A stretch of DNA of 64,000 nt, from positions 1,699,501 through 1,763,500 of the forward strand of contig CP133187.1 of NCBI GenBank assembly GCA_030913685.1. Reading direction: 5' to 3'. Source of the DNA: Oscillospiraceae bacterium MB24-C1. Its GTDB lineage: Bacteria > Bacillota > Clostridia > Oscillospirales > Ruminococcaceae. This document shows positions 1 to 64,000 of the stretch, one piece after another. Under the pieces are notes generated by a model. That model made no database searches and was not told the origin of the DNA. It was given only the letters and a program-made list of their open reading frames with translations. Every line of letters starts with the position of its first letter. Positions within the stretch are counted from its first letter, which is position 1. The position numbers and the translations under genes are program-made.

Positions 1-64
1 GCGAGAGCGTCAAAACCACCCATATCTGTTTTCTTCCACCGCGCGGATTTGCCATATCTCTCAT
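1..64 (-). CDS. 5' end of an unidentified gene, cut by the window edge
   Basis: On the minus strand a GGAGG-containing ribosome-binding site sits 8 nt before an ATG at 64-62, and the frame stays open to the window edge (21 codons, beginning MRDMANPRGG). Too little is visible to name a family. The minus frame shifted by one is also open here, so the frame assignment rests on the ribosome-binding site alone. It is divergent from ddl. Confidence 0.35.
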   Translation of the reverse strand, partial: MRDMANPRGGRKQIWVVLTLS

Positions 65-289
65 AAGGACCCCCTCCGTCGTGATCAGGCCGCCTAATCC
101 ACCCTATTTTAAAATGACGTATTCTGAAAACCGACATTTATCAGATTGTTTACACCTAATTAGTGTAACATAAAAGGAAAATTTTTTCATCTAAAAAGAA
201 AAAATCAACTCGCATTTTATCGTTTTTACAGTCATTTGCCCAAAATTGCATTGTTTGGCCACAAAACCTTTACAGAACCCGCTTTTTTA

Positions 290-318
290 TTGTGTAATCG
301 CACCGGTTGTGCTAGAAT
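290..318 (+). promoter_or_regulatory. Sigma-A promoter for ddl
   Basis: A -35 box TTGTGT (290-295) and a -10 box TAGAAT (313-318) are 17 nt apart, with an extended -10 TGC directly before the -10. The predicted start is near 325, giving a very short leader before the ddl start at 345. The preceding 110-290 stretch is AT-rich and shows no gene. Confidence 0.6.
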
Positions 319-344
319 AGAATACCATAATGAGGTGATAATTT

Positions 345-1403
345 ATGAACAAGACAGTTGTTCTAATTTTATTCGGTGGCGTTTCCAATGAGCATGAAGT
401 GTCGCTGCGAAGCGCGACATCCATCATCAACAATATCGACCGAAGCCGCTTTGAGCCGGTGTTGGTCGGCATCACCAAGGACGGGCGCTGGCTGCTCTAT
501 AATGGAGATACAGACGGCCTGGCAACAAACGAGTGGCAGCAAAATGCCACCCCTGCGATGCTTTCGGCTGATCGCGAAACGAATGGGTTGTTCGTGTTTG
601 AACCCGACGGTGTGCGCACCGTAAAAATTGATGTGATTTTCCCCGCTGTTCACGGACAAAACTGCGAGGATGGCGCATTGCAGGGGTTGATGACCCTTTC
701 GGGCATCCCCTTTATCGGATGCGGCGTAACCGCTTCGGCTCTTAGCTTTGACAAGGTCTACACCCACATCATCGCCGAACAGGCCGGTGTGCCGATGGCC
801 AAATGGCAGTTGGTCTGCCGCGAAGAAGATCTCGCCGAGGTTGAACGTCGCGTGGCTAAAGCGTTGGGATATCCCTGCTTTGTTAAGCCCGCCAATTCCG
901 GCTCGTCGGTAGGCTGTTCGCGGGCCAACGACGCTGAGGGGCTTTTTGCCGCATTGAAATTAGCTTTTGCCGAAGATCGCCGCGTTATCGTTGAAGAATT
1001 GGTGACCGCTCATGAAGTGGAGTGCGCTGTGATGGGCAACCTCGAACCCATCGCCCCCACCACCGGCGAAATTGTCAGCCCGGACGGCTTTTATGACTAT
1101 GACACCAAATATAAAAACGACCATGCCAAGCTGTTCATTCCGGCCTGCATCCCTGAGACAAGCGCCGCACGCGTTCGCGAGTTGGCTCTCACGACTTATC
1201 GCGCGTTGAACTGCCGAGGCCTTTCGCGCGTCGATTTCTTTGTCAAGAAGGACGGTTCAGTTCTGCTCAACGAGATCAATACACTGCCGGGCTTTACCTC
1301 CATCAGTATGTACCCCAAAATGATGATTGCCTCCGGCATGACCTACGGCGAGGTGATTACTCGTCTGATCGAACTGGCGCTCATCGAAAAATCCGGCGCT
1401 TAA
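345..1403 (+). CDS. ddl: D-alanine--D-alanine ligase
   Basis: Cytoplasmic ATP-grasp ligase that joins two D-alanines, the dipeptide later added to the peptidoglycan precursor. The 352-residue length is normal for the family. The N-terminal FGGVSNEHEVSLRSA is the typical Ddl opening. The ATP-grasp segment FVKPANSGSSVG, the substrate-side FYDYDTKY loop and the metal-binding LLNEINTLPGFT near the C-terminus are all present. The FYDYDTKY form fits D-Ala-D-Ala rather than D-Ala-D-Lac ligases, although specificity is inferred. The ATG follows GAGGTGATAATTT. It is first of a likely ddl-DUF1934-argS transcription unit, with 13 nt to the next gene. Confidence 0.96.
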   Translation: MNKTVVLILFGGVSNEHEVSLRSATSIINNIDRSRFEPVLVGITKDGRWLLYNGDTDGLATNEWQQNATPAMLSADRETNGLFVFEPDGVRTVKIDVIFPAVHGQNCEDGALQGLMTLSGIPFIGCGVTASALSFDKVYTHIIAEQAGVPMAKWQLVCREEDLAEVERRVAKALGYPCFVKPANSGSSVGCSRANDAEGLFAALKLAFAEDRRVIVEELVTAHEVECAVMGNLEPIAPTTGEIVSPDGFYDYDTKYKNDHAKLFIPACIPETSAARVRELALTTYRALNCRGLSRVDFFVKKDGSVLLNEINTLPGFTSISMYPKMMIASGMTYGEVITRLIELALIEKSGA

Positions 1404-1416
1404 AGGAGACATTATC

Positions 1417-1860
1417 TTGAAAAAGGAAGCTATGATTACCATTAAGGGCATCTATAACGTCAACGGCGAAAGAGATGTTGTAGAGCTTTTAACCTGTGGT
1501 GATTTTTATAAAAAAAATGACGGTTATTGGCTGAGCTATGATGAAACCGAGACCACCGGCTTTGAGGGACACCGCACCACCCTGCATGTTGAACAGGGCC
1601 GCGTGACCATGCAGCGCACGGGGCTGACCAACTCACAGCTTGTCGTGGAAAAAGGCTGTCGTCACCAGTGCTCTTACGACACTGGCTACGGCGCCATTAT
1701 GGTGGGCATCAATGGGCGGGACATCCGCTCAACACTGTCGGACGATGGCGGCGAAGTTGATTTTTCTTACGCGATGGATGTCAATACCGCGCTGGCTAGC
1801 GAAAACCGCGTAATTATTAAGGTTTTACCTCAAGGATGCAAACAGCCGGAGGCCAATTGA
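1417..1860 (+). CDS. DUF1934 family beta-barrel protein (YwiB-like)
   Basis: Small protein of about 147 residues that resembles the DUF1934/YwiB family, a lipocalin-like beta-barrel of unknown function common in Firmicutes and often encoded beside argS, as here. No signal peptide or catalytic motif is apparent. A TTG start at 1417 is preferred because AAAGGAGA lies 7-8 nt before it. The alternative ATG at 1432 has no good spacing to a ribosome-binding site. It is 13 nt after ddl and 95 nt before argS. Its role is unknown, and the argS linkage is the only functional hint. Confidence 0.8.
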   Translation: MKKEAMITIKGIYNVNGERDVVELLTCGDFYKKNDGYWLSYDETETTGFEGHRTTLHVEQGRVTMQRTGLTNSQLVVEKGCRHQCSYDTGYGAIMVGINGRDIRSTLSDDGGEVDFSYAMDVNTALASENRVIIKVLPQGCKQPEAN

Positions 1861-1955
1861 GTCTATTGGCACCTACCACGCGTTTTAGCAACTTTGAGCG
1901 GCGACGGATATGCGTAACATTGCGCATGCCATAAAAACACAGGAGAGTGTAACTT

Positions 1956-3707
1956 ATGTTAGGACCGATTTCTCTCACGAGCGAGGCGCTGCGCGTCCTC
2001 GTCTCAAACGCGATAGAACAAGCTATCAATAAGGGTGACCTGCCCGCACCAGCTAATGGACTACCCTCGTTTTTGATCGAGCAGCCCGCAGACCCGACGC
2101 ACGGTGACTTTGCTACAAACGCCGCCATGGCGGGCGCACGCAGCTTCGGCAAGCCCCCACGCGTCATTGCACAGACCATTATTGACAACCTTATGCTGGA
2201 GGGAACTCACTTTTCTCGTGCAGAGGTTGCGGGCCCCGGCTTTATTAACTTCTTTGTTTCCGACAGTTGGTTTGCCGACGTGGTGTCCAGAATCCAAGCC
2301 GAAGGCGACGCCTACGGCCGTACCGATTTTGGCGGCGACAAAAAGGTGATGGTGGAATTTGTCTCGGCTAATCCCACCGGCCCGATGCATATGGGCAATG
2401 CTCGTGGCGCCGCTATTGGCGACGGACTGGCCGCGGCGCTGGATGCCGCCGGGTATAATGTCTCACGCGAATTTTTGATCAACGACGCGGGCAACCAGAT
2501 TGAGAAGTTCGCTAAGTCGTTGGAAGCGCGGTACCTTCAGTATTATCAGGGTGAAGAAAACGTACCGTTCCCTGAAGATGGCTACCATGGTGCGGACATC
2601 AAAATGCGCGCCGAACAGTATATTGAAGCAAACGGGGACAAGCTTTTAAACCTAGATTCCGCCTCGCGTAAGCAGGCGCTGGTTGAGTTTGCGCTGCCCA
2701 AAAATATAGAAAAAATGAAAACCGACCTTACGCGTTACCGAATCAGCTTTGATTGCTGGTTTTCTGAGACGTCGCTACACGAATCGGGGGCGGTTAAAAA
2801 GGCGGTCGAAACATTGACTGCACGCGGCTATACCTATGAGAAGGATGGCGCGATCTGGTATAAAAACGCCGAGGTGCAAACCAAGGCACTTTTGGCGCAG
2901 GGTAAGAGCCAGAAACAAATTGACCAACTTGAGCTAAAAGATGACGTATTGGTGCGCGCCAACGGTTTCCCAACCTACTTTGCTGCCGATATCGCTTACC
3001 ACGCCAACAAGTTTGTAGACCGCGGCTATGAAAAGTGCATTAACGTTTGGGGAGCCGACCACCACGGTCATGTGGCGCGCTTAAAGTGCGCACTCGATGC
3101 GTTGGGCGTCGGTGGGGACAAGCTCGATATTGTGCTTATGCAGCTCGTGCGTCTGACCAGCGGCGGCGAACTGGTGCGTATGAGTAAGCGTACCGGTAAC
3201 GCCATCACCCTCTCCGATCTGCTGGACGATGTTCCGATTGACGCCGCGCGGTTCTTCTTCAACATGCGCGAGCCTGGCTCCCAGCTTGACTTTGACCTTG
3301 ATCTGGCAGTGGAGCAGTCAAATCAAAACCCGGTTTATTACGTTCAATACGCCCACGCGCGCATCTGTTCGATTGCTAAGAATCTGGCCGCCGAGGGCGT
3401 TGAGCCCCGGCAGTGTTGCACAAACGAACTATTACTGCTCAAAGAACCAGAGGAACGCGAGCTGATTCGTGCGTTGGCCGCTTTCCCCGAGGAAATTATC
3501 GCGGCGGCCAAAAACTATGACCCCGCGCGGCTAACTCACTTTGCCATTGAGACGGCTACCCGCTTCCACAAATTCTATAACTCCTGCCGCTGTAAGGTCA
3601 ACGACGAATGCCTGATGCAGGCACGTTTAAACCTCTGTCTTGCAACTGGTCAGACAATTAAAAATGTACTGACTATGCTAAAAATTTATATCCCCGAAAC
3701 GATGTAA
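1956..3707 (+). CDS. argS: Arginyl-tRNA synthetase
   Basis: Class I synthetase that charges tRNA-Arg in the cytoplasm; 583 residues, usual bacterial size. An N-terminal Add1-type domain is followed by the HIGH-equivalent HMGN in PMHMGNARGAAIGD. The KMSKS-equivalent loop is VRMSKRTGN, and the C-terminal third is the all-alpha DALR anticodon-binding domain containing VQYAHARICSI. The ATG follows AGGAG with 9-10 nt spacing. The gene ends the ddl operon and is followed immediately by a strong hairpin terminator. Confidence 0.97.
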   Translation: MLGPISLTSEALRVLVSNAIEQAINKGDLPAPANGLPSFLIEQPADPTHGDFATNAAMAGARSFGKPPRVIAQTIIDNLMLEGTHFSRAEVAGPGFINFFVSDSWFADVVSRIQAEGDAYGRTDFGGDKKVMVEFVSANPTGPMHMGNARGAAIGDGLAAALDAAGYNVSREFLINDAGNQIEKFAKSLEARYLQYYQGEENVPFPEDGYHGADIKMRAEQYIEANGDKLLNLDSASRKQALVEFALPKNIEKMKTDLTRYRISFDCWFSETSLHESGAVKKAVETLTARGYTYEKDGAIWYKNAEVQTKALLAQGKSQKQIDQLELKDDVLVRANGFPTYFAADIAYHANKFVDRGYEKCINVWGADHHGHVARLKCALDALGVGGDKLDIVLMQLVRLTSGGELVRMSKRTGNAITLSDLLDDVPIDAARFFFNMREPGSQLDFDLDLAVEQSNQNPVYYVQYAHARICSIAKNLAAEGVEPRQCCTNELLLLKEPEERELIRALAAFPEEIIAAAKNYDPARLTHFAIETATRFHKFYNSCRCKVNDECLMQARLNLCLATGQTIKNVLTMLKIYIPETM

Positions 3708-3714
3708 GGGGTCG

Positions 3715-3750
3715 GAGAGGGGCGTGGCATTTGCCGCGCCTCTCTTTCTT
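3715..3750 (+). terminator. Intrinsic terminator after argS
   Basis: GAGAGG...GGCA pairs with TGCC...CCTCTC, with a small bulge, and TTTCTT follows. It lies 8 nt after the argS stop codon. Confidence 0.75.
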
Positions 3751-3773
3751 CTACGTTCATTAAGCTTTACCAA

Positions 3774-3802
3774 TTGACAAATCAACGCATTTGCGCTAGT
3801 AT
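3774..3802 (+). promoter_or_regulatory. Sigma-A promoter for queT leader
   Basis: A perfect -35 TTGACA (3774-3779) and a -10 TAGTAT (3797-3802) are 17 nt apart. The predicted start, near 3809-3811, is exactly where the folded leader begins. Confidence 0.75.
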
Positions 3803-3810
3803 ACTGCTCA

Positions 3811-3939
3811 GGCGTATATCGGGAATGGTGGCAGCTTTCCGTACGCCGTGTCGTTGTGCCATTTTTGCACAACGCGCGGATAAGCGTATGGTCTTGCCAT
3901 AAAATTCACCGCTGTCCGCGTCATGTTTTGGAGGCACCC
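3811..3939 (+). promoter_or_regulatory. Structured 5' leader of queT, candidate preQ1-type riboswitch
   Basis: Between the predicted transcript start and the queT ATG lie about 130 nt with two clear stem-loops. Hairpin 1 (3811-3847) pairs GGCGTA with TACGCC and, inside it, CGGGAA with TTTCCG. Hairpin 2 (3852-3874) is a perfect 8-bp stem, CGTTGTGC with GCACAACG. The SD TTGGAGG (3928-3934) lies near the 3' end. queT genes are known targets of preQ1 riboswitches, including class III in Ruminococcaceae, but no class consensus could be matched by eye. Confidence 0.45.
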
Positions 3940-4473
3940 ATGAAAAAAATCTCCTCACGTAATCTCGTTCGTTGTGCAATGATTGCAGCGCTTTACGCTG
4001 TTATTTCCATTGCCTTTCTTCCGCTGGCCTTTGGCGCAGTGCAGGCGCGCATATCTGAGGCGCTCACCCTCTTACCAGTACTAACTACGCTGGGCATTCC
4101 CGGTGTAACGCTGGGCTGCCTGATCACCAACATTTACGGTGTCGCAGCTGGTGCAAACATTCTCGGCGCTGCCGATATCCTGTTTGGCACCGCAGCCACA
4201 CTGATTGCCGCACTGATGACTCGGGGTTTGCGCAAATACCGCATAAAGGGTTTGCCGGTACTGGCTTCGCTGCCGCCTGTGGTTGTCAACGCTATCGTAA
4301 TTGGCGCAGAGCTGACCTTTGCCGAGACAAACACACTGAATTCTCCGCTGCTATGGTTCAATATTTTTCAGGTGGGGTTGGGGCAGCTTGTATCCTGTAC
4401 CATATTGGGGCTAATGCTTATCTGGGCGCTGGAACGCGCTGGACTCGATAAAAAGCTGTTTGAAAAAGAATAA
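3940..4473 (+). CDS. queT: QueT-family ECF transporter S component (queuosine precursor uptake)
   Basis: Substrate-binding membrane subunit of an energy-coupling factor transporter, expected to import a queuosine precursor such as preQ1; its EcfA and EcfT partners are not in this window. The 177-residue hydrophobic protein has about five to six membrane segments. The N-terminal RCAMIAALYAVISIAFLPL and the following QARISEALTLLPVLT stretch are typical of QueT. The ATG at 3940 is chosen because TTGGAGG lies just upstream. An in-frame upstream extension to 3856 would start inside hairpin 2 of the leader and lacks a ribosome-binding site. It is monocistronic, with its own promoter, leader and terminator. 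Confidence 0.85.
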   Translation: MKKISSRNLVRCAMIAALYAVISIAFLPLAFGAVQARISEALTLLPVLTTLGIPGVTLGCLITNIYGVAAGANILGAADILFGTAATLIAALMTRGLRKYRIKGLPVLASLPPVVVNAIVIGAELTFAETNTLNSPLLWFNIFQVGLGQLVSCTILGLMLIWALERAGLDKKLFEKE

Positions 4474-4488
4474 TATGCGTCTATTTAA

Positions 4489-4519
4489 AACGCCGGTGCA
4501 ATTGATTTGCATCGGCGTT
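4489..4519. terminator. Bidirectional terminator between queT and the flavoprotein gene
   Basis: AACGCCGGTGCAA (4489-4501) pairs with TTGCATCGGCGTT (4507-4519) with one mismatch. T-rich runs flank it on both strands, which suits the convergent gene arrangement. Confidence 0.7.
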
Positions 4520-4587
4520 AAATTATTTAGAATTTGAAAAATTGAATATAACTTTGAGAAAAAAACCCTGCATGTTTTGTCCTATGC

Positions 4588-5649
4588 CTATTGTTCTAAT
4601 AGGTGGTTGAGCATTTTTTGTGTGAAGCGAGCCAGTCTCTCCTCAATACCCGGCAGCTTTAAAGCTGAACCGGGGTCGTTGGCGGTTTCCATCAGGCAAA
4701 AATCCGGCGGCAACCAGAACCCTTTATTCATGCATAGCGCCGAAACAAGCTGCGCCGCTACAATATCGCCGCCGGAGTAACCCGACACCACAACTCCAAA
4801 CAAAGCCTTGCGGTCGAAGGATGCGGTGCGATATAACGCAGTGAGTCGGTTGATGCAGGCAGTAAGATTGGCGGACAGCGCATCATTATAATTCGGACAC
4901 AGCATCACGAGGGCATCGGCCTCGCGGATGGCAGGATAAACCTCTTGCACCATCACGCCACCGTAAAAACACTCGCCCTTTTCGCCAAAGTGTAGGCACA
5001 TGGTGTAGGGGCAACCGGAACAATCCTCCATCGTGCCATTGCGCAGGCCGATTTCGGTGATGTCGCAGTTCGGCGGTAGTGCTTGTTTCACTTGGCTCCA
5101 AAGTGCCATTGTATTGGAGGTTTTGTAGCTGGAGGCGTGTAGTACCAAAACTTTGGGATGCACCTGCCTCGGCGGCTCAAAGCTCAGAATGCGGTCGATG
5201 AGATCGCCAACCGCCAATCGATAAGCTGTTTCCAATGTGCATCCGGCGTTTTTAGCCTGAACTGCAAAGTTGTGTAGCGAACCGATGGCCTCTACCATCG
5301 GGCGACCGGGGAAAATACACCCGGCCCCATTGGCCGCCAATACCAAATCGCGCCCTACTGCCTTGGTGTAAAGTTCGCCTGCTCCATCGACCAAAACGCC
5401 TGCTACGCTATCCTGAAGATACGCTGGGCAGCCCCTAAGCAGCGACAACAATTGACACAGCGTCGGGTTGATACCGGCTTTATCCAGCGATACCGCGAAC
5501 AAAATACACCGATTATGCAGTGGCAGGTCGGCATCCAATCGAGTAAGAATTTCAGTGCGGTGACCCTTTGCAGCCGCCTCCAGCGTCTCAATAAACCGCC
5601 CTGACGTGGTGTCTTCGGGGCAGATAACGGTCAGAATTCGCTCCGACAT
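4588..5649 (-). CDS. Flavodoxin-fold NAD(P)H-dependent oxidoreductase-like protein
   Basis: 353 residues in two parts. Residues 1 to about 160 form a region I cannot assign. From about 165 (VLVLHASSYKTSNT) a flavodoxin/FMN-reductase-like fold begins, as in iron-sulfur flavoproteins. A cysteine cluster DCSGCPYTMCLHFGEKGEC follows (near residues 210-230), then the FMN-loop-like CPNYNDALSANL. The Cys spacing recalls the Fe-S flavoprotein family, so FMN and possibly a cluster are likely, but the substrate is unknown. The ATG follows AAGGAG. It is the last gene of a three-gene operon, 12 nt after the dehydrogenase-like gene. The unassigned N-terminal half is unusual for simple FMN reductases. Confidence 0.7.
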   Translation of the reverse strand: MSERILTVICPEDTTSGRFIETLEAAAKGHRTEILTRLDADLPLHNRCILFAVSLDKAGINPTLCQLLSLLRGCPAYLQDSVAGVLVDGAGELYTKAVGRDLVLAANGAGCIFPGRPMVEAIGSLHNFAVQAKNAGCTLETAYRLAVGDLIDRILSFEPPRQVHPKVLVLHASSYKTSNTMALWSQVKQALPPNCDITEIGLRNGTMEDCSGCPYTMCLHFGEKGECFYGGVMVQEVYPAIREADALVMLCPNYNDALSANLTACINRLTALYRTASFDRKALFGVVVSGYSGGDIVAAQLVSALCMNKGFWLPPDFCLMETANDPGSALKLPGIEERLARFTQKMLNHLLEQ

Positions 5650-5661
5650 TAAACCATCTCC

Positions 5662-6906
5662 TTAAATGATTGCGGAGAGTGTCTGCTGTGTTTCCAACAG
5701 TCTTTTATACAGGACGTCCGGCAGCGCCAGACCTTCGATTTCAATTCCAGTTGTGGTAAAACGATTGCGGCAGCCAAACCATACGCCACCTAGACAGACC
5801 GAGCCACAGTGCCACTGCCCGCGCAGTGTCAGTAGCAACTGGAACGCACCCGAAGAAAGCGCCGGCGCCACATAGGGCTTGAAGCCTATTTCGCGAATAC
5901 GAAGGTTGGCGGTTTTCACCATTTCGGTTAATTCCTGGGAAATTGTGTCGTCATAAGATTCAAGCGAGTTTGCGATCACCAATCCCTCGCCATGGGGGCC
6001 AAAGCTTCGCCCCTCGGTTAAAAAGCTACGGAATCTCTCTTCCTGTTTGGCCAGTGCGGCAGCTCTAGCATTCATCACCCCGAGGCCAAAACCTTGCACC
6101 TGCTCAGCCAGTAGACCCTGCCCGTCCCAAGCGCCGTCTTCTTCCTGATTGGAGGCGAGATACGCCGCTTTACATAACGGATCAACGGGATCGGAGAGTA
6201 CGATAAATAGTCCTTTAAAATTTGCGCTGCGTGCCAATTTGGCGTAGTGTTCAACAATGGCGCGGTTAGCAGCAAACTGTGCCATCCGCACATCTTTAAC
6301 GGCGCTCCCAACAGCGGGGATCGCTTTAGTAGCTGCAAAGATAAAAACGTCACAATCAAACAAATTTGCCATATCGACCGCTTCCACATTGGGCAGCGCG
6401 TCATAGTCCCATGGCCAGGCGATCTGGCTCATCTCCGCTGTCCAACGGGCTACCGTGTTGGAATTCAGGTCGCAGATGCCAATGGTTTCGATACAGTCAC
6501 CCCCCAGCAGCTTTAAACCGGTAAGCAGGGTGCCGCCCACATCGCCCACCGCCAACAGATGGACGCGATTGCGCTTTGGTTTAAACGCCGTCATATCGAT
6601 AGCCTCGCGCCAGCGCGGATGCCGGATATTGACCGCAGCCAGCGCGCGCTGTTCAATGCGGTTCAGAATATCTGCGGGTACTTTCGCCCCGTTGTCGGCG
6701 ATGCGGGCGGGGTCGAGCCATGCGACCGACTCCGGCGCCATGAGTTGTTTGGAGTCGGTCACGCAAAACGTGGCCCGTCGATTTTCGGGCGGTGCATCAA
6801 ACAAAAAGGCCAGCGGTTGCATCGCGTTCGGATTTGCCACCTTTTGTAACGGTAGGTCTGGCGACAATGCCGCGTAGGTTCGGTCATTTCCCTGATAATA
6901 ATACAT
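5662..6906 (-). CDS. Lactate/malate dehydrogenase-like Rossmann protein
   Basis: About 414 residues. After an N-terminal extension of roughly 110 residues comes HLLAVGDVGGTLLTGLKLLG, a nucleotide-binding loop like that of LDH/MDH enzymes. Next are ICDLN at the end of beta-2 (an acidic residue that favours NAD over NADP) and LSDPVDPL, the counterpart of the NPVD motif in that family. The canonical catalytic Arg and His segments are not obvious to me, so activity and substrate are uncertain. The ATG at 6906 is used: it lies 8 nt after GGAG and just past the stop of the upstream giant gene. An in-frame GTG at 6915 overlaps the ribosome-binding site. It is the middle gene of the operon. Confidence 0.65.
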   Translation of the reverse strand: MYYYQGNDRTYAALSPDLPLQKVANPNAMQPLAFLFDAPPENRRATFCVTDSKQLMAPESVAWLDPARIADNGAKVPADILNRIEQRALAAVNIRHPRWREAIDMTAFKPKRNRVHLLAVGDVGGTLLTGLKLLGGDCIETIGICDLNSNTVARWTAEMSQIAWPWDYDALPNVEAVDMANLFDCDVFIFAATKAIPAVGSAVKDVRMAQFAANRAIVEHYAKLARSANFKGLFIVLSDPVDPLCKAAYLASNQEEDGAWDGQGLLAEQVQGFGLGVMNARAAALAKQEERFRSFLTEGRSFGPHGEGLVIANSLESYDDTISQELTEMVKTANLRIREIGFKPYVAPALSSGAFQLLLTLRGQWHCGSVCLGGVWFGCRNRFTTTGIEIEGLALPDVLYKRLLETQQTLSAII

Positions 6907-6911
6907 TTTTA

Positions 6912-9900
6912 TCACTCCAATACATCGCGCATTCTTAACAGCATTTTAAGGTCATTTTCCAGATAGGTGGAAGCAGGCAGATTTGGGTCGTAATAAAGAC
7001 AGCTGCCCTTGTCTGGCGAGAGCGGCAGAATGACCGCTTCGCTCAAGCGAGAAAGCGTCAGGTTACGCGCAAACCGACTGCGAAATTCGCTCTCCAACAC
7101 TTTTATGATGTCCCGGGAATTTTCTATGCAGACTTGCGAAAATTTGAAAACTGCATCGCGTCTACATTCCTTATAAAACCGAGGGAACGCATAGGGCAGC
7201 ACAAGATTAATGGCCGGTGTTAGACCGGGAACCGAAGGCTCGTCATGACCAACCGTGTCTCCGCCGATGAATGGATACATGGTCGATTCGACGAACCACG
7301 CCCGGAGGTTCGGCACAAAATAGACACAATCGGCCTTCATACCCTTGGTACGCATCAAATCGCGGCCCTCGCCGCTCATCACCCCCACCAGTACACGGTC
7401 GATGGCAATATTCTCATGCTCGAGCAGCGGAGATAGGGCATTGATGCGGTTACCGGAATGGAGCAGATCATCTACAAGAATCACCGGGCGGCAAAAAGAT
7501 TTTATGGTGCGTATCTGGCTTTCGAGCGGTGCATAGCCCGGAAATGCTTCAATGTCAAATGAGCGTAAATCCTGCGCAAAAACCTTATCGGTGTGAATCG
7601 TTTTGGTTACAGTGTTCGGAATAGCATTACCGCGCAGAATTTTACCAAAGGGTACGCACATCTTTTCACCCAGCACCCGAGGAACAGTCGGCTCTGCTGG
7701 CACATGGTTTGCCTCAACAATCTTTTGCACGAGCCGATGATAGATAACCTCGGCGTTTAATGACAGCAATAAAGTGCCGGGATAAAGGCCTGTCAGCGCC
7801 TCTTGCATGCGGATGTGCGCCTGCCTAATGGCATCAAGGACGTTTGTGCTCGATGAAAAGGGCTCTTTGAGTGTGGTTGCCAAATTTTGAATCAGCACAA
7901 CGGGTGAGCGCATATCCACCAGCAACAACGGCCTGTCACCGCCCACCTCCGCTTTGACAAAACCCTGACGTCGCAACAGATTGATAACGGCGCTGTCATT
8001 TTTGCGATTAGTTGGATAATACACGGCATAACCACAATCCTCGCCCATTGCGCGGGAAAGCGCCTCGGTCATCAACAGCTGACCGATGTTATAACTGGTG
8101 TTGGAATGGCGCACCAAATGCAGACCAGTCAGCAGCAAAATACGGCCTGCAGTGTGTTTCCGCACATAATTGGTGAGCCTGTCGTCCTGCAGCGCGTCGT
8201 ATAAGTTGATGGCGCTGACAATCCGCATTGTCAGATAACCCAGAATACGCTCACCGTTTCCGGTATCGCGCAAAACGATGACATCATCGCGCAGGTCAAA
8301 GCACGGGGGACGTTTTTTCCCCGAAGTAACGGCAGCTAGTAATTCGGCGCGCTGAGCGTCGTCGGGGTGCTGGGTGGGCAAAAACTCGAGATGTCCGGCG
8401 CGATAAAGGCGCTTATACTGCGGTTCGCGCAGATATAGGCTATGGCGGTAGATATAGTCCTGGACGATGGGGTCGATCAAATTGGAGATGTCTCGTCCCA
8501 AGTCGATATTTTCGCGGATTCTGGTGGAGCTGATATCCTCCAAATAAGGAGGTAGCTGTAATTGCAGCACCTTGCCGCGAATACATCGTAGATCGGCCTC
8601 TGTCTCCGGCCCGTCAGCACTGCTAACACGGCGGAAAACAATATGGTTCATCTCCTGAACACAACCGGGAACGGCAGTGGCTCTGTAGGACGAAGCGTTG
8701 GCCACCACATCACTGCCTACCGCCAGATATAGATCACGTCCGGCAAAAACCTGTCGCAGACGGTCAAGATCGCTTGGGTTAGCCAAATTTACCGGCAGAT
8801 CGTGCGGAAACAAATAAACGTCAAAGCTATCCGCCACCGACATGTTGACAATCTGGCGGCGAACAAGTGCGGGTTGCGCCTTTTTTGACCAGGAAAACTC
8901 GTCAACGGCGAGATAGACCTCGAATCCTAGGTCACGAATGCTTTGCACAATCCCCTTGTGGGAGATTGAAAAAGGATCAAAAGTACCCGGAAAAAAAGCG
9001 ACACGCTCCGGTGGCGAAAAGCAAAACGGCCCATCCTCTATTTTATAAAGCACCAAAAAACGATAGACGTGGGACAGTGCGGCGGCAGTGTAAAAAAAGG
9101 TCAGCTCCCGTTCCCCGTTCTCACTGATGAGACAAAGCAGTTTTTTAGCCACCAAAACAAACAACGCAGACTTATCCGCATAGGTCATCACTTTGGAAGC
9201 AAACAGCTCCTCGCCCAGAATACGCAGCGTCTCCTGTCGCACCGGCTCACGATAAGAGGCCAGCCCTTTTAGGAGCAGCCCCGCCAACCGGTTGCGCCGG
9301 TTGGTCAGCGTAGCGGCGTCCTGTTGAAACCGACTGGCGTAAACCGCATAGCCTGCTAATATGGCCCCCACCGTATCCAGCGCGGCAGTAACCGCAACGC
9401 TGCTGGCTGCACAAAGCAGATTTTCCATCTGGTCGATCAGCTCGTCAAGCTCTCGAGGTGGCAGCCACAGCGAAAAGCGCCCCAGATAGTCCGGAATGTA
9501 TTTGGAAAGCTCAGACTGCCCTGTTTCCAGCGCTTTTGAGAGTTCAACGGCGATTTCATTGCGACGCTCCGGCGTCAACTCGGGTGCCATGGCCAATAAC
9601 GAAGTTCCAGCCATTCGGCGTACAACTACGTTTTCTCCCACCTTAATCAGGTTAGAAAAGTGTGTGGCAATGTGCAATATATTCGTATGATTGCCCTGCT
9701 CAATCAGATCGAGCAGGTACTCCACGCCCACAGCTTTCATAATCCAGGGAGTGGCGGTTTTAAGATTGTCCAAAAAAATGTTTGAAACAGCGGATTGTCG
9801 GCTTAAAAAGCCATCCGGCGCGGTGGTATCATACCCAAGCATCCGCCCCAAATATGCCTGTAAAAATAGTAGCGGAGTGCTGCCTTCACAGTCGGCCGTT

Positions 9901-11735
9901 TCAGCCGCGTGGGCAATCTCGTCGCGTAGCGGGTCATGCTGGGGTAAGATATAAAGCAGATGTCTAAACAGCCGCAATGCGGCCGCCTTTTGGGTCAGCT
10001 CCCCTTTTCTAAGCCACCACATAGCAAAGTTGGCCAGCTTGGCCGATTCCTCCGCGCCACAGAAGGCCGCAGGAATGTTGACAACAGAGTCAAGCAAAGC
10101 AAAGGCTGCGTCCGGTTCAACTGTGGCAGGGTTTTCGTAATGGTCGAACAGCTCATTGGCAAAGACAGCGGCATCGGTATCGGAACAGGAGTCCAGCAAG
10201 GCATCTATGGCAAGCTTGGCCGTATAGCGTATTTTGCTGATTTGCTGGGGTGTCAGCCGACTGTCAGGATAGATGAGCCGGTTAAAATAATCACACCACA
10301 GCTCATAGTGACGGGTGTCGCCCGGAGCCGGTTCACACCCGGTGGGCTGTTCTTTGCGATAACCGGAATGAAACCCTGCCAGAATGCGGCCAATCAAAGA
10401 TGCCGCCTGTCGGCGGATGTCGCCGTCCGGGTACATGAGCAACTCATACAAGAAAGAAAGCATCTGTTCCTTTTGCGCAGTACTCCAATAGGTAAAATAT
10501 TCTTCAAAGACCGAAACATAGGCTCTAAGCCGATCGGGAGATTTCTCACTGCGGGCGGCCTCAAGAATGTTACCAAACAACTGGTCATGTCCCAGCCGAT
10601 GCATCAGGCGGATGTTGTGATCCACAGCACGGTATCGCAGCGCCGCCACCGCCTCATCCATGCTCATTAGCGCTGCATCCTTGACAGGCGCGGGCTGCAC
10701 AGCTGGCAACGCAAGCGTCGTGTCCACCCCGAATGAGCGCATATATTCTTCAAAATCATGTAGCTTGGCATAAACGAACTGATATCGACGACGCTTGGCT
10801 GCGTCGACATGATCAAGTTTTTGCAAAATAACCTCAAAAGAATCGGCGAGAGAAAATATCTGAGAAATTTCGTGCCCATTTACATCGCGGGACTGCTTGA
10901 CCCGAAAATCAGCATAAACCAGCAACAGCGATTCGGAGGACAAATTCTCTATCTCAAGATCCCACACCGAATGGTTGGCCGCAATACGGCCGATGTCACC
11001 CAGCCCACGCCGGGCGCACCAAATGTCGGTATAATGATAATGCAGGTAGGGTACCCGCTCGCCGGCCTTGCAGCCGAATTTGCCGATGTCGTGAACGGCA
11101 GCCGCTGCCGACAGCAACGGTAAATCGACCAGCCCGCCGCCGGCATGAAAAGCCCGCGCGCAAGTCATGGCCACATGGTGTACCCCCGCGATATGCTCCA
11201 GCGTTCGAAACGGGGTGGTTTCGTGCCCTAGCCGCAATAGTTCATAAACAAAAACTTCTTTGAACCATCCACAAAACCGGCGGTATTCATCGGCGCTATC
11301 ATTGCCTTCCAATTCCTCTTTGGTGCAAAAAGCAAAATCAAATTGTGACGAAAAGGGCAACGATACCCGCTCTTCTTCAAACACCTGCTGCAAAACACGC
11401 AGATAGCACAGCGCACCGTCCCACTGCCGATCATCTTGCAACACCTCGGTCTGTGAGAACTGCAGTGCATTGGCAACCTGATAGGCGCAGTCGAGCCATC
11501 CTTCGCGCGGTTCGGGCGCAATGCTGTCCAAAAGAGGACGGACAACGGCCAGAACTTCGCCGCAGGTCATTCGTCGCTGAATGGGCAGCAGGGCAGACAG
11601 CGCCTGCACCCAGTCGACGCGCTCAAACAAAATCGTAGCCGATCGCGCCGACATGTTCAGCCTATTTAAAAAACTTTTATCAATCAGCGCTTGAAAAACG
11701 CGTGTGCCAACATGTCGGTCGAATTGATCTTCCAT
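6912..11735 (-). CDS. Giant multidomain protein: HD domain, helical repeats, NMNAT-like, GNAT-like and PRTase-like domains
   Basis: 1607 residues, apparently cytoplasmic. Visible in order: an N-terminal alpha-helical region; an HD-type metal-binding domain with HH near 186 and VHDIGKFG near 214; a long helical, HEAT-like region from about 370 to 870; a nucleotidyltransferase domain with PGTFDPFSISHKG near 916 and ISSTRIRE near 1068; a GNAT-like segment near 1150-1265; a phosphoribosyltransferase-like PRPP loop VILVDDLLHSG near 1418; and a C-terminal tail. The nucleotidyltransferase opening is closer to CoaD (PG-S/T-FDP), while the ISSTxIR end is closer to NadD. The start at 11735 follows GGAGG; an upstream in-frame ATG (11828) lacks one. 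It leads an operon with a dehydrogenase-like and a flavoprotein gene. A role in nucleotide or cofactor chemistry is inferred; the substrate is unknown. Confidence 0.8.
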   Translation of the reverse strand: MEDQFDRHVGTRVFQALIDKSFLNRLNMSARSATILFERVDWVQALSALLPIQRRMTCGEVLAVVRPLLDSIAPEPREGWLDCAYQVANALQFSQTEVLQDDRQWDGALCYLRVLQQVFEEERVSLPFSSQFDFAFCTKEELEGNDSADEYRRFCGWFKEVFVYELLRLGHETTPFRTLEHIAGVHHVAMTCARAFHAGGGLVDLPLLSAAAAVHDIGKFGCKAGERVPYLHYHYTDIWCARRGLGDIGRIAANHSVWDLEIENLSSESLLLVYADFRVKQSRDVNGHEISQIFSLADSFEVILQKLDHVDAAKRRRYQFVYAKLHDFEEYMRSFGVDTTLALPAVQPAPVKDAALMSMDEAVAALRYRAVDHNIRLMHRLGHDQLFGNILEAARSEKSPDRLRAYVSVFEEYFTYWSTAQKEQMLSFLYELLMYPDGDIRRQAASLIGRILAGFHSGYRKEQPTGCEPAPGDTRHYELWCDYFNRLIYPDSRLTPQQISKIRYTAKLAIDALLDSCSDTDAAVFANELFDHYENPATVEPDAAFALLDSVVNIPAAFCGAEESAKLANFAMWWLRKGELTQKAAALRLFRHLLYILPQHDPLRDEIAHAAETADCEGSTPLLFLQAYLGRMLGYDTTAPDGFLSRQSAVSNIFLDNLKTATPWIMKAVGVEYLLDLIEQGNHTNILHIATHFSNLIKVGENVVVRRMAGTSLLAMAPELTPERRNEIAVELSKALETGQSELSKYIPDYLGRFSLWLPPRELDELIDQMENLLCAASSVAVTAALDTVGAILAGYAVYASRFQQDAATLTNRRNRLAGLLLKGLASYREPVRQETLRILGEELFASKVMTYADKSALFVLVAKKLLCLISENGERELTFFYTAAALSHVYRFLVLYKIEDGPFCFSPPERVAFFPGTFDPFSISHKGIVQSIRDLGFEVYLAVDEFSWSKKAQPALVRRQIVNMSVADSFDVYLFPHDLPVNLANPSDLDRLRQVFAGRDLYLAVGSDVVANASSYRATAVPGCVQEMNHIVFRRVSSADGPETEADLRCIRGKVLQLQLPPYLEDISSTRIRENIDLGRDISNLIDPIVQDYIYRHSLYLREPQYKRLYRAGHLEFLPTQHPDDAQRAELLAAVTSGKKRPPCFDLRDDVIVLRDTGNGERILGYLTMRIVSAINLYDALQDDRLTNYVRKHTAGRILLLTGLHLVRHSNTSYNIGQLLMTEALSRAMGEDCGYAVYYPTNRKNDSAVINLLRRQGFVKAEVGGDRPLLLVDMRSPVVLIQNLATTLKEPFSSSTNVLDAIRQAHIRMQEALTGLYPGTLLLSLNAEVIYHRLVQKIVEANHVPAEPTVPRVLGEKMCVPFGKILRGNAIPNTVTKTIHTDKVFAQDLRSFDIEAFPGYAPLESQIRTIKSFCRPVILVDDLLHSGNRINALSPLLEHENIAIDRVLVGVMSGEGRDLMRTKGMKADCVYFVPNLRAWFVESTMYPFIGGDTVGHDEPSVPGLTPAINLVLPYAFPRFYKECRRDAVFKFSQVCIENSRDIIKVLESEFRSRFARNLTLSRLSEAVILPLSPDKGSCLYYDPNLPASTYLENDLKMLLRMRDVLE

Positions 11736-11816
11736 GGTATCCTCCAAACTGCCTGCACAGGCAAGCGGTTTAATTCTAGAACGCCGGGCACCAGAAACCG
11801 ATGATAGACTAATACT

Positions 11817-11822
11817 ATTATA
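11817..11822 (-). promoter_or_regulatory. Possible -10 box for the giant-protein operon
   Basis: A perfect TATAAT is read on the minus strand about 82-87 nt before the chosen ATG. No convincing -35 box is present at 16-18 nt, so this is tentative. Confidence 0.35.
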
Positions 11823-11920
11823 ACGCACCCACCGGCGCGAGAAAAGGGAAGTACACGAAAAATCTCAACGCAAAACGTTGATTTAAACCAAGCGTGCATT
11901 GAAAATATTGCAGATTAAGA

Positions 11921-11967
11921 AATGCGCCGGCCAATACCGTTTTTCAAACAGCATTGACCAGCGCATT
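11921..11967 (-). terminator. Terminator after panT
   Basis: On the minus-strand RNA, 15 nt pair fully with their partner (11953-11967 with 11921-11935), using two G-U wobbles, and TTTCTTAAT follows. On the plus-strand RNA the same two positions become A-C mismatches. That points to function on the minus strand, downstream of panT. Confidence 0.6.
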
Positions 11968-12014
11968 TTTTATTTTATATTCAGTTGGGGTTTATGTCTA
12001 CATCTTTTTCGCTA

Positions 12015-12635
12015 TTAAAGCCGCTGTCGTACGGCGACAGTACACAGCGCCTTAGAAATGGCCCCCGCCAGCACGCAGCAGGCTACCGCCTCGATCAATC
12101 CGTTGATGCCGACAAAAGCCAGTGCAAATGAAAAGGCACTTCTCGTCCCCATTCCGGTGACAATTTTCTGTATGAAATCGGTTTTATAAAAGAACAAAAC
12201 CAGAAAGGTCATAAAAAACAGGGTGTTAAACAGTGCGCCTAGAAAGCTGGTGGCCGCAAATGACAACAGTTTCTTTTTGTCCATCCGTGAAAGCGCTGCA
12301 AAAACAACACCGGTTAAAAAGCCCATGATTACACGGGGCACGAGACAGGTTAAAATCGTACCGACAGGATTGATCCCCATCAGTGCAGTACCAAAAGGCT
12401 CAAGCCCAAAGCATTGGATGAGCGATGTCACACCAAACGCCAGCCCCAGGACAGCCCCCGTCATCGGCCCCATAACAATTGCGCCGATAATCACTGGCAC
12501 AGACAACAGCGTGATACTCAAACCTCCGGTTTTAAAATATCCCAGCGGTGTAAAGGCCATTACAAAAATGATTGCCGTCAGCAATGCCGTACGTACCATT
12601 TTGCTCGCGCCGTGCTTTTTCTTTAAGTTTGACAT
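12015..12635 (-). CDS. panT: ECF transporter S component, predicted pantothenate transporter PanT
   Basis: 206-residue polytopic membrane protein with about six hydrophobic segments. GPMTGAVLGLAFGVTSLIQC and the NPVGTILTCLVPR segment fit the PanT group of ECF S components, which bind pantothenate and work with a shared EcfA-EcfT module encoded elsewhere. It follows coaX, pantothenate kinase, on the same strand, which supports the substrate call. The ATG follows GAGGAG with 7 nt spacing. Between the two genes is a 222-nt gap containing a closed RNA structure that may control this gene separately. Confidence 0.8.
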   Translation of the reverse strand: MSNLKKKHGASKMVRTALLTAIIFVMAFTPLGYFKTGGLSITLLSVPVIIGAIVMGPMTGAVLGLAFGVTSLIQCFGLEPFGTALMGINPVGTILTCLVPRVIMGFLTGVVFAALSRMDKKKLLSFAATSFLGALFNTLFFMTFLVLFFYKTDFIQKIVTGMGTRSAFSFALAFVGINGLIEAVACCVLAGAISKALCTVAVRQRL

Positions 12636-12696
12636 TGTTATTCTCCTCGCTGCCGCTCACCTTATACCGCCCCATTAAAAATTGAATAACTTAATA

Positions 12697-12775
12697 GACA
12701 GATTTTCGTCTAGCAAGGGCGAAGAGGAAAACGGGCTACCGCCTACCGCCGACGATGCAAAACCCAAAATCTGTC
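12697..12775 (-). promoter_or_regulatory. Structured RNA element in the panT leader, class unknown
   Basis: On the minus strand GACAGATTTT (12775-12766) pairs perfectly over 10 bp with AAAATCTGTC (12706-12697), enclosing 59 nt. Inside, CGTC can pair with GACG and GGCG with CGCC, and a small GGC-GGTA-GCC hairpin forms next to a tandem GGCGGTA repeat. This is the layout of a P1-closed aptamer with a junction. It ends about 60 nt before the panT start. I could not match it to FMN, TPP, THF, preQ1 or other ECF-linked riboswitch classes by eye. Confidence 0.45.
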
Positions 12776-12857
12776 GCAAAGAAACCATTTTTTATTGGGC
12801 CCACAGTATCAATGGGATGCGACGCATTATTTATAATCCGCCCGCAGCGCAGGCTTG

Positions 12858-13622
12858 TTACACGTTTTTCTTGTAAATGGTTAAAAGGCCGTCTAACAGC
12901 AGATCGTTGTCAATGGTCACATTGCGCTTGCAGTGGGGAATAACGGCATTAGCCAGCCCGCCGCAAGCTACGACGGTTTTAACCTCGCCCAGTGCCTCGG
13001 AAAAGCGGTCGATCATGCCATCCACCATTGAGGCCGTGCCCAGAATACTGCCGGACATCATGGCATCCACCGTTTCGGTGCAGATAACCTTGAGCTCACT
13101 GCTAAGGCCCACTGCAGGTAGCAGCGCAGTGCTTTTAGTCAATGCGCCCAGGGATACCAGCACGCCAGGGGCAATCGCGCCGCCGATATAAGCCTTGTTT
13201 GCATCCACAACAGTAATCTTCGTCGCCGTGCCGAGGTCAATAATGATCGCGGGCAATGGATATTTGGTCATTGCGCCCACCGCTGTGCAGCAGAGGTCGG
13301 CTGCCAGCGTGCTCGGGTCATCTATGCGAATATTAAGCCCAGTCTTGACACCTGGGCCGACCGCCAGAACCGGAATATCGCAGATCACTTTGATGGCCTG
13401 CTTCATTACCGAGGTCAGGTTTGGTACCACCGAAGAAATCGCCGCGCCGGTCAGCGCTTTAGCGTCGATGTCATGCAACGCAAAAATATTAAAAAGCAGC
13501 ACCGCGTGCTCGGTATCGGTGCGCAGTGGATCGGTTTTTATACGAGCAGAGAACACCAGTCCCTCCTGCTTGTGTACTCCAAAAACAATGTTGGAGTTGC
13601 CGATATCTATAGTTAGAATCAT
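12858..13622 (-). CDS. coaX: Type III pantothenate kinase
   Basis: Phosphorylates pantothenate to 4'-phosphopantothenate, the first step of CoA synthesis, in the cytoplasm. The 254-residue length fits CoaX. It opens with MILTIDIGNSNIVFG, the ASKHA phosphate-binding loop. IDLGTATKITVVD is the second conserved nucleotide-binding motif, and GGAIAPGVLVSLGAL is the CoaX signature. The ATG at 13622 follows GGAGG; the longer in-frame version (13658) would start inside the promoter. It lies upstream of panT, so uptake and first phosphorylation are encoded together. It is divergent from parA. Confidence 0.95.
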   Translation of the reverse strand: MILTIDIGNSNIVFGVHKQEGLVFSARIKTDPLRTDTEHAVLLFNIFALHDIDAKALTGAAISSVVPNLTSVMKQAIKVICDIPVLAVGPGVKTGLNIRIDDPSTLAADLCCTAVGAMTKYPLPAIIIDLGTATKITVVDANKAYIGGAIAPGVLVSLGALTKSTALLPAVGLSSELKVICTETVDAMMSGSILGTASMVDGMIDRFSEALGEVKTVVACGGLANAVIPHCKRNVTIDNDLLLDGLLTIYKKNV

Positions 13623-13657
13623 AAACGTGCCTCCGCAGTGGATTTTTGTGCATTCCA

Positions 13658-13687
13658 ATAATACGCCCTGTACGTCGTTTTTGTCAA
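13658..13687 (-). promoter_or_regulatory. Sigma-A promoter for coaX
   Basis: On the minus strand TTGACA (13687-13682) and TATTAT (13663-13658) are separated by 18 nt, with the start codon about 36 nt after the -10 box. Confidence 0.75.
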
Positions 13688-13761
13688 GAAATAGCCTTAT
13701 TGGGCAAACGTGATTAAAATTTGCTAATTTTATGCCAAATCTGGCGTTATTATCAGATTTA

Positions 13762-13770
13762 TGCTATAAT
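13762..13770 (+). promoter_or_regulatory. Extended -10 promoter for parA
   Basis: TGCTATAAT is an extended -10 with a perfect TATAAT (13765-13770). No good -35 box is seen, which is usual for extended -10 promoters. The transcript would start near 13777 with a leader of about 70 nt. Confidence 0.5.
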
Positions 13771-13849
13771 AAACACTACTTATGAAATTGATATTTTAGC
13801 TGTTCTCCCCTTTGATGGGAGAATGGCATCAAGCAACGGAGGGATGCTA

Positions 13850-14626
13850 ATGGGCCGTGTCATCGCTGTCACCAACCAAAAGGGCGGCGTGGGCAAAACC
13901 ACCACCGCAGTTAATCTGGCCGCATCGCTCGGAGACATTGGAAAAAGGGTGCTTTTGGTGGACGCTGATCCGCAAGGCAATTCCACCAGCGGCTTCGGCG
14001 TGAACAAAAAGGATCTGAAAAAGTCCACCTATCATCTTTTGGTTGAAGGCGCACGGGCAGATGAAATCAGACTAACTACCCCATTTAAAAAGGTGGACAT
14101 CCTGCCGGCCGGTATTGAACTTGCCGCCGCTGAAATAGAGCTTGTCGATTTGCCAGAGCGCGTTTATAGGCTGCGTTCAGCTATTCTGCCGATTAAAGAA
14201 AGCTATGACTATATTCTAATAGACTGTCCGCCCTCACTCGGGCTGGTCACGCTAAACGCGCTAACCGCTTCTGACACCATTTTGATCCCCATTCAGTGTG
14301 AGTATTATGCACTGGAGGGGCTTTCGCAGCTTATGGCGACGGTCCGTCAGGTCAAGCGGCTGTATAACGCGAGAATCGACATTGAGGGCGTGCTGCTCAC
14401 TATGTATGACGGTCGGTTAAACCTGACACTACAGGTGGTGGATGAAGTCAAAAAATTCTTCCCCAAAAAAGTATTCAAAACGGTCATTCCCCGCAATGTC
14501 CGACTTTCAGAAGCGCCGGGATTCGGCATGCCGGTGCTTTATTACGACCGTGTTTCAAAAGGCACCGCCGCCTATTGTGAGCTGGCCCAAGAAATACTTA
14601 AAAATCACCCTGATGCATTAAAATAA
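13850..14626 (+). CDS. parA: ParA-family chromosome partitioning ATPase (Soj)
   Basis: 258-residue deviant Walker A ATPase that binds DNA and acts with ParB in origin segregation. KGGVGKTTTAVNLAASLG is the P-loop with the signature lysine, VDADPQGNSTS follows, and the switch region contains IDCPPSLG. The start at 13850 (MGRVIAVTNQKGG) has GGAGGG about 6 nt upstream; the ATG at 13844 directly abuts that site. Longer in-frame starts would extend through the promoter. parB follows after about 16 nt. No obvious parS palindrome was noticed in the window, though I could not search exhaustively. Confidence 0.93.
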   Translation: MGRVIAVTNQKGGVGKTTTAVNLAASLGDIGKRVLLVDADPQGNSTSGFGVNKKDLKKSTYHLLVEGARADEIRLTTPFKKVDILPAGIELAAAEIELVDLPERVYRLRSAILPIKESYDYILIDCPPSLGLVTLNALTASDTILIPIQCEYYALEGLSQLMATVRQVKRLYNARIDIEGVLLTMYDGRLNLTLQVVDEVKKFFPKKVFKTVIPRNVRLSEAPGFGMPVLYYDRVSKGTAAYCELAQEILKNHPDALK

Positions 14627-14642
14627 TGAGGATGTGAATGCT

Positions 14643-15488
14643 ATGGCAAAACCTAAGCGCGGCCTTGGCAAGGGGTTAGAGGCGCTGTTCGCCGATAACG
14701 ACACCGCCGATGTTTCGGTTTCTACCCTTGCCATCGGCGAGATAGAGCCGAATCAGGATCAGCCTCGAAAGGAGTTTTCTCCTGAGGCACTTTCGCAGCT
14801 TGCTGAATCTATTAAAGAACACGGCATTTTGCAACCGTTGGTTGTGCGCCCACGTCCAAACGGGCGCTATCAGATTGTTGCGGGCGAACGTCGCTGGCGT
14901 GCTTCGCGCATTGCGGGGCTATCAGAGCTGCCGGTAATCATCCGCGAGCTGACCGACGAACAGGCTTTTGAGGTGGCTCTGGTCGAAAACCTCGTACGCG
15001 CCGATTTAAACCCGATTGAAGAAGCACTAGGCTATCGCACACTGGTGGAAACCTTTTCGATGACACAGGAGCGCATTGCACAGCGGGTCGGTCGATCTCG
15101 ATCGGCCGTCGCCAACGCGCTTCGTTTATTGAGTTTGCCCAAGGAAGTATTAGCCATGCTTGAAAAGGGCAACCTTTCTTCAGGGCACGCTCGTGCGCTG
15201 CTGCCACTGAATGAGAAAGATGCGTTGGAGGCGGCCAACCGCGTTGTTTCGCAGGCGTTATCAGTTCGCCAGACCGAACAGCTGGTCAAACAGATGTTAA
15301 AAGCACCCCCTGCGCCAAAGGCGCCCCCGCTCACCCCGTCATTTTATCGTGAGATGGAGCTGGCTTTAAAAGATACCCTCTCCCGTCGGGTCAAGGTTAT
15401 CTCCAAAGGCAAGGGTAAGGGCGAGTTGGTGCTGGAGTTCTACTCGGACGAAGAGCTGCGCGAGCTGGGCGAAAAGCTGGGGAAATAA
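14643..15488 (+). CDS. parB: ParB-family chromosome partitioning protein (Spo0J)
   Basis: 281-residue CTPase and parS-binding clamp partner of ParA. It has an N-terminal KPKRGLGKGLEALFADND leader. The ParB/Srx box includes QPRKEFSPEALSQLAESI and the CTP-binding GERRWRAS. A helix-turn-helix follows in SMTQERIAQRVGRSRSAVAN, then a C-terminal dimerisation domain. The ATG at 14643 is preferred because GAGGA lies about 10 nt upstream; the in-frame GTG at 14634 nearly touches it. It forms an operon with parA, and an 83-nt gap precedes serS. Confidence 0.93.
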   Translation: MAKPKRGLGKGLEALFADNDTADVSVSTLAIGEIEPNQDQPRKEFSPEALSQLAESIKEHGILQPLVVRPRPNGRYQIVAGERRWRASRIAGLSELPVIIRELTDEQAFEVALVENLVRADLNPIEEALGYRTLVETFSMTQERIAQRVGRSRSAVANALRLLSLPKEVLAMLEKGNLSSGHARALLPLNEKDALEAANRVVSQALSVRQTEQLVKQMLKAPPAPKAPPLTPSFYREMELALKDTLSRRVKVISKGKGKGELVLEFYSDEELRELGEKLGK

Positions 15489-15571
15489 CAAATTACTTTA
15501 AAAATGAATAATTCACGGCATTAGCCGCGTCAGTTAATATTAAACAAACAGAAATGGATTGGTGAAGCATC

Positions 15572-16846
15572 ATGCTGGATATGAAGGTAATCAGACAGGA
15601 TCCCGAGCAGGTCAAACAGGCCTGCCGCAACCGTAATAAGGATCTTGACGCTGTCGTGGACGAAATTTTGGAGATCGACGCAGAGCGCCGCACCATCACC
15701 TCCGAAGCCGAAGCGCTCAAGGCCAAACAGAATCAGGCCAGCCGCGAAATCCCCGCTATCAAGAAGGCGGGCGGCGATATTTCTGGCGTTATGGCCGAGA
15801 TGAAGGAAATTTCCGCAAAGGTCGGCGAGCTGGATCAGCAGCTTTCTGAGCTTGAAGCCAAACAGCGCGATCTGGCGCTTTCGATACCCAATATACCGCA
15901 CGCAAGCGTACCGGTAGGCAAAGACGACAGCGAAAATATTGAAATCCGCCGCTGGGGTACCCCCACCGAGTTTCCATTTGAGCCCAAGGCTCACTGGGAT
16001 ATTGGTGCCGACCTCAATATTCTTGATCCCGAGCGCGCCGCAAAGGTTACCGGCAAACGCTTTCACTTCTACCGCGACCTTGGCGCACGCTTAGAGCGCG
16101 CTATTGTCAATTATTTTCTCAATACCCACACCGCGAACGGCTATGTTGAGATTCAGCCCCCCTTCATGGCCAACCGCGCTTCGATGACCGGCACCGGCCA
16201 ACTACCCAAGTTTGAAGAGGATATGTTTAAGCTCGATGGACTGGATTATTTCCTTATCCCCACGGCCGAGGTGCCGGTGACCAACCTACATCGCGATGAG
16301 ATTTTGTCTGGCAGAGAGCTACCCATTAAATACTGCGCCTACTCCGCCTGCTTCAGAGCCGAGGCCGGCTCCGCAGGGCGTGATACCCGCGGCTTAATTC
16401 GTCAGCACCAGTTTAACAAGGTGGAGCTGGTCAAATTCGCCGACCCCACCACCAGCTATGACGAACTGGAAGAGTTGACTCACGAGGCAGAGCTAGTACT
16501 CCAGGGCCTGGGGCTGCCCTATCGCGTTGTCGCACTGTCCTCCGGCGATCTGGGCTTTTCTTCGGCCAAAACCTATGACATCGAAGTTTGGATGCCCTCT
16601 TACGGTCGTTATGTCGAAATTTCATCCTGCTCCAACTTTGAAGATTTCCAGGCGCGCCGCCTCGCATGCCGTTATAAGTATGAAAAAGGCGACAAGGCGC
16701 AGCTTGTACACACCCTAAACGGTTCCGGCGTTGCGGTCGGTAGAACGGTAGCCGCCATTCTCGAAAACTTCCAGAACGGCGACGGCTCGGTCACCATCCC
16801 CGAGGCGCTACGTCCGATGATGGGTGTTGATAAGATTACGAAGTAA
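15572..16846 (+). CDS. serS: Seryl-tRNA synthetase
   Basis: Class II synthetase that charges tRNA-Ser, and also tRNA-Sec where present. The 424-residue length is standard. An N-terminal coiled-coil arm (about residues 25-105) binds the tRNA long variable arm. Motif 2 is [15 protein letters not shown] and motif 3 includes [10 protein letters not shown]. No T-box is visible in the short upstream gap, so it may be transcribed with parAB. The ribosome-binding site is weak (GGTGAAG). Its stop codon overlaps the next start in TAATG. Confidence 0.97.
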
Positions 16847-17595
16847 TGGCGCGTTATCAGTATAGCCGTGCGCATATTGTGCCCGTTTATGACTGTGACC
16901 TGTTTTGCCGCCTTCGGCCTTCAGCTATGCTGCGGTATATCCAGTCGGCGGCCGGAGAACATCTAGACTCACTCGGGTTAACCCACCAACGGCTTTACGA
17001 CGAGGGTTTTGTTTTTGTTGTCGCTGGAACGGCGCTTAAAGTTTATCGTGCGCCGACCGTTGGCGAACATATTATGATTTCTACCGCGCCCTTTCCCGGG
17101 CGCGGTGCTAATATGTTGCGCGAAACGGTACTGCAAGACGAAAATGGCACTTTACTAGTCGAATGCCAAACAAACTGGGCGCTGATTGATTCGCGTACGA
17201 ACCGTCTGCTGCGCGCTTCCTCTTTTCCTTACGCGCTGCCGATGCTCGGCGGAGAATGGACACCGTTTTTTGATCCCACACGCATCCGTATTCACCTGCA
17301 AGAAGAACCGGACGGCATCGTCGAGCGCATTGTCCGTCTGTCCGATCTCGACCAGAATCTGCATATGAACAACACGGTCTATGCCGACATTCTCACCGAC
17401 TGTTTCGGTGACGCTTACATCAACAGCAGCGGATTGGACACACTGTTTTTGCGCTATCATTTACAGGCCAAGATGCACGATTGCCTGACGCTGGAATACG
17501 GCCGTGACAACCAACTGTTTGTGGTGCGCGCACGCCGCGGTGAAAAGAACTGCTTTGAGGGGGCTTTTTCTCTCAAACCCCTTGAAACCGTTTAG
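16846..17595 (+). CDS. Acyl-ACP thioesterase family protein
   Basis: 249 residues with the double hotdog layout of bacterial acyl-ACP thioesterases (FatA/FatB family), which release fatty acids from acyl carrier protein. The first hotdog carries YDCDLFCRLRPSAMLRY and the second carries the asparagine/histidine-containing LDQNLHMNNTVYADIL, typical of the catalytic region. The start codon overlaps the serS stop by one base (TAATG), so translation is probably coupled. Chain-length preference cannot be read from sequence. The guaB promoter lies in its last codons. Confidence 0.82.
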   Translation: MARYQYSRAHIVPVYDCDLFCRLRPSAMLRYIQSAAGEHLDSLGLTHQRLYDEGFVFVVAGTALKVYRAPTVGEHIMISTAPFPGRGANMLRETVLQDENGTLLVECQTNWALIDSRTNRLLRASSFPYALPMLGGEWTPFFDPTRIRIHLQEEPDGIVERIVRLSDLDQNLHMNNTVYADILTDCFGDAYINSSGLDTLFLRYHLQAKMHDCLTLEYGRDNQLFVVRARRGEKNCFEGAFSLKPLETV

Positions 17596-17610
17596 CACAG
17601 GTGCTAGAAT
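17582..17610 (+). promoter_or_regulatory. Sigma-A promoter for guaB
   Basis: TTGAAA (17582-17587) and TAGAAT (17605-17610) are 17 nt apart, with an extended -10 TGC. The -35 box lies inside the 3' end of the thioesterase gene. A second TATAAT at 17635-17640 is too close to the ribosome-binding site and lacks a -35 box. Confidence 0.65.
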
Positions 17611-17643
17611 AGACAAAATATTTGAAACAGCACCTATAATTGA

Positions 17644-19131
<1,488 letters not shown>

Positions 19132-19138
19132 TTACAAA

Positions 19139-19180
19139 GAACCTCGGGAACCTGTTGTTACAGATTCCCGGGGGGTTTTT
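19139..19180 (+). terminator. Intrinsic terminator after guaB
   Basis: AACCTCGGGAA pairs with TTCCCGGGGGGTT around an inner CTGT/ACAG stem, and TTTTT follows. Its T-tract touches the stop codon of the convergent tspO gene. Confidence 0.75.
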
Positions 19181-19644
19181 CATCGATTTAGAAGGTAGAT
19201 ACTTAAGTTTAGATAGCCCGCAAAGGTCAGCCACAGTATATATGGGATTTGAAGTAGCGCAGCCATTTTATCGATTTTATAAAAATTACGTATCATCTCA
19301 AAAACCAACAACCATAAAATAACGAGACAAATAAAGGCCAAGAGATATTGCTGTGCGAGAAAGAATATTAGTGGCCATATAAAATTGACGACTAGCTGAG
19401 CCGCATATAGCCCGAGTACCCGCTTCTTTTCGGCCGATTTTGAAACATATATCAAATATGCTGAGATTCCCATTAGAAAATATAATATAGCCCAAACCGT
19501 TGGAAAAATCGTGGATGGCGGCGCATATATCGGCTGAACCAACGACTGATAGGTCTGCATAGCATTACGTGTCAAAAATCCTGCCAGATTTCCCATACCA
19601 AGGCTGATTAACAAACTAAGGATAAGCGGCTTTAATCTAATCAT
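19180..19644 (-). CDS. TspO/MBR family membrane protein
   Basis: 154-residue membrane protein with five predicted transmembrane helices. The family signature regions are present: QPIYAPPSTIFPTVWAILYF in the helix 1-2 loop and QLVVNFIWPLIFF in helix 3. TspO homologues bind porphyrins or other tetrapyrroles and modulate stress responses; the function here is unknown. A single gene convergent with guaB, its end meets the guaB terminator. It marks the left chromosomal flank of the phage-derived block. Confidence 0.9.
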   Translation of the reverse strand: MIRLKPLILSLLISLGMGNLAGFLTRNAMQTYQSLVQPIYAPPSTIFPTVWAILYFLMGISAYLIYVSKSAEKKRVLGLYAAQLVVNFIWPLIFFLAQQYLLAFICLVILWLLVFEMIRNFYKIDKMAALLQIPYILWLTFAGYLNLSIYLLNR

Positions 19645-19728
19645 AATGACACCCCGTTTATAGTATATGACGCTTGCTGTCCTATTAATGATTCGCTTGC
19701 TGGTTTTCCAATATTATGTTCACACGCT

Positions 19729-19764
19729 AAAAGCCTCTGCAATCATAAGATTGCAGAGGCTTTT
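19729..19764 (-). terminator. Terminator at the distal end of the phage lysis cassette
   Basis: A perfect 16-bp stem, AAAAGCCTCTGCAATC with GATTGCAGAGGCTTTT, with a 4-nt loop. It is symmetric enough to act on both strands. It lies about 130 nt beyond the lysozyme gene. Confidence 0.75.
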
Positions 19765-19891
19765 CATAGTTTTAACAGAACTGTTTGGTATCCGCTTGAT
19801 ATAAATAGACATTTTTAGCCGTTTGCCAATGCTCTCCCGCGACAAATTTCACAACAGAAATTTCTTACCTCGGCTAGGATACTTGCCGCTA

Positions 19892-20704
19892 TTATGCCTG
19901 CGCAATGGCCATCATTTGATCAAACTTATCGGCTTTTTGCTGTGCTTTTGCCAATTCGCTTTGCAGCCTCTCACATTCAGCTTTTTTAGCCTCATAAAGC
20001 CTTCGATAATTTGGCCCATTCGCCACCGTCAGCCCATTTAGTCCCGCAGCTGCGATCGTAGCGGGGTAATCCACATAGCAATAGTTGCGATCACAAGGGC
20101 CGGTGACACCAGTACAAGTTCCCTTGTCGCCAAGATACTGCCACATGCCATAGTTTCTACGGCCTATTTGGCTTTGCATTAGTCTCTCATTGCCGCGGTA
20201 ATCGGCAATCCACAGATCATAGGCCGCTAGCCGCGCGCGGTCAAGGTATTGGATTGCAAAAGCGGTATAGGTATACCACACTGCATAATAGCCCATCCGC
20301 TCGCACTCTTCTAAGAATGCTATCACCGTATTGGTCAGACCAGCCTTACCCTGCTCAGTCAGACAGGGTAACACCGTCTCTTCCACATCAAACGCAATTG
20401 GCAGGTTTATGATGCCAGGGTAGCGTTTGGCAATTTTAACACATTCCGCGGCTGCTATCCGCGCTGCAGCGGGCGTTTTGGTGTAGGTGTAAACATACAG
20501 TCCTACATCTAAACCCGCGGCATGTGCCCCTTTTATGCTTGTATCAAGGCTCTGGTCAACGGCTTTATTAGCAGCAATACCACCCTCGTACCCCGCCCAT
20601 CCAATACGGATCATGACGCCCGAAATACCAGCTGTCCTTACCTTATTCCAGTTGATAGTGCCGCGGCGCACATTGTGTTCGGAAATATCAATCATTTCAA
20701 GCAT
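19892..20704 (-). CDS. Phage-type GH25 lysozyme (endolysin)
   Basis: 270-residue glycoside hydrolase family 25 muramidase that cleaves the MurNAc-GlcNAc bond of peptidoglycan. The catalytic domain starts at once (MIDISEHNVRRGTINW), with the acidic pair in LPIAFDVEET near residue 128 and WIADYRG near 190. The C-terminal 40 residues are charged and probably coiled-coil (YEAKKAECERLQSELAKAQQ), in place of a known wall-binding repeat. No signal peptide is seen, so export needs the upstream holins. The ATG follows GGAGG. It is the last gene of the phage module. Confidence 0.92.
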   Translation of the reverse strand: MLEMIDISEHNVRRGTINWNKVRTAGISGVMIRIGWAGYEGGIAANKAVDQSLDTSIKGAHAAGLDVGLYVYTYTKTPAAARIAAAECVKIAKRYPGIINLPIAFDVEETVLPCLTEQGKAGLTNTVIAFLEECERMGYYAVWYTYTAFAIQYLDRARLAAYDLWIADYRGNERLMQSQIGRRNYGMWQYLGDKGTCTGVTGPCDRNYCYVDYPATIAAAGLNGLTVANGPNYRRLYEAKKAECERLQSELAKAQQKADKFDQMMAIAQA

Positions 20705-20706
20705 GG

Positions 20707-21042
20707 TTAATCCTCCGTGCGCTCAATGTCAGGCATTGTACTGTCCAACAGCTTATTAAGCTGTATCTTAGCGTATGCCGTCATTACATCAAAAGTGCTT
20801 TGCACTAAGCTTTCCACCATCTGCTTGGTAATAAATGCGTTTAGCGGTGCTGGAACCATGCTATACACTTTGCCGCAGACCCACTCAAATTTTATCCGGC
20901 CTGAATTGGTGTCGCCATATACCGCCTCTGCCTGGGCAATCAGGCTACCGATTTCGCTTTTCAATCTGCTGTTTGTCCGGTAATAAGCCATTGCCAACCC
21001 CATCAAAAAGAGTGTTAGCCATTTTGCCGCTTCAAAAAACAT
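20707..21042 (-). CDS. Phage holin, LLH-like
   Basis: 111 residues with one N-terminal transmembrane segment (AAKWLTLFLMGLAMAYY) followed by a soluble helical region. This matches the superfamily of LLH-type phage holins, which permeabilise the membrane so that endolysin can escape. It lies 2 nt before the lysozyme gene and directly after a second holin gene. The family call rests on topology, size and position. Confidence 0.6.
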   Translation of the reverse strand: MFFEAAKWLTLFLMGLAMAYYRTNSRLKSEIGSLIAQAEAVYGDTNSGRIKFEWVCGKVYSMVPAPLNAFITKQMVESLVQSTFDVMTAYAKIQLNKLLDSTMPDIERTED

Positions 21043-21044
21043 AC

Positions 21045-21458
21045 TTATTCTTCCCCCTCCTTTTCTTTACGTTTTAATATTTCGATAGTGTTGATAATGA
21101 TGGGCGGGATGGGGACCCCCATCAACCCAAGATTTTCAATAATGCTTACTGTTTCGTTTGTCACAAATGCGATAACGGCAGCATCTCTGATATAGGTCCC
21201 TCCGGTTAGTAAGTCCAGCCGGCAAGCTATATAAATCAGCATCAGCATACCGCCTTTTTTAAACAGCCCTCGTAACCCCGCTGCGCTAGATAAGGCTCCG
21301 CCTTCAGTCTTATTGCTTCTAGCAAACACCGCCGCAACCGTGACGCCAGTGATATAATCTACCGCCATAAAGCCTACAAGTGTCTGTAGCGCCGTATCCC
21401 AGCCGCCAAGCAGCGCCGTAATCGTCGCCCCTGCCAGTCCTATAACCGTATTCGCCAT
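21045..21458 (-). CDS. Phage holin, toxin-secretion/phage-lysis holin family (phi-holin 4-like)
   Basis: Small membrane protein with three to four hydrophobic helices, including TALLGGWDTALQTLVGFMAV and the DYITGV motif typical of phage_holin_4/TcdE-like proteins, and a charged C-terminus (KRKEKEGEE). The start is uncertain: ATG 21458 gives 137 residues with weak GGAAAG upstream, TTG 21497 gives 150 residues, and the open frame reaches 21560. It is one of two adjacent holin genes, an arrangement common in lysis cassettes. Confidence 0.8.
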   Translation of the reverse strand: MANTVIGLAGATITALLGGWDTALQTLVGFMAVDYITGVTVAAVFARSNKTEGGALSSAAGLRGLFKKGGMLMLIYIACRLDLLTGGTYIRDAAVIAFVTNETVSIIENLGLMGVPIPPIIINTIEILKRKEKEGEE

Positions 21459-21534
21459 TATTTTTGTGCTTTCCGTTTTTAATCCCCCCTCGCTCAAAAC
21501 CTTCGCAGCATTCCCACGGTGGCCACAAAGGCTT

Positions 21535-21729
21535 TTATTCAATCCACACACCCGACTCAAACCGGTTCCAAATCATCGTCTTCTGGTCAAGATGCGCAAA
21601 GGTTAGGCCCTCACTTTCTAGCGCCGTCCAGCTCAGAGGCCGATATTCTGCCCCAACCGACAAGATAAACGAAGCCCCCGCCATCACCGTGGCAGGGGCT
21701 ATCGCCGCCGGCATGAATTTAATCGACAT
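21535..21729 (-). CDS. Small tail-associated protein sharing a C-terminal module with the YmfQ-like protein
   Basis: 64 residues. The N-terminal half is hydrophobic and Ala-rich. The C-terminal half, from LSWTALESEGLTF to ESGVWIE, closely resembles the last 33 residues of the tail protein encoded at 25525-26088 (LVWNELDAQGLTF to ERGEWIG). The pattern L.W..L...GLTF..LD.....W...E.G.WI is shared. Function unknown; a virion-assembly or attachment module is plausible. Its start overlaps the end of the upstream gene by 11 nt. Confidence 0.6.
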   Translation of the reverse strand: MSIKFMPAAIAPATVMAGASFILSVGAEYRPLSWTALESEGLTFAHLDQKTMIWNRFESGVWIE

Positions 21730-21988
21730 AGAGCATCAGCCGCTCCTTTCGAGTCTCAGGCGGCACCGTCACCGAAAGGTCCAGCTGATACATACCCTTG
21801 TTAGCAGGTGCGATCAGCGCGCGAACAATCTTGCCATCCACTTTACAGTTACCGGCTTCCACCGTCGCGCCATTTTGCTGCAATGACCAGGTTGCCTCGG
21901 TGATAACCACCGTGTCGTCCGTGCGGCGGGGGCGGACTTCAAACTCGAGGTAGCGCTGTTCCCCCAGTACAAATCGTAAACTGTTCAC
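21719..21988 (-). CDS. Phage-module protein of unknown function, beta-rich
   Basis: 89 residues from a GTG at 21988, which has GGAGG about 8 nt upstream; longer in-frame starts lack one. The sequence (YLEFEVRPRRTDDTVVITEA, then TWSLQQNGATVEAG) alternates hydrophobic and polar residues and looks like a single beta-sandwich domain. It lies between Ig-like genes and the lysis cassette, so a role on the tail surface is plausible. I do not recognise a named family. Confidence 0.6.
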   Translation of the reverse strand: MNSLRFVLGEQRYLEFEVRPRRTDDTVVITEATWSLQQNGATVEAGNCKVDGKIVRALIAPANKGMYQLDLSVTVPPETRKERLMLYVD

Positions 21989-21990
21989 TC

Positions 21991-22293
21991 TCAAAACCTC
22001 CAATGCCGCACAAATCGGATTTGCCACCGCTCGGGAATCCGCTCAATCTCCAGATTATCCGGCAACAAAAGGAATGCCGGCGCCTCCTGCCGCATAGATA
22101 AATTGCAAATGCCGGCGCACAGATACAAAACACCGCGATAGTCGACGATATTGCCCGCCTCGTCGGCCGCTGACAGCGTCATCACATACTGGCCGTCGGC
22201 GAGATCGGGCGGCAGGGTTGCCCGCCACCCGTTACCGGTTGGCGTCAGTACCAGCTCATGCCCGTCGGCGCTGCCACGAACCGCCGTGATCAT
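21991..22293 (-). CDS. Small Ig-like-domain phage protein
   Basis: 100 residues beginning MITAVRGSADGHELVLTPT. The segment GQYVMTLSAADEAGNIVDY matches an equivalent segment in the larger Ig-like protein just upstream (YNVSLSAADEAGNISTAD), so it is one bacterial Ig-like domain with a different tail. Its start overlaps the end of that gene by 4 nt (ATGA), implying coupled translation. The C-terminal 40 residues (LPDNLEIERIPERWQIRFV) are unassigned. Confidence 0.65.
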   Translation of the reverse strand: MITAVRGSADGHELVLTPTGNGWRATLPPDLADGQYVMTLSAADEAGNIVDYRGVLYLCAGICNLSMRQEAPAFLLLPDNLEIERIPERWQIRFVRHWRF

Positions 22294-23204
22294 GACAGGC
22301 TCACCGATAGAACATAGGTCTGACCGGCATCTACCGGATTCGGGGTTAGTGTCACGCTGACAAACTCGGGCGGTACGGTGTCCACCGTCAAGGTACGGGT
22401 TACGCTCGTGGTCTTGCCCGCCGAATCGATCGCCGTAATAACTACGCTATTGCTGCCCTCAGCATAGGTCACCGCCTTGCCAAAGCTGCCATCCCCGTTG
22501 ACCGTTACTGCACCGGTGTCCACGCCGTTGACCTTAATGGACAGTGTGACAGGGCTGCTGGTGGCGTCGCTCGTCGTGCCGGATACCATGCCGGCGGTCT
22601 TGTTGGTGATCAGCCCAGCCGCAGGCGAGATGACGTTGAGCGTTGGCGCCACCGTGTCGACGGTGAAGCTACGCGAGGCCGTAGTCGACATGTTGCCGTC
22701 GTTGTCAGCCACCGCTACGGTCAGAGTGTGCGCCCCATCGGGGAGTGCCGTCTGCGGCGTGTAGCTGATATTATACCCACCCGCTACCGGTGTGCAGGTC
22801 ATACCAGCTGCGTTGTAGGCCATCGCCACGCCGTCGAGCTTGAACGAAAGTGTAGAAATCTTCACACCGCTGTCCGCGTCGCGCAACTGCGCGGTGATTG
22901 TCAGCATGTTGGTGGTGAGAAAAGCCGACGCGCCTGGCGAAACGATACTCACTGTTGGCTTTACCTTTTCCTTGACCACCAGACGCAAGCTTGTTCCAAT
23001 TTCCATATCGGTGGCGTCTGCTGTCGAGATATTTCCCGCTTCATCCGCTGCCGACAGACTGACATTATAATACCCACCGCCCTGGTTAAAGGACGAGCCC
23101 GAGGGCGCGGTTAGCGTCGCTTCCCACTTGCCGGTAGAAGAATTGAAGTTTAAGGGATGGGTCACGCCATTGATTGTCGCCGTGATGGTTGCAATGCTGC
23201 TCAT
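22290..23204 (-). CDS. Multi-Ig-like-domain phage surface protein
   Basis: 304 residues containing about three to four bacterial Ig-like sandwiches. Recurrent landmarks are SLSAADEAGNIS, TVAVADNDGNMSTTASRSFT and VITAIDSAGKTTSVTRT, each closing a domain, with VDTVAPTLNVISPA and VDTVPPEFVSVTLTP as linkers. There is no signal peptide, as expected for a virion component. Such domains decorate tails and capsids and may bind cell-surface carbohydrate. It is followed by the smaller Ig-like gene with a 4-nt overlap. Confidence 0.78.
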   Translation of the reverse strand: MSSIATITATINGVTHPLNFNSSTGKWEATLTAPSGSSFNQGGGYYNVSLSAADEAGNISTADATDMEIGTSLRLVVKEKVKPTVSIVSPGASAFLTTNMLTITAQLRDADSGVKISTLSFKLDGVAMAYNAAGMTCTPVAGGYNISYTPQTALPDGAHTLTVAVADNDGNMSTTASRSFTVDTVAPTLNVISPAAGLITNKTAGMVSGTTSDATSSPVTLSIKVNGVDTGAVTVNGDGSFGKAVTYAEGSNSVVITAIDSAGKTTSVTRTLTVDTVPPEFVSVTLTPNPVDAGQTYVLSVSLS

Positions 23205-23218
23205 AACCGCGTCCCCCT

Positions 23219-23401
23219 TTAAGCTTCATAGGCCGCGCCGATAAAACCCGTGTAATCCTCGGCAGAGATCACACCGTTGACCACGTCGGTTTTGGCGAGG
23301 ACCAGAACCGGCTCTTTCATTTCATAAGGAATGGATGCATAAGTACGGTTATTGCGCTTGATGCTGCGCCAGTACGATGCGGCAATATAGATATTGCCCA
23401 T
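23219..23401 (-). CDS. Small phage-module protein, unknown
   Basis: 60 residues, MGNIYIAASYWRSIKRNNRT and onward, soluble, with a tight context: it shares one base with the upstream gene and ends 14 nt before the Ig-like gene. The conserved spacing within the late operon supports a real gene. No family was recognised. Confidence 0.6.
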   Translation of the reverse strand: MGNIYIAASYWRSIKRNNRTYASIPYEMKEPVLVLAKTDVVNGVISAEDYTGFIGAAYEA

Positions 23402-23637
23402 TACATGCCACCTCCCAGCGTTTGATGCAACGCGATGATTGCCTCATCCTGAGAGGCGAGCTGTGATTCGATGTCTGCGACCCTGTTCGACGGGATATAA
23501 GGCGTACCAGCGTAAGCCTCGCCGGTAATTTCGGCGTATTCCGTCTCGGTTAGCTTGCCTTTTTCAACAAGCTTGGCAACCATTTCTGTTGGCCATGTGC
23601 GCCCATAATTCTGCTTGCAAAGTTCTTTAGTTGTCAT
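23401..23637 (-). CDS. XkdX-like small tail protein
   Basis: 78 residues. The first half (NYGRTWPTEMVAKLVEKGKLTETEYAEITG) resembles XkdX-type proteins, which carry a short helix-turn motif ending in 'I.T..EY..ITG'. The C-terminal 25 residues look coiled-coil (VADIESQLASQDEAIIALHQ). These are small tail or baseplate-associated proteins encoded near the fibre genes. The ATG follows GGAGG. Confidence 0.65.
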   Translation of the reverse strand: MTTKELCKQNYGRTWPTEMVAKLVEKGKLTETEYAEITGEAYAGTPYIPSNRVADIESQLASQDEAIIALHQTLGGGM

Positions 23638-23649
23638 GATGTTTCCTCC

Positions 23650-24003
23650 CTACATTGTTAACAGGTTTTGATATTCCAACGCGGCTGCCGTGCGTTCCTC
23701 GGCGCTGATGGCACTTGCAACCTGTACCGCTCTCACATCTTCCCACGCCTCGATTTCGTCTAGAATGGTCTGCGCTGTGTCGACAGACAGCGTCAGTGCG
23801 GTAGTAAAGCCTGCCATTTCAGCGCGTAGCAGCATGTCCTCCATACAATCAGAGATATCGCCGTTGATACTGCCAGCGCAGACAATGGGGTACTCCGATT
23901 CGGCCTCAGGGTGGCGAAGCATCCACTCCTCGGGGGTTAGACGCTCACCGATTCTAGTTTTTACAATATCGCTCTTATTCCAAATTTTATAACGTTTTGA
24001 CAT
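23650..24003 (-). CDS. Phage-module protein, possible tail-fibre accessory
   Basis: 117 residues: MSKRYKIWNKSDIVKTRIGE, then LTPEEWMLRHPEAE and an acidic, helical C-terminus. It follows the Kelch-propeller gene by 12 nt and has a GGAGG site, which fits a tail-fibre assembly or accessory role. No family was assigned with confidence. Confidence 0.6.
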   Translation of the reverse strand: MSKRYKIWNKSDIVKTRIGERLTPEEWMLRHPEAESEYPIVCAGSINGDISDCMEDMLLRAEMAGFTTALTLSVDTAQTILDEIEAWEDVRAVQVASAISAEERTAAALEYQNLLTM

Positions 24004-24015
24004 GTTGTTTCCTCC

Positions 24016-25104
24016 TTACGATACTTGAAAAACGTCTACGACATTAGAGTAAGTGCTCCCAGTCCATCCGCCTCCAAACAAGGCATAATTGTTAATTGAT
24101 GTCGAATACGTTACTCTTGCCACGCTTAATGCCGTGGTCGCTACTGCTCTAGTTAAAGAAGCATCATAAACGTCTACCACATTAAAATAGTCTTTTCCCG
24201 AGCGTCCACCGCCAAACAAAGCATAATCACTGACCGATGCAGCGCCCATTGCTGATTTTGCCACGCTTAAAGGCAGTAGCGTGGTGCGGGTAAGAGCTAC
24301 GTCGTAGGCGTCCACTACTGTAAGTCTGCCCGTGGAATTCTCTCCACCTGCAAACAACGCAGTATTATTCACTGTAGCACCAGATGTGAAGCGTGCTTCA
24401 CTTAGCAGCGCAGGAATTATACGGGTCAGCGAACTATTGTAGGCATCAACAACATCACTGTAACTGGAAGCAATACCTCCCGCAAACACTGCAATACCAC
24501 CAATACGTGTCGCTGCTAAGCTCCGCCTGCCTACAGATAATGGGGTTGGGAGTACCCGTGTTAGTGATGCGCTATACGCATCTACCACATCGCTATAACC
24601 TGCAAAAATTCCATAGATTCCGTTGGAAACGGCTGACAGCTGGGTCCTTGCTACGCTTAGGCCTGTAGGATTCGTCTTTGAAAGGGACAGATTATAAGCA
24701 TTAACAGTGCTAATTGGATTTCGGTTGTGCCCCCCGCCAAATAGCACATAGTCACCAATAGAGGTTGCAGCTAATTGCGCAGCCGCCGAGCTCAACGCCG
24801 CAGGGATAGTCCGAGTTAACGATGAATTGTAGGCATCCGTCGCCGCACTGTAATCGAACGCCGCACCTCCCGCAAAAATAGCGTACGCGGCATTTGAAGC
24901 AGAAGCTAGGCTGCCTCTAGCTGCACTCAACGCCGTAGCGACTCCGTAATAAGTGAGTTCCCCGCCACTAAAACACAACCTCGCCACGCCGCCCACGCCA
25001 ATCCATGCCTTTTTAACCTTACGAGCCTTGCCACTTACACCGGTAAAGACCTTTTTCACTTTGCGGGCCTTACTCCCCACGCCGATAAACATTCCTTTAG
25101 CCAT
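24016..25104 (-). CDS. Kelch-like seven-repeat beta-propeller tail protein
   Basis: 362 residues. The N-terminal 45 residues contain about three short copies of an 'xGVGGKARKVKK' unit. The rest is about seven repeats of roughly 42-48 residues, each with an Y.LFGGG-type strand and VVDAYxxSLTR, closed by LSVAR. The fit is to a seven-bladed Kelch-type propeller, with the first partial unit (ALSAARGSLAS) and the last (YALFGGGWTGSTYSNVVDVF) probably closing the ring. It sits where host-range tail-fibre proteins are encoded, so it may bind the host surface. The ATG has a normal spacing. Confidence 0.78.
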   Translation of the reverse strand: MAKGMFIGVGSKARKVKKVFTGVSGKARKVKKAWIGVGGVARLCFSGGELTYYGVATALSAARGSLASASNAAYAIFAGGAAFDYSAATDAYNSSLTRTIPAALSSAAAQLAATSIGDYVLFGGGHNRNPISTVNAYNLSLSKTNPTGLSVARTQLSAVSNGIYGIFAGYSDVVDAYSASLTRVLPTPLSVGRRSLAATRIGGIAVFAGGIASSYSDVVDAYNSSLTRIIPALLSEARFTSGATVNNTALFAGGENSTGRLTVVDAYDVALTRTTLLPLSVAKSAMGAASVSDYALFGGGRSGKDYFNVVDVYDASLTRAVATTALSVARVTYSTSINNYALFGGGWTGSTYSNVVDVFQVS

Positions 25105-25115
25105 GCCGCCACCGC

Positions 25116-25532
25116 CTACTCATACTGCAAATAAATTGCGCCGGATGTCAGTGCCGTGCTGCCCGCCGTCATCGCACCGGTACCCGCATAGATGTTGCGC
25201 AGCTGCGCAGTGGTTACAGTAGACTGCGCGCTAGCGTTGGCCAGCACCTGCCCCGTCAGCGTTCCCGCCGTCACTTGGCTGGCCGCGTGCGTATGCGAAG
25301 CGTTCGCCTTGCCGTTGGCTGTGGTCTGCGCCGTCGCAGCCGCGGCTGCCGCATTATCCGCCGCCGCCTTAGCCGCTGCCGCATTGCTCTCGGCAGTATC
25401 TGCAATCACCTGTGCAGTCGAGGCCGCGCTCTGTATCGTCGTCAGCCCCGTGTTGGCCTCCGCAATCCTGTGGTTGAAGTTGTCGCGGCTAACGCCCTCA
25501 TCAGCCGCAAACTGCGTAATAAAATCAGCCAA
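25116..25532 (-). CDS. Phage tail fibre protein with Ala-rich coiled coil and SHTHA motif
   Basis: 138 residues: an N-terminal attachment-like segment, an Ala-rich coiled coil (ESNAAAAKAAADNAAAAAAT), and the SHTHAASQVTAGTLTGQV motif found in many phage tail-fibre proteins. The C-terminus TSGAIYLQYE is typical of short fibre or fibre-tip proteins. It overlaps the end of the YmfQ-like gene by 8 nt. It probably trimerises; the receptor-binding part may be supplied by the Kelch protein encoded next. Confidence 0.75.
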   Translation of the reverse strand: MADFITQFAADEGVSRDNFNHRIAEANTGLTTIQSAASTAQVIADTAESNAAAAKAAADNAAAAAATAQTTANGKANASHTHAASQVTAGTLTGQVLANASAQSTVTTAQLRNIYAGTGAMTAGSTALTSGAIYLQYE

Positions 25533-26088
25533 TCCATTCCCCTCTTTCTAATGTAATCCAATCAAAGTCCTTTGTATCGAGCGCTGAGAAAGTCAGCCCC
25601 TGCGCATCCAGTTCGTTCCAAACTAGATACTTATACGCAATCTGAACTAGCAAAATGGCCGGAATCGTCTCGTAAAGTGTCGCGTACAGCGGTCTGAGGT
25701 CGGCAACCCTTGCTGTACCGCGGTACACCACCGACACAACCGAATCGGCAAGCCCGATCTCCACGGACACACCCATATAGGTCTCGATGATACCCCTCAG
25801 CGTTTCTAGATTGATCGGTGGTTTAGTTTTAAGCCGCGCCATCAGCGCCTCCCGACGGGACTTCAGCGTGCCGTTGAGCGGTGCCGAGACGCCCAAAATC
25901 GCCTCCCAGCGGGAAAGTCCCACCGCGTCAGCCGTCGAGATGGCGGCGTTTGCCACCATGACCGCAACAGCTGCGTTTGTCTCGTCCAGCTCCGGGTTTA
26001 CCACTCCGGCCAGCGCCGCAAATTCGGTTACACTTTGCAACCGCTCCGGCAGATGGGATAAAAAATCGGCGGGTGTATTATAAAACAT
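25525..26088 (-). CDS. Phage tail protein, YmfQ/DUF2313-like
   Basis: 187 residues from the ATG at 26088, which is 7 nt after GGAGG. Residues to about 140 (FLSHLPERLQSVTEFAALAG, TLKSRREALMARLKTKPP) match the YmfQ/DUF2313 baseplate proteins that follow baseplate J in myovirus-like elements. The C-terminal 33 residues (LVWNELDAQGLTF to ERGEWIG) are a separate module shared with the 64-residue protein at 21535-21729. It overlaps both neighbours by one to a few bases. Confidence 0.82.
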   Translation of the reverse strand: MFYNTPADFLSHLPERLQSVTEFAALAGVVNPELDETNAAVAVMVANAAISTADAVGLSRWEAILGVSAPLNGTLKSRREALMARLKTKPPINLETLRGIIETYMGVSVEIGLADSVVSVVYRGTARVADLRPLYATLYETIPAILLVQIAYKYLVWNELDAQGLTFSALDTKDFDWITLERGEWIG

Positions 26089-27164
26089 CACACCACCTCC
26101 GTCACGGTGATTGTTCCAACTGTCGATACCTGATAATTTGCAAACGTCTTCTCCAACACAATGTTCGCCGCTTTGCCATTCATCATCACGCCGCCTACAT
26201 CTAAAATTGCATCGTGTGCGCCCAGAACTTCGGCCACCAGCTTAGCGTAGAACACCACGCCCGAATCAAACGCAATGTTCTCAATGTAATTTCTAATGGC
26301 TGTTTCAACCAACGGCTGGACCACCGCTATACTCGTACCGGATTTTAGCACCAGCAAAGCGGACACATTTACTGCCAGATCAACACAAGTCGCTACGGTG
26401 ACTGTGTGGCCGATAGGAGCTAACCCGTCGCCCGCCGTACCATACAGCGCCTGTACTTCATCCACCAGCGTCTGCGAGGTGCGGTTCTGGTGTTCGTCTC
26501 CGATTATGAGTCCGACATTGCCCGCGCCCATACCGTCGACTGCCCCAAACACAACACATGCCCCGACGCCGTCAATTTCCATCGTCTTTTCGCGATAGTC
26601 CGCTTTGTTGCCACCGAATGGTGTCTGTCGTACCGAGAGATAGAACCGTGCCCGCAGAGCATCGTCGGTCTCCTCGTCCCGCGCTGGAATCAGTGGCTCT
26701 ACGGCGAGTACCGCTGCCCCCAGCCCAAAGATGTTGTCCAGCGGCAGAATCGCTCCGGAATAGCAGTTACCCTGCGTTCCTAATTGTTCGCACACCGCTT
26801 TGTAGCTGCCCACTGTGATTTCGTCGGTGATTTTGAAGGTCAGCTCCTGAATAGCGAAGCGTGCTCCAATCGGAACCGCAAAAGCCGCCCCCGCGCTGTC
26901 TGCGCAGTTGATCTGTCGGACGGAATAGGTTGCCACCTCGCGCGTCAGGCCGAAGTCGCCGACAACGCGGTCGAGCCATTCTCCGGTGGCTGTGTTGCCA
27001 AACAGAAGGTCAGTGAGGTAGCCAAGCATGAAGTTTTGTCCTGCAAGCATGTAGGCTGTGGGTGCCAATGCGTCGTAGATGATACTACCCTCGCGCTTAT
27101 CAATGTCGTCCGGCACCTGGGCAAGCATGCGGTTCAACATGGCGTTGTAGTCAATATTAGACAA
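26088..27164 (-). CDS. Baseplate J/gp47 family protein
   Basis: 358-residue baseplate wedge protein of contractile-tailed phages. The Baseplate_J landmarks are RVVGDFGLTREVATYSV near residue 75 and DDALRARFYLSVRQTPFGGN near residue 180. A TTG start at 27164 is chosen because AAAGGAG lies about 8 nt upstream; the frame extends to 27197 without one. It overlaps the upstream DUF2634-like gene by 8 nt. Presence of this gene indicates a contractile tail. Confidence 0.9.
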   Translation of the reverse strand: MSNIDYNAMLNRMLAQVPDDIDKREGSIIYDALAPTAYMLAGQNFMLGYLTDLLFGNTATGEWLDRVVGDFGLTREVATYSVRQINCADSAGAAFAVPIGARFAIQELTFKITDEITVGSYKAVCEQLGTQGNCYSGAILPLDNIFGLGAAVLAVEPLIPARDEETDDALRARFYLSVRQTPFGGNKADYREKTMEIDGVGACVVFGAVDGMGAGNVGLIIGDEHQNRTSQTLVDEVQALYGTAGDGLAPIGHTVTVATCVDLAVNVSALLVLKSGTSIAVVQPLVETAIRNYIENIAFDSGVVFYAKLVAEVLGAHDAILDVGGVMMNGKAANIVLEKTFANYQVSTVGTITVTEVV

Positions 27165-27552
27165 TCGAAACGCTCCTTTCCACTTGAACATCGCCAAAAG
27201 CGGTAATAACCGTGAACGATATATTGGCTTCGTCTCCTGAAAAGGTCATTTCAAAGCCTTCCATACCTTTAATACGATCGTCTTCAGCCATCGCTTCGGA
27301 AAAACGTCGTTCCATATCCGCCTCAAGATACCCGCGTGATTTACCGAAAAGTTCTTCCAATTCTACCCCATAGTCCCCCGAATAGATTAAATGGCGCCAT
27401 CGTTCAGTCGAAAGCATTAGGTCAATCGCCTGGCTTATGGCATTTTTGCCGTCCGCTCTACCTTCTATGCGACCGTTAATCAAACGGTAGGTCACGCTCG
27501 GTTTTAAACCTGATACATTTTCTCCATAGGTTTTTAAAACCGACAAGTTCAT
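27157..27552 (-). CDS. DUF2634/XkdS-like baseplate protein, first surviving gene of the module
   Basis: 131 residues from ATG 27552, whose ribosome-binding site AAAGGGGGG almost touches the codon; an in-frame ATG at 27570 has none. Residues include VTYRLINGRIEGRADGKNAI, DLMLSTERWRHLIYSGDYGV and SFTVITAFGDVQVERSVSIV, the pattern of DUF2634/GPW-gp25-like baseplate proteins. The poor start context suggests that the original upstream sequence has been lost here. Confidence 0.75.
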   Translation of the reverse strand: MNLSVLKTYGENVSGLKPSVTYRLINGRIEGRADGKNAISQAIDLMLSTERWRHLIYSGDYGVELEELFGKSRGYLEADMERRFSEAMAEDDRIKGMEGFEMTFSGDEANISFTVITAFGDVQVERSVSIV

Positions 27553-27989
27553 CCCCCCTTTTACCGCCATCAGAAAAACGGCGGATTTTTGCAAGCAAAA
27601 ACGGCTCAGACACACCCTTTCCCAGCCGGCTTGTGAAGGGAGGTGCCTTTGCCGCATTCTTACAACTACACATTACTACATTTGAGCAGTGGCTTTCTAT
27701 GGCGATTTTCAGCCAGTGCCAATTTATTTGAGTCGCTGCTGTTTGTGTGCAAAAGTCGGTGCAGCCCATTAAAGGCCACACCGACATGTTTTAATTTATT
27801 TACAATTATAATTCATACGTCCACGTTAAATGTTAGATGTATCAAATAATAAAAAGACGCCTTACTAATGCCTCCTCTATTAGAGGCCTACATAAGCATC
27901 AGGGAAATCTATTTTGACGTATCATATCGTTGACGCCCTCACGCTGCCAAATCATCCTTGACCATCAACAGCAGATTGTTTTTATACGC
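27553..27989. other. Gene-poor junction between the phage module and the tRNA genes
   Basis: No convincing gene. It contains a stem-loop (27755-27784, GTCGGTG with CACCGAC) and an AT-rich stretch. A minus frame over 27476-27787 lacks a ribosome-binding site and resembles no protein I know. The missing proximal phage genes probably ended here; any attachment-site scar is not obvious. Confidence 0.5.
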
Positions 27990-28040
27990 AAAAAAGAAAC
28001 CACAGAAATCGGCTTGTTTAAGCCAAATTCTGCGGTTTCT
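27990..28040 (-). terminator. Terminator of the tRNA-Met/tRNA-Glu unit
   Basis: On the minus strand AGAAACC...CAGAA pairs with TTCTG...GGTTTCT around an inner GGCTT/AAGCC stem, and TTTTTT follows. It begins 3 nt beyond the tRNA-Glu CCA. Confidence 0.75.
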
Positions 28041-28042
28041 TC

Positions 28043-28118
28043 TGGTGACCCGTACGGGATTCGAACCCGTGTTACCGCCGTGAAAGGGCGGTGTCTTAGG
28101 CCACTTGACCAACGGGCC
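28043..28118 (-). tRNA. tRNA-Glu (TTC anticodon), CCA encoded
   Basis: The 76-nt sequence on the minus strand begins GGCCCGTTGGTC and ends with an encoded CCA. The acceptor, D, anticodon and T arms all pair (T arm with GGTTCGAATCC), and the anticodon loop reads CTTTCAC with TTC at its centre. It lies 40 nt downstream of tRNA-Met. Confidence 0.95.
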
Positions 28119-28158
28119 TGATTTATAAAAGCCCTTAGTAGCAAGGACTTTTATAAAA

Positions 28159-28235
28159 TGGTAGCGGCTATAGGATTTGAACCTACGACACTTCGGGTAT
28201 GAACCGAATGCTCTAGCCAACTGAGCTAAGCCGCC
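28159..28235 (-). tRNA. tRNA-Met (CAT anticodon), CCA encoded
   Basis: The 77-nt sequence on the minus strand begins GGCGGCTTAGCTCAG and ends with CCA. Anticodon loop TTCATAC, T arm with GGTTCAAATCC. The first acceptor base pair is G-T, and a weak first pair is more typical of elongator than initiator tRNA-Met. A tRNA-Ile2, whose CAT is later lysidinylated, cannot be fully excluded by eye. Confidence 0.9.
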
Positions 28236-28363
28236 ATGTGCAGCGTTATCAATTGTATCAGAGCCATCACGATCTGTCAAGGCAAAATCCGCAATTTACA
28301 AAGAATTTTTTACACAAAATTGCACATAAGCCCTTTTTCTGAATGCCGAGCCGTTTTTTAGCC

Positions 28364-28915
28364 TTAAACCGGCTCGATCGAAAGAATTTCTACCGGATCG
28401 GCTACAATGCGGCTATGGGGTGAAACTACTAAAGTATCGCCATCCCATTCAGCGTTGAGTAGCTTTTTAAGCAGCGTGAGATCCGCTACATATTCCCTAA
28501 TACCAGACTGTAACGGAAGGCTTGCCGAACCGGTCAGCGTACTTGCCACCACACATGGCACACCGCGGTGAGGCATACATTTTTGGCACTGGGGCATCAT
28601 CTGCCAACAGGGGGCGTCTTCATTTTCAGAAAAAGCTTTGTGAAAGCGCTCGGTGCTGCCCAGCAGCAGATGTGCACAATTATGTACCCGTGCAATAGCC
28701 AACGGCCGGTCGGAGGAGCAAAGTCCCTGTGCCGCACATTCTCCCATTGCCAACACGATAAGGTCAGCATGTCCCTCGTCGTTGATTTTTTGCTGAATCA
28801 ACTCAATCGAGCTGCTAGATGAGATCAAATCAATCACCACTTCGTGCGACGAGATCACGGCAAGCATATAAAGTTCGCGGCGTAGCTGTTGGCATCCCAG
28901 TACCTTGATATTCAT
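28364..28915 (-). CDS. DUF1638 domain-containing protein
   Basis: 183 residues. MNIKVLGCQQLRREL opens the protein, then LIVLAMGECAAQGL, RVHNCAHLLLGSTERF and CWQMMPQCQKCM, which fit the DUF1638 family. Family members often occur with corrinoid-dependent methyltransferase systems, but none is visible here. There are seven cysteines, several in the order expected for the family. The ATG at 28915 follows AAGGAG; an in-frame upstream start lacks one. The gene is divergent from hflX. Function unproven. Confidence 0.6.
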   Translation of the reverse strand: MNIKVLGCQQLRRELYMLAVISSHEVVIDLISSSSSIELIQQKINDEGHADLIVLAMGECAAQGLCSSDRPLAIARVHNCAHLLLGSTERFHKAFSENEDAPCWQMMPQCQKCMPHRGVPCVVASTLTGSASLPLQSGIREYVADLTLLKKLLNAEWDGDTLVVSPHSRIVADPVEILSIEPV

Positions 28916-28963
28916 AGGAACACTCCTTTTTTGATAGAGAAGCGCAAACATGCTTACGCCCTC

Positions 28964-28993
28964 TTGTGATTTTGTCTTTAAAAAGTGTATAAT
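28964..28993 (+). promoter_or_regulatory. Promoter for the hflX leader
   Basis: TTGTGA (28964-28969) and a perfect TATAAT (28988-28993), 18 nt apart. The transcript would begin near 29000, about 155 nt before hflX. Confidence 0.6.
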
Positions 28994-28999
28994 ATAGCA

Positions 29000-29145
29000 T
29001 AAGCCAAATCAATGGAAGGTTACCCCTATTCAGGGGCTTTTGAACCCTTGGGAAAAGATACCTACCTGGGCTGGAAGCCGCATGTTTAAGCCATTGCCTG
29101 TTTTTCACATCAACGGAAAAGACTGCATAACGCAGACCTTTTGAA
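29000..29145 (+). promoter_or_regulatory. Structured hflX leader with a possible attenuator
   Basis: CAATGG (29010-29015) pairs with CCATTG (29091-29096), enclosing a CCCC/GGGG hairpin (29023-29036) and a GC-rich central region. Just upstream of the SD is a hairpin (29117-29142): AAAAG and CTGC pair with GCAG and CTTTT, so it looks like a small terminator. A short stand-alone RNA ending at the GTTTTT tract near 29100-29105 is an alternative. 6S RNA was considered but is not established. Confidence 0.4.
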
Positions 29146-29156
29146 TGGAGAAGTCT

Positions 29157-30419
29157 ATGACCGAAAAAGTAAATGAATCGCCGCGCCAGCGCACGCTGCT
29201 TATCGCGCTTGACACCGGAGAATATGATGTCGAGGCCTCGCTCGATGAGCTTACCGAGTTGGCGGATACCGCGGGTGCCGATACAGTTGGAACTCTTATC
29301 CAAAAGCGAGAGGCCCCTGATGCAGCTACCTGCATCGGTTCCGGCAGACTGTCCGAGGCCGCGCTCTACATCCAAAATCAACAGGTTGACCTCGTCATAT
29401 TCGACTGCGAACTGTCGGGCAGCCAGTTGTCAAACATTTCTGACGCGCTTGACTGCCGCGTCATAGATCGCACTATGTTGATTCTCGATATTTTTGCTCA
29501 ACGCGCTCACTCTGCAGAAGGGCGCCTTCAAGTCGAACTAGCGCAGCAAAAATACCGTCTGCCTCGCCTGATGGGTCAAGGCAAGGGCCTTTCTCGGCTA
29601 GGCGGTGGTATCGGTACACGTGGCCCGGGTGAAACCAAGCTTGAGAGCGACCGCCGCCATATCCGCAGGCGCATCGCCACACTTGAAAAAGCGTTGGAAG
29701 ATGTCAGCCGTCGCCGCGACCTACTGCGCGCACGCCGCCATAAAGATGAGGTCACCTCGGTTGCCATCGTGGGTTATACCAACGTTGGCAAATCCACACT
29801 GTTGAATGCGCTCACCGACGCAGGTGTTCTGGCTGAAAACATGTTATTTGCCACGCTGGATCCTACTTCGCGTGCTCTAACACTGCCAGACGGCCGTCAA
29901 GTCATGCTTATTGACACCGTCGGTTTAGTGCGCCGCCTACCACACATGTTGGTGGATGCTTTTCGCTCCACGCTTGAAGAGGCGGCCTTTGCCAACCTGA
30001 TTTTAAATATTTGCGATATTTCGGCTCCCGATGCAGCCGAGCAAATCGCAGTCACTCAGTCACTACTTTCTGAAATTGGCGCGGAAGAAGTGCCTGTTTT
30101 AAACGTGTTGAATAAATGTGATTTAATCACACAAACGCCAATTTTGCTCAACGAAAGTACCTGTATCATCTCCGCTAAAACCGGTTTTGGGCTCGATGTG
30201 TTGCTTTCGCGTATTGGTCAGATGCTCACCCCCTCCCATACGCGCATGATGCTGTTGTTGCCTTATAGCGAAGGTAGCCTTTTGGGTGAGTTACGCGCAC
30301 GAGGGACCGTGTTTTCAGAGCAGTATCAAAACGACGGCATTTTGCTTGATGTGATGGTCGAAATCAAGTCTCTACACCGCTTTAGAAATTATGTTGTTAA
30401 GGAGAGTGACCTTGATTAA
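29157..30419 (+). CDS. hflX: Ribosome-dissociating GTPase HflX
   Basis: 420-residue GTPase that splits or rescues stalled ribosomes under stress. The N-terminal HflX domain contains EELADTAGADTVG-like sequence and a coiled coil ending in RRRDLLRARRHKDEV. The G domain follows: P-loop GYTNVGKSTLLNAL, G3 DTVGLVRRLPH, G4 NKCD, G5 ISAKTG. GGIGTRGPGETKLE is the HflX signature. The ATG at 29157 is preferred because TGGAGAAG lies just upstream; 29145 is in frame but precedes it. The long structured leader suggests conditional expression. Confidence 0.95.
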   Translation: MTEKVNESPRQRTLLIALDTGEYDVEASLDELTELADTAGADTVGTLIQKREAPDAATCIGSGRLSEAALYIQNQQVDLVIFDCELSGSQLSNISDALDCRVIDRTMLILDIFAQRAHSAEGRLQVELAQQKYRLPRLMGQGKGLSRLGGGIGTRGPGETKLESDRRHIRRRIATLEKALEDVSRRRDLLRARRHKDEVTSVAIVGYTNVGKSTLLNALTDAGVLAENMLFATLDPTSRALTLPDGRQVMLIDTVGLVRRLPHMLVDAFRSTLEEAAFANLILNICDISAPDAAEQIAVTQSLLSEIGAEEVPVLNVLNKCDLITQTPILLNESTCIISAKTGFGLDVLLSRIGQMLTPSHTRMMLLLPYSEGSLLGELRARGTVFSEQYQNDGILLDVMVEIKSLHRFRNYVVKESDLD

Positions 30420-30479
30420 TTCCTTTAATTAACCCCTTTATTGTAAGCATAAATTATTGCGAAAGTCATTTCCATTTAC

Positions 30480-30508
30480 TTGAATGCTAATGCTTGTTAT
30501 GGTACAAT
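30480..30508 (+). promoter_or_regulatory. Sigma-A promoter for the oxaloacetate decarboxylase genes
   Basis: TTGAAT (30480-30485) and TACAAT (30503-30508), 17 nt apart, preceded by an extended -10 TGG. The start codon is about 65 nt further on. Confidence 0.65.
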
Positions 30509-30574
30509 GAGCAGGAAATATAAGCTGAGTCTTACACCAATAATTGCAAATGTCATCAGGAGGTAAAAGAAAGA

Positions 30575-32011
30575 ATGAGAAAAATTGGAATCACTGAAAC
30601 TGTTCTCAGAGACGCGCAGCAATCTCTGATTGCAACAAGAATGCCGTTTTCTGACTTTGAAGAAATCCTCTCAACCATCAATAAGGTAGGCTATTACTCT
30701 ATTGAATGTTGGGGCGGCGCCACCTTCGACACCTGCCTCCGTTACCTCAACGAAGATCCGTGGGAGCGGCTGCGCAAAATTCGCAAAACTGTTCCGGACA
30801 CCAAGCTGCAGATGCTGCTACGTGGCCAGAATCTTTTAGGTTATAAGCCTTATCCCGATGATGTGGTCGAAAAATTTGTCGAGCGCTCGGTTAAAAACGG
30901 CATCGACATTATCCGCATTTTCGACGCGCTCAACGATCCTCGCAATCTTGAGGTTGCTATTAAGTCCACAAAAAAATATGGTGCGATAGCATCTGGTACC
31001 ATTTGCTTTACCATCAGCCCAGTTCACACTCTTGAAAAATATGTCGAGTTGGGCAATCAGTTGCGTGACATGGGCGCTGACACCATCTGCATTAAAGACA
31101 TGTCCGGTATTATGGGCCCACAGGAAGCTTATGATCTGGTTAAGGCTCTGAAAGAAAATGTCAACCTCCCCATTGTTATACACACCCACAGCACCACCGG
31201 TATTGCACCGCTTACCCTCTTAAAGGCGGTCGAGGCTGGCGCAGATGTCATCGACACCGCTATCTCCAGTATGTCTGGCGGCACCAGTCAGTATGCCACC
31301 GAAAGTATGGCTTACGCGTTGCGCCAGCTCGGTTATCAGGTCGATATTGACGACATGGCCGCCAAGAAAGTTAACGACCACTTTATCCCCGTGCAAAAAC
31401 GCGCGATCGAAACTGGTCTGCTCGATCCCTATGTCATGGGCACCAAGACCGACGCACTCATCTACCAGGTTCCCGGCGGCATGCTATCAAATCTGATCGC
31501 CCAGCTCAAACAGCAGAACGCGCTAGACAAGTTTGATGAAGCCCTCGCGGAAATTCCGCGCGTCAAGGCAGACCTTGGCCACCCACCGCTGGTCACCCCG
31601 ACCAGCCAAATCACCGGTGTTCAGGCTGTTATGAACGTGTTGGCCGGCGAGCGCTATAAGATGGTTTCCAACGAGGTTCGCGCATATCTGCGCGGTGAAT
31701 ATGGCCGTGCGCCCGGCGAGGTCAACCCCGAGATTATTAAGAAGGTACTCGGTGACGTCAAGCCCTCTACTGCACGTTTTGCTGACAGCCTTGCGCCCGC
31801 TTTTGAATCTACCAAGAAAGAGCTTGGTGCTAAAGCCAAGTGTGACGAAGACGTTCTCTCCTATCTGGTGTTCCCACAGCTTGCCGAAAAATATTTTGAG
31901 CACCGCGATAACCCTGTCGAGGCCGCCGCTGTCGCAGCTGCCGTCACTGCCGCCATTGCCGCTGACAAGAAACCCGCTGCTGTCAAGTACAGTGTGCGGA
32001 GAATAGATTAA
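30575..32011 (+). CDS. oadA: Oxaloacetate decarboxylase alpha chain (carboxyltransferase)
   Basis: 478 residues. The carboxyltransferase domain begins ITETVLRDAQQSLIATRM, the canonical start of the family, with the metal-binding HTHST and the catalytic lysine segment IKDMSG. It moves CO2 from oxaloacetate to biotin on the separate BCCP-like subunit encoded two genes on. Homologous domains occur in pyruvate and methylmalonyl-CoA systems, so substrate is inferred. There is no C-terminal biotinyl domain, consistent with a separate biotin protein. The ATG follows AGGAGG. Confidence 0.88.
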   Translation: MRKIGITETVLRDAQQSLIATRMPFSDFEEILSTINKVGYYSIECWGGATFDTCLRYLNEDPWERLRKIRKTVPDTKLQMLLRGQNLLGYKPYPDDVVEKFVERSVKNGIDIIRIFDALNDPRNLEVAIKSTKKYGAIASGTICFTISPVHTLEKYVELGNQLRDMGADTICIKDMSGIMGPQEAYDLVKALKENVNLPIVIHTHSTTGIAPLTLLKAVEAGADVIDTAISSMSGGTSQYATESMAYALRQLGYQVDIDDMAAKKVNDHFIPVQKRAIETGLLDPYVMGTKTDALIYQVPGGMLSNLIAQLKQQNALDKFDEALAEIPRVKADLGHPPLVTPTSQITGVQAVMNVLAGERYKMVSNEVRAYLRGEYGRAPGEVNPEIIKKVLGDVKPSTARFADSLAPAFESTKKELGAKAKCDEDVLSYLVFPQLAEKYFEHRDNPVEAAAVAAAVTAAIAADKKPAAVKYSVRRID

Positions 32012-32029
32012 TCAGGAGGCGGGTGTGTT

Positions 32030-32395
32030 ATGAGTAGCTCTGCTATCTTTGGTATTCTAATTCTTTTTGGCGCTGTCGCATTATTAATTCTTTTTATGCT
32101 TTATAAGCGTGAAAAAGCGTATAAAATTGCGATGGAAAAGTATGAACGTGACATGGAAGCCTATAACAAGGCGGTCGCGTTGTATGGTGACCCCTCCTTT
32201 GTACCACCTTCCGCTGCAGCACCTGCTGTGTCGGTAACATCTGTTCCGACTGTTGCCATCCCCGCTGCTTCCAGCGGTGAGGTTTTACTCTCTGGCGTAG
32301 ATGATTCCACCGCGGCTATGATTATCGCTATCCTCTGCGATGAGTTGGGCCAAAACCCCGCAGCATTGCGCTTTAAGTCGATTACCGCACTGTAA
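32030..32395 (+). CDS. Oxaloacetate decarboxylase gamma-like subunit
   Basis: 121 residues. A single N-terminal transmembrane helix (ILILFGGVALLILFMLYK-like, about residues 7-26) is followed by a charged segment, a Pro/Ala-rich linker and a short folded end containing GVDDSTAAMIIAILCDEL. This fits OadG-type gamma subunits that tether the alpha complex to the membrane. It lies 18 nt after oadA, with AGGAGG upstream. It is Na-pump-associated by family, but no beta subunit is in this window. Confidence 0.72.
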   Translation: MSSSAIFGILILFGAVALLILFMLYKREKAYKIAMEKYERDMEAYNKAVALYGDPSFVPPSAAAPAVSVTSVPTVAIPAASSGEVLLSGVDDSTAAMIIAILCDELGQNPAALRFKSITAL

Positions 32396-32413
32396 AAAGG
32401 AGGTTGAACATCA

Positions 32414-32824
32414 ATGAAATATGTCGTTACCCTCAACGGAAAAGATTATGAGGTAGAAGTCTCTCAGGGATCTGCCGAGGTGTTATCAGTTTCAGCGGCA
32501 GGTACTGCTTCACTTGCTCCTGCAGCACCTGCTCCTGCGGTTACGCCCGTCGCAACACCTACACCTACACCTGTTGCGGCCCCCGCTCCTACCCCTGCCG
32601 CCTCGGCTGCTGGGAAAGCAGTAAGTGCCCCCATGCCCGGTACCGTTTTGAAGATGCTGGTCAAAAAGGGCGACAAGGTCACCGACGGTCAGGTATTGCT
32701 GGTGCTTGAGGCGATGAAGATGGAAAATGAAATCTTTGCTCCCTGCGACGGTACTGTAACTTCTGTCACCGTCAATGAGGGTTCTTCTGTCAACTCTGGT
32801 GACGCCATGGTCACCATCAGCTAA
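32414..32824 (+). CDS. Biotin carboxyl carrier protein of the decarboxylase
   Basis: 136 residues. The C-terminal biotinyl domain has LVLEAMKMENEIFAP, whose MKM lysine is the biotin site. It is preceded by a long Ala/Pro/Thr-rich linker (about residues 35-65), as in decarboxylase BCCPs. It probably carries carboxybiotin between the alpha subunit and an unlinked beta subunit. The ATG follows AAGGAGG, 18 nt after the gamma-like gene. The strong terminator downstream closes the operon. Confidence 0.85.
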   Translation: MKYVVTLNGKDYEVEVSQGSAEVLSVSAAGTASLAPAAPAPAVTPVATPTPTPVAAPAPTPAASAAGKAVSAPMPGTVLKMLVKKGDKVTDGQVLLVLEAMKMENEIFAPCDGTVTSVTVNEGSSVNSGDAMVTIS

Positions 32825-32854
32825 TCCCCCTTCAATTTCTTTTATAATTATCTA

Positions 32855-32890
32855 AAGTTGTACGCACAAGATTGTGCGTACAACTTTTTT
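32855..32890 (+). terminator. Terminator of the oxaloacetate decarboxylase operon
   Basis: A perfect 15-bp stem, AAGTTGTACGCACAA with TTGTGCGTACAACTT, 2-nt loop, followed by TTTT. Confidence 0.85.
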
Positions 32891-32902
32891 AATAAGCAAA
32901 AG

Positions 32903-32938
32903 GCGAGCAAAGCGATTTATTCAAACCGCTTTGCTCGC
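32903..32938 (-). terminator. Terminator after aspS
   Basis: A perfect 12-bp stem GCGAGCAAAGCG with CGCTTTGCTCGC; on the minus strand CTTTTG follows. It sits 16 nt beyond the aspS stop. Confidence 0.8.
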
Positions 32939-32954
32939 TCTCTATTTAATATTG

Positions 32955-34742
32955 TTATTCTTCCTCACACACCACAGCGATCGAAAGTTCATCGAGTGAC
33001 TTGCCATCTACATTGGTGGGGCAGGCAGTCATCAGCTCGCTGGCGTTTTGGACCTTGGGGAAAGGGATAACATCACGAATGCTCTCCTTGTTCAAGAGCA
33101 ACATCACAAGTCGGTCAAGGCCGTAGGCCATGCCACCGTGGGGCGGAACACCGTATTTAAAGGCCTCGAGTAGGAAGCCAAATTTGTCGTTGGCCTCCTC
33201 GTCGCTCATGCCAAGAGCCGTGAACATTTTCCGCTGAATCACCGGATCAGAGATACGAATCGAGCCGCCACCCAACTCGGTGCCATTGAGCACTAGGTCA
33301 TAGGCGCGGGCGCGCACCGCCCCTAAATCAGATTCCATCTTGTTCAAATCCTCAAAGTTCGGGCAGGTAAAGGGGTGGTGCATCGCGTAGTAACGCCCCT
33401 CGTCAGGGTCATACTCAAACAACGGGAAATCGGTAACCCACAACAGATCATAGGTGTTTTCAGGAATAAGCGCCAATCTCTTGGCGAGATTCAGCCGCAA
33501 CGCGCCGAGTGCCGCAAACACAACGCTGTCGTGCGGATCCGCCACCACCAGCAGCACGTCGCCAGTCTTAATATCCATACGCTCGTGAATCGCCTTAATC
33601 TCCGCCTCGGTGAGGAACTTCTCAAAAGAAGAGGATCGTGTGTCCTCGGTCACACGGGTAAACGCAAGGCCTTTAGCCTTATAAAGCTTGGCAACATCCA
33701 CCAGTTTATCAATTTCCTTGCGTGAGAGGGTAGCCGCTGCACCCTTGACATTGATAGCGCGTACACTACCGCCAGCCTCCAAAGCACTCTTGAACACAGC
33801 AAATTCAGTATCCTTCAAAATATCCGAAAGATTTTGCAACTCCAGCCCAAACCGGGTGTCGGGCTTGTCCGAGCCAAAGCGCTCCATCGCCTCTTTATAC
33901 GTGATACGACGCAATGGCAACTCAAGCTCCATCCCCATGATCTCTTTGAAGATATCCTTCATCAATCCCTCGTTGACGGTCTGCACATCCATTTCGTCTA
34001 CAAAAGACATTTCAATATCGATCTGGGTAAACTCCGGCTGGCGATCGGCACGCAGATCCTCGTCGCGGAAGCAGCGGGCAATCTGCATATAGCGGTCAAA
34101 GCCCGCCAACATTGAAATCTGCTTATAAAGCTGCGGCGACTGCGGCAGCGCGTAGAATTTGCCGGGATGCACACGAGAAGGTACCAGATAGTCACGCGCA
34201 CCTTCTGGCGTGGGTTTCATCAGAATCGGCGTCTCGATCTCGACAAAGCGGTTTTTGTCAAAATAGTCGCGCACCAACTTAACAATGCGGTGGCGCATGA
34301 GAATGGCCGATTGCAGCTCGTTACGGCGCAGGTCGAGATAACGATAGCGCAGACGCAATTCTTCGTTGGTCTTGATGCCATCCTTAATGTCAAAGGGCGG
34401 GGTCTCACTGACCGCCAGCACTCTCAGCTCGGATACATACAACTCCACCTCGCCGGTGGCAATATCCTTGTTCACCGACTCACGGCGGCGTAGTACGCCC
34501 TTGGCCAGCAGCACATACTCCGAACGTACCGAAGAAGCCTTCTCAAAGGTCTCTCGACTGGTGGAATCATCAAACGCCAGCTGCGCAATGCCAGTGCGGT
34601 CACGCAGGTCAATAAAAATAAGGTTGCCTAAATCACGCTGCTTGGCCGCCCAGCCCGCCAATATCAGCTCTTTGCCAATCATATCGGCAGAAACCTCACC
34701 GCAGTAGGCGGTGCGCTTCATACCGTTCATAAGGTCTGCCAT
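32955..34742 (-). CDS. aspS: Aspartyl-tRNA synthetase
   Basis: 595-residue bacterial-type class II synthetase. An N-terminal OB anticodon-binding domain is followed by the catalytic core with motif 2 (FRDEDLRADRQPEFTQIDIE) and motif 3 (GMAYGLDRLVMLL). The bacteria-specific GAD insertion and MHHPFTCP are present. Discriminating versus non-discriminating activity (tRNA-Asn) cannot be read from sequence. Start 34742 is chosen: AGGAG is 8 nt upstream, while ATG 34748 is only 2 nt away. It is the second gene after hisS and is controlled by the same T-box. Confidence 0.96.
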   Translation of the reverse strand: MADLMNGMKRTAYCGEVSADMIGKELILAGWAAKQRDLGNLIFIDLRDRTGIAQLAFDDSTSRETFEKASSVRSEYVLLAKGVLRRRESVNKDIATGEVELYVSELRVLAVSETPPFDIKDGIKTNEELRLRYRYLDLRRNELQSAILMRHRIVKLVRDYFDKNRFVEIETPILMKPTPEGARDYLVPSRVHPGKFYALPQSPQLYKQISMLAGFDRYMQIARCFRDEDLRADRQPEFTQIDIEMSFVDEMDVQTVNEGLMKDIFKEIMGMELELPLRRITYKEAMERFGSDKPDTRFGLELQNLSDILKDTEFAVFKSALEAGGSVRAINVKGAAATLSRKEIDKLVDVAKLYKAKGLAFTRVTEDTRSSSFEKFLTEAEIKAIHERMDIKTGDVLLVVADPHDSVVFAALGALRLNLAKRLALIPENTYDLLWVTDFPLFEYDPDEGRYYAMHHPFTCPNFEDLNKMESDLGAVRARAYDLVLNGTELGGGSIRISDPVIQRKMFTALGMSDEEANDKFGFLLEAFKYGVPPHGGMAYGLDRLVMLLLNKESIRDVIPFPKVQNASELMTACPTNVDGKSLDELSIAVVCEEE

Positions 34743-34780
34743 TGCCATTACTCCTTTTATCCATCAATCTTCTATTGGAT

Positions 34781-36094
34781 TTATAATTTAGCAGCTGCAT
34801 CTGCCACATCGCCGATACAACGCTGCATTGAAAGCTTGATAAATTCGTTGGTAAACCCGTCTCCCAGCGTAATCTCACTAGTGGTTCCAGTCGCCATTTC
34901 TTTGATGGTCGCCTTCCCTGCAGCCAGTTCATTATCCCCCAGCACCATCGTGTAAATCGCACCCAGTTTGTCGGCATAACGCATCTGTGCCTTTAAGCTT
35001 CGACCCATCGTCTCACAGTCCGCGGAAATACCCTCAGCGCGCAGCTTTTGCACTAGCGTGCCGGCCGCGATCGAGGCTGCTTTACCCATCGGCGCGATAA
35101 ACAACTCACAGATCAGGGCAGCAGGGGTCTCGGCATTTGACGCTGCCATAACAAGCTGAAGGCGTTCCAGCCCCATTGCAAAACCCACTCCAGGCAGCGT
35201 GGGGCCGCCCAGCTCCTCAATCAATCCGTCATACCGTCCGCCGCCGCAAACAGTTCCCTGCGCGCCAATGGCTTCGGTGACAAACTCAAAGACGGTGCGG
35301 CAGTAATAGTCAAGGCCTCGCACAATATCGGGGTCGATTTCATAGGCGATCCCCATTGCCTCCAGCCGTTCACGCAGCTCAGCAAAATGTTCCTCACACT
35401 CAGGGCACAGGTGATCGATCATTTTGGGCGCTTTGGCGGCAATTTCCTTGCACACTGAACTTTTGCAGTCGATGATGCGCAGGGGGTTGGTTTCAAGACG
35501 AGTCAAGCAGGTTTCACAAAGCTTTTCTTTATGTGCTGAGAAATATTCTTTAAGCTTCACCTGATAAGAAGGCCGGCACTGCTTGCAGCCAATGGAGTTG
35601 ATAAATAACTTGATTTTATCCACACCCAGCGTCTGAAGCACCTGATTGCCCAGCGCAATAACCTCGGCATCGGCAGCGGGGAAGGGGGAACCCAGCGATT
35701 CGATGCCAAACTGGTGGAACTCGCGCAGACGGCCGGCCTGCGGCTTCTCATAGCGGAAGCAGCTGATGACATAACTGGCCTTGACCGGAAGCTGACCACC
35801 CAGCAGATTATGCTCTATCGCCGCTCTGACAACGCCCGCTGTCCCTTCAGGACGCAACGTAATCGAGCGATCTTTCTTATCATTGAAGGTGTACATCTCC
35901 TTTTGCACCACGTCGGTGGTGTCGCCCACGGCACGGTTAAACAGTTCGGTGTGTTCAAACGTAGGGGTGCGCATTTCAAAAAAGCCGTAGCGCTCGGCGA
36001 TATCCAACGCCGTACGCTCAACATAGTGCCAGCGCGTAATGTCGCTGGGTAAAGCGTCCTGTGTCCCTTTTGGGGCAGAAGTGAGCGGTTTCAT
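34781..36094 (-). CDS. hisS: Histidyl-tRNA synthetase
   Basis: 437-residue class II synthetase. Motif 1 region, YGFFEMRTPTFEHTELFNR; motif 2, RYEKPQAGRLREFHQFGIE; histidine-specific GLDYYCRTVFE and CGGGRYDGLIEELGG, with the catalytic Arg in the second; C-terminal anticodon domain. Start ATG 36094 lies 10 nt after AAGGAG. It is first of the hisS-aspS operon, 38 nt before aspS. The T-box leader upstream controls both. Confidence 0.96.
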   Translation of the reverse strand: MKPLTSAPKGTQDALPSDITRWHYVERTALDIAERYGFFEMRTPTFEHTELFNRAVGDTTDVVQKEMYTFNDKKDRSITLRPEGTAGVVRAAIEHNLLGGQLPVKASYVISCFRYEKPQAGRLREFHQFGIESLGSPFPAADAEVIALGNQVLQTLGVDKIKLFINSIGCKQCRPSYQVKLKEYFSAHKEKLCETCLTRLETNPLRIIDCKSSVCKEIAAKAPKMIDHLCPECEEHFAELRERLEAMGIAYEIDPDIVRGLDYYCRTVFEFVTEAIGAQGTVCGGGRYDGLIEELGGPTLPGVGFAMGLERLQLVMAASNAETPAALICELFIAPMGKAASIAAGTLVQKLRAEGISADCETMGRSLKAQMRYADKLGAIYTMVLGDNELAAGKATIKEMATGTTSEITLGDGFTNEFIKLSMQRCIGDVADAAAKL

Positions 36095-36163
36095 AAAAAT
36101 CAATCTCCTTGTAGTATTGTTCTTTTTGTATTCTACACATAGTATCCAATTTTAAGACGGATG

Positions 36164-36440
36164 TAAATATAAAATACCCCGCCCCAATCAGCAAAAGGGG
36201 CGGGGAAAGTTCCACGCGGTGCCACCCTCGTTTGAACGACATAGCCTAAGCGGTTCGTCCATCTCAACAGGTGCTCCTTTAACGCAGAGCAGGCGAAAAG
36301 CGTTTTTCGCTTTCAACTCGGCGGATGTCCTTCTTCTGTCCTTCCGGCGGGGCTCTCAGCCGCAAACCCAGCGCATATGCTTGGGCGGCCCCTTCTCTGT
36401 AGGCGTCATTGACAGACTACTGCTTCCGCTTCAACGTTTT
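36164..36440 (-). promoter_or_regulatory. T-box leader of hisS-aspS (probable Asp specifier)
   Basis: The T-box core GGGTGGCACCGCG lies at about 36212-36226 and is followed by the terminator hairpin 36177-36205 (CCCCGCCCC with GGGGCGGGG) and a T-rich tail. Stem I includes GCAGTAGT, a specifier-loop AGTA. The 3' specifier loop reads AGAAGGACATCC; GAC (Asp, 36329-36327) followed by A fits best, while CAT (His) overlaps it by one base frame. Uncharged tRNA would stabilise the antiterminator and allow transcription. Confidence 0.85.
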
Positions 36441-36466
36441 TGGTCTATTTAAAACACATGTTTAAA

Positions 36467-36871
36467 TTAGCGCTTGGGGTTGACAATATCTCTCCAGTCA
36501 AGGTCGCCCTTCTCCAGTGCATGGATGAGCGCTTCGGCGGTGGCAATATTCGTTGCCATCGGAATAGAATGTACGTCGCAGAGGCGAATCAGATTAGCTT
36601 CGTCCGGCTCGCCCGGTTTCATAGTCAGCGGGTCTCTTAGGAACAGCAATAAGTCAATCTCGTTGCAAGCAATACGCGCAGCAATCTGCTGATCGCCGCC
36701 CTGTTCACCCGAAAGAAATCTGAAAATACGCAGGCCGGTTGCCTCGGCCACCAGTTTTCCGGTTGTACCGGTCGCACAGATATTGTGCTGACTGAGGATG
36801 CCGCTGTACGCAATGCAAAACTGTACCATTAGCTCTTTCTTCGAATCATGTGCTATTAATGCGATATTCAT
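36467..36871 (-). CDS. mgsA: Methylglyoxal synthase
   Basis: 134 residues. Converts dihydroxyacetone phosphate to methylglyoxal, a bypass that relieves phosphate stress in glycolysis. The family landmarks are [11 protein letters not shown] near the start, [20 protein letters not shown] and [20 protein letters not shown]. The catalytic aspartate lies in LFLRDPL. Start 36871 is chosen because GGAGG is 6 nt upstream. Downstream is the T-box leader; upstream is a MinD-like gene 28 nt away. Confidence 0.93.
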
Positions 36872-36899
36872 ACTCATCCTCCATCTTTATGCAGTCGCT

Positions 36900-37634
36900 T
36901 TATTTCAAGCGCTCAACATTAAGTCTCACTCTTTCACCCAAAATTCGTCTGGTCATATCTTCAACCTCTCGCCAAGCCATACTGCTTTGCGGTAGTGATT
37001 CTCCCTTCGCCAGCAGCCGTTCCACCAGCGGATCCTCGGGGATGACCGCGACTAACTGCGCCCCGACACGGTCGATTACCGCATCCAAATCGGGCAGATC
37101 CTTAGATAGTATGTGCCGTAAAAACTTATTAATTACCAGTCTGGGCTTTTTTTCCTGTAGTAATTGCGCTGCCTTGGCGGCATCCCGGACTGAAACCGGG
37201 TCGCCGGTACAAACAATCAACGCATTGTTGCACACCGAACATGCGACATCAAAACCACGCCCTAGCCCTGCTGAGGTATCAAGTATCAAATAATCATAGC
37301 AGCCTGCCAATCCTTTGAGCAACGCCGTCAGACTCGCACGGTCGGGCAAAAAGTGTCTGTCCATCGGTGCCGCAATCAGATGAAGGTTGCCCCGGGGCAC
37401 ATCGCAGACCGTGATGGCCTTAATCGGCTTACACCGTCCCGACAAAACGTCGGACAGGTCATAGACGATCTTATCCGATACCCCCATTATCAAATCCAGC
37501 CCGCGAAGACCGCTATCAAGCTCCAGAAGCAACACATTTTTATGGCGGCGACAAAGCGCCCGCGCCAGCAAATACGAAACGGTGGTTTTTCCGGTTCCGC
37601 CCTTGCCCGATGTTACAACCAGAATATTTGACAT
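36900..37634 (-). CDS. MinD/ParA-like P-loop ATPase without adjacent MinC or MinE
   Basis: 244 residues with deviant Walker A motif SGKGGTGKTTVSYLLARAL, then LLELDSGLRGLDLIMGVSDK, which matches MinD in having the 'GLRNLD'-type segment. LDTSAGLGRGFDVA is the switch region. The C-terminus ends RRILGERVRLNVERLK, which may form an amphipathic membrane-binding helix as in MinD. MinC and MinE genes are not adjacent. Start 37634 follows GGGGGGATTGAA. It lies with mgsA and the mre/PBP2 genes. Alternative: an FlhG- or Mrp-type ATPase. Confidence 0.78.
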   Translation of the reverse strand: MSNILVVTSGKGGTGKTTVSYLLARALCRRHKNVLLLELDSGLRGLDLIMGVSDKIVYDLSDVLSGRCKPIKAITVCDVPRGNLHLIAAPMDRHFLPDRASLTALLKGLAGCYDYLILDTSAGLGRGFDVACSVCNNALIVCTGDPVSVRDAAKAAQLLQEKKPRLVINKFLRHILSKDLPDLDAVIDRVGAQLVAVIPEDPLVERLLAKGESLPQSSMAWREVEDMTRRILGERVRLNVERLK

Positions 37635-37738
37635 TTCAATCCCCCTATTGTCCAATCTTATCACAAAAATAAGCTGCTGACCAGACATTGTTCAGGTAAA
37701 AAAGCAAAATTTCTAAGAATTTTTTATCTCTTTTCCGC

Positions 37739-39877
37739 TCAGGGCGCCTGTATTCCCGCATTGCCCTGTTCGCCAGTTACTTCACTGCTTTCCGGCGCGC
37801 TTTCAGCCGTTTGGGGCTTCGTCTCGTCAGCGATGTTCTCTGCCTTGTCTGGGAAAAAGAAGGAATCAAGCACGGCGCGTGCAACTGGCGCGCCGGTGTA
37901 ACCATGCCAGCCCTTTTCGATGACTACCGCTATCGCAATCTGGGGGTCGTCGGCGGGTGCAAAGCAGATAAAGGTCGAGTTTGGAAATTCATTTGTCTGA
38001 GGGGTTCCCGTCTTTGAAGCCACCATAACCGGGTAATCACCCAAATAGCGGTAAGCAGTTCCGCGGACATCGTGGGAGGCCTGAACCATACCATCGATAA
38101 CTGGGTCAAAAATTGATGGATCAGCTCCCAGTGTATCGGCTACCTCCGGCGTGTGGGTAGAAATCGTTTCCTCCCAATTATAATAAGATGATATCGATTT
38201 CACCAGAGACAGCTTCATGCGCACACCGCGCCGTGCAAGAGTCGCACAATAGTTGGCAAGCTGAACAGGCGTATAGCCGTTATCCAGCTGACCTATCGCC
38301 GCCTGTAAAACGTCGCCGGGATACACGGTGTTCGGGTCGCACTGAGTTCCCTTCGCCTCAGTTAGCTCAATGCCGGTGGGAACGCCCAGCCCCAACCCCT
38401 TCGCATATTGGTTGATGCGGGCTATGCCTAACTGCCTGCCGGTATCATAGAAAAAGATGTTGCATGAAGCACGCAGCGAGTCTGCGAGGGTAAAAGGCCC
38501 ATGGTAGCCCAAACAAGTCGGCTGATAGGTCGGTAAAAATGTATAAACACGCTGACAGTTCACGGTTGTTCCGGGCGTGATAATACCCTCCGCCATCCCC
38601 GCGGTACCAACCACAGGCTTAAAACAAGAACCCGGTGCATAGATACCTGAAAATGCACGGTTTAAAAACGGATAAAGCTCATCCGAAGCATTCTTGGCAT
38701 AATCCTCGGAATAGGTCTCAAGGTTATACGATGGGTAGGTGACCGCCGCCAGCACCTCAGAGTTTTTAACATCTATCGCTACAACCGCACCGGCATTGGC
38801 CTCTTTTCCCTGGCCCTCCGGTGCGTTTTCGTTGAGGTATTTAATCTCCTTAACCAGCGCGTCTCTGGCGGTGCGCTGAATATCCTTATCGATGGTCAGC
38901 ACCAGCGTATTACCCGGCACCGCCGCCTGCTCCTCCGTGATATCCACCACATGGTAAGAGGCATCCAGATCAATTCTGCGCACACCATCAACACCGCGCA
39001 ATGTCGATTCAAAGGCGCGTTCAATACCTTCCTTGCCCACAAGATCGTCACGGGTGTATCCCTTGTTCTGAGAGAGATAACCTTCCAGTTCATCAGCGAA
39101 AATCGCACCAATGCGCCCAATGATATGCGGGGCCAGATCGCCATCGATATAGCCGCGCCGGGCGGTTTCAGCTACCTCAACACCCGGAATAGCATTGCTC
39201 ATCTGTCGTATCAGCACGGCCGTTTCCAGCGAAATGTTCTCAGCGAAGGTATATCGCACCGCTAGCGAATAGCCCTTGCGCTCCATTTCATAGCGCACAC
39301 CGGCAATATCGCGCGCCTGTGCCTCTGTCAAGCCTTCAAGCCAACTCTTCGACTCAGGCGTTAGAGCGGTGAACCAAGTTACCTTAGGGTCTTCGGGCTC
39401 GGCTGTCAGATGATAGCGCTGCCGCAGCCAATAGAACACATCCTCCGCCTCAGTGTAGCTGTTAGTCCCAAGATGTTTGCGCAGCCGTGCAACCGCATCA
39501 CTGTCCTCGGAAAAGGCCACACCTTCTTCGGTAATGATCAGCGGCAGGTTGTCAATCCACTGCTCATTAGCGCTCCTGAGCACATCAATCAGCTTCAAAA
39601 TAGTTTCATTCTCGCTACCTTCGGGCGCCAGTGCACGATCAAACACCAAATTGTAGCAAGCTTCATTATAGGAAAACGGTCGGCCTTGCCTATCCACAAT
39701 CTCGCCACGTGCCGCCTTAATAACCTGCGTCCGACTGCTACCCTGTTGCTGTTTGGCCAGATAGTCGGCACCTGAAACAATCTGCACCTGTGCGAGTCTG
39801 AATAAAAACAGGCTGAACACCAACCAAACGACAACACCAAGCGTTATCAGCCTAAGCTTTTCTTGAGAAATTTTCAC
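37739..39877 (-). CDS. mrdA: Penicillin-binding protein 2 (elongation transpeptidase)
   Basis: 712 residues. A single N-terminal transmembrane segment (ITLGVVVWLVFSLFLFRLAQ) precedes a non-catalytic dimerisation domain and the transpeptidase domain. SxxK is YAPGSCFKPVVG (active-site Ser), SxN is RASCNIFFYD, KTG is ASKTGTPQ. PBP2-class enzymes crosslink lateral wall and partner MreCD and RodA. It lies directly before mreD-mreC-mreB. The C-terminal 40 residues are low-complexity and acidic. Start 39877 is a normal ATG. Confidence 0.93.
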   Translation of the reverse strand: MKISQEKLRLITLGVVVWLVFSLFLFRLAQVQIVSGADYLAKQQQGSSRTQVIKAARGEIVDRQGRPFSYNEACYNLVFDRALAPEGSENETILKLIDVLRSANEQWIDNLPLIITEEGVAFSEDSDAVARLRKHLGTNSYTEAEDVFYWLRQRYHLTAEPEDPKVTWFTALTPESKSWLEGLTEAQARDIAGVRYEMERKGYSLAVRYTFAENISLETAVLIRQMSNAIPGVEVAETARRGYIDGDLAPHIIGRIGAIFADELEGYLSQNKGYTRDDLVGKEGIERAFESTLRGVDGVRRIDLDASYHVVDITEEQAAVPGNTLVLTIDKDIQRTARDALVKEIKYLNENAPEGQGKEANAGAVVAIDVKNSEVLAAVTYPSYNLETYSEDYAKNASDELYPFLNRAFSGIYAPGSCFKPVVGTAGMAEGIITPGTTVNCQRVYTFLPTYQPTCLGYHGPFTLADSLRASCNIFFYDTGRQLGIARINQYAKGLGLGVPTGIELTEAKGTQCDPNTVYPGDVLQAAIGQLDNGYTPVQLANYCATLARRGVRMKLSLVKSISSYYNWEETISTHTPEVADTLGADPSIFDPVIDGMVQASHDVRGTAYRYLGDYPVMVASKTGTPQTNEFPNSTFICFAPADDPQIAIAVVIEKGWHGYTGAPVARAVLDSFFFPDKAENIADETKPQTAESAPESSEVTGEQGNAGIQAP

Positions 39878-39912
39878 ACTCGCACACCCCCTTTTCTAAA
39901 GCAACGCATAAA

Positions 39913-40437
39913 TTACTGTAAAACCTTCTCTTCAAACCACTCGTGTACCCATCTTACAAGCAAAAAGGCCGCCATCCCAAACACTGCCGTATATACTGCG
40001 CATGGCAGCGTTTTAGTCAGCAATAGCCGATTGGCTCCCGCATAGCCCCAGATGCCGTAAATAAGATAATGCGCAACCATACCATAAATCAGCGCAAATC
40101 CGCCGCAAAGTAAAAAGGCTGTTTTAACATTGGGCTGAATGAGATAGATTACCAACAGCCCGCATGCGCAGCCGAGTATGAGAAAAAATATTGGTGCCAC
40201 ACCAAATATATGAAAAGCGGCGGTGTCACACAAAACGCCGCCTAGCAAGCCAAAAAGCCCCCCTGCAAACTCACCCTCAATCATCGCAATCGCCGTGATG
40301 ACCGAAATAACCAAAATCGGGCGCACATTCCCGATAGTCAGCAGCCGGGGGGTCTCCTGCAAAATATAGCAAACTAAAATAAAAACGGTATAAATCACGT
40401 TTTTAAAAATAAAGAGCCTAAGTGTCTTTTGTTCCAA
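39913..40437 (-). CDS. mreD: Rod-shape-determining protein MreD
   Basis: 174-residue membrane protein with five to six helices, a poorly conserved partner of MreC in the elongasome. The TTG start at 40437 is preferred because AGGAG is 7 nt upstream (LEQKTLRLFIF); the frame runs to 40476 without a ribosome-binding site. The conserved segment EGEFAGGLFGLLGGVLCDT fits MreD. It lies 10 nt from mreC, in the mreBCD order. Confidence 0.85.
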   Translation of the reverse strand: MEQKTLRLFIFKNVIYTVFILVCYILQETPRLLTIGNVRPILVISVITAIAMIEGEFAGGLFGLLGGVLCDTAAFHIFGVAPIFFLILGCACGLLVIYLIQPNVKTAFLLCGGFALIYGMVAHYLIYGIWGYAGANRLLLTKTLPCAVYTAVFGMAAFLLVRWVHEWFEEKVLQ

Positions 40438-40447
40438 TATAATTCTC

Positions 40448-41299
40448 CTATTGGCCAGCAGAGGCCTGCCCTTCAAAGTGCTTTATCACTAAAACATCGC
40501 GAACGCCTCGAATATCGGCAGGCGGTGATACTACGGCGTAAAGCGACAAGCCCTTGCTATCCGGTAAGATTTCTTTAATGGTACCGATAACCAGCTCTCT
40601 GGGGAACAGCCCGCCGACACCGGTTGTTGCCACAAGATCGCCCACCTTTGCCACAGATTCCCGAGGTAGATAAGAAAGGCGCAGCATACCCTGCTCAGCA
40701 AGGGCAAGCTCACCGGTTGTCACGCCAATCTCCCTTGTGTTGGTATTGATCACACCAACCTCAACCATTACGTCGAGTATCGTAAGCACCTTGGAATGGG
40801 TGATGCCCACCTCTTGTACAATGCCCACCAATCCCTCTTGTGTGATCACAGGGTCGTTCTTGGTGATACCGTCACTACTGCCTTTGTCAATAGTAAAAGA
40901 ATAAAATCGGTCGGCCGCATCGCGGCCGATAACCATCGCAGGTTCAAAGTCAAAATCTGGGTTCTTTTCTTTAATTTCGAGATAATTTTTCAGCTGGTCA
41001 TTCTCAGCTTTAAGTCGATCATACTCCACAAGCTGACTGCGTAGGTCGGCGTTTTCAGTGCGAAGCTGGTCGTTTTCATCCGCAAGCCGCGGCCCCGAAA
41101 AATATTCGCTAACGGCGTCATCGACGCTATAGGTGAGCTGCGCGCTGGCACGCTGAAGCGGCGTCAGCACCCAGGCGGTCACCTGAGAAATCATCGGAAT
41201 GGCTGTGCCTGTGTGCGCAGCGCGAAGCGTAAAAGCAAACACCAACGCCAAAACCAGCGCCAAAATTTTAAAATGCCGGCTCTTAAAAAAATCCTCCAT
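40448..41299 (-). CDS. mreC: Rod-shape-determining protein MreC
   Basis: 283 residues. An N-terminal transmembrane segment (residues about 12-28), a coiled coil (about 70-110, ENDQLRTENADLRSQLVEYD) and a C-terminal double beta-barrel (MVIGRDAADRFYSFTIDKGS). It anchors the MreB filament system to wall enzymes including the adjacent PBP2. It lies 120 nt after mreB, with a GGAGG upstream. Confidence 0.94.
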   Translation of the reverse strand: MEDFFKSRHFKILALVLALVFAFTLRAAHTGTAIPMISQVTAWVLTPLQRASAQLTYSVDDAVSEYFSGPRLADENDQLRTENADLRSQLVEYDRLKAENDQLKNYLEIKEKNPDFDFEPAMVIGRDAADRFYSFTIDKGSSDGITKNDPVITQEGLVGIVQEVGITHSKVLTILDVMVEVGVINTNTREIGVTTGELALAEQGMLRLSYLPRESVAKVGDLVATTGVGGLFPRELVIGTIKEILPDSKGLSLYAVVSPPADIRGVRDVLVIKHFEGQASAGQ

Positions 41300-41419
41300 G
41301 CAGTCACCTCCTTAAAATGCCATAAAACACAATGAAAACAGGCAGAAGCAAGGCCGCAAGCTACGCCCCTGCCCCTGCCTTGGGTCATCGTGTTTTAAGC
41401 GCGGGCGTGATACTCTTTG

Positions 41420-42442
41420 TCAGCGCTTGTCCTCGCCGCTAGAAAGCACGTCGCGCAGACGGTCAATGTCTTCCAGCACCCGCCCAGTGCCGATAGCGAC
41501 GCAGTCCAGCGGGTCATCGGCAATTAATACGTTAATGCCGGTTTCCTTCGATATCAGTTTGTCCAACCCGCGCAGCATTGCACCACCGCCAGTTAACATA
41601 ATGCCGTGGTCAATAATGTCGGCCGCCAACTCGGGCGGCGTGCGCTCAAGGGTGGTTTTAATCGCATCAAGCACCGATGAAATAGAATCGGCCAGCGCCT
41701 CGCGAATCTCTTTCGGCGTAATCTGAATATTTTTGGGTAGGCCATCCACTAGATTGCGGCCTTTAATATCCATAACAATCTCTTCCTCATAGGGGAAGGC
41801 TGATCCGATATCGATCTTGATCTGCTCGGCGGTACGCTCGCCGATGAGAAGATTGTGTTTGCGCTTGATGTATTGAATGATAGCAAAATCAAAAGAATCG
41901 CCGCCTACACGCACCGAGCGCGCCGTTACAATGCCGCCCAGTGAAATAACAGCTACTTCGCTCGTGCCGCCGCCGATATCCACCACCATGCTACCGGTTG
42001 CTTCCGCAACAGGTAACCCGGCGCCAATAGCAGCAGCCATAGGCTCTTCTATAATTGAAACACGTCTTCCACCCGCAGCCACAGCAGCCTCGCGTACGGC
42101 GCGGCGTTCAACCTCGGTCACGCCCGAGGGAATGCAAATGACAATATTCGGGCGCGCCAAGAAGGAGTTGCCACACACCTTCTTGATGAAGCGTTGGAGC
42201 ATGTTTGCCGTAATATCAAAATCGGCAATAACGCCGTCCTTTAACGGACGCATCGCGACGATAGAACCCGGCGTTCTACCAATGACTTCCTTGGCCTCCT
42301 GTCCGACATAAAGCACCTCGTCCTTGCGAGTGTCCACCGCCACAACCGAGGGCTCACGCAGAATAATGCCTTTACCCTTCATAAACACAAGGGTGTTGGC
42401 GGTGCCAAGGTCAATGCCGATATCCTTGGAAAAAGAAAGCAT
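41420..42442 (-). CDS. mreB: Rod-shape-determining actin homologue MreB
   Basis: 340 residues. It begins with [20 protein letters not shown], the phosphate-1 ATPase motif, with [18 protein letters not shown] for phosphate 2 and [16 protein letters not shown] for the adenosine site. MreB directs lateral peptidoglycan synthesis with MreC, MreD and PBP2 encoded downstream. The ATG follows TAGGAGGAAAAAAC. maf follows on the same strand after 56 nt. Confidence 0.96.
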
Positions 42443-42498
42443 GTTTTTTCCTCCTAGACTATAATCTAAAGACGTTTAATACAGCCTGATAATTTTAT

Positions 42499-43068
42499 TT
42501 ATAGAGACGTCAGCAAACCTTTTTGCCGCAGCGCCTGATATAACGCTTGAACCGGGAGCCCCATCACGGTGTAATAGTCCCCCTCAAGACGTGCAATAAA
42601 CCGCGCGCCCAACCCTTGTATGCCATAAGCGCCAGCCTTATCGTCCGGTTCTTCGCTGGCCACATAGTCTGCGATTTCTTGCTTGTCCATCTTGGCGAAG
42701 GTGACCTTGGCTACCTGAGAAAAGCAGTCAGCGACACCTTTGTGCCAAATACAAACACCGGTGTACACTTCATGGGTTTTGCCAGAAAGAGTGCTCAGCA
42801 TTTCAGCGGCCTCCTTGCGGTCGCACGGTTTACCAAAGATTTGATCATCCAATGCTACCACCGTGTCGGCCCCTATAACGACGTCGTCGGGACGATATTC
42901 CGCCACCGCTTCGGCCTTTCGCTGCGCTAACAGAATGACCGCCTGCTGTGGTAGTATGCCGGGAGAAAGCGACTCATCCGCCCGTGATGTCACAACTAAA
43001 AAATCCTCGGTGATAAGCTTTAACAATTCAAACCGCCTGGGAGAAGCCGAAGCCAGAATTAACGCCAT
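42499..43068 (-). CDS. maf: Maf-family nucleotide pyrophosphatase
   Basis: 189-residue house-cleaning enzyme that hydrolyses non-canonical nucleoside triphosphates (dTTP, UTP or modified forms, depending on subfamily). The Maf opening ALILASASPRRFELL carries the SxSPRR substrate-binding signature. VVIGADTVVALDDQIFGKP is the second conserved block, and DDKAGAYGIQGLGA the third. It is commonly linked to mreBCD, as here. The ATG at 43068 follows AAAGGAG. Confidence 0.94.
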   Translation of the reverse strand: MALILASASPRRFELLKLITEDFLVVTSRADESLSPGILPQQAVILLAQRKAEAVAEYRPDDVVIGADTVVALDDQIFGKPCDRKEAAEMLSTLSGKTHEVYTGVCIWHKGVADCFSQVAKVTFAKMDKQEIADYVASEEPDDKAGAYGIQGLGARFIARLEGDYYTVMGLPVQALYQALRQKGLLTSL

Positions 43069-43089
43069 AGGTTTAAAAGCTCCTTTGCG

Positions 43090-43359
43090 TCACAGCTTTT
43101 GTGAAACGCTTTTATAAATAAGTAACGAAATGGTTATCGTAATAATCTGTGCGACATTCACGCCGATCTCCAGACCAAACGCCATACGTAGCATTGATAA
43201 GTCTAAAATTAATGGATCTGAAACCGATATCCCCACCGTTTTGCCATAAGCTAACCAGCTTAAAAAAGCGGCCTGCTGCCCGAGAGACGCCAGCAACGCC
43301 CCTAGAATGATGCCAGCCAGTAGGAAAAATAAAAAAACAAGATTACGTTTAAGTTTCAC
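43090..43359 (-). CDS. DUF4321 membrane protein
   Basis: 89 residues from a GTG at 43359 (GGAAGGAA about 10 nt upstream). Two transmembrane segments (FLFFLLAGIILGALLASLGQ, and a C-terminal IITITISLLIYK). The middle LDLSMLRMAFGLEIGVNV matches DUF4321, a small conserved Clostridia protein beside maf. Function unknown; its place in the mre-maf-dut cluster suggests an envelope role. The frame continues upstream to 43401, overlapping dut, but has no ribosome-binding site. Confidence 0.78.
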   Translation of the reverse strand: MKLKRNLVFLFFLLAGIILGALLASLGQQAAFLSWLAYGKTVGISVSDPLILDLSMLRMAFGLEIGVNVAQIITITISLLIYKSVSQKL

Positions 43360-43366
43360 GTTGATG

Positions 43367-43804
43367 TCATTCCTTCCCGGTAGAGCCAAATCCGCCTTCA
43401 CCGCGTGCGGTATCTGAAAGATTAGTTACTTCTTCAATCGGTGGCGTTAGCACAGGCACAATAACTAGCTGTGCAATACGGTCGCCGGGAACGATGATGT
43501 ATGGCTCCGCTGAGTGATTGGTCAACCCGACCTGGATTTCACCCCGATAGTCGGCGTCAATTACACCTACCGCATTGGCGGGTACAATGCCATGACGAAT
43601 GCCCAGACCGCTTCGGCCAAATACTAACCCCACGCTTCCCTCCGGCAGTGCAACCGCCAGGCCAGTGGGTAGCAACGCGGTATCTCCGGGCATGATGCAG
43701 GTCTCATCGGTCGTACAGGCTCTAAGATCCAGCCCCGCCGAGCCTTGAGTTGCCCGCTCGGGCAGTACCGCTTGGGCACGTACCCGCTTTATTTGCAGTG
43801 TCAT
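43367..43804 (-). CDS. dut: dUTP diphosphatase
   Basis: 145-residue trimeric dUTPase that hydrolyses dUTP to dUMP, keeping uracil out of DNA and supplying thymidylate. Motif order is normal: AGLDLRA, GRSGLGIRHG, GVIDADYRGEI, DRIAQLVIVP and the C-terminal GEGGFGSTGKE that closes over the active site. The ATG follows CAGGAGG. It sits between zapA and the DUF4321 gene. Confidence 0.96.
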   Translation of the reverse strand: MTLQIKRVRAQAVLPERATQGSAGLDLRACTTDETCIMPGDTALLPTGLAVALPEGSVGLVFGRSGLGIRHGIVPANAVGVIDADYRGEIQVGLTNHSAEPYIIVPGDRIAQLVIVPVLTPPIEEVTNLSDTARGEGGFGSTGKE

Positions 43805-43840
43805 AAAATCCTCCTGATTACTGCGTCCAAATAAAAAAAT

Positions 43841-44173
43841 CTATTTTCCGGCAGCAGAAAGCTGTCGACGCAGTTTTTCAATCTCGCGTCTGGCCTCGTC
43901 CAACTCAGCACGCGCCTTGGATGCATCCTCGAGATAGCCGGTCAGCTGAGAACGCATATGATCCGCCGACTGCTCGCTTTTATGAAAAGAGTCGGCATAC
44001 CCCATAGCGCAAAGAATCAGCGCAGCATTGGGCGAAAGCTTTGCATCAACATCCATCAGAGCACGTGCCTGGGCGTCCAGCTCCGCCGCCAGTGCCTGGA
44101 CATACTCTTCGCTTTCGGGAGACGCAATGGTATAGGCAGCTTCAAGAACTCTGATTTTTATGCGGTTAATCAT
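43841..44173 (-). CDS. zapA: Cell-division protein ZapA-like
   Basis: 110 residues. The first half, INRIKIRVLEAAYTIASPES, is the ZapA fold start; the second half is a long coiled coil (ARAELDEARREIEKLRRQLS). ZapA bundles FtsZ filaments. It is first of the long minus-strand shape operon and lies 330 nt from rplL. The ribosome-binding site, AAGGAAGG, is a little distant. Confidence 0.8.
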   Translation of the reverse strand: MINRIKIRVLEAAYTIASPESEEYVQALAAELDAQARALMDVDAKLSPNAALILCAMGYADSFHKSEQSADHMRSQLTGYLEDASKARAELDEARREIEKLRRQLSAAGK

Positions 44174-44233
44174 AAAAGTGCGTTCCCTTCCTTTCTCAAT
44201 TTATACCTTTATCCAATAAAAGTATCACAGATT

Positions 44234-44261
44234 ATTATAGTACATTTTAAAGATACTGCAA
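44234..44261 (-). promoter_or_regulatory. Promoter for zapA and the downstream shape genes
   Basis: On the minus strand TTGCAG (44261-44256) and TATAAT (44239-44234) are 16 nt apart. The rest of 44240-44456 is AT-rich with no gene. Confidence 0.6.
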
Positions 44262-44456
44262 AGCCTTTAAACTGCTTTTTCTATAATTTTCATACAAAAC
44301 AGCAAACATTAAACATCTAATTCACATTTTCTTTGTATTTTTGGAAAAAATATCCTTTCGCTTTGTATTATTGGCTATTTTCAACTTTTTTACTCCAACA
44401 CCACTACCAGTGCTTTGCTTACCCTCGCTTTAACCTTTGTTAGCATTTTGCATAAC

Positions 44457-44487
44457 GAAAAAAAACGCCCCCATAACAGGAGGCGCT
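44457..44487 (-). terminator. Terminator after rplL
   Basis: On the minus strand AGCGCCTCC pairs with GGGGGCGT around a 6-nt loop, and an eight-T run follows. Its position, 20 nt beyond rplL, shows that rpoB is not co-transcribed directly after it. Confidence 0.8.
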
Positions 44488-44506
44488 TTTTATAAGAAAA
44501 AACTTC

Positions 44507-44881
44507 TTACTTAACTTCGATCTTAGCGCCAGCGTCGGTAAACTGGGCAGCAAGAGCGTCGGCATCAGCCTTGGAAATGCCAGTCTTGAGGGGCTTGGGC
44601 GCGTTGTCAACGAGCTCCTTCGCCTCTTTAAGGCCAAGACCGCAAGCATCCTTAACGAGCTTGATGACGCCCATCTTGGAAGCGCCAGCCTCAACAAGGA
44701 TAACGTCAAACTCAGTCTTTTCCTCAGCAGCAGCGGCTGCGGGCGCAGCGCCAGCCATCATAACGGGAGCAGCAGCGGAAACGCCGAACTCCTCTTCAAT
44801 TGCCTTAACAAGCTCATTGAGCTCGAGAACGGTCAGGGTCTTAATTTCTTCAACAAATTTAGTGATCTTCTCAGAAGCCAT
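44507..44881 (-). CDS. rplL: Ribosomal protein bL12 (L7/L12)
   Basis: 124-residue stalk protein of the large subunit that recruits translational GTPases. An N-terminal dimerisation domain, an Ala-rich hinge ([20 protein letters not shown]) and the C-terminal factor-binding domain ending [16 protein letters not shown]. The start at 44881 is preferred because AGGAGG is 9 nt upstream; ATG 44887 is too close. It is second after rplJ. Confidence 0.97.
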
Positions 44882-44933
44882 GATCATTTACCTCCTGTTA
44901 ATTACATATTTTCAAAAAATGGTTGCCGCTAAA

Positions 44934-45476
44934 CTATTCAGCAGCGGGAGCCTCGGCAGCAGCCTCGGCGGGAGCGCCTTCAGCATTCTTTTCAGCGATG
45001 CTGTTAAGTGCGCAGGCAAGACCGCGGAGATTTCCAGTAAGGGCAGAAAGCAACATAGAAAGAAGACCTTCTCTGCTCGGTAGGTTGCCAAGCTCCGATA
45101 CCTTAGCGGCATCAATAACACCGCCATCAACAAAGCCGGCCTTAACCGTGAACTTACCCTTGGAAGCATCAGCGTACTTGCTCAGGATCTTAGCGGCGAC
45201 AACGGCGTCCTCTTTGCTGACTGCAAGGGCAGACGTGCCGGACAGATGATCCTTCAGATCGTGGAAGCCTACCTGATCAGCAGCGCGTTCGAGCAGCGTG
45301 TTCTTAACAACAAAGTAGTCTACACCTGCCTCGCGCAGCTCGCGGCGCAGCTTGGTATCGTCAGCAACGGTAATTCCCTTGTAATCAACGAGAACACCAG
45401 CAGCAGACCCCTGGAGCTTGGCCACAAGATCAGCAACAACTTCCTGCTTTTTAGCTAAAGTCTTTTCACTGGGCAT
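44934..45476 (-). CDS. rplJ: Ribosomal protein uL10
   Basis: 180-residue base of the ribosomal stalk, which binds 23S rRNA and two to three L12 dimers. ATG 45476 (MPSEKTLAKKQEVVADL) follows AGGAGG. The family segment AAGVLVDYKGITVADDTKLR and the acidic Ala-rich C-terminus are present. Translation and transcription of rplJL are probably repressed by L10-L12 through the leader upstream. Confidence 0.97.
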   Translation of the reverse strand: MPSEKTLAKKQEVVADLVAKLQGSAAGVLVDYKGITVADDTKLRRELREAGVDYFVVKNTLLERAADQVGFHDLKDHLSGTSALAVSKEDAVVAAKILSKYADASKGKFTVKAGFVDGGVIDAAKVSELGNLPSREGLLSMLLSALTGNLRGLACALNSIAEKNAEGAPAEAAAEAPAAE

Positions 45477-45514
45477 TTGATTCACCTCCTGTGATGGGTT
45501 GTGTATCAAGTCCA

Positions 45515-45660
45515 AAGAAGAAAGCAAAAAAGCCCTCCCCACAATCTTGGGAAGGAGCTTCAACAAACACATCAAAATTTTTCATGGTTTGCACTCATTC
45601 CTCGGCAGGCGGAAAATCCTTACGCGCAAAACGCACCTGCTGTCTTTGGATCGTGACAAC
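45515..45660 (-). promoter_or_regulatory. L10 leader (ribosomal protein autoregulatory RNA)
   Basis: On the minus strand AAAGACAGCAGGTGCG (near 45647) and the matching TCCGCCTGCCGAGGA (near 45610) are the L10-leader hallmark. The terminator follows at about 45526-45560: CTCCTTCCCAAG with a GGGGAGG partner and TTTTTT. The repressor complex L10(L12)4 is expected to bind it. Confidence 0.85.
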
Positions 45661-45666
45661 ATTAAG

Positions 45667-45695
45667 ACTATACCACAACAACATCCCTTTGTCAA
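45667..45695 (-). promoter_or_regulatory. Sigma-A promoter for rplJL
   Basis: On the minus strand TTGACA (45695-45690) and TATAGT (45672-45667) are exactly 17 nt apart. The start is near 45660, at the head of the L10 leader. Confidence 0.85.
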
Positions 45696-45763
45696 TAAAT
45701 TTTAAAACAAAAAAATTTGAAATGGTTTTGTTTGGATGAAGACTTAAACTTTGTCAATCTTAA

Positions 45764-45789
45764 ACGCCCCGCAGAAAACTGCGGGGCGT
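45764..45789 (-). terminator. Terminator after rplA
   Basis: A perfect 11-bp stem ACGCCCCGCAG with CTGCGGGGCGT and a 4-nt loop; on the minus strand it is followed by TTAAGATT. The tail is short of U, so termination may be partial. Confidence 0.65.
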
Positions 45790-45815
45790 AAATACCTTAT
45801 AACAACCTGTTCTGG

Positions 45816-46532
45816 TTACTTTTCAGCAGGCGCGTTGGTTCCCTGGAACTTAGAGGGGTTGATCTTCACGCCAGGGCCCATGGTGGTGGCAACGACGCAG
45901 CTCTTAACATACTGGCCCTTAGCCGCAGCAGGCTTGGCCTTCACAACAGCACCCATCAATGCGTCAAAGTTCTCCTGCAGCTTCTGTGCACCAAAAGACA
46001 CCTTGCCGATGGGGCAGTGAATGATGTTGGTCTTATCAAGACGATACTCGATCTTACCGGCCTTGGCTTCTGTAACAGCCTTGGCAACATCGGGGGTAAC
46101 GGTGCCGGCCTTGGGGTTAGGCATCAGGCCGCGTGGACCGAGAACCTTACCAAGGCGACCAATAACGCCCATCATGTCGGGAGTGGCGATCACAACGTCA
46201 AAGTCCAGCCAGCCTTCGGACTGAATCTTGGTGACATACTCGTCGGAACCGGCGAAATCAGCGCCTGCGTCCAGCGCTTTCTGAACATTGTCACCCTTGC
46301 AGAATGCAAGCACACGAACGGTTTTGCCAGTGCCGTTGGGCAGAACAACCGCGCCGCGGACCTGCTGGTCGGCATGGCGGGAGTCAACGCCTAGGCGGAT
46401 GTGCAGTTCGACGGTCTCATCGAACTTGGCCTTTCCAGTTTTCAAGCACAGGTCCAATGCTTCTTCAGTTTCATAGAGCTTGAGCGCCTCAACAAGTTTG
46501 GCGCTTTCAGCGTATTTTTTTCCGCGCTTCAT
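45816..46532 (-). CDS. rplA: Ribosomal protein uL1
   Basis: 238-residue L1-stalk protein that binds 23S rRNA and moves E-site tRNA. The signature [11 protein letters not shown]-like stretch ([20 protein letters not shown]) and the opening [15 protein letters not shown] are clear. The ATG follows GAAGGAGG. Last gene of the rpmG-secE-nusG-rplK-rplA unit. L1 often represses its own operon, but no L1-binding site was identified. Confidence 0.97.
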
Positions 46533-46547
46533 TGCAAATCCTCCTTC

Positions 46548-46973
46548 TTACTCAATCACTTCAACGCCCATAGAACGTGCGGTACCGGCGATCATGCTCA
46601 TGGCCGTCTCGATATTCGCAGCGTTAAGGTCGGGCATTTTGGTGGTTGCGATCTGGCGAATCTGCTCGCGGGTAATTTTGCCAACCTTGTTCTTGTTGGG
46701 CACGCCCGAGCCGCTTTCAAGTCCGATCGCCTTCTTGATCAGAACTGCTGCGGGTGGGGTCTTGGTGATAAAGGAGAAGGAACGATCAGCATAAACGGTG
46801 ATGACAACCGGAATGACCATTCCGATTTCACCCTTCGTGCGCTCGTTGAACTCCTTGGTGAATGCCATAATATTTACGCCATGCTGACCGAGAGCCGGGC
46901 CAACAGGCGGAGCCGGGGTTGCCTTTCCGGCGGGAATCTGCAGCTTTACATAGCCTACAACCTTTTGTGCCAT
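46548..46973 (-). CDS. rplK: Ribosomal protein uL11
   Basis: 141 residues; binds the GTPase-associated centre of 23S rRNA and is the thiostrepton target. [20 protein letters not shown] is the N-terminal signature, and TARSMGVEV near the end is the RNA-binding C-terminus. ATG 46973 follows GGAGG. It lies 15 nt before rplA and 116 nt after nusG. In that gap (about 47020-47055) is a GGCTG...CAGCC-type stem-loop of unknown role. Confidence 0.97.
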
Positions 46974-47089
46974 TTTAACTTGCACCTCCAAAATTAGTGG
47001 TTAATTTGCGGGGCACATAGCCCCTCCCACAGGCTGCCGTATAATACAGCCTATACGCGATTTCAATCGCTTTTTGTTTGCTAAAAGTA

Positions 47090-47611
47090 CTACGCGAGCG
47101 CGGACACCTGCTCGAGCGAAAGCTCAACAGGCACATCCTTGCCCATCATCGAAACGGTTACGCGCACAAGACCTTTATCCTTCTCAATGCTGTTGACCCT
47201 TCCGATAAATCCGCCAAAGTAGCCGTCGATGATCGAAACATTATCGCCAACCGAGAAGTTGATCTCGATTTCGTTTTTCTCCACGCCTAAACGCTGCACT
47301 TCTTCATCGGTCAGCGGAACAGGCTTTGAGCCCGGGCCCACAAAACCGGTGACGCCGCGAATGTTGCGCACAACATACCACGTTTCGTCGTTCATGACCA
47401 TTTTAATCAGGACATAGCCGGGGAAGACCTTGCGCTCAACCTCACGCTTTTTGTTGTCCTTAATTTCGGTAACCATCTCGCTCGGAACTTTGACCTCGCA
47501 GATCAACTCCTGAAGCTTCCGGTTTTCCACAGCATTTTCAATGCTGCTGGCCACCTTATTCTCGTAACCCGAGTAGGTGTGAACCACATACCATCTGGCT
47601 AAATCAGACAT
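47090..47611 (-). CDS. nusG: Transcription termination/antitermination factor NusG
   Basis: 173 residues: NGN domain with RWYVVHTYSGYENKVA at the start and FPGYVLIKMVMNDETWYVVR, then a C-terminal KOW domain (FSVGDNVSIIDGYFGGFIG). Couples RNA polymerase with Rho or the ribosome. The ATG follows ATGGAGG, 17 nt after secE. Standard size and order. Confidence 0.97.
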   Translation of the reverse strand: MSDLARWYVVHTYSGYENKVASSIENAVENRKLQELICEVKVPSEMVTEIKDNKKREVERKVFPGYVLIKMVMNDETWYVVRNIRGVTGFVGPGSKPVPLTDEEVQRLGVEKNEIEINFSVGDNVSIIDGYFGGFIGRVNSIEKDKGLVRVTVSMMGKDVPVELSLEQVSALA

Positions 47612-47628
47612 CGTGTTCCTCCATGACT

Positions 47629-47844
47629 TTAAGCGCCGAGCACGGCTTTAACGATCATACCGAGAACCCAATCGAATCCTCCGGTCAAAATCGCAAAGAG
47701 TGCGACGGCAATCAGTACGACACCGGTGTTGTTGAGCACCTGCTTCTTTGAAGGCCAAACAATCTTTTTGACCTCGCTCTTCTGATCGCGGAAGAACTTG
47801 CTAAACCGAGCAAAGATAGACTTCTTCTCAGGCTTTTCTGCCAT
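47629..47844 (-). CDS. secE: Preprotein translocase subunit SecE
   Basis: 71 residues. The N-terminal charged half (FSKFFRDQKSEVKKIVWPSK) is the cytoplasmic amphipathic helix, and a single C-terminal transmembrane segment (VVLIAVALFAILTGGFDWVL) follows. It is an essential part of the SecYEG channel; secY is elsewhere. The ATG follows CAGGAG. Confidence 0.93.
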   Translation of the reverse strand: MAEKPEKKSIFARFSKFFRDQKSEVKKIVWPSKKQVLNNTGVVLIAVALFAILTGGFDWVLGMIVKAVLGA

Positions 47845-47866
47845 TTTGATCTCCTGCCTTTCTTTC

Positions 47867-48016
47867 CTACTTGGTTTCCTTGTGAACGGTGTGCTTCTTG
47901 CAGAATCTGCAATACTTGTTCATCTCAAGTCTGTCCGGGTCGTTCTTTTTGTTCTTCATCGTGTTGTAGTTGCGCTGTTTGCACTCTGTGCAGGCCAAAG
48001 TAATTTTTACTCGCAT
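47867..48016 (-). CDS. rpmG: Ribosomal protein bL33
   Basis: 49 residues. A zinc-ribbon C+ form with CxxC pairs at residues 9/12 (ACTEC) and 36/39 (YCRFC). The ATG at 48016 follows GGAGGTGCC; an in-frame upstream extension to 48091 is spurious because it includes the promoter region. First gene of the rpmG-secE-nusG-rplK-rplA unit. Confidence 0.94.
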
Positions 48017-48121
48017 TTTTCGGCACCTCCTGTTAAACGGATTAATTTTTGCCTCCCTCAAGGGATTTCCTGTGTCCTCTTTTTTGGGCACAAAAAAATA
48101 GACCCTTTTCGAGGTATGAGT

Positions 48122-48151
48122 ATCGTAGCATAATCAAAGGCAATTCGTCAA
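48122..48151 (-). promoter_or_regulatory. Sigma-A promoter for rpmG-secE-nusG
   Basis: On the minus strand TTGACG (48151-48146) and TACGAT (48127-48122), 18 nt apart, preceded by an extended -10 TGC. The remaining 48152-48499 is AT-rich and holds no supported gene; an 86-residue frame is rejected. Confidence 0.65.
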
Positions 48152-48499
48152 GCACTTTTTGCTTTTTTCATCGGCTTTTTTAGAAACGTTTGCGCTTTTT
48201 GGATGATTTAAAAATATCTGATATATCCTTCGCGTCATGTAACGTCCCCAAAAAGCATAAAGGTATAGCAGACGGATAACGCGTTTGACCGCCTGTACAA
48301 AGTCCGAATCAGGCTTAACATTAACAAAACACTTCCAATGCAGCGGCCTGTCATACCAACGCATAAAACTAGTATATAACCTCGCAGCCATCAAAACAAA
48401 GCTTGGACATAATTTAAAATCTTATGCCGTGTGATTATTCATTGCTTGTCAACTTGCTGCATAAGATTGGAGAACATAATTTTAAACAGGAGGCGCATT

Positions 48500-49672
48500 A
48501 TGCCAAACATACCGTTCACCACACCCGATATCACCCAAAGTGAATGTGACGCCGTTCTCGCCGTTATGCGCTCAGGCTGGCTGACAACAGGCGCTATCAC
48601 TGCACAATTTGAACAGGCACTTACCACTTTTGCCGGTGCAGATGGCACCGTCTGCGTCTCGAGCGCAACAACAGGGCTAGAAGCTGCACTGCGTCTGTGC
48701 GGTGTCGGGGCAGGGGACGAGGTCATCGTGCCGGCCTACACCTTTTCCGCCACAGCGGCAGCGGTCGTACACGTTGGGGCTACACCCGTTTTAGCCGACT
48801 GTGCGCCTGGCAGTTTTCTGCTCTCAGCCGATACCGTAGCCCGTCACTTGACCCCGCGCACCGCAGCGGTCATTCCGGTAGATATTGGCGGCACGCTCTG
48901 CGACTACTCAGCCATAAAGGCGGCATGTGGGTCGGTTTGTCGTCCGTATTCCGGCGGCCTTATCCCGCTTAGTCGCCCCGTTGTCATCGCCGACGCGGCA
49001 CATTCGCTCGGTTCCTCTTGCTCGTTGGGCAATAGCGGCGCACTGGCAGATTTTAGCGTCTTTTCGTTCCACGCCACCAAAAACCTCACCACCGCCGAGG
49101 GCGGCGCACTGCTGTGGAAATTCCCCGGCGCAGATAGCGCCGCTATATATCGCGCACTTAATCACAGCATTCTGCATGGACAAAGCAAAAGTGCATGGCA
49201 GCGAAACCACGGCGCCACCACCTATGATATTGTCGATTTCGGACACAAAGCAAACCTGTCAGATTTGCAGTCCGCCATCGGACTGTCACAGCTAAAGCGT
49301 TATCCCGACATGCTCGCCCGCCGCAAAGCGGTCTGCGAGACTTACGACCGCCTACTGCCGGAAGACTGGTCGGCACTGCATCATGGCGACCACTCGTCTT
49401 ATCACCTTTACTTGGCACTGCTACCCGAACAAAAGGCCAATCAGCGCAACTTTTTGCTCAATGCCCTACGCGAAGACGGCATCTGCTGCAATCTACATTT
49501 CCCACCCTTGCCGATGCTCTCCGCCTATAAAAAATTGGGCTTAAAAACCGAAGATTTCCCCAACGCCATGGCTCTGTTTGCTCGCGAGTTATCGCTGCCG
49601 CTTTCTAGCTTGATGACCTGCCAGCAAGCCGAAGCGGTCTGCGCCCAAATTAAAGTATATCTGGAAGGTTGA
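48500..49672 (+). CDS. DegT/DnrJ/EryC1/StrS family PLP-dependent aminotransferase
   Basis: 390 residues. Opens with MPNIPFTTPDITQSECDAVL and SGWLTTG, the substrate-binding start of the family. SSATTGLEAALRLCGVGAGD and FHATKNLTTAEGGAL carry the PLP phosphate site and the catalytic lysine (K in ATK). Family members aminate nucleotide sugars; no other sugar-nucleotide gene is nearby, so the substrate is unknown. ATG 48500 follows CAGGAGG. Its last 23 nt overlap, convergently, the end of the dus gene on the other strand. Confidence 0.85.
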   Translation: MPNIPFTTPDITQSECDAVLAVMRSGWLTTGAITAQFEQALTTFAGADGTVCVSSATTGLEAALRLCGVGAGDEVIVPAYTFSATAAAVVHVGATPVLADCAPGSFLLSADTVARHLTPRTAAVIPVDIGGTLCDYSAIKAACGSVCRPYSGGLIPLSRPVVIADAAHSLGSSCSLGNSGALADFSVFSFHATKNLTTAEGGALLWKFPGADSAAIYRALNHSILHGQSKSAWQRNHGATTYDIVDFGHKANLSDLQSAIGLSQLKRYPDMLARRKAVCETYDRLLPEDWSALHHGDHSSYHLYLALLPEQKANQRNFLLNALREDGICCNLHFPPLPMLSAYKKLGLKTEDFPNAMALFARELSLPLSSLMTCQQAEAVCAQIKVYLEG

Positions 49673-50627
49673 GCTGCTGCGCCATCTCGCAGATGACGGC
49701 AACACTCTCCCATCCACTGATTTCGCCGCATAGACGGCGCAGTTGGGCCGCGCCACGCAGTCCGGTCATATACCAAGCCACATGCTTTCTGGCTTCTCTA
49801 AAGCCCACACGCTCGCCTTTATCCGCTATTAAAAGCGCTATTTCCTGTTGCATGACCTCAAGGCGTGCTTTAAGCGCTGGTGTCTCAGGAACTGCCTCGC
49901 CGCGCATAAGCGCATTTACCTGCCCGAAAAGCCAAGGGTTGCCAAGTGCGCCACGACCGATCATTACCAGATCGCAGCCAGTGTATTCAAACATATGTTT
50001 TGCGTCCTGCGGCGTGAAAATATCGCCGTTGCCAATAACCGGCACAGATACCGCCGCCTTAACTGCCGCGATACAATCCAAATCGACCGGCGGGGAATAC
50101 ATCTGCGCGCGAGTTCTGCCATGCAGCGTAATCGCCGCCACACCCGCCTGCTCAAGCCTTTTAGCCGCCTCAACCGCCACATTATCACCCGCATCATACC
50201 CTCGGCGGATTTTAGCCGTCACCGGAATGTTGCCCGCGCCCGAAACAGCCGCGCGGGCAATTGCTTCTGCCAGCGGTAAATTTTTAAGCAATGCGCTGCC
50301 CGCTCCGCCGCCGGTGATTTTAGGCGCAGGGCAACCCATGTTCAGATCGATCAGGTCAGGGCGTCGTTCGGCCGCTGCTTGAGCTGCCTCGCGCATGCAG
50401 TCAGGATCAACCCCGAAAAGCTGTACCGCAAAGGGATGCGCATCGTCGACTTCAAGCAGTTCTGCGCTCTTTTTGCTACCCATGCTGATGCCTTTGGCAC
50501 TTGTCATTTCACCCACGGTATAACACGCACCGTGCGCCCGGCTGATGGTGCGCACTGCGTGATCGGCCACACCCGCCATCGGTGCCAGCGCAGCAAAGCC
50601 ATTTATTTCTATCGTCGAAATTTTCAT
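49650..50627 (-). CDS. dusB: tRNA-dihydrouridine synthase
   Basis: 325-residue FMN-dependent enzyme that reduces uridine in tRNA D-loops. FAALAPMAGVADHAVRTISR is the flavin-binding start, LNMGCPAPKITGGGAGSAL holds the catalytic Cys, and VIGNGDIFTPQDAKHMFEYT, then MIGRGALGNPWLF are the distal flavin motifs. Start ATG 50627 follows GAGGGG with 9 nt spacing. The dusB subfamily is inferred; a Dus family assignment is certain. Monocistronic, convergent and overlapping with the aminotransferase gene. Confidence 0.93.
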   Translation of the reverse strand: MKISTIEINGFAALAPMAGVADHAVRTISRAHGACYTVGEMTSAKGISMGSKKSAELLEVDDAHPFAVQLFGVDPDCMREAAQAAAERRPDLIDLNMGCPAPKITGGGAGSALLKNLPLAEAIARAAVSGAGNIPVTAKIRRGYDAGDNVAVEAAKRLEQAGVAAITLHGRTRAQMYSPPVDLDCIAAVKAAVSVPVIGNGDIFTPQDAKHMFEYTGCDLVMIGRGALGNPWLFGQVNALMRGEAVPETPALKARLEVMQQEIALLIADKGERVGFREARKHVAWYMTGLRGAAQLRRLCGEISGWESVAVICEMAQQLNLPDIL

Positions 50628-50736
50628 CAAATATTACCCCTCTGTTAAGTCTTTCTATTTTAGCAAAAGACGTGCACCCCTTCAACCGATTTTCCTTTAT
50701 TAATGCTGAAATTTTTGGTGCATCGACATTTTTTTG

Positions 50737-50745
50737 TGGTATAAT
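50737..50745 (+). promoter_or_regulatory. Extended -10 promoter for polA
   Basis: TGGTATAAT is an extended -10 with perfect TATAAT. No strong -35 box at the right distance. It gives a leader of about 150 nt, in which I see no clear structure. A second TATAAT at about 50840 has no -35. Confidence 0.45.
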
Positions 50746-50904
50746 AACCATAATGTGCCTATTATAAGCGAATTTGCGTTCTTCAGCTTACTTCTAGCGA
50801 AGCAACCGTGTGAATGTCGACAGGCAACATTAAATATATAATAGGGTGTTACTTCAACCCGCAAGCATTTGCGTCTTATAGCACAACCTTGAAGGGAGAC
50901 CAAA

Positions 50905-53511
50905 ATGAAACTCCTCGCAGTCGATTCCAACAGTATCCTTAATCGCGCTTATTATGGCGTGCGGCCGCTCACCACGCGCGAAGGGCTGTTCACCAACGGT
51001 ATCTACGGCTTTTTAAATATTCTGTTCAAAATTTGTGAAGAGGTTAACCCGGATATTGTTGTCTTTGCATTTGACCTTAAAGCCCCCACCTTCCGCCACA
51101 AACTATATGACGGCTACAAGGCTCAGCGTAAGGGTATGCCCGAAGAACTGGCACAACAGCTTGACCCGCTCAAAGAACTGCTTGGCTATCTGGGCTATCC
51201 AATTTTGTCCGTTGAGGGATATGAGGCGGACGACATTCTCGGAACCCTCGCCGCCACCTGCCGCAACAACGGATGTGAATGCATCATCGCCACGGGTGAC
51301 CGCGACAGCTTTCAGCTCATCGGCGGCGGCGTAACAGTACGGCTGGCCTTCACACGCGGCGGGCAATCAGGTGCCGAACTCGTCGATGAGGTCACCGTTC
51401 AAGAAAAATACGGCGTTTCACCCAAACAGATGATCGACGTAAAAGCACTGATGGGCGACCCCTCCGACAATATTCCCGGCGTGGCCGGAATAGGGGAGAA
51501 GACCGCCCTGTCGCTGATCTCTTCCTTTGATACGCTCGATGGTGTATACGAACACCTCGATGACCCTGCTATAAAAAAAGGTGTGCGGCAAAAGCTTATC
51601 GACGGCCGTGACAGCGCCTACCAGAGCCGCGTTCTGGCTGAGATTAACTGTGCGGTACCACTCGACAAAACGCTCAACGATCTTGTCCCTGCCCCGCAGG
51701 AAGCCGATAAACTCTTCAGTTTGCTTGATCGGCTGGAGCTGCGCTCAATCATTACTCGCCTAAATCTTTCCCCGCCCGCCTTTCCGGAAACATCCACGTC
51801 AGTCTCACAACCCGAAGCTGCGGTCATTCCCGTTTTGATTAACGATGTGGACAAGACCCGTGCCCTGTTTTCAGAGGACAGCCTCACCGTGTGCCTCCAT
51901 TTTTCTGGCAATAAGCCCACCGCCGCCGCCATTCTGGGCAGCAGCCTTGCGCTGTTGGACGCCGATTGCGCTGAGCTGGAATCACTGCTGGCTGACCTGT
52001 CTCAAAGCGCTGCCGAGCTGACGCTGCCCAACAGCAAGGACTGGTACCGTTACCTTTATCTAAGTAACATTGAGGGCAGCGACATTAAATTTGACCCCAT
52101 TCTGGCCGGTTACCTGCTTTCCCCGCTGGCCAGCAGCTATACAATTTCCACGCTCTGCAGCGGTCGAACCCTAGCCCGGCAGGTTTTTGACTTGCCAGAT
52201 ACCCTTTCTGAGGCTTTTGCCACCCTCGCGGACGACATGCAGGTACTGCCCGCTTTATGTGTGCAATTGCGTGACGAAATCCGCGAAAAAGAGATGGAAA
52301 TGCTGCTTGTCGATATCGAGCAGCCACTTGCCCGCGTGCTAGCCTCGATGGAAACGCTCGGCTTTGCGCTGGATGCCGACGGTCTAAAATCTTTTGGTGA
52401 CGACTTAGATACCGATATCGCCGAACTAACCCAGCGCATCTATTTCCTCGCGGGCGGTGAATTTAATATCAACTCCCCCAAACAGTTAGGCGAGGTTTTG
52501 TTTGATCGTCTGGGTTTGCCCGCAAAGCGCAAGACCAAGAGCGGTTATTCTACCGACGCTGACACCCTTGATTCTTTAAGAAACAAACATCCCATCATAG
52601 AAGATGTTTTGTCCTATCGCAAGCTGGCCAAGCTTAAATCCACCTACGTTGAAGGGTTGCTTGCACAGCTTGACGCCGATGGTCGAGTGCGTTCCATCTT
52701 TAGACAAACCGAAACGCGCACCGGACGCATCAGCTCAACCGAACCGAATTTACAGAACATCCCGGTGCGTACCGAGCGCGGCAGCCGCCTACGCCGATTT
52801 TTTGTTGCAGACAAGGGTTGTTTGCTGGTCGATGCCGACTACTCGCAGATTGAACTGCGGGTGCTGGCACATATTGCAAACGACACCGCCATGATTGACG
52901 CCTTTATGCACGATGAGGACATTCACACCAAAACCGCCGCCCAGGTGTTCGACATGCCCGAGGCATTTGTAACACCGCAGATGCGCTCCAGCGCAAAAGC
53001 AGTCAACTTCGGTATTGTTTACGGAATCGGAGCATTTTCGCTCTCTCAGGACATCGGCGTCTCGGTGGCGGAGGCCGACCGCTATATCAAAAGCTATCTT
53101 GCCACTTATCAGGGTGTGCACGACTATATGCAGGAAACCATCGCTTTCGGCAAGGCGCACGGCTATGTCAAAACGCTGTTTGGCCGTCGCCGCCCAATGC
53201 CGGAGCTTGCCGCCACCAATCGCATCACCAAAGCATTTGGTGAACGTGTGGCAATGAACACCCCCATTCAGGGTACCGCCGCGGATATCATTAAGTTGGC
53301 GATGGTCAAGGTGTTCAGCCGACTTAAAAAAGAAAAAATGCGCACCCGCTTAATCTTGCAGGTACATGACGAGCTGATCGTCGAGGCTCCTGCTGACGAG
53401 GCCGATCGCGCTGCAGCTATTCTGACGGAGGAGATGCAAAACGCCGTGTCGCTTAAAGTGGCTATGGTGGCCAAGGCGAGCATCGGTGAAAACTGGTTGG
53501 AGGCTAAGTAA
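50905..53511 (+). CDS. polA: DNA polymerase I, probably without proofreading
   Basis: 868 residues. N-terminal 5'-3' exonuclease domain (FAFDLKAPTFRHKLYDGYKA, DVKALMGDPSDNIPGVAGIG), a middle region in the place of the 3'-5' exonuclease, and the polymerase domain. Motif A is DYSQIELRVLAHIA, motif B RSSAKAVNFGIVYG, motif C QVHDELIVEAP. The 3'-5' exonuclease acidic residues are not apparent in the middle region (KDWYRYLYLSNIEGSDIKFD), as in several Firmicutes enzymes. Removes RNA primers and fills gaps. The ATG follows AAGGGAGACC. rimI follows after 3 nt. Confidence 0.96.
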   Translation: MKLLAVDSNSILNRAYYGVRPLTTREGLFTNGIYGFLNILFKICEEVNPDIVVFAFDLKAPTFRHKLYDGYKAQRKGMPEELAQQLDPLKELLGYLGYPILSVEGYEADDILGTLAATCRNNGCECIIATGDRDSFQLIGGGVTVRLAFTRGGQSGAELVDEVTVQEKYGVSPKQMIDVKALMGDPSDNIPGVAGIGEKTALSLISSFDTLDGVYEHLDDPAIKKGVRQKLIDGRDSAYQSRVLAEINCAVPLDKTLNDLVPAPQEADKLFSLLDRLELRSIITRLNLSPPAFPETSTSVSQPEAAVIPVLINDVDKTRALFSEDSLTVCLHFSGNKPTAAAILGSSLALLDADCAELESLLADLSQSAAELTLPNSKDWYRYLYLSNIEGSDIKFDPILAGYLLSPLASSYTISTLCSGRTLARQVFDLPDTLSEAFATLADDMQVLPALCVQLRDEIREKEMEMLLVDIEQPLARVLASMETLGFALDADGLKSFGDDLDTDIAELTQRIYFLAGGEFNINSPKQLGEVLFDRLGLPAKRKTKSGYSTDADTLDSLRNKHPIIEDVLSYRKLAKLKSTYVEGLLAQLDADGRVRSIFRQTETRTGRISSTEPNLQNIPVRTERGSRLRRFFVADKGCLLVDADYSQIELRVLAHIANDTAMIDAFMHDEDIHTKTAAQVFDMPEAFVTPQMRSSAKAVNFGIVYGIGAFSLSQDIGVSVAEADRYIKSYLATYQGVHDYMQETIAFGKAHGYVKTLFGRRRPMPELAATNRITKAFGERVAMNTPIQGTAADIIKLAMVKVFSRLKKEKMRTRLILQVHDELIVEAPADEADRAAAILTEEMQNAVSLKVAMVAKASIGENWLEAK

Positions 53512-53514
53512 ATC

Positions 53515-53976
53515 ATGAAATTCAAAGTGCTACCGGTAACATCAGAGCATATTCCAGGAATTGCTGAGGTTGAAAAGACCTGTTTTGCCCAGCCGTGGAG
53601 TGCGCAAAGCCTAACTGCCGAACTAGCCAAGGAGAACGCAGCTATGTTTGTTGCGCTTAAAAGTGACAGCGAAGTTATCGGCTGGGCCGGTTTAGAGCAC
53701 ATTTGTGGCGAAGGCAGTGTTACCAACGTCGCAGTGCAGCTACAGGAGCGTCGCCACGGCGTGGGTGAGGCGCTCACCCGCGCCCTCCTGTCTGAATCAA
53801 TTAAACTTTCTCTCGACTGGTTAATGCTTGAGGTACGCACTTCCAACGTTACCGCTATCTCACTTTATCGAAAGCTGGGGTTTGAGCCAGTTGGCATCCG
53901 CCCCTATTTTTACGACTTCCCACGCGAAGACGCCTTACTCATGCGCCATACGCTGGATAATGGAGCAGACGTCTAA
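53515..53976 (+). CDS. rimI: Ribosomal protein S18-alanine N-acetyltransferase-like (RimI)
   Basis: 153-residue GNAT acetyltransferase. VTNVAVQLQERRHGVGEALT is the acetyl-CoA-binding motif A, and LEVRTSNVTAISLYRKLGFE is the RimI-specific end. RimI acetylates the S18 N-terminus; in Firmicutes it is often encoded with tsaD, as here. Its ribosome-binding site GGAGG lies within the end of polA. 54 nt to tsaD. Confidence 0.88.
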   Translation: MKFKVLPVTSEHIPGIAEVEKTCFAQPWSAQSLTAELAKENAAMFVALKSDSEVIGWAGLEHICGEGSVTNVAVQLQERRHGVGEALTRALLSESIKLSLDWLMLEVRTSNVTAISLYRKLGFEPVGIRPYFYDFPREDALLMRHTLDNGADV

Positions 53977-54030
53977 AATTTGTCCGCGTGAGCCACATCG
54001 CGCTCATTTTGTCAAGGAGTTTCTAACAAT

Positions 54031-55062
54031 ATGAAAATTCTCGCAATCGAATCCTCCTGCGACGAAACCGCCGCCGCCGTCGTCGAAAATGGCCGCAGCG
54101 TTTTATCGTCGGTTATTCATACACAAATCGCCGAGCACCGTCTCTACGGCGGCGTCGTACCTGAAATTGCCTCCCGCCGTCACATCGAAAAAATTGACGC
54201 TGTCGTTTCTCAAGCGTTTTCACAAGCAGGGCTGTCTGTCTGTGATGTGGACGCTATCGCCGTCACTGCCGGCCCGGGGCTGATCGGCGCGTTACTGGTT
54301 GGTGTCAACTTTGCCAAGGGTTTGGCTTTTGCTACGGGCAAGCCGCTAATTCCGGTACATCATATTCGCGGGCACATCGCGGCAAACTACATCGCCTCGC
54401 CCCAATTGAAACCGCCTTTTCTCTGTCTTGTGGCGTCAGGTGGGCATAGCGTGATTATAGACGTGCGGGACTATACCGATTTAAAAGTATTGGGCCGCTC
54501 GCGTGACGATGCCGCCGGCGAAGCTTTCGACAAAGCCGCCCGCTCGATGGGGCTGGGTTATCCAGGCGGCGTCGCACTGGATGCGCAGGCACGGCTAGGA
54601 GACGAGAATAAATATCGATTTCCAAAACCGCATGTCGAAGGTGCCCCGCTGGACATGAGCTTTTCAGGCGTCAAAACCTCCGTGGTAAACCTTTTGCACA
54701 ACGCACAGCAAAAAGGAGAAATTCTTGATATGCCTTCGTTGTGCGCCAGCTTTGAAAAAACAGTATGTGACGCACTTTGTAGTCGTCTATTTCTCGCAGC
54801 TGAGCAGACAGGTGCCAAAAATATATCAGTAGCGGGCGGTGTTTCTGCCAACACCCGGCTGCGTGCCCAACTTATCAACACCGCCGCCGAGCGTGGGCTT
54901 AATCTTTATATGCCGCCGCTGTCTTTAACTGGTGATAATGCTGCTATGATCGGGGCACAGGCCTATTTCGAATTTCTTGCGGGCCATGTTGCCGGTGCTG
55001 CACTCAATGCGGTTGCAACGCTGTCGGTCGAAAATGGTTCTCCTGAGTCTTTTATGGTTTAA
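54031..55062 (+). CDS. tsaD: tRNA N6-adenosine threonylcarbamoyltransferase
   Basis: 343 residues. Transfers the threonylcarbamoyl group to A37 of ANN-decoding tRNAs. MKILAIESSCDETAAAVVE is the ASKHA opening, HHIRGHIAANY carries the metal-binding histidines, and VASGGHSVII and SVAGGVSANTRLRAQL are further nucleotide-site motifs. TsaB and TsaE partners are not next to it. ATG 54031 follows AAGGAG. Confidence 0.97.
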   Translation: MKILAIESSCDETAAAVVENGRSVLSSVIHTQIAEHRLYGGVVPEIASRRHIEKIDAVVSQAFSQAGLSVCDVDAIAVTAGPGLIGALLVGVNFAKGLAFATGKPLIPVHHIRGHIAANYIASPQLKPPFLCLVASGGHSVIIDVRDYTDLKVLGRSRDDAAGEAFDKAARSMGLGYPGGVALDAQARLGDENKYRFPKPHVEGAPLDMSFSGVKTSVVNLLHNAQQKGEILDMPSLCASFEKTVCDALCSRLFLAAEQTGAKNISVAGGVSANTRLRAQLINTAAERGLNLYMPPLSLTGDNAAMIGAQAYFEFLAGHVAGAALNAVATLSVENGSPESFMV

Positions 55063-55123
55063 AATTTGTATGTTCTCTCTAGAAACATTCGTTTTTATTT
55101 ATTGAAATTCACATGGAAATGGA

Positions 55124-55151
55124 TTGCAATTATCACCGAGAGGTGTATAAT
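55124..55151 (+). promoter_or_regulatory. Sigma-A promoter for pckG
   Basis: TTGCAA (55124-55129) and TATAAT (55146-55151), 16 nt apart. The start codon follows about 45 nt later. Confidence 0.65.
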
Positions 55152-55197
55152 AATATCATTGCCTTTAAGGTTCATCATTTTTTAGGGAGGATATGTT

Positions 55198-56958
55198 ATG
55201 ACAACCAATAAAACGGTGCTTGCTTGGGTCGATGAAGCAATTGCCCTATGCAAGCCGGACAAAGTCCTTTGGGTTGATGGTAGTGAGGAACAGGCCGATG
55301 CCATACGTCAAGAAGGGCTTAAGACAGGTGAGCTAATTACTTTAAACCAGGATAAGCTACCAGGGTGTGTGCTACACCGCTCCGACCCCAATGATGTTGC
55401 CCGCGTAGAGGACAGAACCTTCATCTGCTGCCGTAAAGAAGAAGACGCCGGCCCTACAAACAACTGGATGGATCCTAAAAAGGCATATCCAATGCTAACA
55501 AAACTTTATGATGGCTGCATGAAGGGCCGCACCATGTATGTCATTCCCTTCGTAATGGGGCCGCTTGGTTCACCGAGCGCCAAGGTTGGCGTTGAGGTTA
55601 CCGATTCCATTTATGTCACCGTTTCCATGCTCATCATGACCCGCGGAGGCCAGTGCGCCCTTGACGAGCTGGGCGATTCCAATGATTGGGTTCGCTGCCT
55701 GCATTCCAAGGCTGAACTAGATCCTGCAAACCGCTACATATGCCACTTTCCCGAGGACAACGCCATTTGGTCGATCAATTCCGGCTACGGCGGCAACGCG
55801 CTGATGGGCAAAAAGTGCTTTGCCTTGCGCATCGCGTCTTATCAGGCCAAAACCGAGGGCTGGATGGCTGAACATATGATGATCCTCGGCATCGAAGACC
55901 CTAAGGGCAACGTTCGTTATGTCGCGGCCGCCTTCCCTTCGGCCTGCGGCAAGACCAACTTGGCCATGCTGATTCCTCCTGAAATTTATCAGAAGCAGGG
56001 CTATAAGGCATGGTGCGTCGGTGACGACATCGCCTGGATGCGCATCGGCGAGGATGGGCGTCTTTATGCCATCAATGCTGAAAAAGGTTTCTTTGGCGTA
56101 GCACCCGGTACAAACGCAAAATCCAACTTCAACGCCCTTGAAACCACCAAGCGCAACACCATCTTCACCAATGTAGCGCAAAATCTTGACGATAACACCG
56201 TCTGGTGGGAGGGGCTTGATAAAAATCCGCCCAAGAATGCGCTCGACTGGAAGGGTAACCCTTGGACGCCTGACAGCGGTGTCAAGGCGGCACATCCCAA
56301 CTCCCGTTTTACCGCACCCGCTGAAAATTGCCCCGTTATCTCTTCCGAATTCAACGCTCCGCAGGGCGTTCCTATAGACGCCATTATCTTCGGTGGCCGA
56401 CGTGCCAAGACCGCACCGCTGGTCTATGAAGCTTTCGACTGGAACCACGGCGTGTTTGTCGGCTCTATTATGGCTTCCGAAACCACTGCAGCCGCGGCTG
56501 GTGCGGTTGGTGTTGTTCGTCGCGACCCGATGGCCATGTTGCCTTTCTGCGGCTATAACATGGGTGACTACTGGCAGCACTGGCTCGAAATGGGCGAGAA
56601 GATGGGCGACAAGGCACCTAAGATTTTCAACGTCAACTGGTTCAGACTTGACGATGAGGGCAACTTTATCTGGCCGGGCTTTGGCGACAATATGCGTGTC
56701 ATCATGTGGATTCTCGGCCGTGCAGACGGTTCCGCCCACGCGGTCAAATCCCAGATTGGCTACGAACCTTCCCCCGAAGATCTGAATCTTGAGGGGTTAG
56801 AGCTCACTGAGGAAACCGTTGCGTCCTTGCTGGCGGTAGACCCCGCGCTCTGGCGCGAGGACATCGCTTCTGTCAAGGCGTTTTATGCCCGTTTTGGCGA
56901 CAAACTGCCCGAAGAGATGAAAAAGCAGCTTGCCGCGCTCGAAGCGCGTCTCGACTGA
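55198..56958 (+). CDS. pckG: Phosphoenolpyruvate carboxykinase (GTP)
   Basis: 586 residues, matching GTP-type enzymes. Interconverts oxaloacetate and PEP with GTP/GDP. The kinase-1a P-loop FPSACGKTNLAML contains the mobile-loop cysteine of the GTP family, which ATP-type enzymes lack. VGDDIAWMRIGEDGRLYAIN holds the kinase-2 aspartates. WVDGSEEQADAI and the Arg-rich VARVEDRTFICC are N-terminal signatures. With the oxaloacetate decarboxylase genes it makes the PEP-pyruvate-oxaloacetate node prominent in this window. The ATG follows GGGAGGATATGTT. Confidence 0.96.
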   Translation: MTTNKTVLAWVDEAIALCKPDKVLWVDGSEEQADAIRQEGLKTGELITLNQDKLPGCVLHRSDPNDVARVEDRTFICCRKEEDAGPTNNWMDPKKAYPMLTKLYDGCMKGRTMYVIPFVMGPLGSPSAKVGVEVTDSIYVTVSMLIMTRGGQCALDELGDSNDWVRCLHSKAELDPANRYICHFPEDNAIWSINSGYGGNALMGKKCFALRIASYQAKTEGWMAEHMMILGIEDPKGNVRYVAAAFPSACGKTNLAMLIPPEIYQKQGYKAWCVGDDIAWMRIGEDGRLYAINAEKGFFGVAPGTNAKSNFNALETTKRNTIFTNVAQNLDDNTVWWEGLDKNPPKNALDWKGNPWTPDSGVKAAHPNSRFTAPAENCPVISSEFNAPQGVPIDAIIFGGRRAKTAPLVYEAFDWNHGVFVGSIMASETTAAAAGAVGVVRRDPMAMLPFCGYNMGDYWQHWLEMGEKMGDKAPKIFNVNWFRLDDEGNFIWPGFGDNMRVIMWILGRADGSAHAVKSQIGYEPSPEDLNLEGLELTEETVASLLAVDPALWREDIASVKAFYARFGDKLPEEMKKQLAALEARLD

Positions 56959-56979
56959 TAATTTTGAAAGGGGTCGGCA

Positions 56980-57117
56980 ATGCAAATGATTTCTGAAAAG
57001 ACTATTTCTGCGAAAACTCTGTGGCGTTCGGTTCTGGGGATTGTAATGGTATGCGCTGGATGCGCGTGCTTTGTACTCAGTTGTGTTGCTGCCATGATTT
57101 TAGCTGGTCGGGAATAA
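56980..57117 (+). CDS. 45-residue cysteine-rich single-span membrane protein
   Basis: ATG 56980 has AAAGGGG about 6 nt upstream. The peptide starts MQMISEKTISAKTLWRSVLG and has one long hydrophobic segment (residues about 19-42), VMVCAGCACFVLSCVAAMIL, with four cysteines inside it, and ends AGRE. It lies 21 nt after pckG and ends 23 nt before a terminator, so it is probably co-transcribed. Function unknown; the ribosome-binding site, hydrophobic pattern and terminator support it, but no homologue is recalled. Confidence 0.55.
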   Translation: MQMISEKTISAKTLWRSVLGIVMVCAGCACFVLSCVAAMILAGRE

Positions 57118-57140
57118 AACAAAATCCTAACTAAACACAG

Positions 57141-57174
57141 GCCGCAGGACATACGTCCTGCGGCTGGGTTTTTA
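57141..57174 (+). terminator. Terminator after the small membrane ORF
   Basis: A perfect 10-bp stem GCCGCAGGAC with GTCCTGCGGC and a 4-nt ATAC loop, followed by TGGGTTTTTATT. The rest of 57175-57357 holds no gene I can support. Confidence 0.8.
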
Positions 57175-57357
57175 TTGGTCAGGGCGCCAATTGCCTAGAT
57201 GAAAAGCGTAGGGTAGTCATCTATACGGGGCTTAACTTCCAAACGGTTCAGCTAGACCGACGAATCGAGTTTTATTACTTAACAGAGTTTTTAATACACT
57301 TTTCGGCGCACAATAACCTTATTAAATAAAGTCTTTTTACATTTTATAGCATTTTCC

Positions 57358-57387
57358 TTGACGTAACGGTATTGTTGGCTGTATAAT
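57358..57387 (+). promoter_or_regulatory. Sigma-A promoter for typA
   Basis: TTGACG (57358-57363) and TATAAT (57382-57387), 18 nt apart. Confidence 0.75.
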
Positions 57388-57452
57388 TTTAAGGTTAAAA
57401 AACAAATTATTAATGTGTGCCGTTAGGCGGCACGGAAAATAGGTGGGTCATT

Positions 57453-59273
57453 TTGAAAAGAACAGATTTACGCAACATCGCTATTATCGCGCACGTTGAC
57501 CACGGAAAGACTACGCTGGTCGATGGCATGCTTTCTCAGAGTGGTACCTTTCGCGAAAACCAGCAGGTTGAGGAGTGTGTCATGGACTCCGGCGCTATCG
57601 AGCGCGAGCGCGGCATTACCATTCTTGCCAAAAACGCTTCGGTCAATTACAAAGGTACCAAAATCAATATTGTAGATACCCCCGGACACGCCGATTTTGG
57701 CGGCGAGGTCGAGCGTGTGCTCGGCATGGTTTCGGGCGTATTGTTGCTGGTTGACGCAGCAGAAGGCCCAATGCCTCAGACACGTTTTGTGCTGTCAAAG
57801 GCGTTGGAGTTGGGTTTAGCCGTCATTGCTGTGGTCAACAAGGTGGACAAGCCCGATGCACGCGTTCACGAGGTTGTCGACGAAGTGCTCGAGCTTATGC
57901 TCGATCTTGGTGCCTCCAACGAGCAGCTCGACACCCCCATGGTGTTCTGCTCCGGCCGCGCGGGCACTTCTTCTTATTCACCCGACGAGCAGGGCACGGA
58001 CTTAACCGCGCTGTTTGAGACAATTCTAGAATATATTCCTTGCCCCGATTTAGACACCGACGGCCCGCTTTCTGTGCTGGTCTCCACCGTTGATTACAAC
58101 GAATTTGTTGGTCGTACCGCCGTCGGTCGCATTGAGCGCGGTGAGATGAAAGTCAATCAGCCGGTGGCTGTCTGCGATTTCCACGACACTTCTGTCAATT
58201 TGCGCGGCAAAATTACCGCCATTTATCAGTTTGAGGGCATCGGTAGAACATCGGTGCAATCGGCAAAGGCCGGTGATATCGTCATGTTCTCCGGCATTGA
58301 TAACATCACCATTGGCAACAGCCTCTGCGCACCCGAGAAGATAGAGCCGATTGAGTTCACTAAAATTTCTGAGCCGACGGTCGAAATGACCTTTTCGGTT
58401 AACGACAGCCCATTTGCCGGCAAAGAGGGCAAATTTGTCACCTCGCGCCAACTGCGTGATCGCCTATTCCGTGAGCTGTTAAAGGATGTCTCGCTGCGCG
58501 TTGAAGAAGGTTCCACCACCGATAGCTTCCGTGTTTTGGGTCGCGGTGAGATGCATCTCTCGGTTTTGATCGAAACAATGCGCCGTGAGGGCTTTGAATT
58601 TGCCGTCGGTGCGCCCCGCGCTTTGATGTATGAAGAGGACGGCGTTTTGATGGAGCCGTTTGAAACTGCAATCATCGACGTGCCGGCTGGTTCCGTGGGC
58701 AGTGTTATGGAAAAGCTTGGTTCGCGCAAAGCCGACCTTATCAGTATGAACCCCGTCGGCGAACGCATGAAGCTTGAGTTTTTAATCCCCTCACGTGGCT
58801 TGTTCGGCTACCGCAGTGAATTTCTGACCGATACGCGCGGTGAAGGCATTATCGCAACCCTTTTCAACGGATACGACGCCTTCCGCGGTGAGATTGTCAG
58901 CCGTCAGAGTGGATCGCTGATCGCGCACGAAACTGGCGAAGCCGTCACCTATGGCCTTTATAACGCACAGGAGCGCGGCGATCTGTTTATCGATCCCGGC
59001 ACCCCTGTCTATGCCGGAATGATTGTCGGCGCATCTCCCAAGCTTGAGGATATTGTCGTCAATGTCTGCAAGCGCAAACATGTTTCCAATATGCGTGCAT
59101 CCGGCTCAGACGACGCCCTGCGTCTCACGCCGCCCAGAAAGCTTTCTCTGGAAGCCTGCATTGAATTTATTGCCGACGATGAGTTACTTGAAGTCACACC
59201 CAAGAGCCTACGTATTAGAAAACGCGAACTCTCGCACGATCAGCGCATGAAAAAGCTAAAAGGTATCAAATAA
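57453..59273 (+). CDS. typA: Ribosome-associated GTPase TypA/BipA
   Basis: 606 residues. Translational GTPase that associates with ribosomes under stress and cold. G1 [13 protein letters not shown]3 [16 protein letters not shown]4 NKVDKP. EF-G-like domains III and V and the BipA-specific C-terminal domain ([20 protein letters not shown]) follow. The TTG start at 57453 is chosen because AGGTGG lies 6-7 nt upstream; the in-frame GTG at 57417 would add 12 residues without such a site. Monocistronic. Confidence 0.96.
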
Positions 59274-59357
59274 TCTTCCTAACCAAATTGTAGTGTCGGC
59301 TTTGTCGCAAAGCGCATAAGATATAGCATCTATCTGCTTATATTTTGATGCAAGTAC

Positions 59358-59386
59358 TTGACAGCTTCGCCTGTCTGTGTTTTAAT
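59358..59386 (+). promoter_or_regulatory. Sigma-A promoter for the trpXYZ T-box
   Basis: TTGACA (59358-59363) and TTTAAT (59381-59386), 17 nt apart. Transcription would start near 59393, at the head of T-box stem I. Confidence 0.7.
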
Positions 59387-59389
59387 ACA

Positions 59390-59672
59390 AGAAACCGATG
59401 ATGCGGGGAGTAAACCGATGACGCGCTTACAGAGAGCCGGGGATGCTGAGATCTCGGCAGCAACACGAATCGGTATGGATGGGCCGCAGAGGGCGTAAGG
59501 AAAGGGCAGCAGCCCCAGTATTTTACGACGCAAACGCCGGCGTTACAGGGCAGGGGATGTGATGGCATCCCGTTTAAAGCGGTCGTTTTTAGGCGACAAT
59601 CAAGGTGGCACCGCAGGAATCTTTCTTTCCTGTCCTTGAAACAATACTTATTGTTTCAAGGACAGGTTTTTT
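59390..59672 (+). promoter_or_regulatory. Trp-type T-box riboswitch for the ABC transporter
   Basis: Stem I contains the specifier-loop AGTA (59409-59412). The distal helix pairs CCGAT with ATCGG, and TGCGG with CCGCA below the loop. The 3' side reads TATGGATGGG: a Trp codon TGG (59476-59478) followed by A is the natural specifier. The T-box core AAGGTGGCACCGCAGG (59602-59617) is followed by the terminator, a 16-bp perfect stem CCTGTCCTTGAAACAA with its complement (59629-59666) and TTTTTT. Low charged tRNA-Trp should turn on transcription. Confidence 0.85.
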
Positions 59673-59727
59673 ATTTGTGTAACTCTGTTTCTGCAACTTA
59701 AACCAAAATAGTGTAAGGAGTTGGCTG

Positions 59728-59808
59728 ATGATGCGGCATACTTCCCGGTCAATGCGATGGCGATGGCGTAAACGCCCGCGCTTTAACCCACCCGAATTAA
59801 CTATATGA
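59728..59808 (+). CDS. 26-residue Arg/Trp-rich leader ORF between T-box and trpX
   Basis: AAGGAG (59715-59720) lies 7 nt before ATG 59728. The peptide is MMRHTSRSMRWRWRKRPRF and then NPPELTI, with two Trp codons alternating with Arg (RWRWR) and about nine basic residues. It ends 19 nt before the lipoprotein start. Two Trp codons in a Trp-transporter leader fit a second, translation-linked control. It could also be a spurious frame or a small cationic peptide; only the ribosome-binding site and Trp codons support it. Confidence 0.45.
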   Translation: MMRHTSRSMRWRWRKRPRFNPPELTI

Positions 59809-59827
59809 CGAAAGAGAGAGATTGTAG

Positions 59828-60823
59828 ATGAAAAAGTTTTTAACAGTTATTCTAGTCATTACGTTAGCCTTTCTTACCGCCTGTGGCGGCAGCCCCTCTG
59901 CCACTTCTTCACCCGTTTCTTCGTCCGTCGACAGTTTGTCGACCGCTCCAGGAACGGAGAAAATTAAAATTGGCCTTGTCCAGATGATGGAGCATCCTTC
60001 GCTGGACGAGATTCGCGAAGCTATTTTTACCGAGCTGACCGCTCAAGGCTTTGACGCCTCCAAGGTAGATATCGATTACCAGAACGGTCAGGGCGACATG
60101 AACACGCTCAATTCCATCGCGCAGAAATTTGTCGGCGACGAAGTGGATATGATCATCGCCATCGCCACCCCAGCTGCGCAGGCCGCAGCAGCTGCCACCA
60201 CCGATATCCCGATCATCTTTTCCGCTGTAACCGACCCAGTGGACGCCGGTCTGGTTGGCAGCCTTGAAAAGCCGGATCGCAACTGCACCGGCACCTCGGA
60301 CGCTATCCCCACTGAGCAGATTTTCACCTTGGCTGACGAACTGACCCCCGGCATTGAAACTTACGGCTTCCTGTATAATCAGGGCGAATCAAACTCTGTT
60401 TCGGTCATCAATGACGCCAAAGCTACGCTGGATGCCAAAGGCGTTGCGTACATCGAGACTTGCGTCATCACCTCGGGTGAAGTAACTTCTGCCGCACAAT
60501 CGCTCATTGGCAAAGTAGATGCCATCTTCTGCCCGATCGACAACACCGTCGCTTATGCCATGCCCAATCTTTCGCAGATTGCCATTGAAGCTAAACTACC
60601 GGTTTACGTCGCGGCCGACTCAATGGTGAATGACGGCGGCCTGGCTACCGTGGGCGTCAACTACACCCAACTGGGTGTACAAACGGCACAGATGGCAGCT
60701 AAGGTGCTTTCTGGCACCGCTGTTGCCGACGTACCGGTTGAGGTCCTGACACAATATAGTACCGTCGCCAACAAAGATACCGCCGCCGCACTGGGCATTG
60801 ACGTATCAAATTACACGAAATAA
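59828..60823 (+). CDS. trpX: ABC transporter substrate-binding lipoprotein (TrpX-like)
   Basis: 331 residues. Signal peptide with lipobox LTAC (Cys near residue 19), so anchored outside the membrane. The mature protein is of the ABC_sub_bind type (KIGLVQMMEHPSLDEIREAI, VDMIIAIATPAAQAA, VYVAADSMVNDGGLATVGVN). Homologues with permease and ATPase partners and a Trp T-box are known as predicted trpXYZ tryptophan-uptake systems. The ligand (Trp or a precursor) is inferred from the T-box specifier. It starts 19 nt after the leader ORF, with AAGAGAGAG. Confidence 0.85.
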   Translation: MKKFLTVILVITLAFLTACGGSPSATSSPVSSSVDSLSTAPGTEKIKIGLVQMMEHPSLDEIREAIFTELTAQGFDASKVDIDYQNGQGDMNTLNSIAQKFVGDEVDMIIAIATPAAQAAAAATTDIPIIFSAVTDPVDAGLVGSLEKPDRNCTGTSDAIPTEQIFTLADELTPGIETYGFLYNQGESNSVSVINDAKATLDAKGVAYIETCVITSGEVTSAAQSLIGKVDAIFCPIDNTVAYAMPNLSQIAIEAKLPVYVAADSMVNDGGLATVGVNYTQLGVQTAQMAAKVLSGTAVADVPVEVLTQYSTVANKDTAAALGIDVSNYTK

Positions 60824-60898
60824 ATCAAGGTTATTTAATTGTTTAGAAGGTTCTGTGGTCATGCTATTGTCTGCAGCAATCTGCGGGAGGTTTTTTAA

Positions 60899-61825
60899 AT
60901 GAGTATGGTTTTACTGCGCGGAGCAGCCGAGCAGGGCTTTATTTACAGTCTGGTGGCACTCGGACTTTATCTTTCTTTTAGAACACTAAATATTGCCGAT
61001 CTGACGGTGGACGGTTCCTTCACTTTGGGCGCTGCTGCCGCAGCTACCCTGACGGTATTAGGCCACCCGATTCTCGGCTTGCTGGCCGCTATTTTTGCAG
61101 GTTCGTTGGCGGGCCTTGTCACCGCCGTACTGCAAACCAAGCTCAAAGTTCAGCCAATTTTGGCTGGTATCATCACTATGACCGCACTTTATTCCATTAA
61201 CCTGCGCGTTATGGGCAACCGTTCCAACTTACCATTACTGCGCGAGGACACGGTTTTTACGCTGTTTTCAAATTTGCTGCCTGCAGCGCTCAGGGGCTAT
61301 TCAAAGCTGGCGCTTTCACTGATTTTTGCTATACTAACTGCGCTGTTATTAATTGTCTTTTTGCGCACTCGTCTGGGCCTTTCAATCCGTGCCACGGGCG
61401 ACAATCGCACCATGGTCAGCTCTTCGTCGATAAATCCCACCTATACCACCACAGTTGGGTTATGCCTCGCCAATGCACTGGTTTCGCTTTCTGGCGGCTT
61501 GCTGGCCCAATATCAAATGTTTTCTGAAATTACACTGGGGACTGGCATGGTAGTTATCGGCCTGGCGTCGTTGATCATCGGCGAGGTGCTCTGCGACATG
61601 TTGTTTCGCAGTCCATCGGTGGCGCGTGCCATTCTAGCGGCAGTTGTGGGCGCAGTTATTTACCGCATTATCATCGCCATGGCTCTTTCAGCGTCGGTTT
61701 CCACCTCCGATTTAAAGCTGGTCTCAGCCGTTATCGTTATGATTGCTATCTCTTACCCCGCGGTTCGTGACCAGTACCGGTTTTATCGCCTGAGAAAGGA
61801 GGCTCAGAAAAATGTTGACGCTTAA
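60899..61825 (+). CDS. trpY: ABC transporter permease (TrpY-like)
   Basis: 308 residues with about eight transmembrane segments, of the branched-chain/TrpY-type permease family. LYLSFRTLNIADLTVDGSF opens the protein, and RLGLSIRATGDNRTMVSS carries the cytoplasmic coupling region. The ATG follows GGGAGG. Its end overlaps the ATPase start by 14 nt, implying coupled translation. Confidence 0.85.
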   Translation: MSMVLLRGAAEQGFIYSLVALGLYLSFRTLNIADLTVDGSFTLGAAAAATLTVLGHPILGLLAAIFAGSLAGLVTAVLQTKLKVQPILAGIITMTALYSINLRVMGNRSNLPLLREDTVFTLFSNLLPAALRGYSKLALSLIFAILTALLLIVFLRTRLGLSIRATGDNRTMVSSSSINPTYTTTVGLCLANALVSLSGGLLAQYQMFSEITLGTGMVVIGLASLIIGEVLCDMLFRSPSVARAILAAVVGAVIYRIIIAMALSASVSTSDLKLVSAVIVMIAISYPAVRDQYRFYRLRKEAQKNVDA

Positions 61826-62606
61826 AAATGTTACAAAAACCTTTAACCCCAAAACGGTCAACGAAAAGAAGGCGCTCGACAATTTTAACCTCCATCTTGA
61901 CAAAGGGGAGTTTTTAACCGTTATCGGCTCTAATGGCGCAGGAAAATCTACAGTCATGAACGCAATTGCTGGTATATTCCTAATCGACTCCGGCCACATT
62001 ATCCTCGACGGTGAGGATATAACTTTTAAAAAAGACTATCGTCGTGCGCAGTCGATCGGCAGACTGTTTCAAGACCCGCTTTCGGGCACCGCCCCCAGTA
62101 TGACCATTGAGGAAAATCTCTCGCTGGCCTATATGCGCACAGCGGCGCACACCTCTTCATTCGGGCTCACCTCAAAGGACCGGCGTTATTTACGTGAGCG
62201 TCTGGCGACGCTTGATTTAGGTCTTGAAGATCGGCTCTCTTCGCCGGTCGGGCTGCTATCCGGTGGCCAACGGCAGGCCTTGACGTTGCTGATGGCTACG
62301 CTGATTACGCCTAAACTTCTGTTGTTAGATGAACACACCGCCGCACTCGACCCCGCCACCGCCGAAAAGGTGTTGCAGCTCACCCGTAATATTGTAGCGG
62401 AAAACCAAATCACTTGTATGATGATCACGCATAACATGCGTTCGTCTCTGGAGCTTGGCAGCCGTACGATCATGATGGATGCTGGCAAGATCATTCTAGA
62501 CATTGCCGGAGAAGAGCGTCAAAGCATGACAGTCAGTGGTCTTCTCGAACGCTTCCGTACGGCCGCGGCCAAGGATCTGGATAACGATCGCATGTTGCTG
62601 GATTAA
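61812..62606 (+). CDS. trpZ: ABC transporter ATP-binding protein (TrpZ-like)
   Basis: 264 residues. Walker A GSNGAGKSTVMNA, Q-loop GRLFQDPLSGTAPSM, signature LLSGGQRQALTLLM, Walker B LLLLDEHTAALDP, H-loop MITHNMRSS. It energises the permease encoded with a 14-nt overlap. The terminator follows after about 52 nt, closing the operon. Confidence 0.93.
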   Translation: MLTLKNVTKTFNPKTVNEKKALDNFNLHLDKGEFLTVIGSNGAGKSTVMNAIAGIFLIDSGHIILDGEDITFKKDYRRAQSIGRLFQDPLSGTAPSMTIEENLSLAYMRTAAHTSSFGLTSKDRRYLRERLATLDLGLEDRLSSPVGLLSGGQRQALTLLMATLITPKLLLLDEHTAALDPATAEKVLQLTRNIVAENQITCMMITHNMRSSLELGSRTIMMDAGKIILDIAGEERQSMTVSGLLERFRTAAAKDLDNDRMLLD

Positions 62607-62658
62607 GCGAATCTAGCCATTTTCGCCGATATACTAAACAAGATTTGCCCGACGAAAA

Positions 62659-62700
62659 GAAGAGCAGCCTATACCAACCTGGTAAGGGCTGCTCTTTTTT
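62659..62700 (+). terminator. Terminator of the trpXYZ operon
   Basis: AAGAGCAGCC pairs with GGCTGCTCTT across an 18-nt loop, with TTTT following. The 62701-62786 stretch has no gene. Confidence 0.75.
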
Positions 62701-62786
62701 ATCGGACCGCTGTAAGCTGCGGCCTTATAATGTAAGGTCGCCCGGCGGTTGTAAATAATATCGTTTCAATAGTACCTTTGTTAAAA

Positions 62787-62824
62787 CGGGCACGAAGCAG
62801 ATTTCATTATCTGCTTCGTGCCCG
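62787..62824 (-). terminator. Terminator after the NERD-domain gene
   Basis: A perfect 16-bp stem CGGGCACGAAGCAGAT with its complement, 6-nt loop. On the minus strand TTTTAAC follows. Confidence 0.75.
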
Positions 62825-62828
62825 CCTG

Positions 62829-63476
62829 TTATTGTTCGATTTGCGGTGGAACAACGACTTTGTCAAGATAATCCGTCACCGCATTAACGTCAAGCTTATC
62901 GACTTTTCCGTTAGCCCGCATTTTTCTGTTTTTAACCCATGAACCTAACTGCTCAAGCACAATGCAGCCGGAATCGCGTCCTAAATATAGCTCCGGCAAG
63001 GCGAACGGGTCCGCAAATATCGTCAGTGCATCAATCGAAACACCATAAATGCCCCCCTGAGACAATCCTTTTCGCATTGGTTCAAAACATTGCTGCAAAA
63101 CCCGAATAGGGTTCTCTATACGCACATTCTTGGTTTTATTGTCTTCCACTTTCCAAGTTTCGTCCTCAGAGGAACCATATACACGAATACCCCAACCAAT
63201 CGAGCGCACAGCGACCATACCCGCTGCATCAACCAACAAATGGTCAAAATGAATCTGTTGACCTGCAAAATCGAAGGTAACGTCATGATAAACTTTACCA
63301 TCCTTGACCTTTAACTTTTTCTTTACGCGCTTCAGAGCTGATGCGTCATTGCGCCGTTTCGTAATGGCTTTAGTTACGAAATATAATAAAGCGAAGCATG
63401 AAAACGCCATTAAAAAGAAATAGGTATAGTCCTGCCAAGTATGAAGCTTCCATGCCTGAAAGTTTTCAAAAAACAT
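62829..63476 (-). CDS. Membrane-anchored NERD-domain protein
   Basis: 215 residues. A transmembrane segment (about residues 16-38, YTYFFLMAFSCFALLYFVTK) precedes a soluble NERD (nuclease-related) domain: HFDHLLVDAAGMVAVRSIGW, then the KVEDNKTKNVRIENPIRVLQ region. The family is related to restriction-like nucleases, but some catalytic residues may be lost; activity is unproven. The ATG follows AAAGGACACG. It lies alone between two terminators. Confidence 0.7.
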   Translation of the reverse strand: MFFENFQAWKLHTWQDYTYFFLMAFSCFALLYFVTKAITKRRNDASALKRVKKKLKVKDGKVYHDVTFDFAGQQIHFDHLLVDAAGMVAVRSIGWGIRVYGSSEDETWKVEDNKTKNVRIENPIRVLQQCFEPMRKGLSQGGIYGVSIDALTIFADPFALPELYLGRDSGCIVLEQLGSWVKNRKMRANGKVDKLDVNAVTDYLDKVVVPPQIEQ

Positions 63477-63601
63477 AGGCGCGTGTCCTTTCTGCGGTTA
63501 TCTTCTCTTTTTAAAGAGAGGTAAAATTTGCGGTATTATTGGTCCTATAAAGGACGTAATAAATAGATGTCTGGTAATTAATGAGATCGACATTATTATA
63601 C

Positions 63602-64000
63602 TTAAATGCAGCTAAGTACACAAGCCAGTAACATCGGAAAGCCCTTTTTAAGGCTTTCAAGTTCAATATATTCTTCACGGGTGTGTGCGCCGTGCCCTTG
63701 ATATCCGCCAAAGCAAATAGCAGGAATCCCCATCGAAAAGGGGATATTACAATCGGTTGAAGATGGCAAAAACTCCGGCGTCGTACCACAGTATTCCGCC
63801 AATAGTCCCGTAAGCTTATCCTCCAGCTTCTTTTGGCGGACGGGGTCTACATCGCCCATGCAGGGGCGCAACCCGAGCACCTCTACATTGACCTCTGCAA
63901 CCATCCTTCTGGTCGCCTCAACAGCACCATCAAAAATACGCTGCATGCCTTCCATATTTTCGCCAACATCGGATCGGTATTCAAACAGCATCTCTGCCTG
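63602..64000 (-). CDS. C-terminal part of an M20-type peptidase/deacylase
   Basis: The visible 132 residues run from the window edge (QAEMLFEYRSDVGENMEGMQ) to the stop. SSTDCNIPFSMGIPAICFGG and GAHTREEYIELESLKKGFPM, with a histidine in GHGAHTREEY, match the C-terminal metal-binding half of M20 peptidases (dipeptidase/ArgE/DapE-like). Substrate unknown. The N-terminal half lies beyond the window. Confidence 0.75.
   Translation of the reverse strand, partial: QAEMLFEYRSDVGENMEGMQRIFDGAVEATRRMVAEVNVEVLGLRPCMGDVDPVRQKKLEDKLTGLLAEYCGTTPEFLPSSTDCNIPFSMGIPAICFGGYQGHGAHTREEYIELESLKKGFPMLLACVLSCI

Follow-up and report, generated by a model that had tools for sequence, protein, structure and literature searches.

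The HD hydrolase YqeK, which is joined to NadD, hydrolyses wrong analogs of NaAD in the passages of the report that describe it, which add NaAD itself and other nucleotides to its substrates and cite cleavage of Ap4A as well (PMC9426524). Since this range goes beyond wrong analogs, the YqeK precedent, as those passages present it, does not fix the role of the HD domain considered here. NadD carries the active-site motif HxGH, and a Ser/Thr-x-x-His site resembles that of CoaD. CitC combines a GNAT and a nucleotidyltransferase (NTase) domain. GNAT acetyltransferases have R/Q-x2-G-x-G/A as their acetyl-CoA loop motif, and the PRPP loop of classical PRTases reads DD-x2-T-[TS]-G. The catalytic set of LDH/MDH enzymes is Arg, Asn, Asp, Arg and His, and the compact four-Cys motif of iron-sulfur flavoproteins has a spacing other than C-x2-C-x4-C-x8-C.

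The locus described here lies in a 64,000-nt stretch of DNA from Oscillospiraceae bacterium MB24-C1, the whole of which is called the window. It encodes a large fusion protein (FUS), an LDH-like protein and a flavoprotein. Every fold in it is known and its novelty is that of the system: our searches brought up no known system made of these three, nor was a description of one found in the open-licence PMC papers searched. Annotation by single domains would label FUS a nucleotidyltransferase and overlook the system.

Layout of the locus

The operon and its flanks comprise the following features.

11922..11966, minus strand: terminator-like 20-pair hairpin between the upstream ECF gene and FUS (pattern match, not proof)
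6912..11735, minus strand: FUS, with HD, alpha-solenoid, NMNAT-like, GNAT-like and PRTase-like domains and a C-terminal extension (ORF, relatives, two models)
5662..6906, minus strand: LDH/MDH-fold dehydrogenase-like gene, ATG at 6906 (PDB LDH match, hhalign, Ldh_1_N)
4588..5649, minus strand: FMN-reductase-like flavoprotein (PF03358 score, conserved partner)
4489..4519, plus strand: terminator-like 13-pair hairpin 3′ of the operon, between convergent genes (pattern match, not proof)

FUS is an uninterrupted ORF of 1607 aa whose ATG at 11735 is preceded by a strong ribosome-binding-site-like GGAGG; starting instead at the in-frame GTG at 11828 would lengthen it to 1638 aa. The LDH-like ATG follows the FUS stop after 5 nt, with a GTG at 6915, overlapping that stop, as an alternative start, and 12 nt separate the LDH-like stop from the flavoprotein start at 5649. 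These positions bear out the original prediction of a 1607-residue fusion gene followed by LDH-like and flavoprotein genes at gaps of 5 and 12 nt, and the predicted motifs are present in FUS: HDIGK (215–219), PGTFDP (916–921), S-I-S-H (923–926), ISSTRIR (1068–1074) and VILVDDLLHSG (1418–1428). The predicted gene order held as well, and the operon limit placed at 5649 had to be moved, the flavoprotein continuing to 4588. The panT-coaX genes, suspected to be mere neighbours, do look like that: a link was rejected because they have no match near the 80 listed relatives of FUS, some of whose stretches are short, and because the terminator-like hairpin intervenes. A search of window positions 1–30000 for RNA elements at gathering scores gave two tRNAs and nothing else.

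Domains of the fusion protein

Within FUS, the following regions can be distinguished, all on the minus strand.

10701..11288, minus strand: HD domain region, residues 150–345 (invariant metal-site residues, profile matches)
9033..10661, minus strand: HEAT-like alpha-solenoid, residues about 359–901 (helical AlphaFold model, solenoid matches)
8424..9008, minus strand: NadD/NMNAT-fold NTase domain, residues about 910–1104, with S/T-x-S/G-H and ISSTRIR (structure, PDB profiles, residue counts)
7908..8396, minus strand: GNAT-fold domain, residues about 1114–1276, lacking the acetyl-CoA pyrophosphate loop (structure match, loop counts)
7146..7883, minus strand: type I PRTase-like region, residues 1285–1530, with VILVDDLLHSGNR (Foldseek, residue counts)
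6915..7145, minus strand: C-terminal extension, residues 1531–1607, with conserved RNLTLSRLSEAVILPL and PDKG (sequence comparison)

The 80 relatives listed among 548 confirmed candidates share 44–68% identity with FUS over nearly the whole protein, unless a contig ends. Residue counts refer to 95 FUS rows, among which are the window's own copy and two contigs that each appear twice (L014/L057, L016/L081); the 80 LDH-like and 73 flavoprotein rows were compiled likewise. AlphaFold models of FUS were made as two halves, with pLDDT of 90.8 (residues 1–905, including the solenoid) and 89.2 (the other half).

In the HD region, H181, H215, D216, K219, H232, H255 and D276 are invariant (95/95 rows), and the metal ligands H...HD...D of the superfamily are among them (H181, H215, D216, H255, D276). 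PF01966 matches 22 of 34 FUS members at E 0.05, the window copy scoring 12.3 under a cut-off of 22, and the best profile match in all 34 is the HD part of NTPtran_DVU1551. No model named YqeK appeared among the profile matches of these members, in a library that may hold none. Together these data support a putative HD phosphohydrolase-type domain; HD rows are missing from the FUS structure-match list because the solenoid (residues 384–905) filled it. FUS resembles NadD-YqeK fusions in carrying an HD hydrolase-type and an NMNAT-fold domain on one polypeptide. In contrast to them, it places the two about 550 residues apart (HD at about 150–345, NTase from 910) with the solenoid between, its HD domain is closest to NTPtran_DVU1551, and it adds GNAT and PRTase-like domains and two redox partners.

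The NTase domain model aligns with 4rpi at Z 18.2 (rmsd 2.6, 185 residues); the first 44 of the best 50 structure matches are NadD/NMNAT proteins, i.e., NaMN/NMN adenylyltransferases (Z 14.6–18.2), and PDB profile matches begin at E 1e-8. PGTFDP, ISSTxIR and G-x-D are shared with NadD/NMNAT, and H926, S1069, S1070 and R1074 are invariant in 95/95 rows. In contrast to NadD, the first His of HxGH is replaced in every row, by Thr (53) or Ser (42); the third position is Ser in 90 rows and Gly in 5, and the last His is kept in all 95. In NadD 8aih and 5llt, the residue aligned with the invariant Y1017 is a Trp, so that an aromatic residue is kept at what we take to be the nicotinate-stacking place of NadD. 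FUS also differs in embedding its NTase within 1607 aa and in scoring 39.5 bits against the NadD model TIGR00482, far from the cut-off of 112.45. Judged by sequence, the NTase residues alone cannot separate NaMN from another acceptor.

The FUS copies of all 14 carriers compared fall under the TIGR00482 cut-off, and 13 of the 14 hold a separate NadD above it, so that FUS is an extra activity and its role as the cell's own NadD is ruled out. In the window genome, the frame containing NadD measures 393 aa, which leaves room for a candidate NadD-YqeK fusion. A CoaD-type phosphopantetheine adenylyltransferase is likewise ruled out, the fold and the full-length matches being NadD/NMNAT. CoaD chains do occur among the PDB profile matches, over the N-terminal part of the domain.

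The GNAT domain model matches 7ciu (Z 13.9, rmsd 3.1, 149 residues). No R/Q-x2-G-x-G/A loop is found in it, and columns 1206–1218 are variable and gapped. For the next region, Foldseek returned xanthine PRTases (XPRT; 2fxv, 6w1i, 1y0b) at E 1.6e-4 to 2.3e-4 and probability 1.00, with a modest fit (TM 0.45–0.46 of target, rmsd 5.8–8.5); the absence of type I PRTases from the best 50 structure matches, 44 of them NadD/NMNAT, excludes nothing. The DD-x3-G loop is shared with type I PRTases (D1422 in 94, D1423 in 92 and G1428 in 88 of 95 rows). In contrast to these enzymes, the FUS loop DDLLHSGNR has no Thr, that place being His in 89 rows and Asn in 5, and there is almost no sequence match: the Pfam model Pribosyltran matches one of 58 FUS members, and all matches to PDB sequences are weak (E ≥0.17). 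Stand-alone relatives were absent from 199 genomes at E 0.001, where four FUS copies alone were found. A type-I-PRTase-like fold is modestly supported by the model. With the acetyl-CoA loop missing and the PRPP loop atypical, these two domains may lack the activities expected of their folds.

Set against the original prediction, the structures support the Rossmann NTase fold (Z 18.2) and the GNAT-like region (Z 13.9) and, modestly, the PRTase fold; the HD domain is upheld by sequence. The idea of a hybrid nucleotidyltransferase survives as to its Rossmann fold and fails as to its CoaD likeness, NadD/NMNAT being closest.

Redox partners and coupling of the three genes

The LDH-like protein shows the predicted LDH/MDH homology across both domains, matching PDB LDH at E 1e-7 and LDH/MDH by hhalign at 98.5% (E 2.2e-14, 290 columns); the hhalign set consisted of six ORFs, among them L171, evidently a frame on the wrong strand. 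Ldh_1_N matches 43 of 59 members at E 0.01, with the window copy below the cut-off. As in L-lactate and malate dehydrogenases, the Rossmann glycine motif, an Asp that presumably fits NAD, two Arg and a His (R210, R284, H308) are retained in 80/80 rows; D242 and R284 were placed by hhalign and H308 by eye. In contrast to these dehydrogenases, all 80 rows have Asp in place of the Asn of SNPVD and Met in place of the Asp that precedes x-A-R, and most members carry an N-terminal extension of about 105 residues. With two invariant active-site replacements, the protein may not be a dehydrogenase.

The third protein, predicted to be flavodoxin-fold with a Cys cluster, agrees with that description: it scores 72.6 bits against PF03358 (gathering cut-off 24), and its C-terminal half carries four Cys, each invariant in 73/73 rows.

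4969..5022, minus strand: four-cysteine cluster C210-x2-C213-x4-C218-x8-C227 of the flavoprotein

PF03358 membership and the four Cys are shared with FMN reductases and iron-sulfur flavoproteins, from which it differs in the spacing of the cluster and in an extra N-terminal half. It matched no PDB sequence at E 0.01.

The predicted conservation of the trio was borne out by a genome survey. In 398 genomes of the phylum, the three proteins occur together or not at all: at the thresholds used, all three match the identical eight genomes, from five families, and no further genome. They are usually neighbours: 52 of 67 loci (53 counting L042) have FUS first, then LDH, then the flavoprotein, all on the same strand; the other 13 of the 80 loci were left out as too short downstream. 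Pairwise distance correlations of the three proteins are 0.89, 0.91 and 0.85, compared to at most 0.28 in permutations (500 each); L014 and L016 were dropped here and from the tree. That the three genes make up one functional unit is shown by their shared occurrence, their order and their co-divergence. FUS is not a chance assembly, since its 80 listed relatives (of 548) align over nearly their whole length, the catalytic residues are invariant or nearly so, and the trio co-occurs.

Among 14 FUS genomes lacking an adjoining partner, 13 hold the sought partner elsewhere in the genome, the LDH-like protein being found in 11 of 12 and the flavoprotein in 11 of 12. Ten of these genomes are in both partner lists, and nine hold both partners on one contig within 600 nt. 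The contigs of L034 and L048 end just past FUS, so that partners may really adjoin it. One FUS-bearing MAG (L027, G721) showed neither the LDH-like protein nor the flavoprotein, and L091 is a FUS locus with no flavoprotein nearby. The eight stretches with partner pairs apart from FUS have no gene in common; three of them, L175–L177, share a nucleotidyltransferase-like gene. Loci with wide gaps have no common gene between FUS and LDH, and L066 and L068 have look-alike inserts there.

No conserved neighbour genes were found across lineages, the largest real-looking family (family 5) occurring in 10 of 95 stretches, and the surroundings of the trio show no other conserved pathway gene or transporter. 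Because some neighbour families are antisense shadow frames (family 3), the trio counts rest on the dedicated 67-locus order count.

Carriers among the listed relatives include the gut genera Oscillibacter, Dysosmobacter, Flintibacter and Pseudoflavonifractor and also gut MAGs labelled Chloroflexota. In a FastTree draft with long branches, the Chloroflexota-labelled rows fall inside Bacillota, with transfer as the probable cause. As a conserved set of three proteins, the trio belongs to certain gut and anaerobic bacteria: five families have it in the 398-genome sample of the phylum, and Chloroflexota-labelled gut MAGs carry it too. The all-or-none pattern makes its function testable, since a single family includes both carriers and non-carriers.

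Possible functions of the trio

Our preferred reading, which we hold tentatively, is that the trio metabolises an NAD-type dinucleotide, i.e., makes, proofreads and redox-cycles its product. We infer the substrates, the product and the way each step runs as follows. At the PRTase-like domain, PRPP would be coupled to a base, or just bound; the aromatic mononucleotide so formed would be adenylylated by the NMNAT-like domain; and the HD domain would clear product that is wrong or spent by hydrolysis, the part that YqeK plays for NadD. The solenoid and GNAT-like domain would serve as a scaffold for the active sites. Use, reduction or modification of the product would fall to the LDH-like protein and the four-cysteine flavoprotein as its dedicated oxidoreductases. 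Co-occurrence, order, co-divergence, the NadD-like fold, the kept HD and NTase residues, the separate NadD and the YqeK precedent speak for a dinucleotide; the PRPP loop, the modest PRTase match, the LDH replacements, the lack of a conserved pathway gene or transporter and the MAG L027 speak against it. If the dinucleotide reading holds, it would represent a new cofactor pathway for anaerobic metabolism. A bolder form, which we regard as rather unlikely, takes the product to be a dinucleotide redox cofactor not described before, which the operon would both make and use: FUS would build it from PRPP, a base and ATP and remove misbuilt copies, and the LDH-like protein, with its altered active site, and the four-cysteine flavoprotein would be private oxidoreductases running on it. 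These anaerobes would then own a redox pool separate from NAD(P)(H). Of the original idea of a nucleotide-linked or redox cofactor pathway, the component folds and their coupling have stood, and the pathway itself stays conjectural.

FUS could instead act on ordinary NAD(H), as a second, regulated NaMN/NMN adenylyltransferase and hydrolase, with the redox proteins repairing or rebalancing NAD(H). This is possible, on the unlikely side: 13 of 14 carriers keep their own NadD, Ser/Thr stands for the first His of HxGH and Tyr for the NadD Trp, and the usual nicotinate PRTase has a fold other than that of the type I PRTase-like region. It would fit NadD as the closest fold, the Rossmann Asp of the LDH-like protein and, as far as the cited passages go, an HD domain like YqeK, which proofreads NadD products (PMC9426524).

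A sensor or signalling device, in which the PRTase-like domain would bind PRPP or purines without catalysis, synthesis and removal of an adenylylated alarmone would fall to NTase and HD, and the redox proteins would report the redox state, appears doubtful. The atypical PRPP loop would fit it, as would the nearest PRTase match, XPRT, with ppGpp density named in the title of one entry, and the Ap4A cleavage by YqeK cited in passages of PMC9426524. However, the catalytic residues of HD and NTase, and most of those of LDH, are strictly kept, and no conserved regulator or effector gene lies beside the trio.

We consider a CitC-like mechanism improbable, in which the NTase would activate an acid by turning it into its adenylate, for transfer of the acyl group to a partner protein by the GNAT-like domain. 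FUS does have a GNAT fold and, like the citrate lyase ligase CitC, joins it to a nucleotidyltransferase, but the domain order differs, the GNAT pyrophosphate loop is missing and no citrate lyase model, CitC included, is among the profile matches.

An anti-phage or other conflict system built of enzyme domains, to which the patchy distribution (8/398 genomes) and the probable transfer behind the Chloroflexota-labelled rows could point, is highly improbable given that PADLOC anti-phage models match none of the three proteins at E 0.1, that phage records and viral contigs hold no relative and that, by eye, 15 neighbourhoods show no defence gene except TerD-like genes by L113. A phage or mobile origin likewise found no support, there being no relative in those phage records and viral contigs. 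The sole match in the plasmid collection is a 2.6-Mb Acetoanaerobium noterae record, which is probably a chromosome.

Arrangement and co-occurrence of the three genes

On the single 2.95-Mb contig of the MB24-C1 genome, the gene of the 1607-residue fusion protein (FUS) is followed by those of its two partners, an LDH-like protein and an FMN-reductase-like flavoprotein:

11735-6912, minus strand: ORF of FUS, 1607 aa
6906-5662, minus strand: ORF of the LDH-like protein, 3' of FUS
5649-4588, minus strand: ORF of the flavoprotein, 3' of the LDH-like gene

Each of the three starts is preceded by a ribosome-binding-site-like sequence, and pattern matching alone places a terminator-like hairpin of 20 pairs between FUS and the upstream ECF-transporter gene and a second one downstream of the set. 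Given the gene succession, these starts and the flanking hairpins, the three genes look like one transcription unit. At 12015-13658, an ECF transporter substrate-binding gene (PF12822) lies directly downstream of a gene that the original prediction named CoaX-like; this panT-coaX pair, which the prediction had regarded as perhaps only neighbours, has no match beside FUS in the stretches, some of them short, around the best 80 of 548 relatives.

Distribution provides the strongest evidence that the three proteins form one system. In one shared sample of 398 genomes from the phylum (cut-offs E 1e-30 for FUS, 1e-20 for the LDH-like protein and 1e-40 for the flavoprotein), each alignment matches eight genomes, and these are the identical eight, spanning eight genera and five families; none of the three genes was found in the other 390 at these thresholds. 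Gene order was counted among the best 80 of 548 relatives at the 67 loci with 2.8 kb or more of sequence past the end of FUS. At 52 of them the genes stand on one strand in the order FUS, LDH, flavoprotein (38 with gaps below 300 and 350 nt), and a 53rd, L042, fits it with an over-extended LDH frame. Among the remaining 14, a partner is missing, moved or inverted at five (L058, L061, L089, L091 and L094), and at nine neither partner is near FUS.

Whole-genome searches covered 14 genomes that lack a partner next to FUS, the LDH-like gene being sought in 12 and the flavoprotein gene in 12, with 10 in common. Each was found in 11 of its 12, and the partner sought was present in 13 of the 14 genomes; in two of these 13 (L034, L048) the contig ends just after FUS. 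The whole-genome search of one 1.9-Mb MAG (L027) returned FUS and neither partner. Nine genomes have both partners apart from FUS, and in each of them the two partner genes share a contig, no more than 600 nt from each other. Between the three proteins, pairwise distances are correlated (0.89, 0.91 and 0.85 over 71 rows; permutations at most 0.28), in part through shared descent.

At L179 (6250-9682), one of these nine, a small flavodoxin-like gene sits between the partner genes, which are followed by a YqeC-like gene. Three related Oscillospiraceae stretches with partners apart from FUS (L175 1548-2870, L176 1930-3306, L177 2027-3268) share, a few kb away, a nucleotidyltransferase-like gene, presumably TmcAL-like as judged by eye, which probably reflects lineage synteny. 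At L113, FUS stands near three TerD-like genes, with its partners elsewhere in the same genome.

Domains and active-site residues

FUS was modelled with AlphaFold2 in two halves from window and locus sequences, giving pLDDT 90.8 and pTM 0.87 for residues 1-905 (59 sequences) and pLDDT 89.2 and pTM 0.88 for residues 880-1607 (58 sequences). The first-half model is helical throughout except for one short hairpin; in structure searches it mostly resembles eukaryotic HEAT and ARM solenoids, a result that means only that residues roughly 360-900 are predicted to be a solenoid. A putative HD domain is supported by H181, H215, D216, H255 and D276, invariant in 95/95 FUS rows (a count that, like those of the LDH-like and flavoprotein rows below, includes the window itself and two contigs twice), by PF01966 matches in 22 of 34 members, and by the HD part of NTPtran_DVU1551, matched by all 34.

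Structure searches with the second half returned a NadD/NMNAT fold (Z up to 18.2) and a GNAT fold (Z up to 13.9), and Foldseek matched a further region to xanthine phosphoribosyltransferase (E 1.6e-4) at a modest TM of 0.46 of the target. P916, G917, F919, D920, H926, S1069, S1070, I1073 and R1074 of the nucleotidyltransferase domain are invariant in 95/95 rows, with the first position of the HxGH motif occupied by Thr (53) or Ser (42) instead of His. In HMMER alignments to NadD 8aih and 5llt, Y1017, which does not vary among the 33 rows of alignment A10, stands at the place of a Trp. In NadD this Trp stacks on nicotinate. The PRTase-like loop keeps its two Asp (94/95 and 92/95 rows) and has His (89) or Asn (5) at the Thr place. 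FUS shares the GNAT fold but not the defining residues of GNAT, the usual acetyl-CoA loop being absent from the loop columns of the alignment.

Alignment with true LDH/MDH extends over both domains of the LDH-like protein (hhalign 98.5%, E 2.2e-14), which also matches LDH in the PDB at E 1e-7; it is homologous to LDH but lacks some of its defining residues. The NAD-type Asp, two Arg and the His are retained in 80/80 rows; in all 80, Asp replaces the Asn of NPVD, and Met stands in place of the Asp two positions before A-R. Of these positions, hhalign matches the SDPVD and AR columns to LDH; the His column was assigned by eye. Short LDH-like frames of 315-328 aa (L090 12868-13815, L091 6904-7890, L117 6426-7412) seem to be without the roughly 105-residue N-terminal extension, so some lineages may not need it. 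The flavoprotein has four Cys invariant in 73/73 rows, and its profile matched no PDB sequence at E 0.01.

Known families and possible function

Only the flavoprotein, a PF03358 member at 72.6 bits, clearly passes a curated cut-off among the three proteins of the window. PF01467 scores 20.6 on whole FUS, below its cut-off of 21, narrowly passes at 22.5 on the C-terminal half alone, and matches 58/58 members at E 0.01. As a NadD member FUS fails on both score and motif. Pfam, NCBIfam, PADLOC, the PDB and the literature (open-licence PMC papers) yielded no known system built of these three parts; we therefore rate it as new as a system, all its folds being already known.

Thirteen of 14 FUS carriers also encode a separate NadD over cut-off, the 14th being a draft genome of 91% completeness; FUS is therefore an additional activity. 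The NMNAT fold, the kept catalytic residues, the aromatic at the nicotinate place, the HD domain and the PRTase-like domain point to a NAD-type dinucleotide as what FUS and its partners handle, a tentative reading that we hold somewhat short of even because of the unusual PRPP loop and the altered site of the LDH-like protein. Since both partners have redox folds, the product could plausibly be a redox-active nucleotide made via FUS, which the LDH-like protein and the flavoprotein would use or modify. The boldest form, a private cofactor of the three-gene system, we consider unlikely. One study describes YqeK as an HD hydrolase fused to NadD that hydrolyses wrong NaAD analogs, and also names NaAD itself and 8-oxo-GTP as substrates (PMC9426524); by analogy, YqeK-NadD may serve as a working model for HD and NMNAT in one FUS chain.

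Spread of FUS and neighbouring loci

Among the best 80 of 548 relatives, the nearest by name are Oscillibacter, Dysosmobacter and other Oscillospiraceae. FUS occurs in four of five genomes of the window's genus and is scarce outside it (5 full-length copies in 61 genomes and 3 in 295, the window genome counted in both); searches of phage records and of viral contigs gave no relatives. The most divergent copies, L101 (34%) and L115-L117 (35-40% over the C-terminal half), are still one chain, 1568-1625 aa long, and both partners adjoin it. Rows from gut MAGs labelled Chloroflexota (L080, L082, L095) form one branch nested inside Bacillota in the tree, which suggests that these copies came from transfer.

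The window FUS (6912-11735) clusters with the Oscillibacter/Dysosmobacter clade, and the same-genus copies of genomes G002-G004 form a separate branch at 54-55% identity (loci concerned: L013, L015, L057). The operon may have been exchanged between lineages.

Elsewhere in the window, a phage-tail-like stretch (19892-28235) adjoins tRNA-Glu and tRNA-Met; its ORFs, which we take to be lysozyme-like, fibre-like and baseplate-like, are perhaps a prophage remnant or a tail-like particle. At 59828-62606, three genes resemble, on reading by eye, an ABC importer lipoprotein, permease and ATPase.
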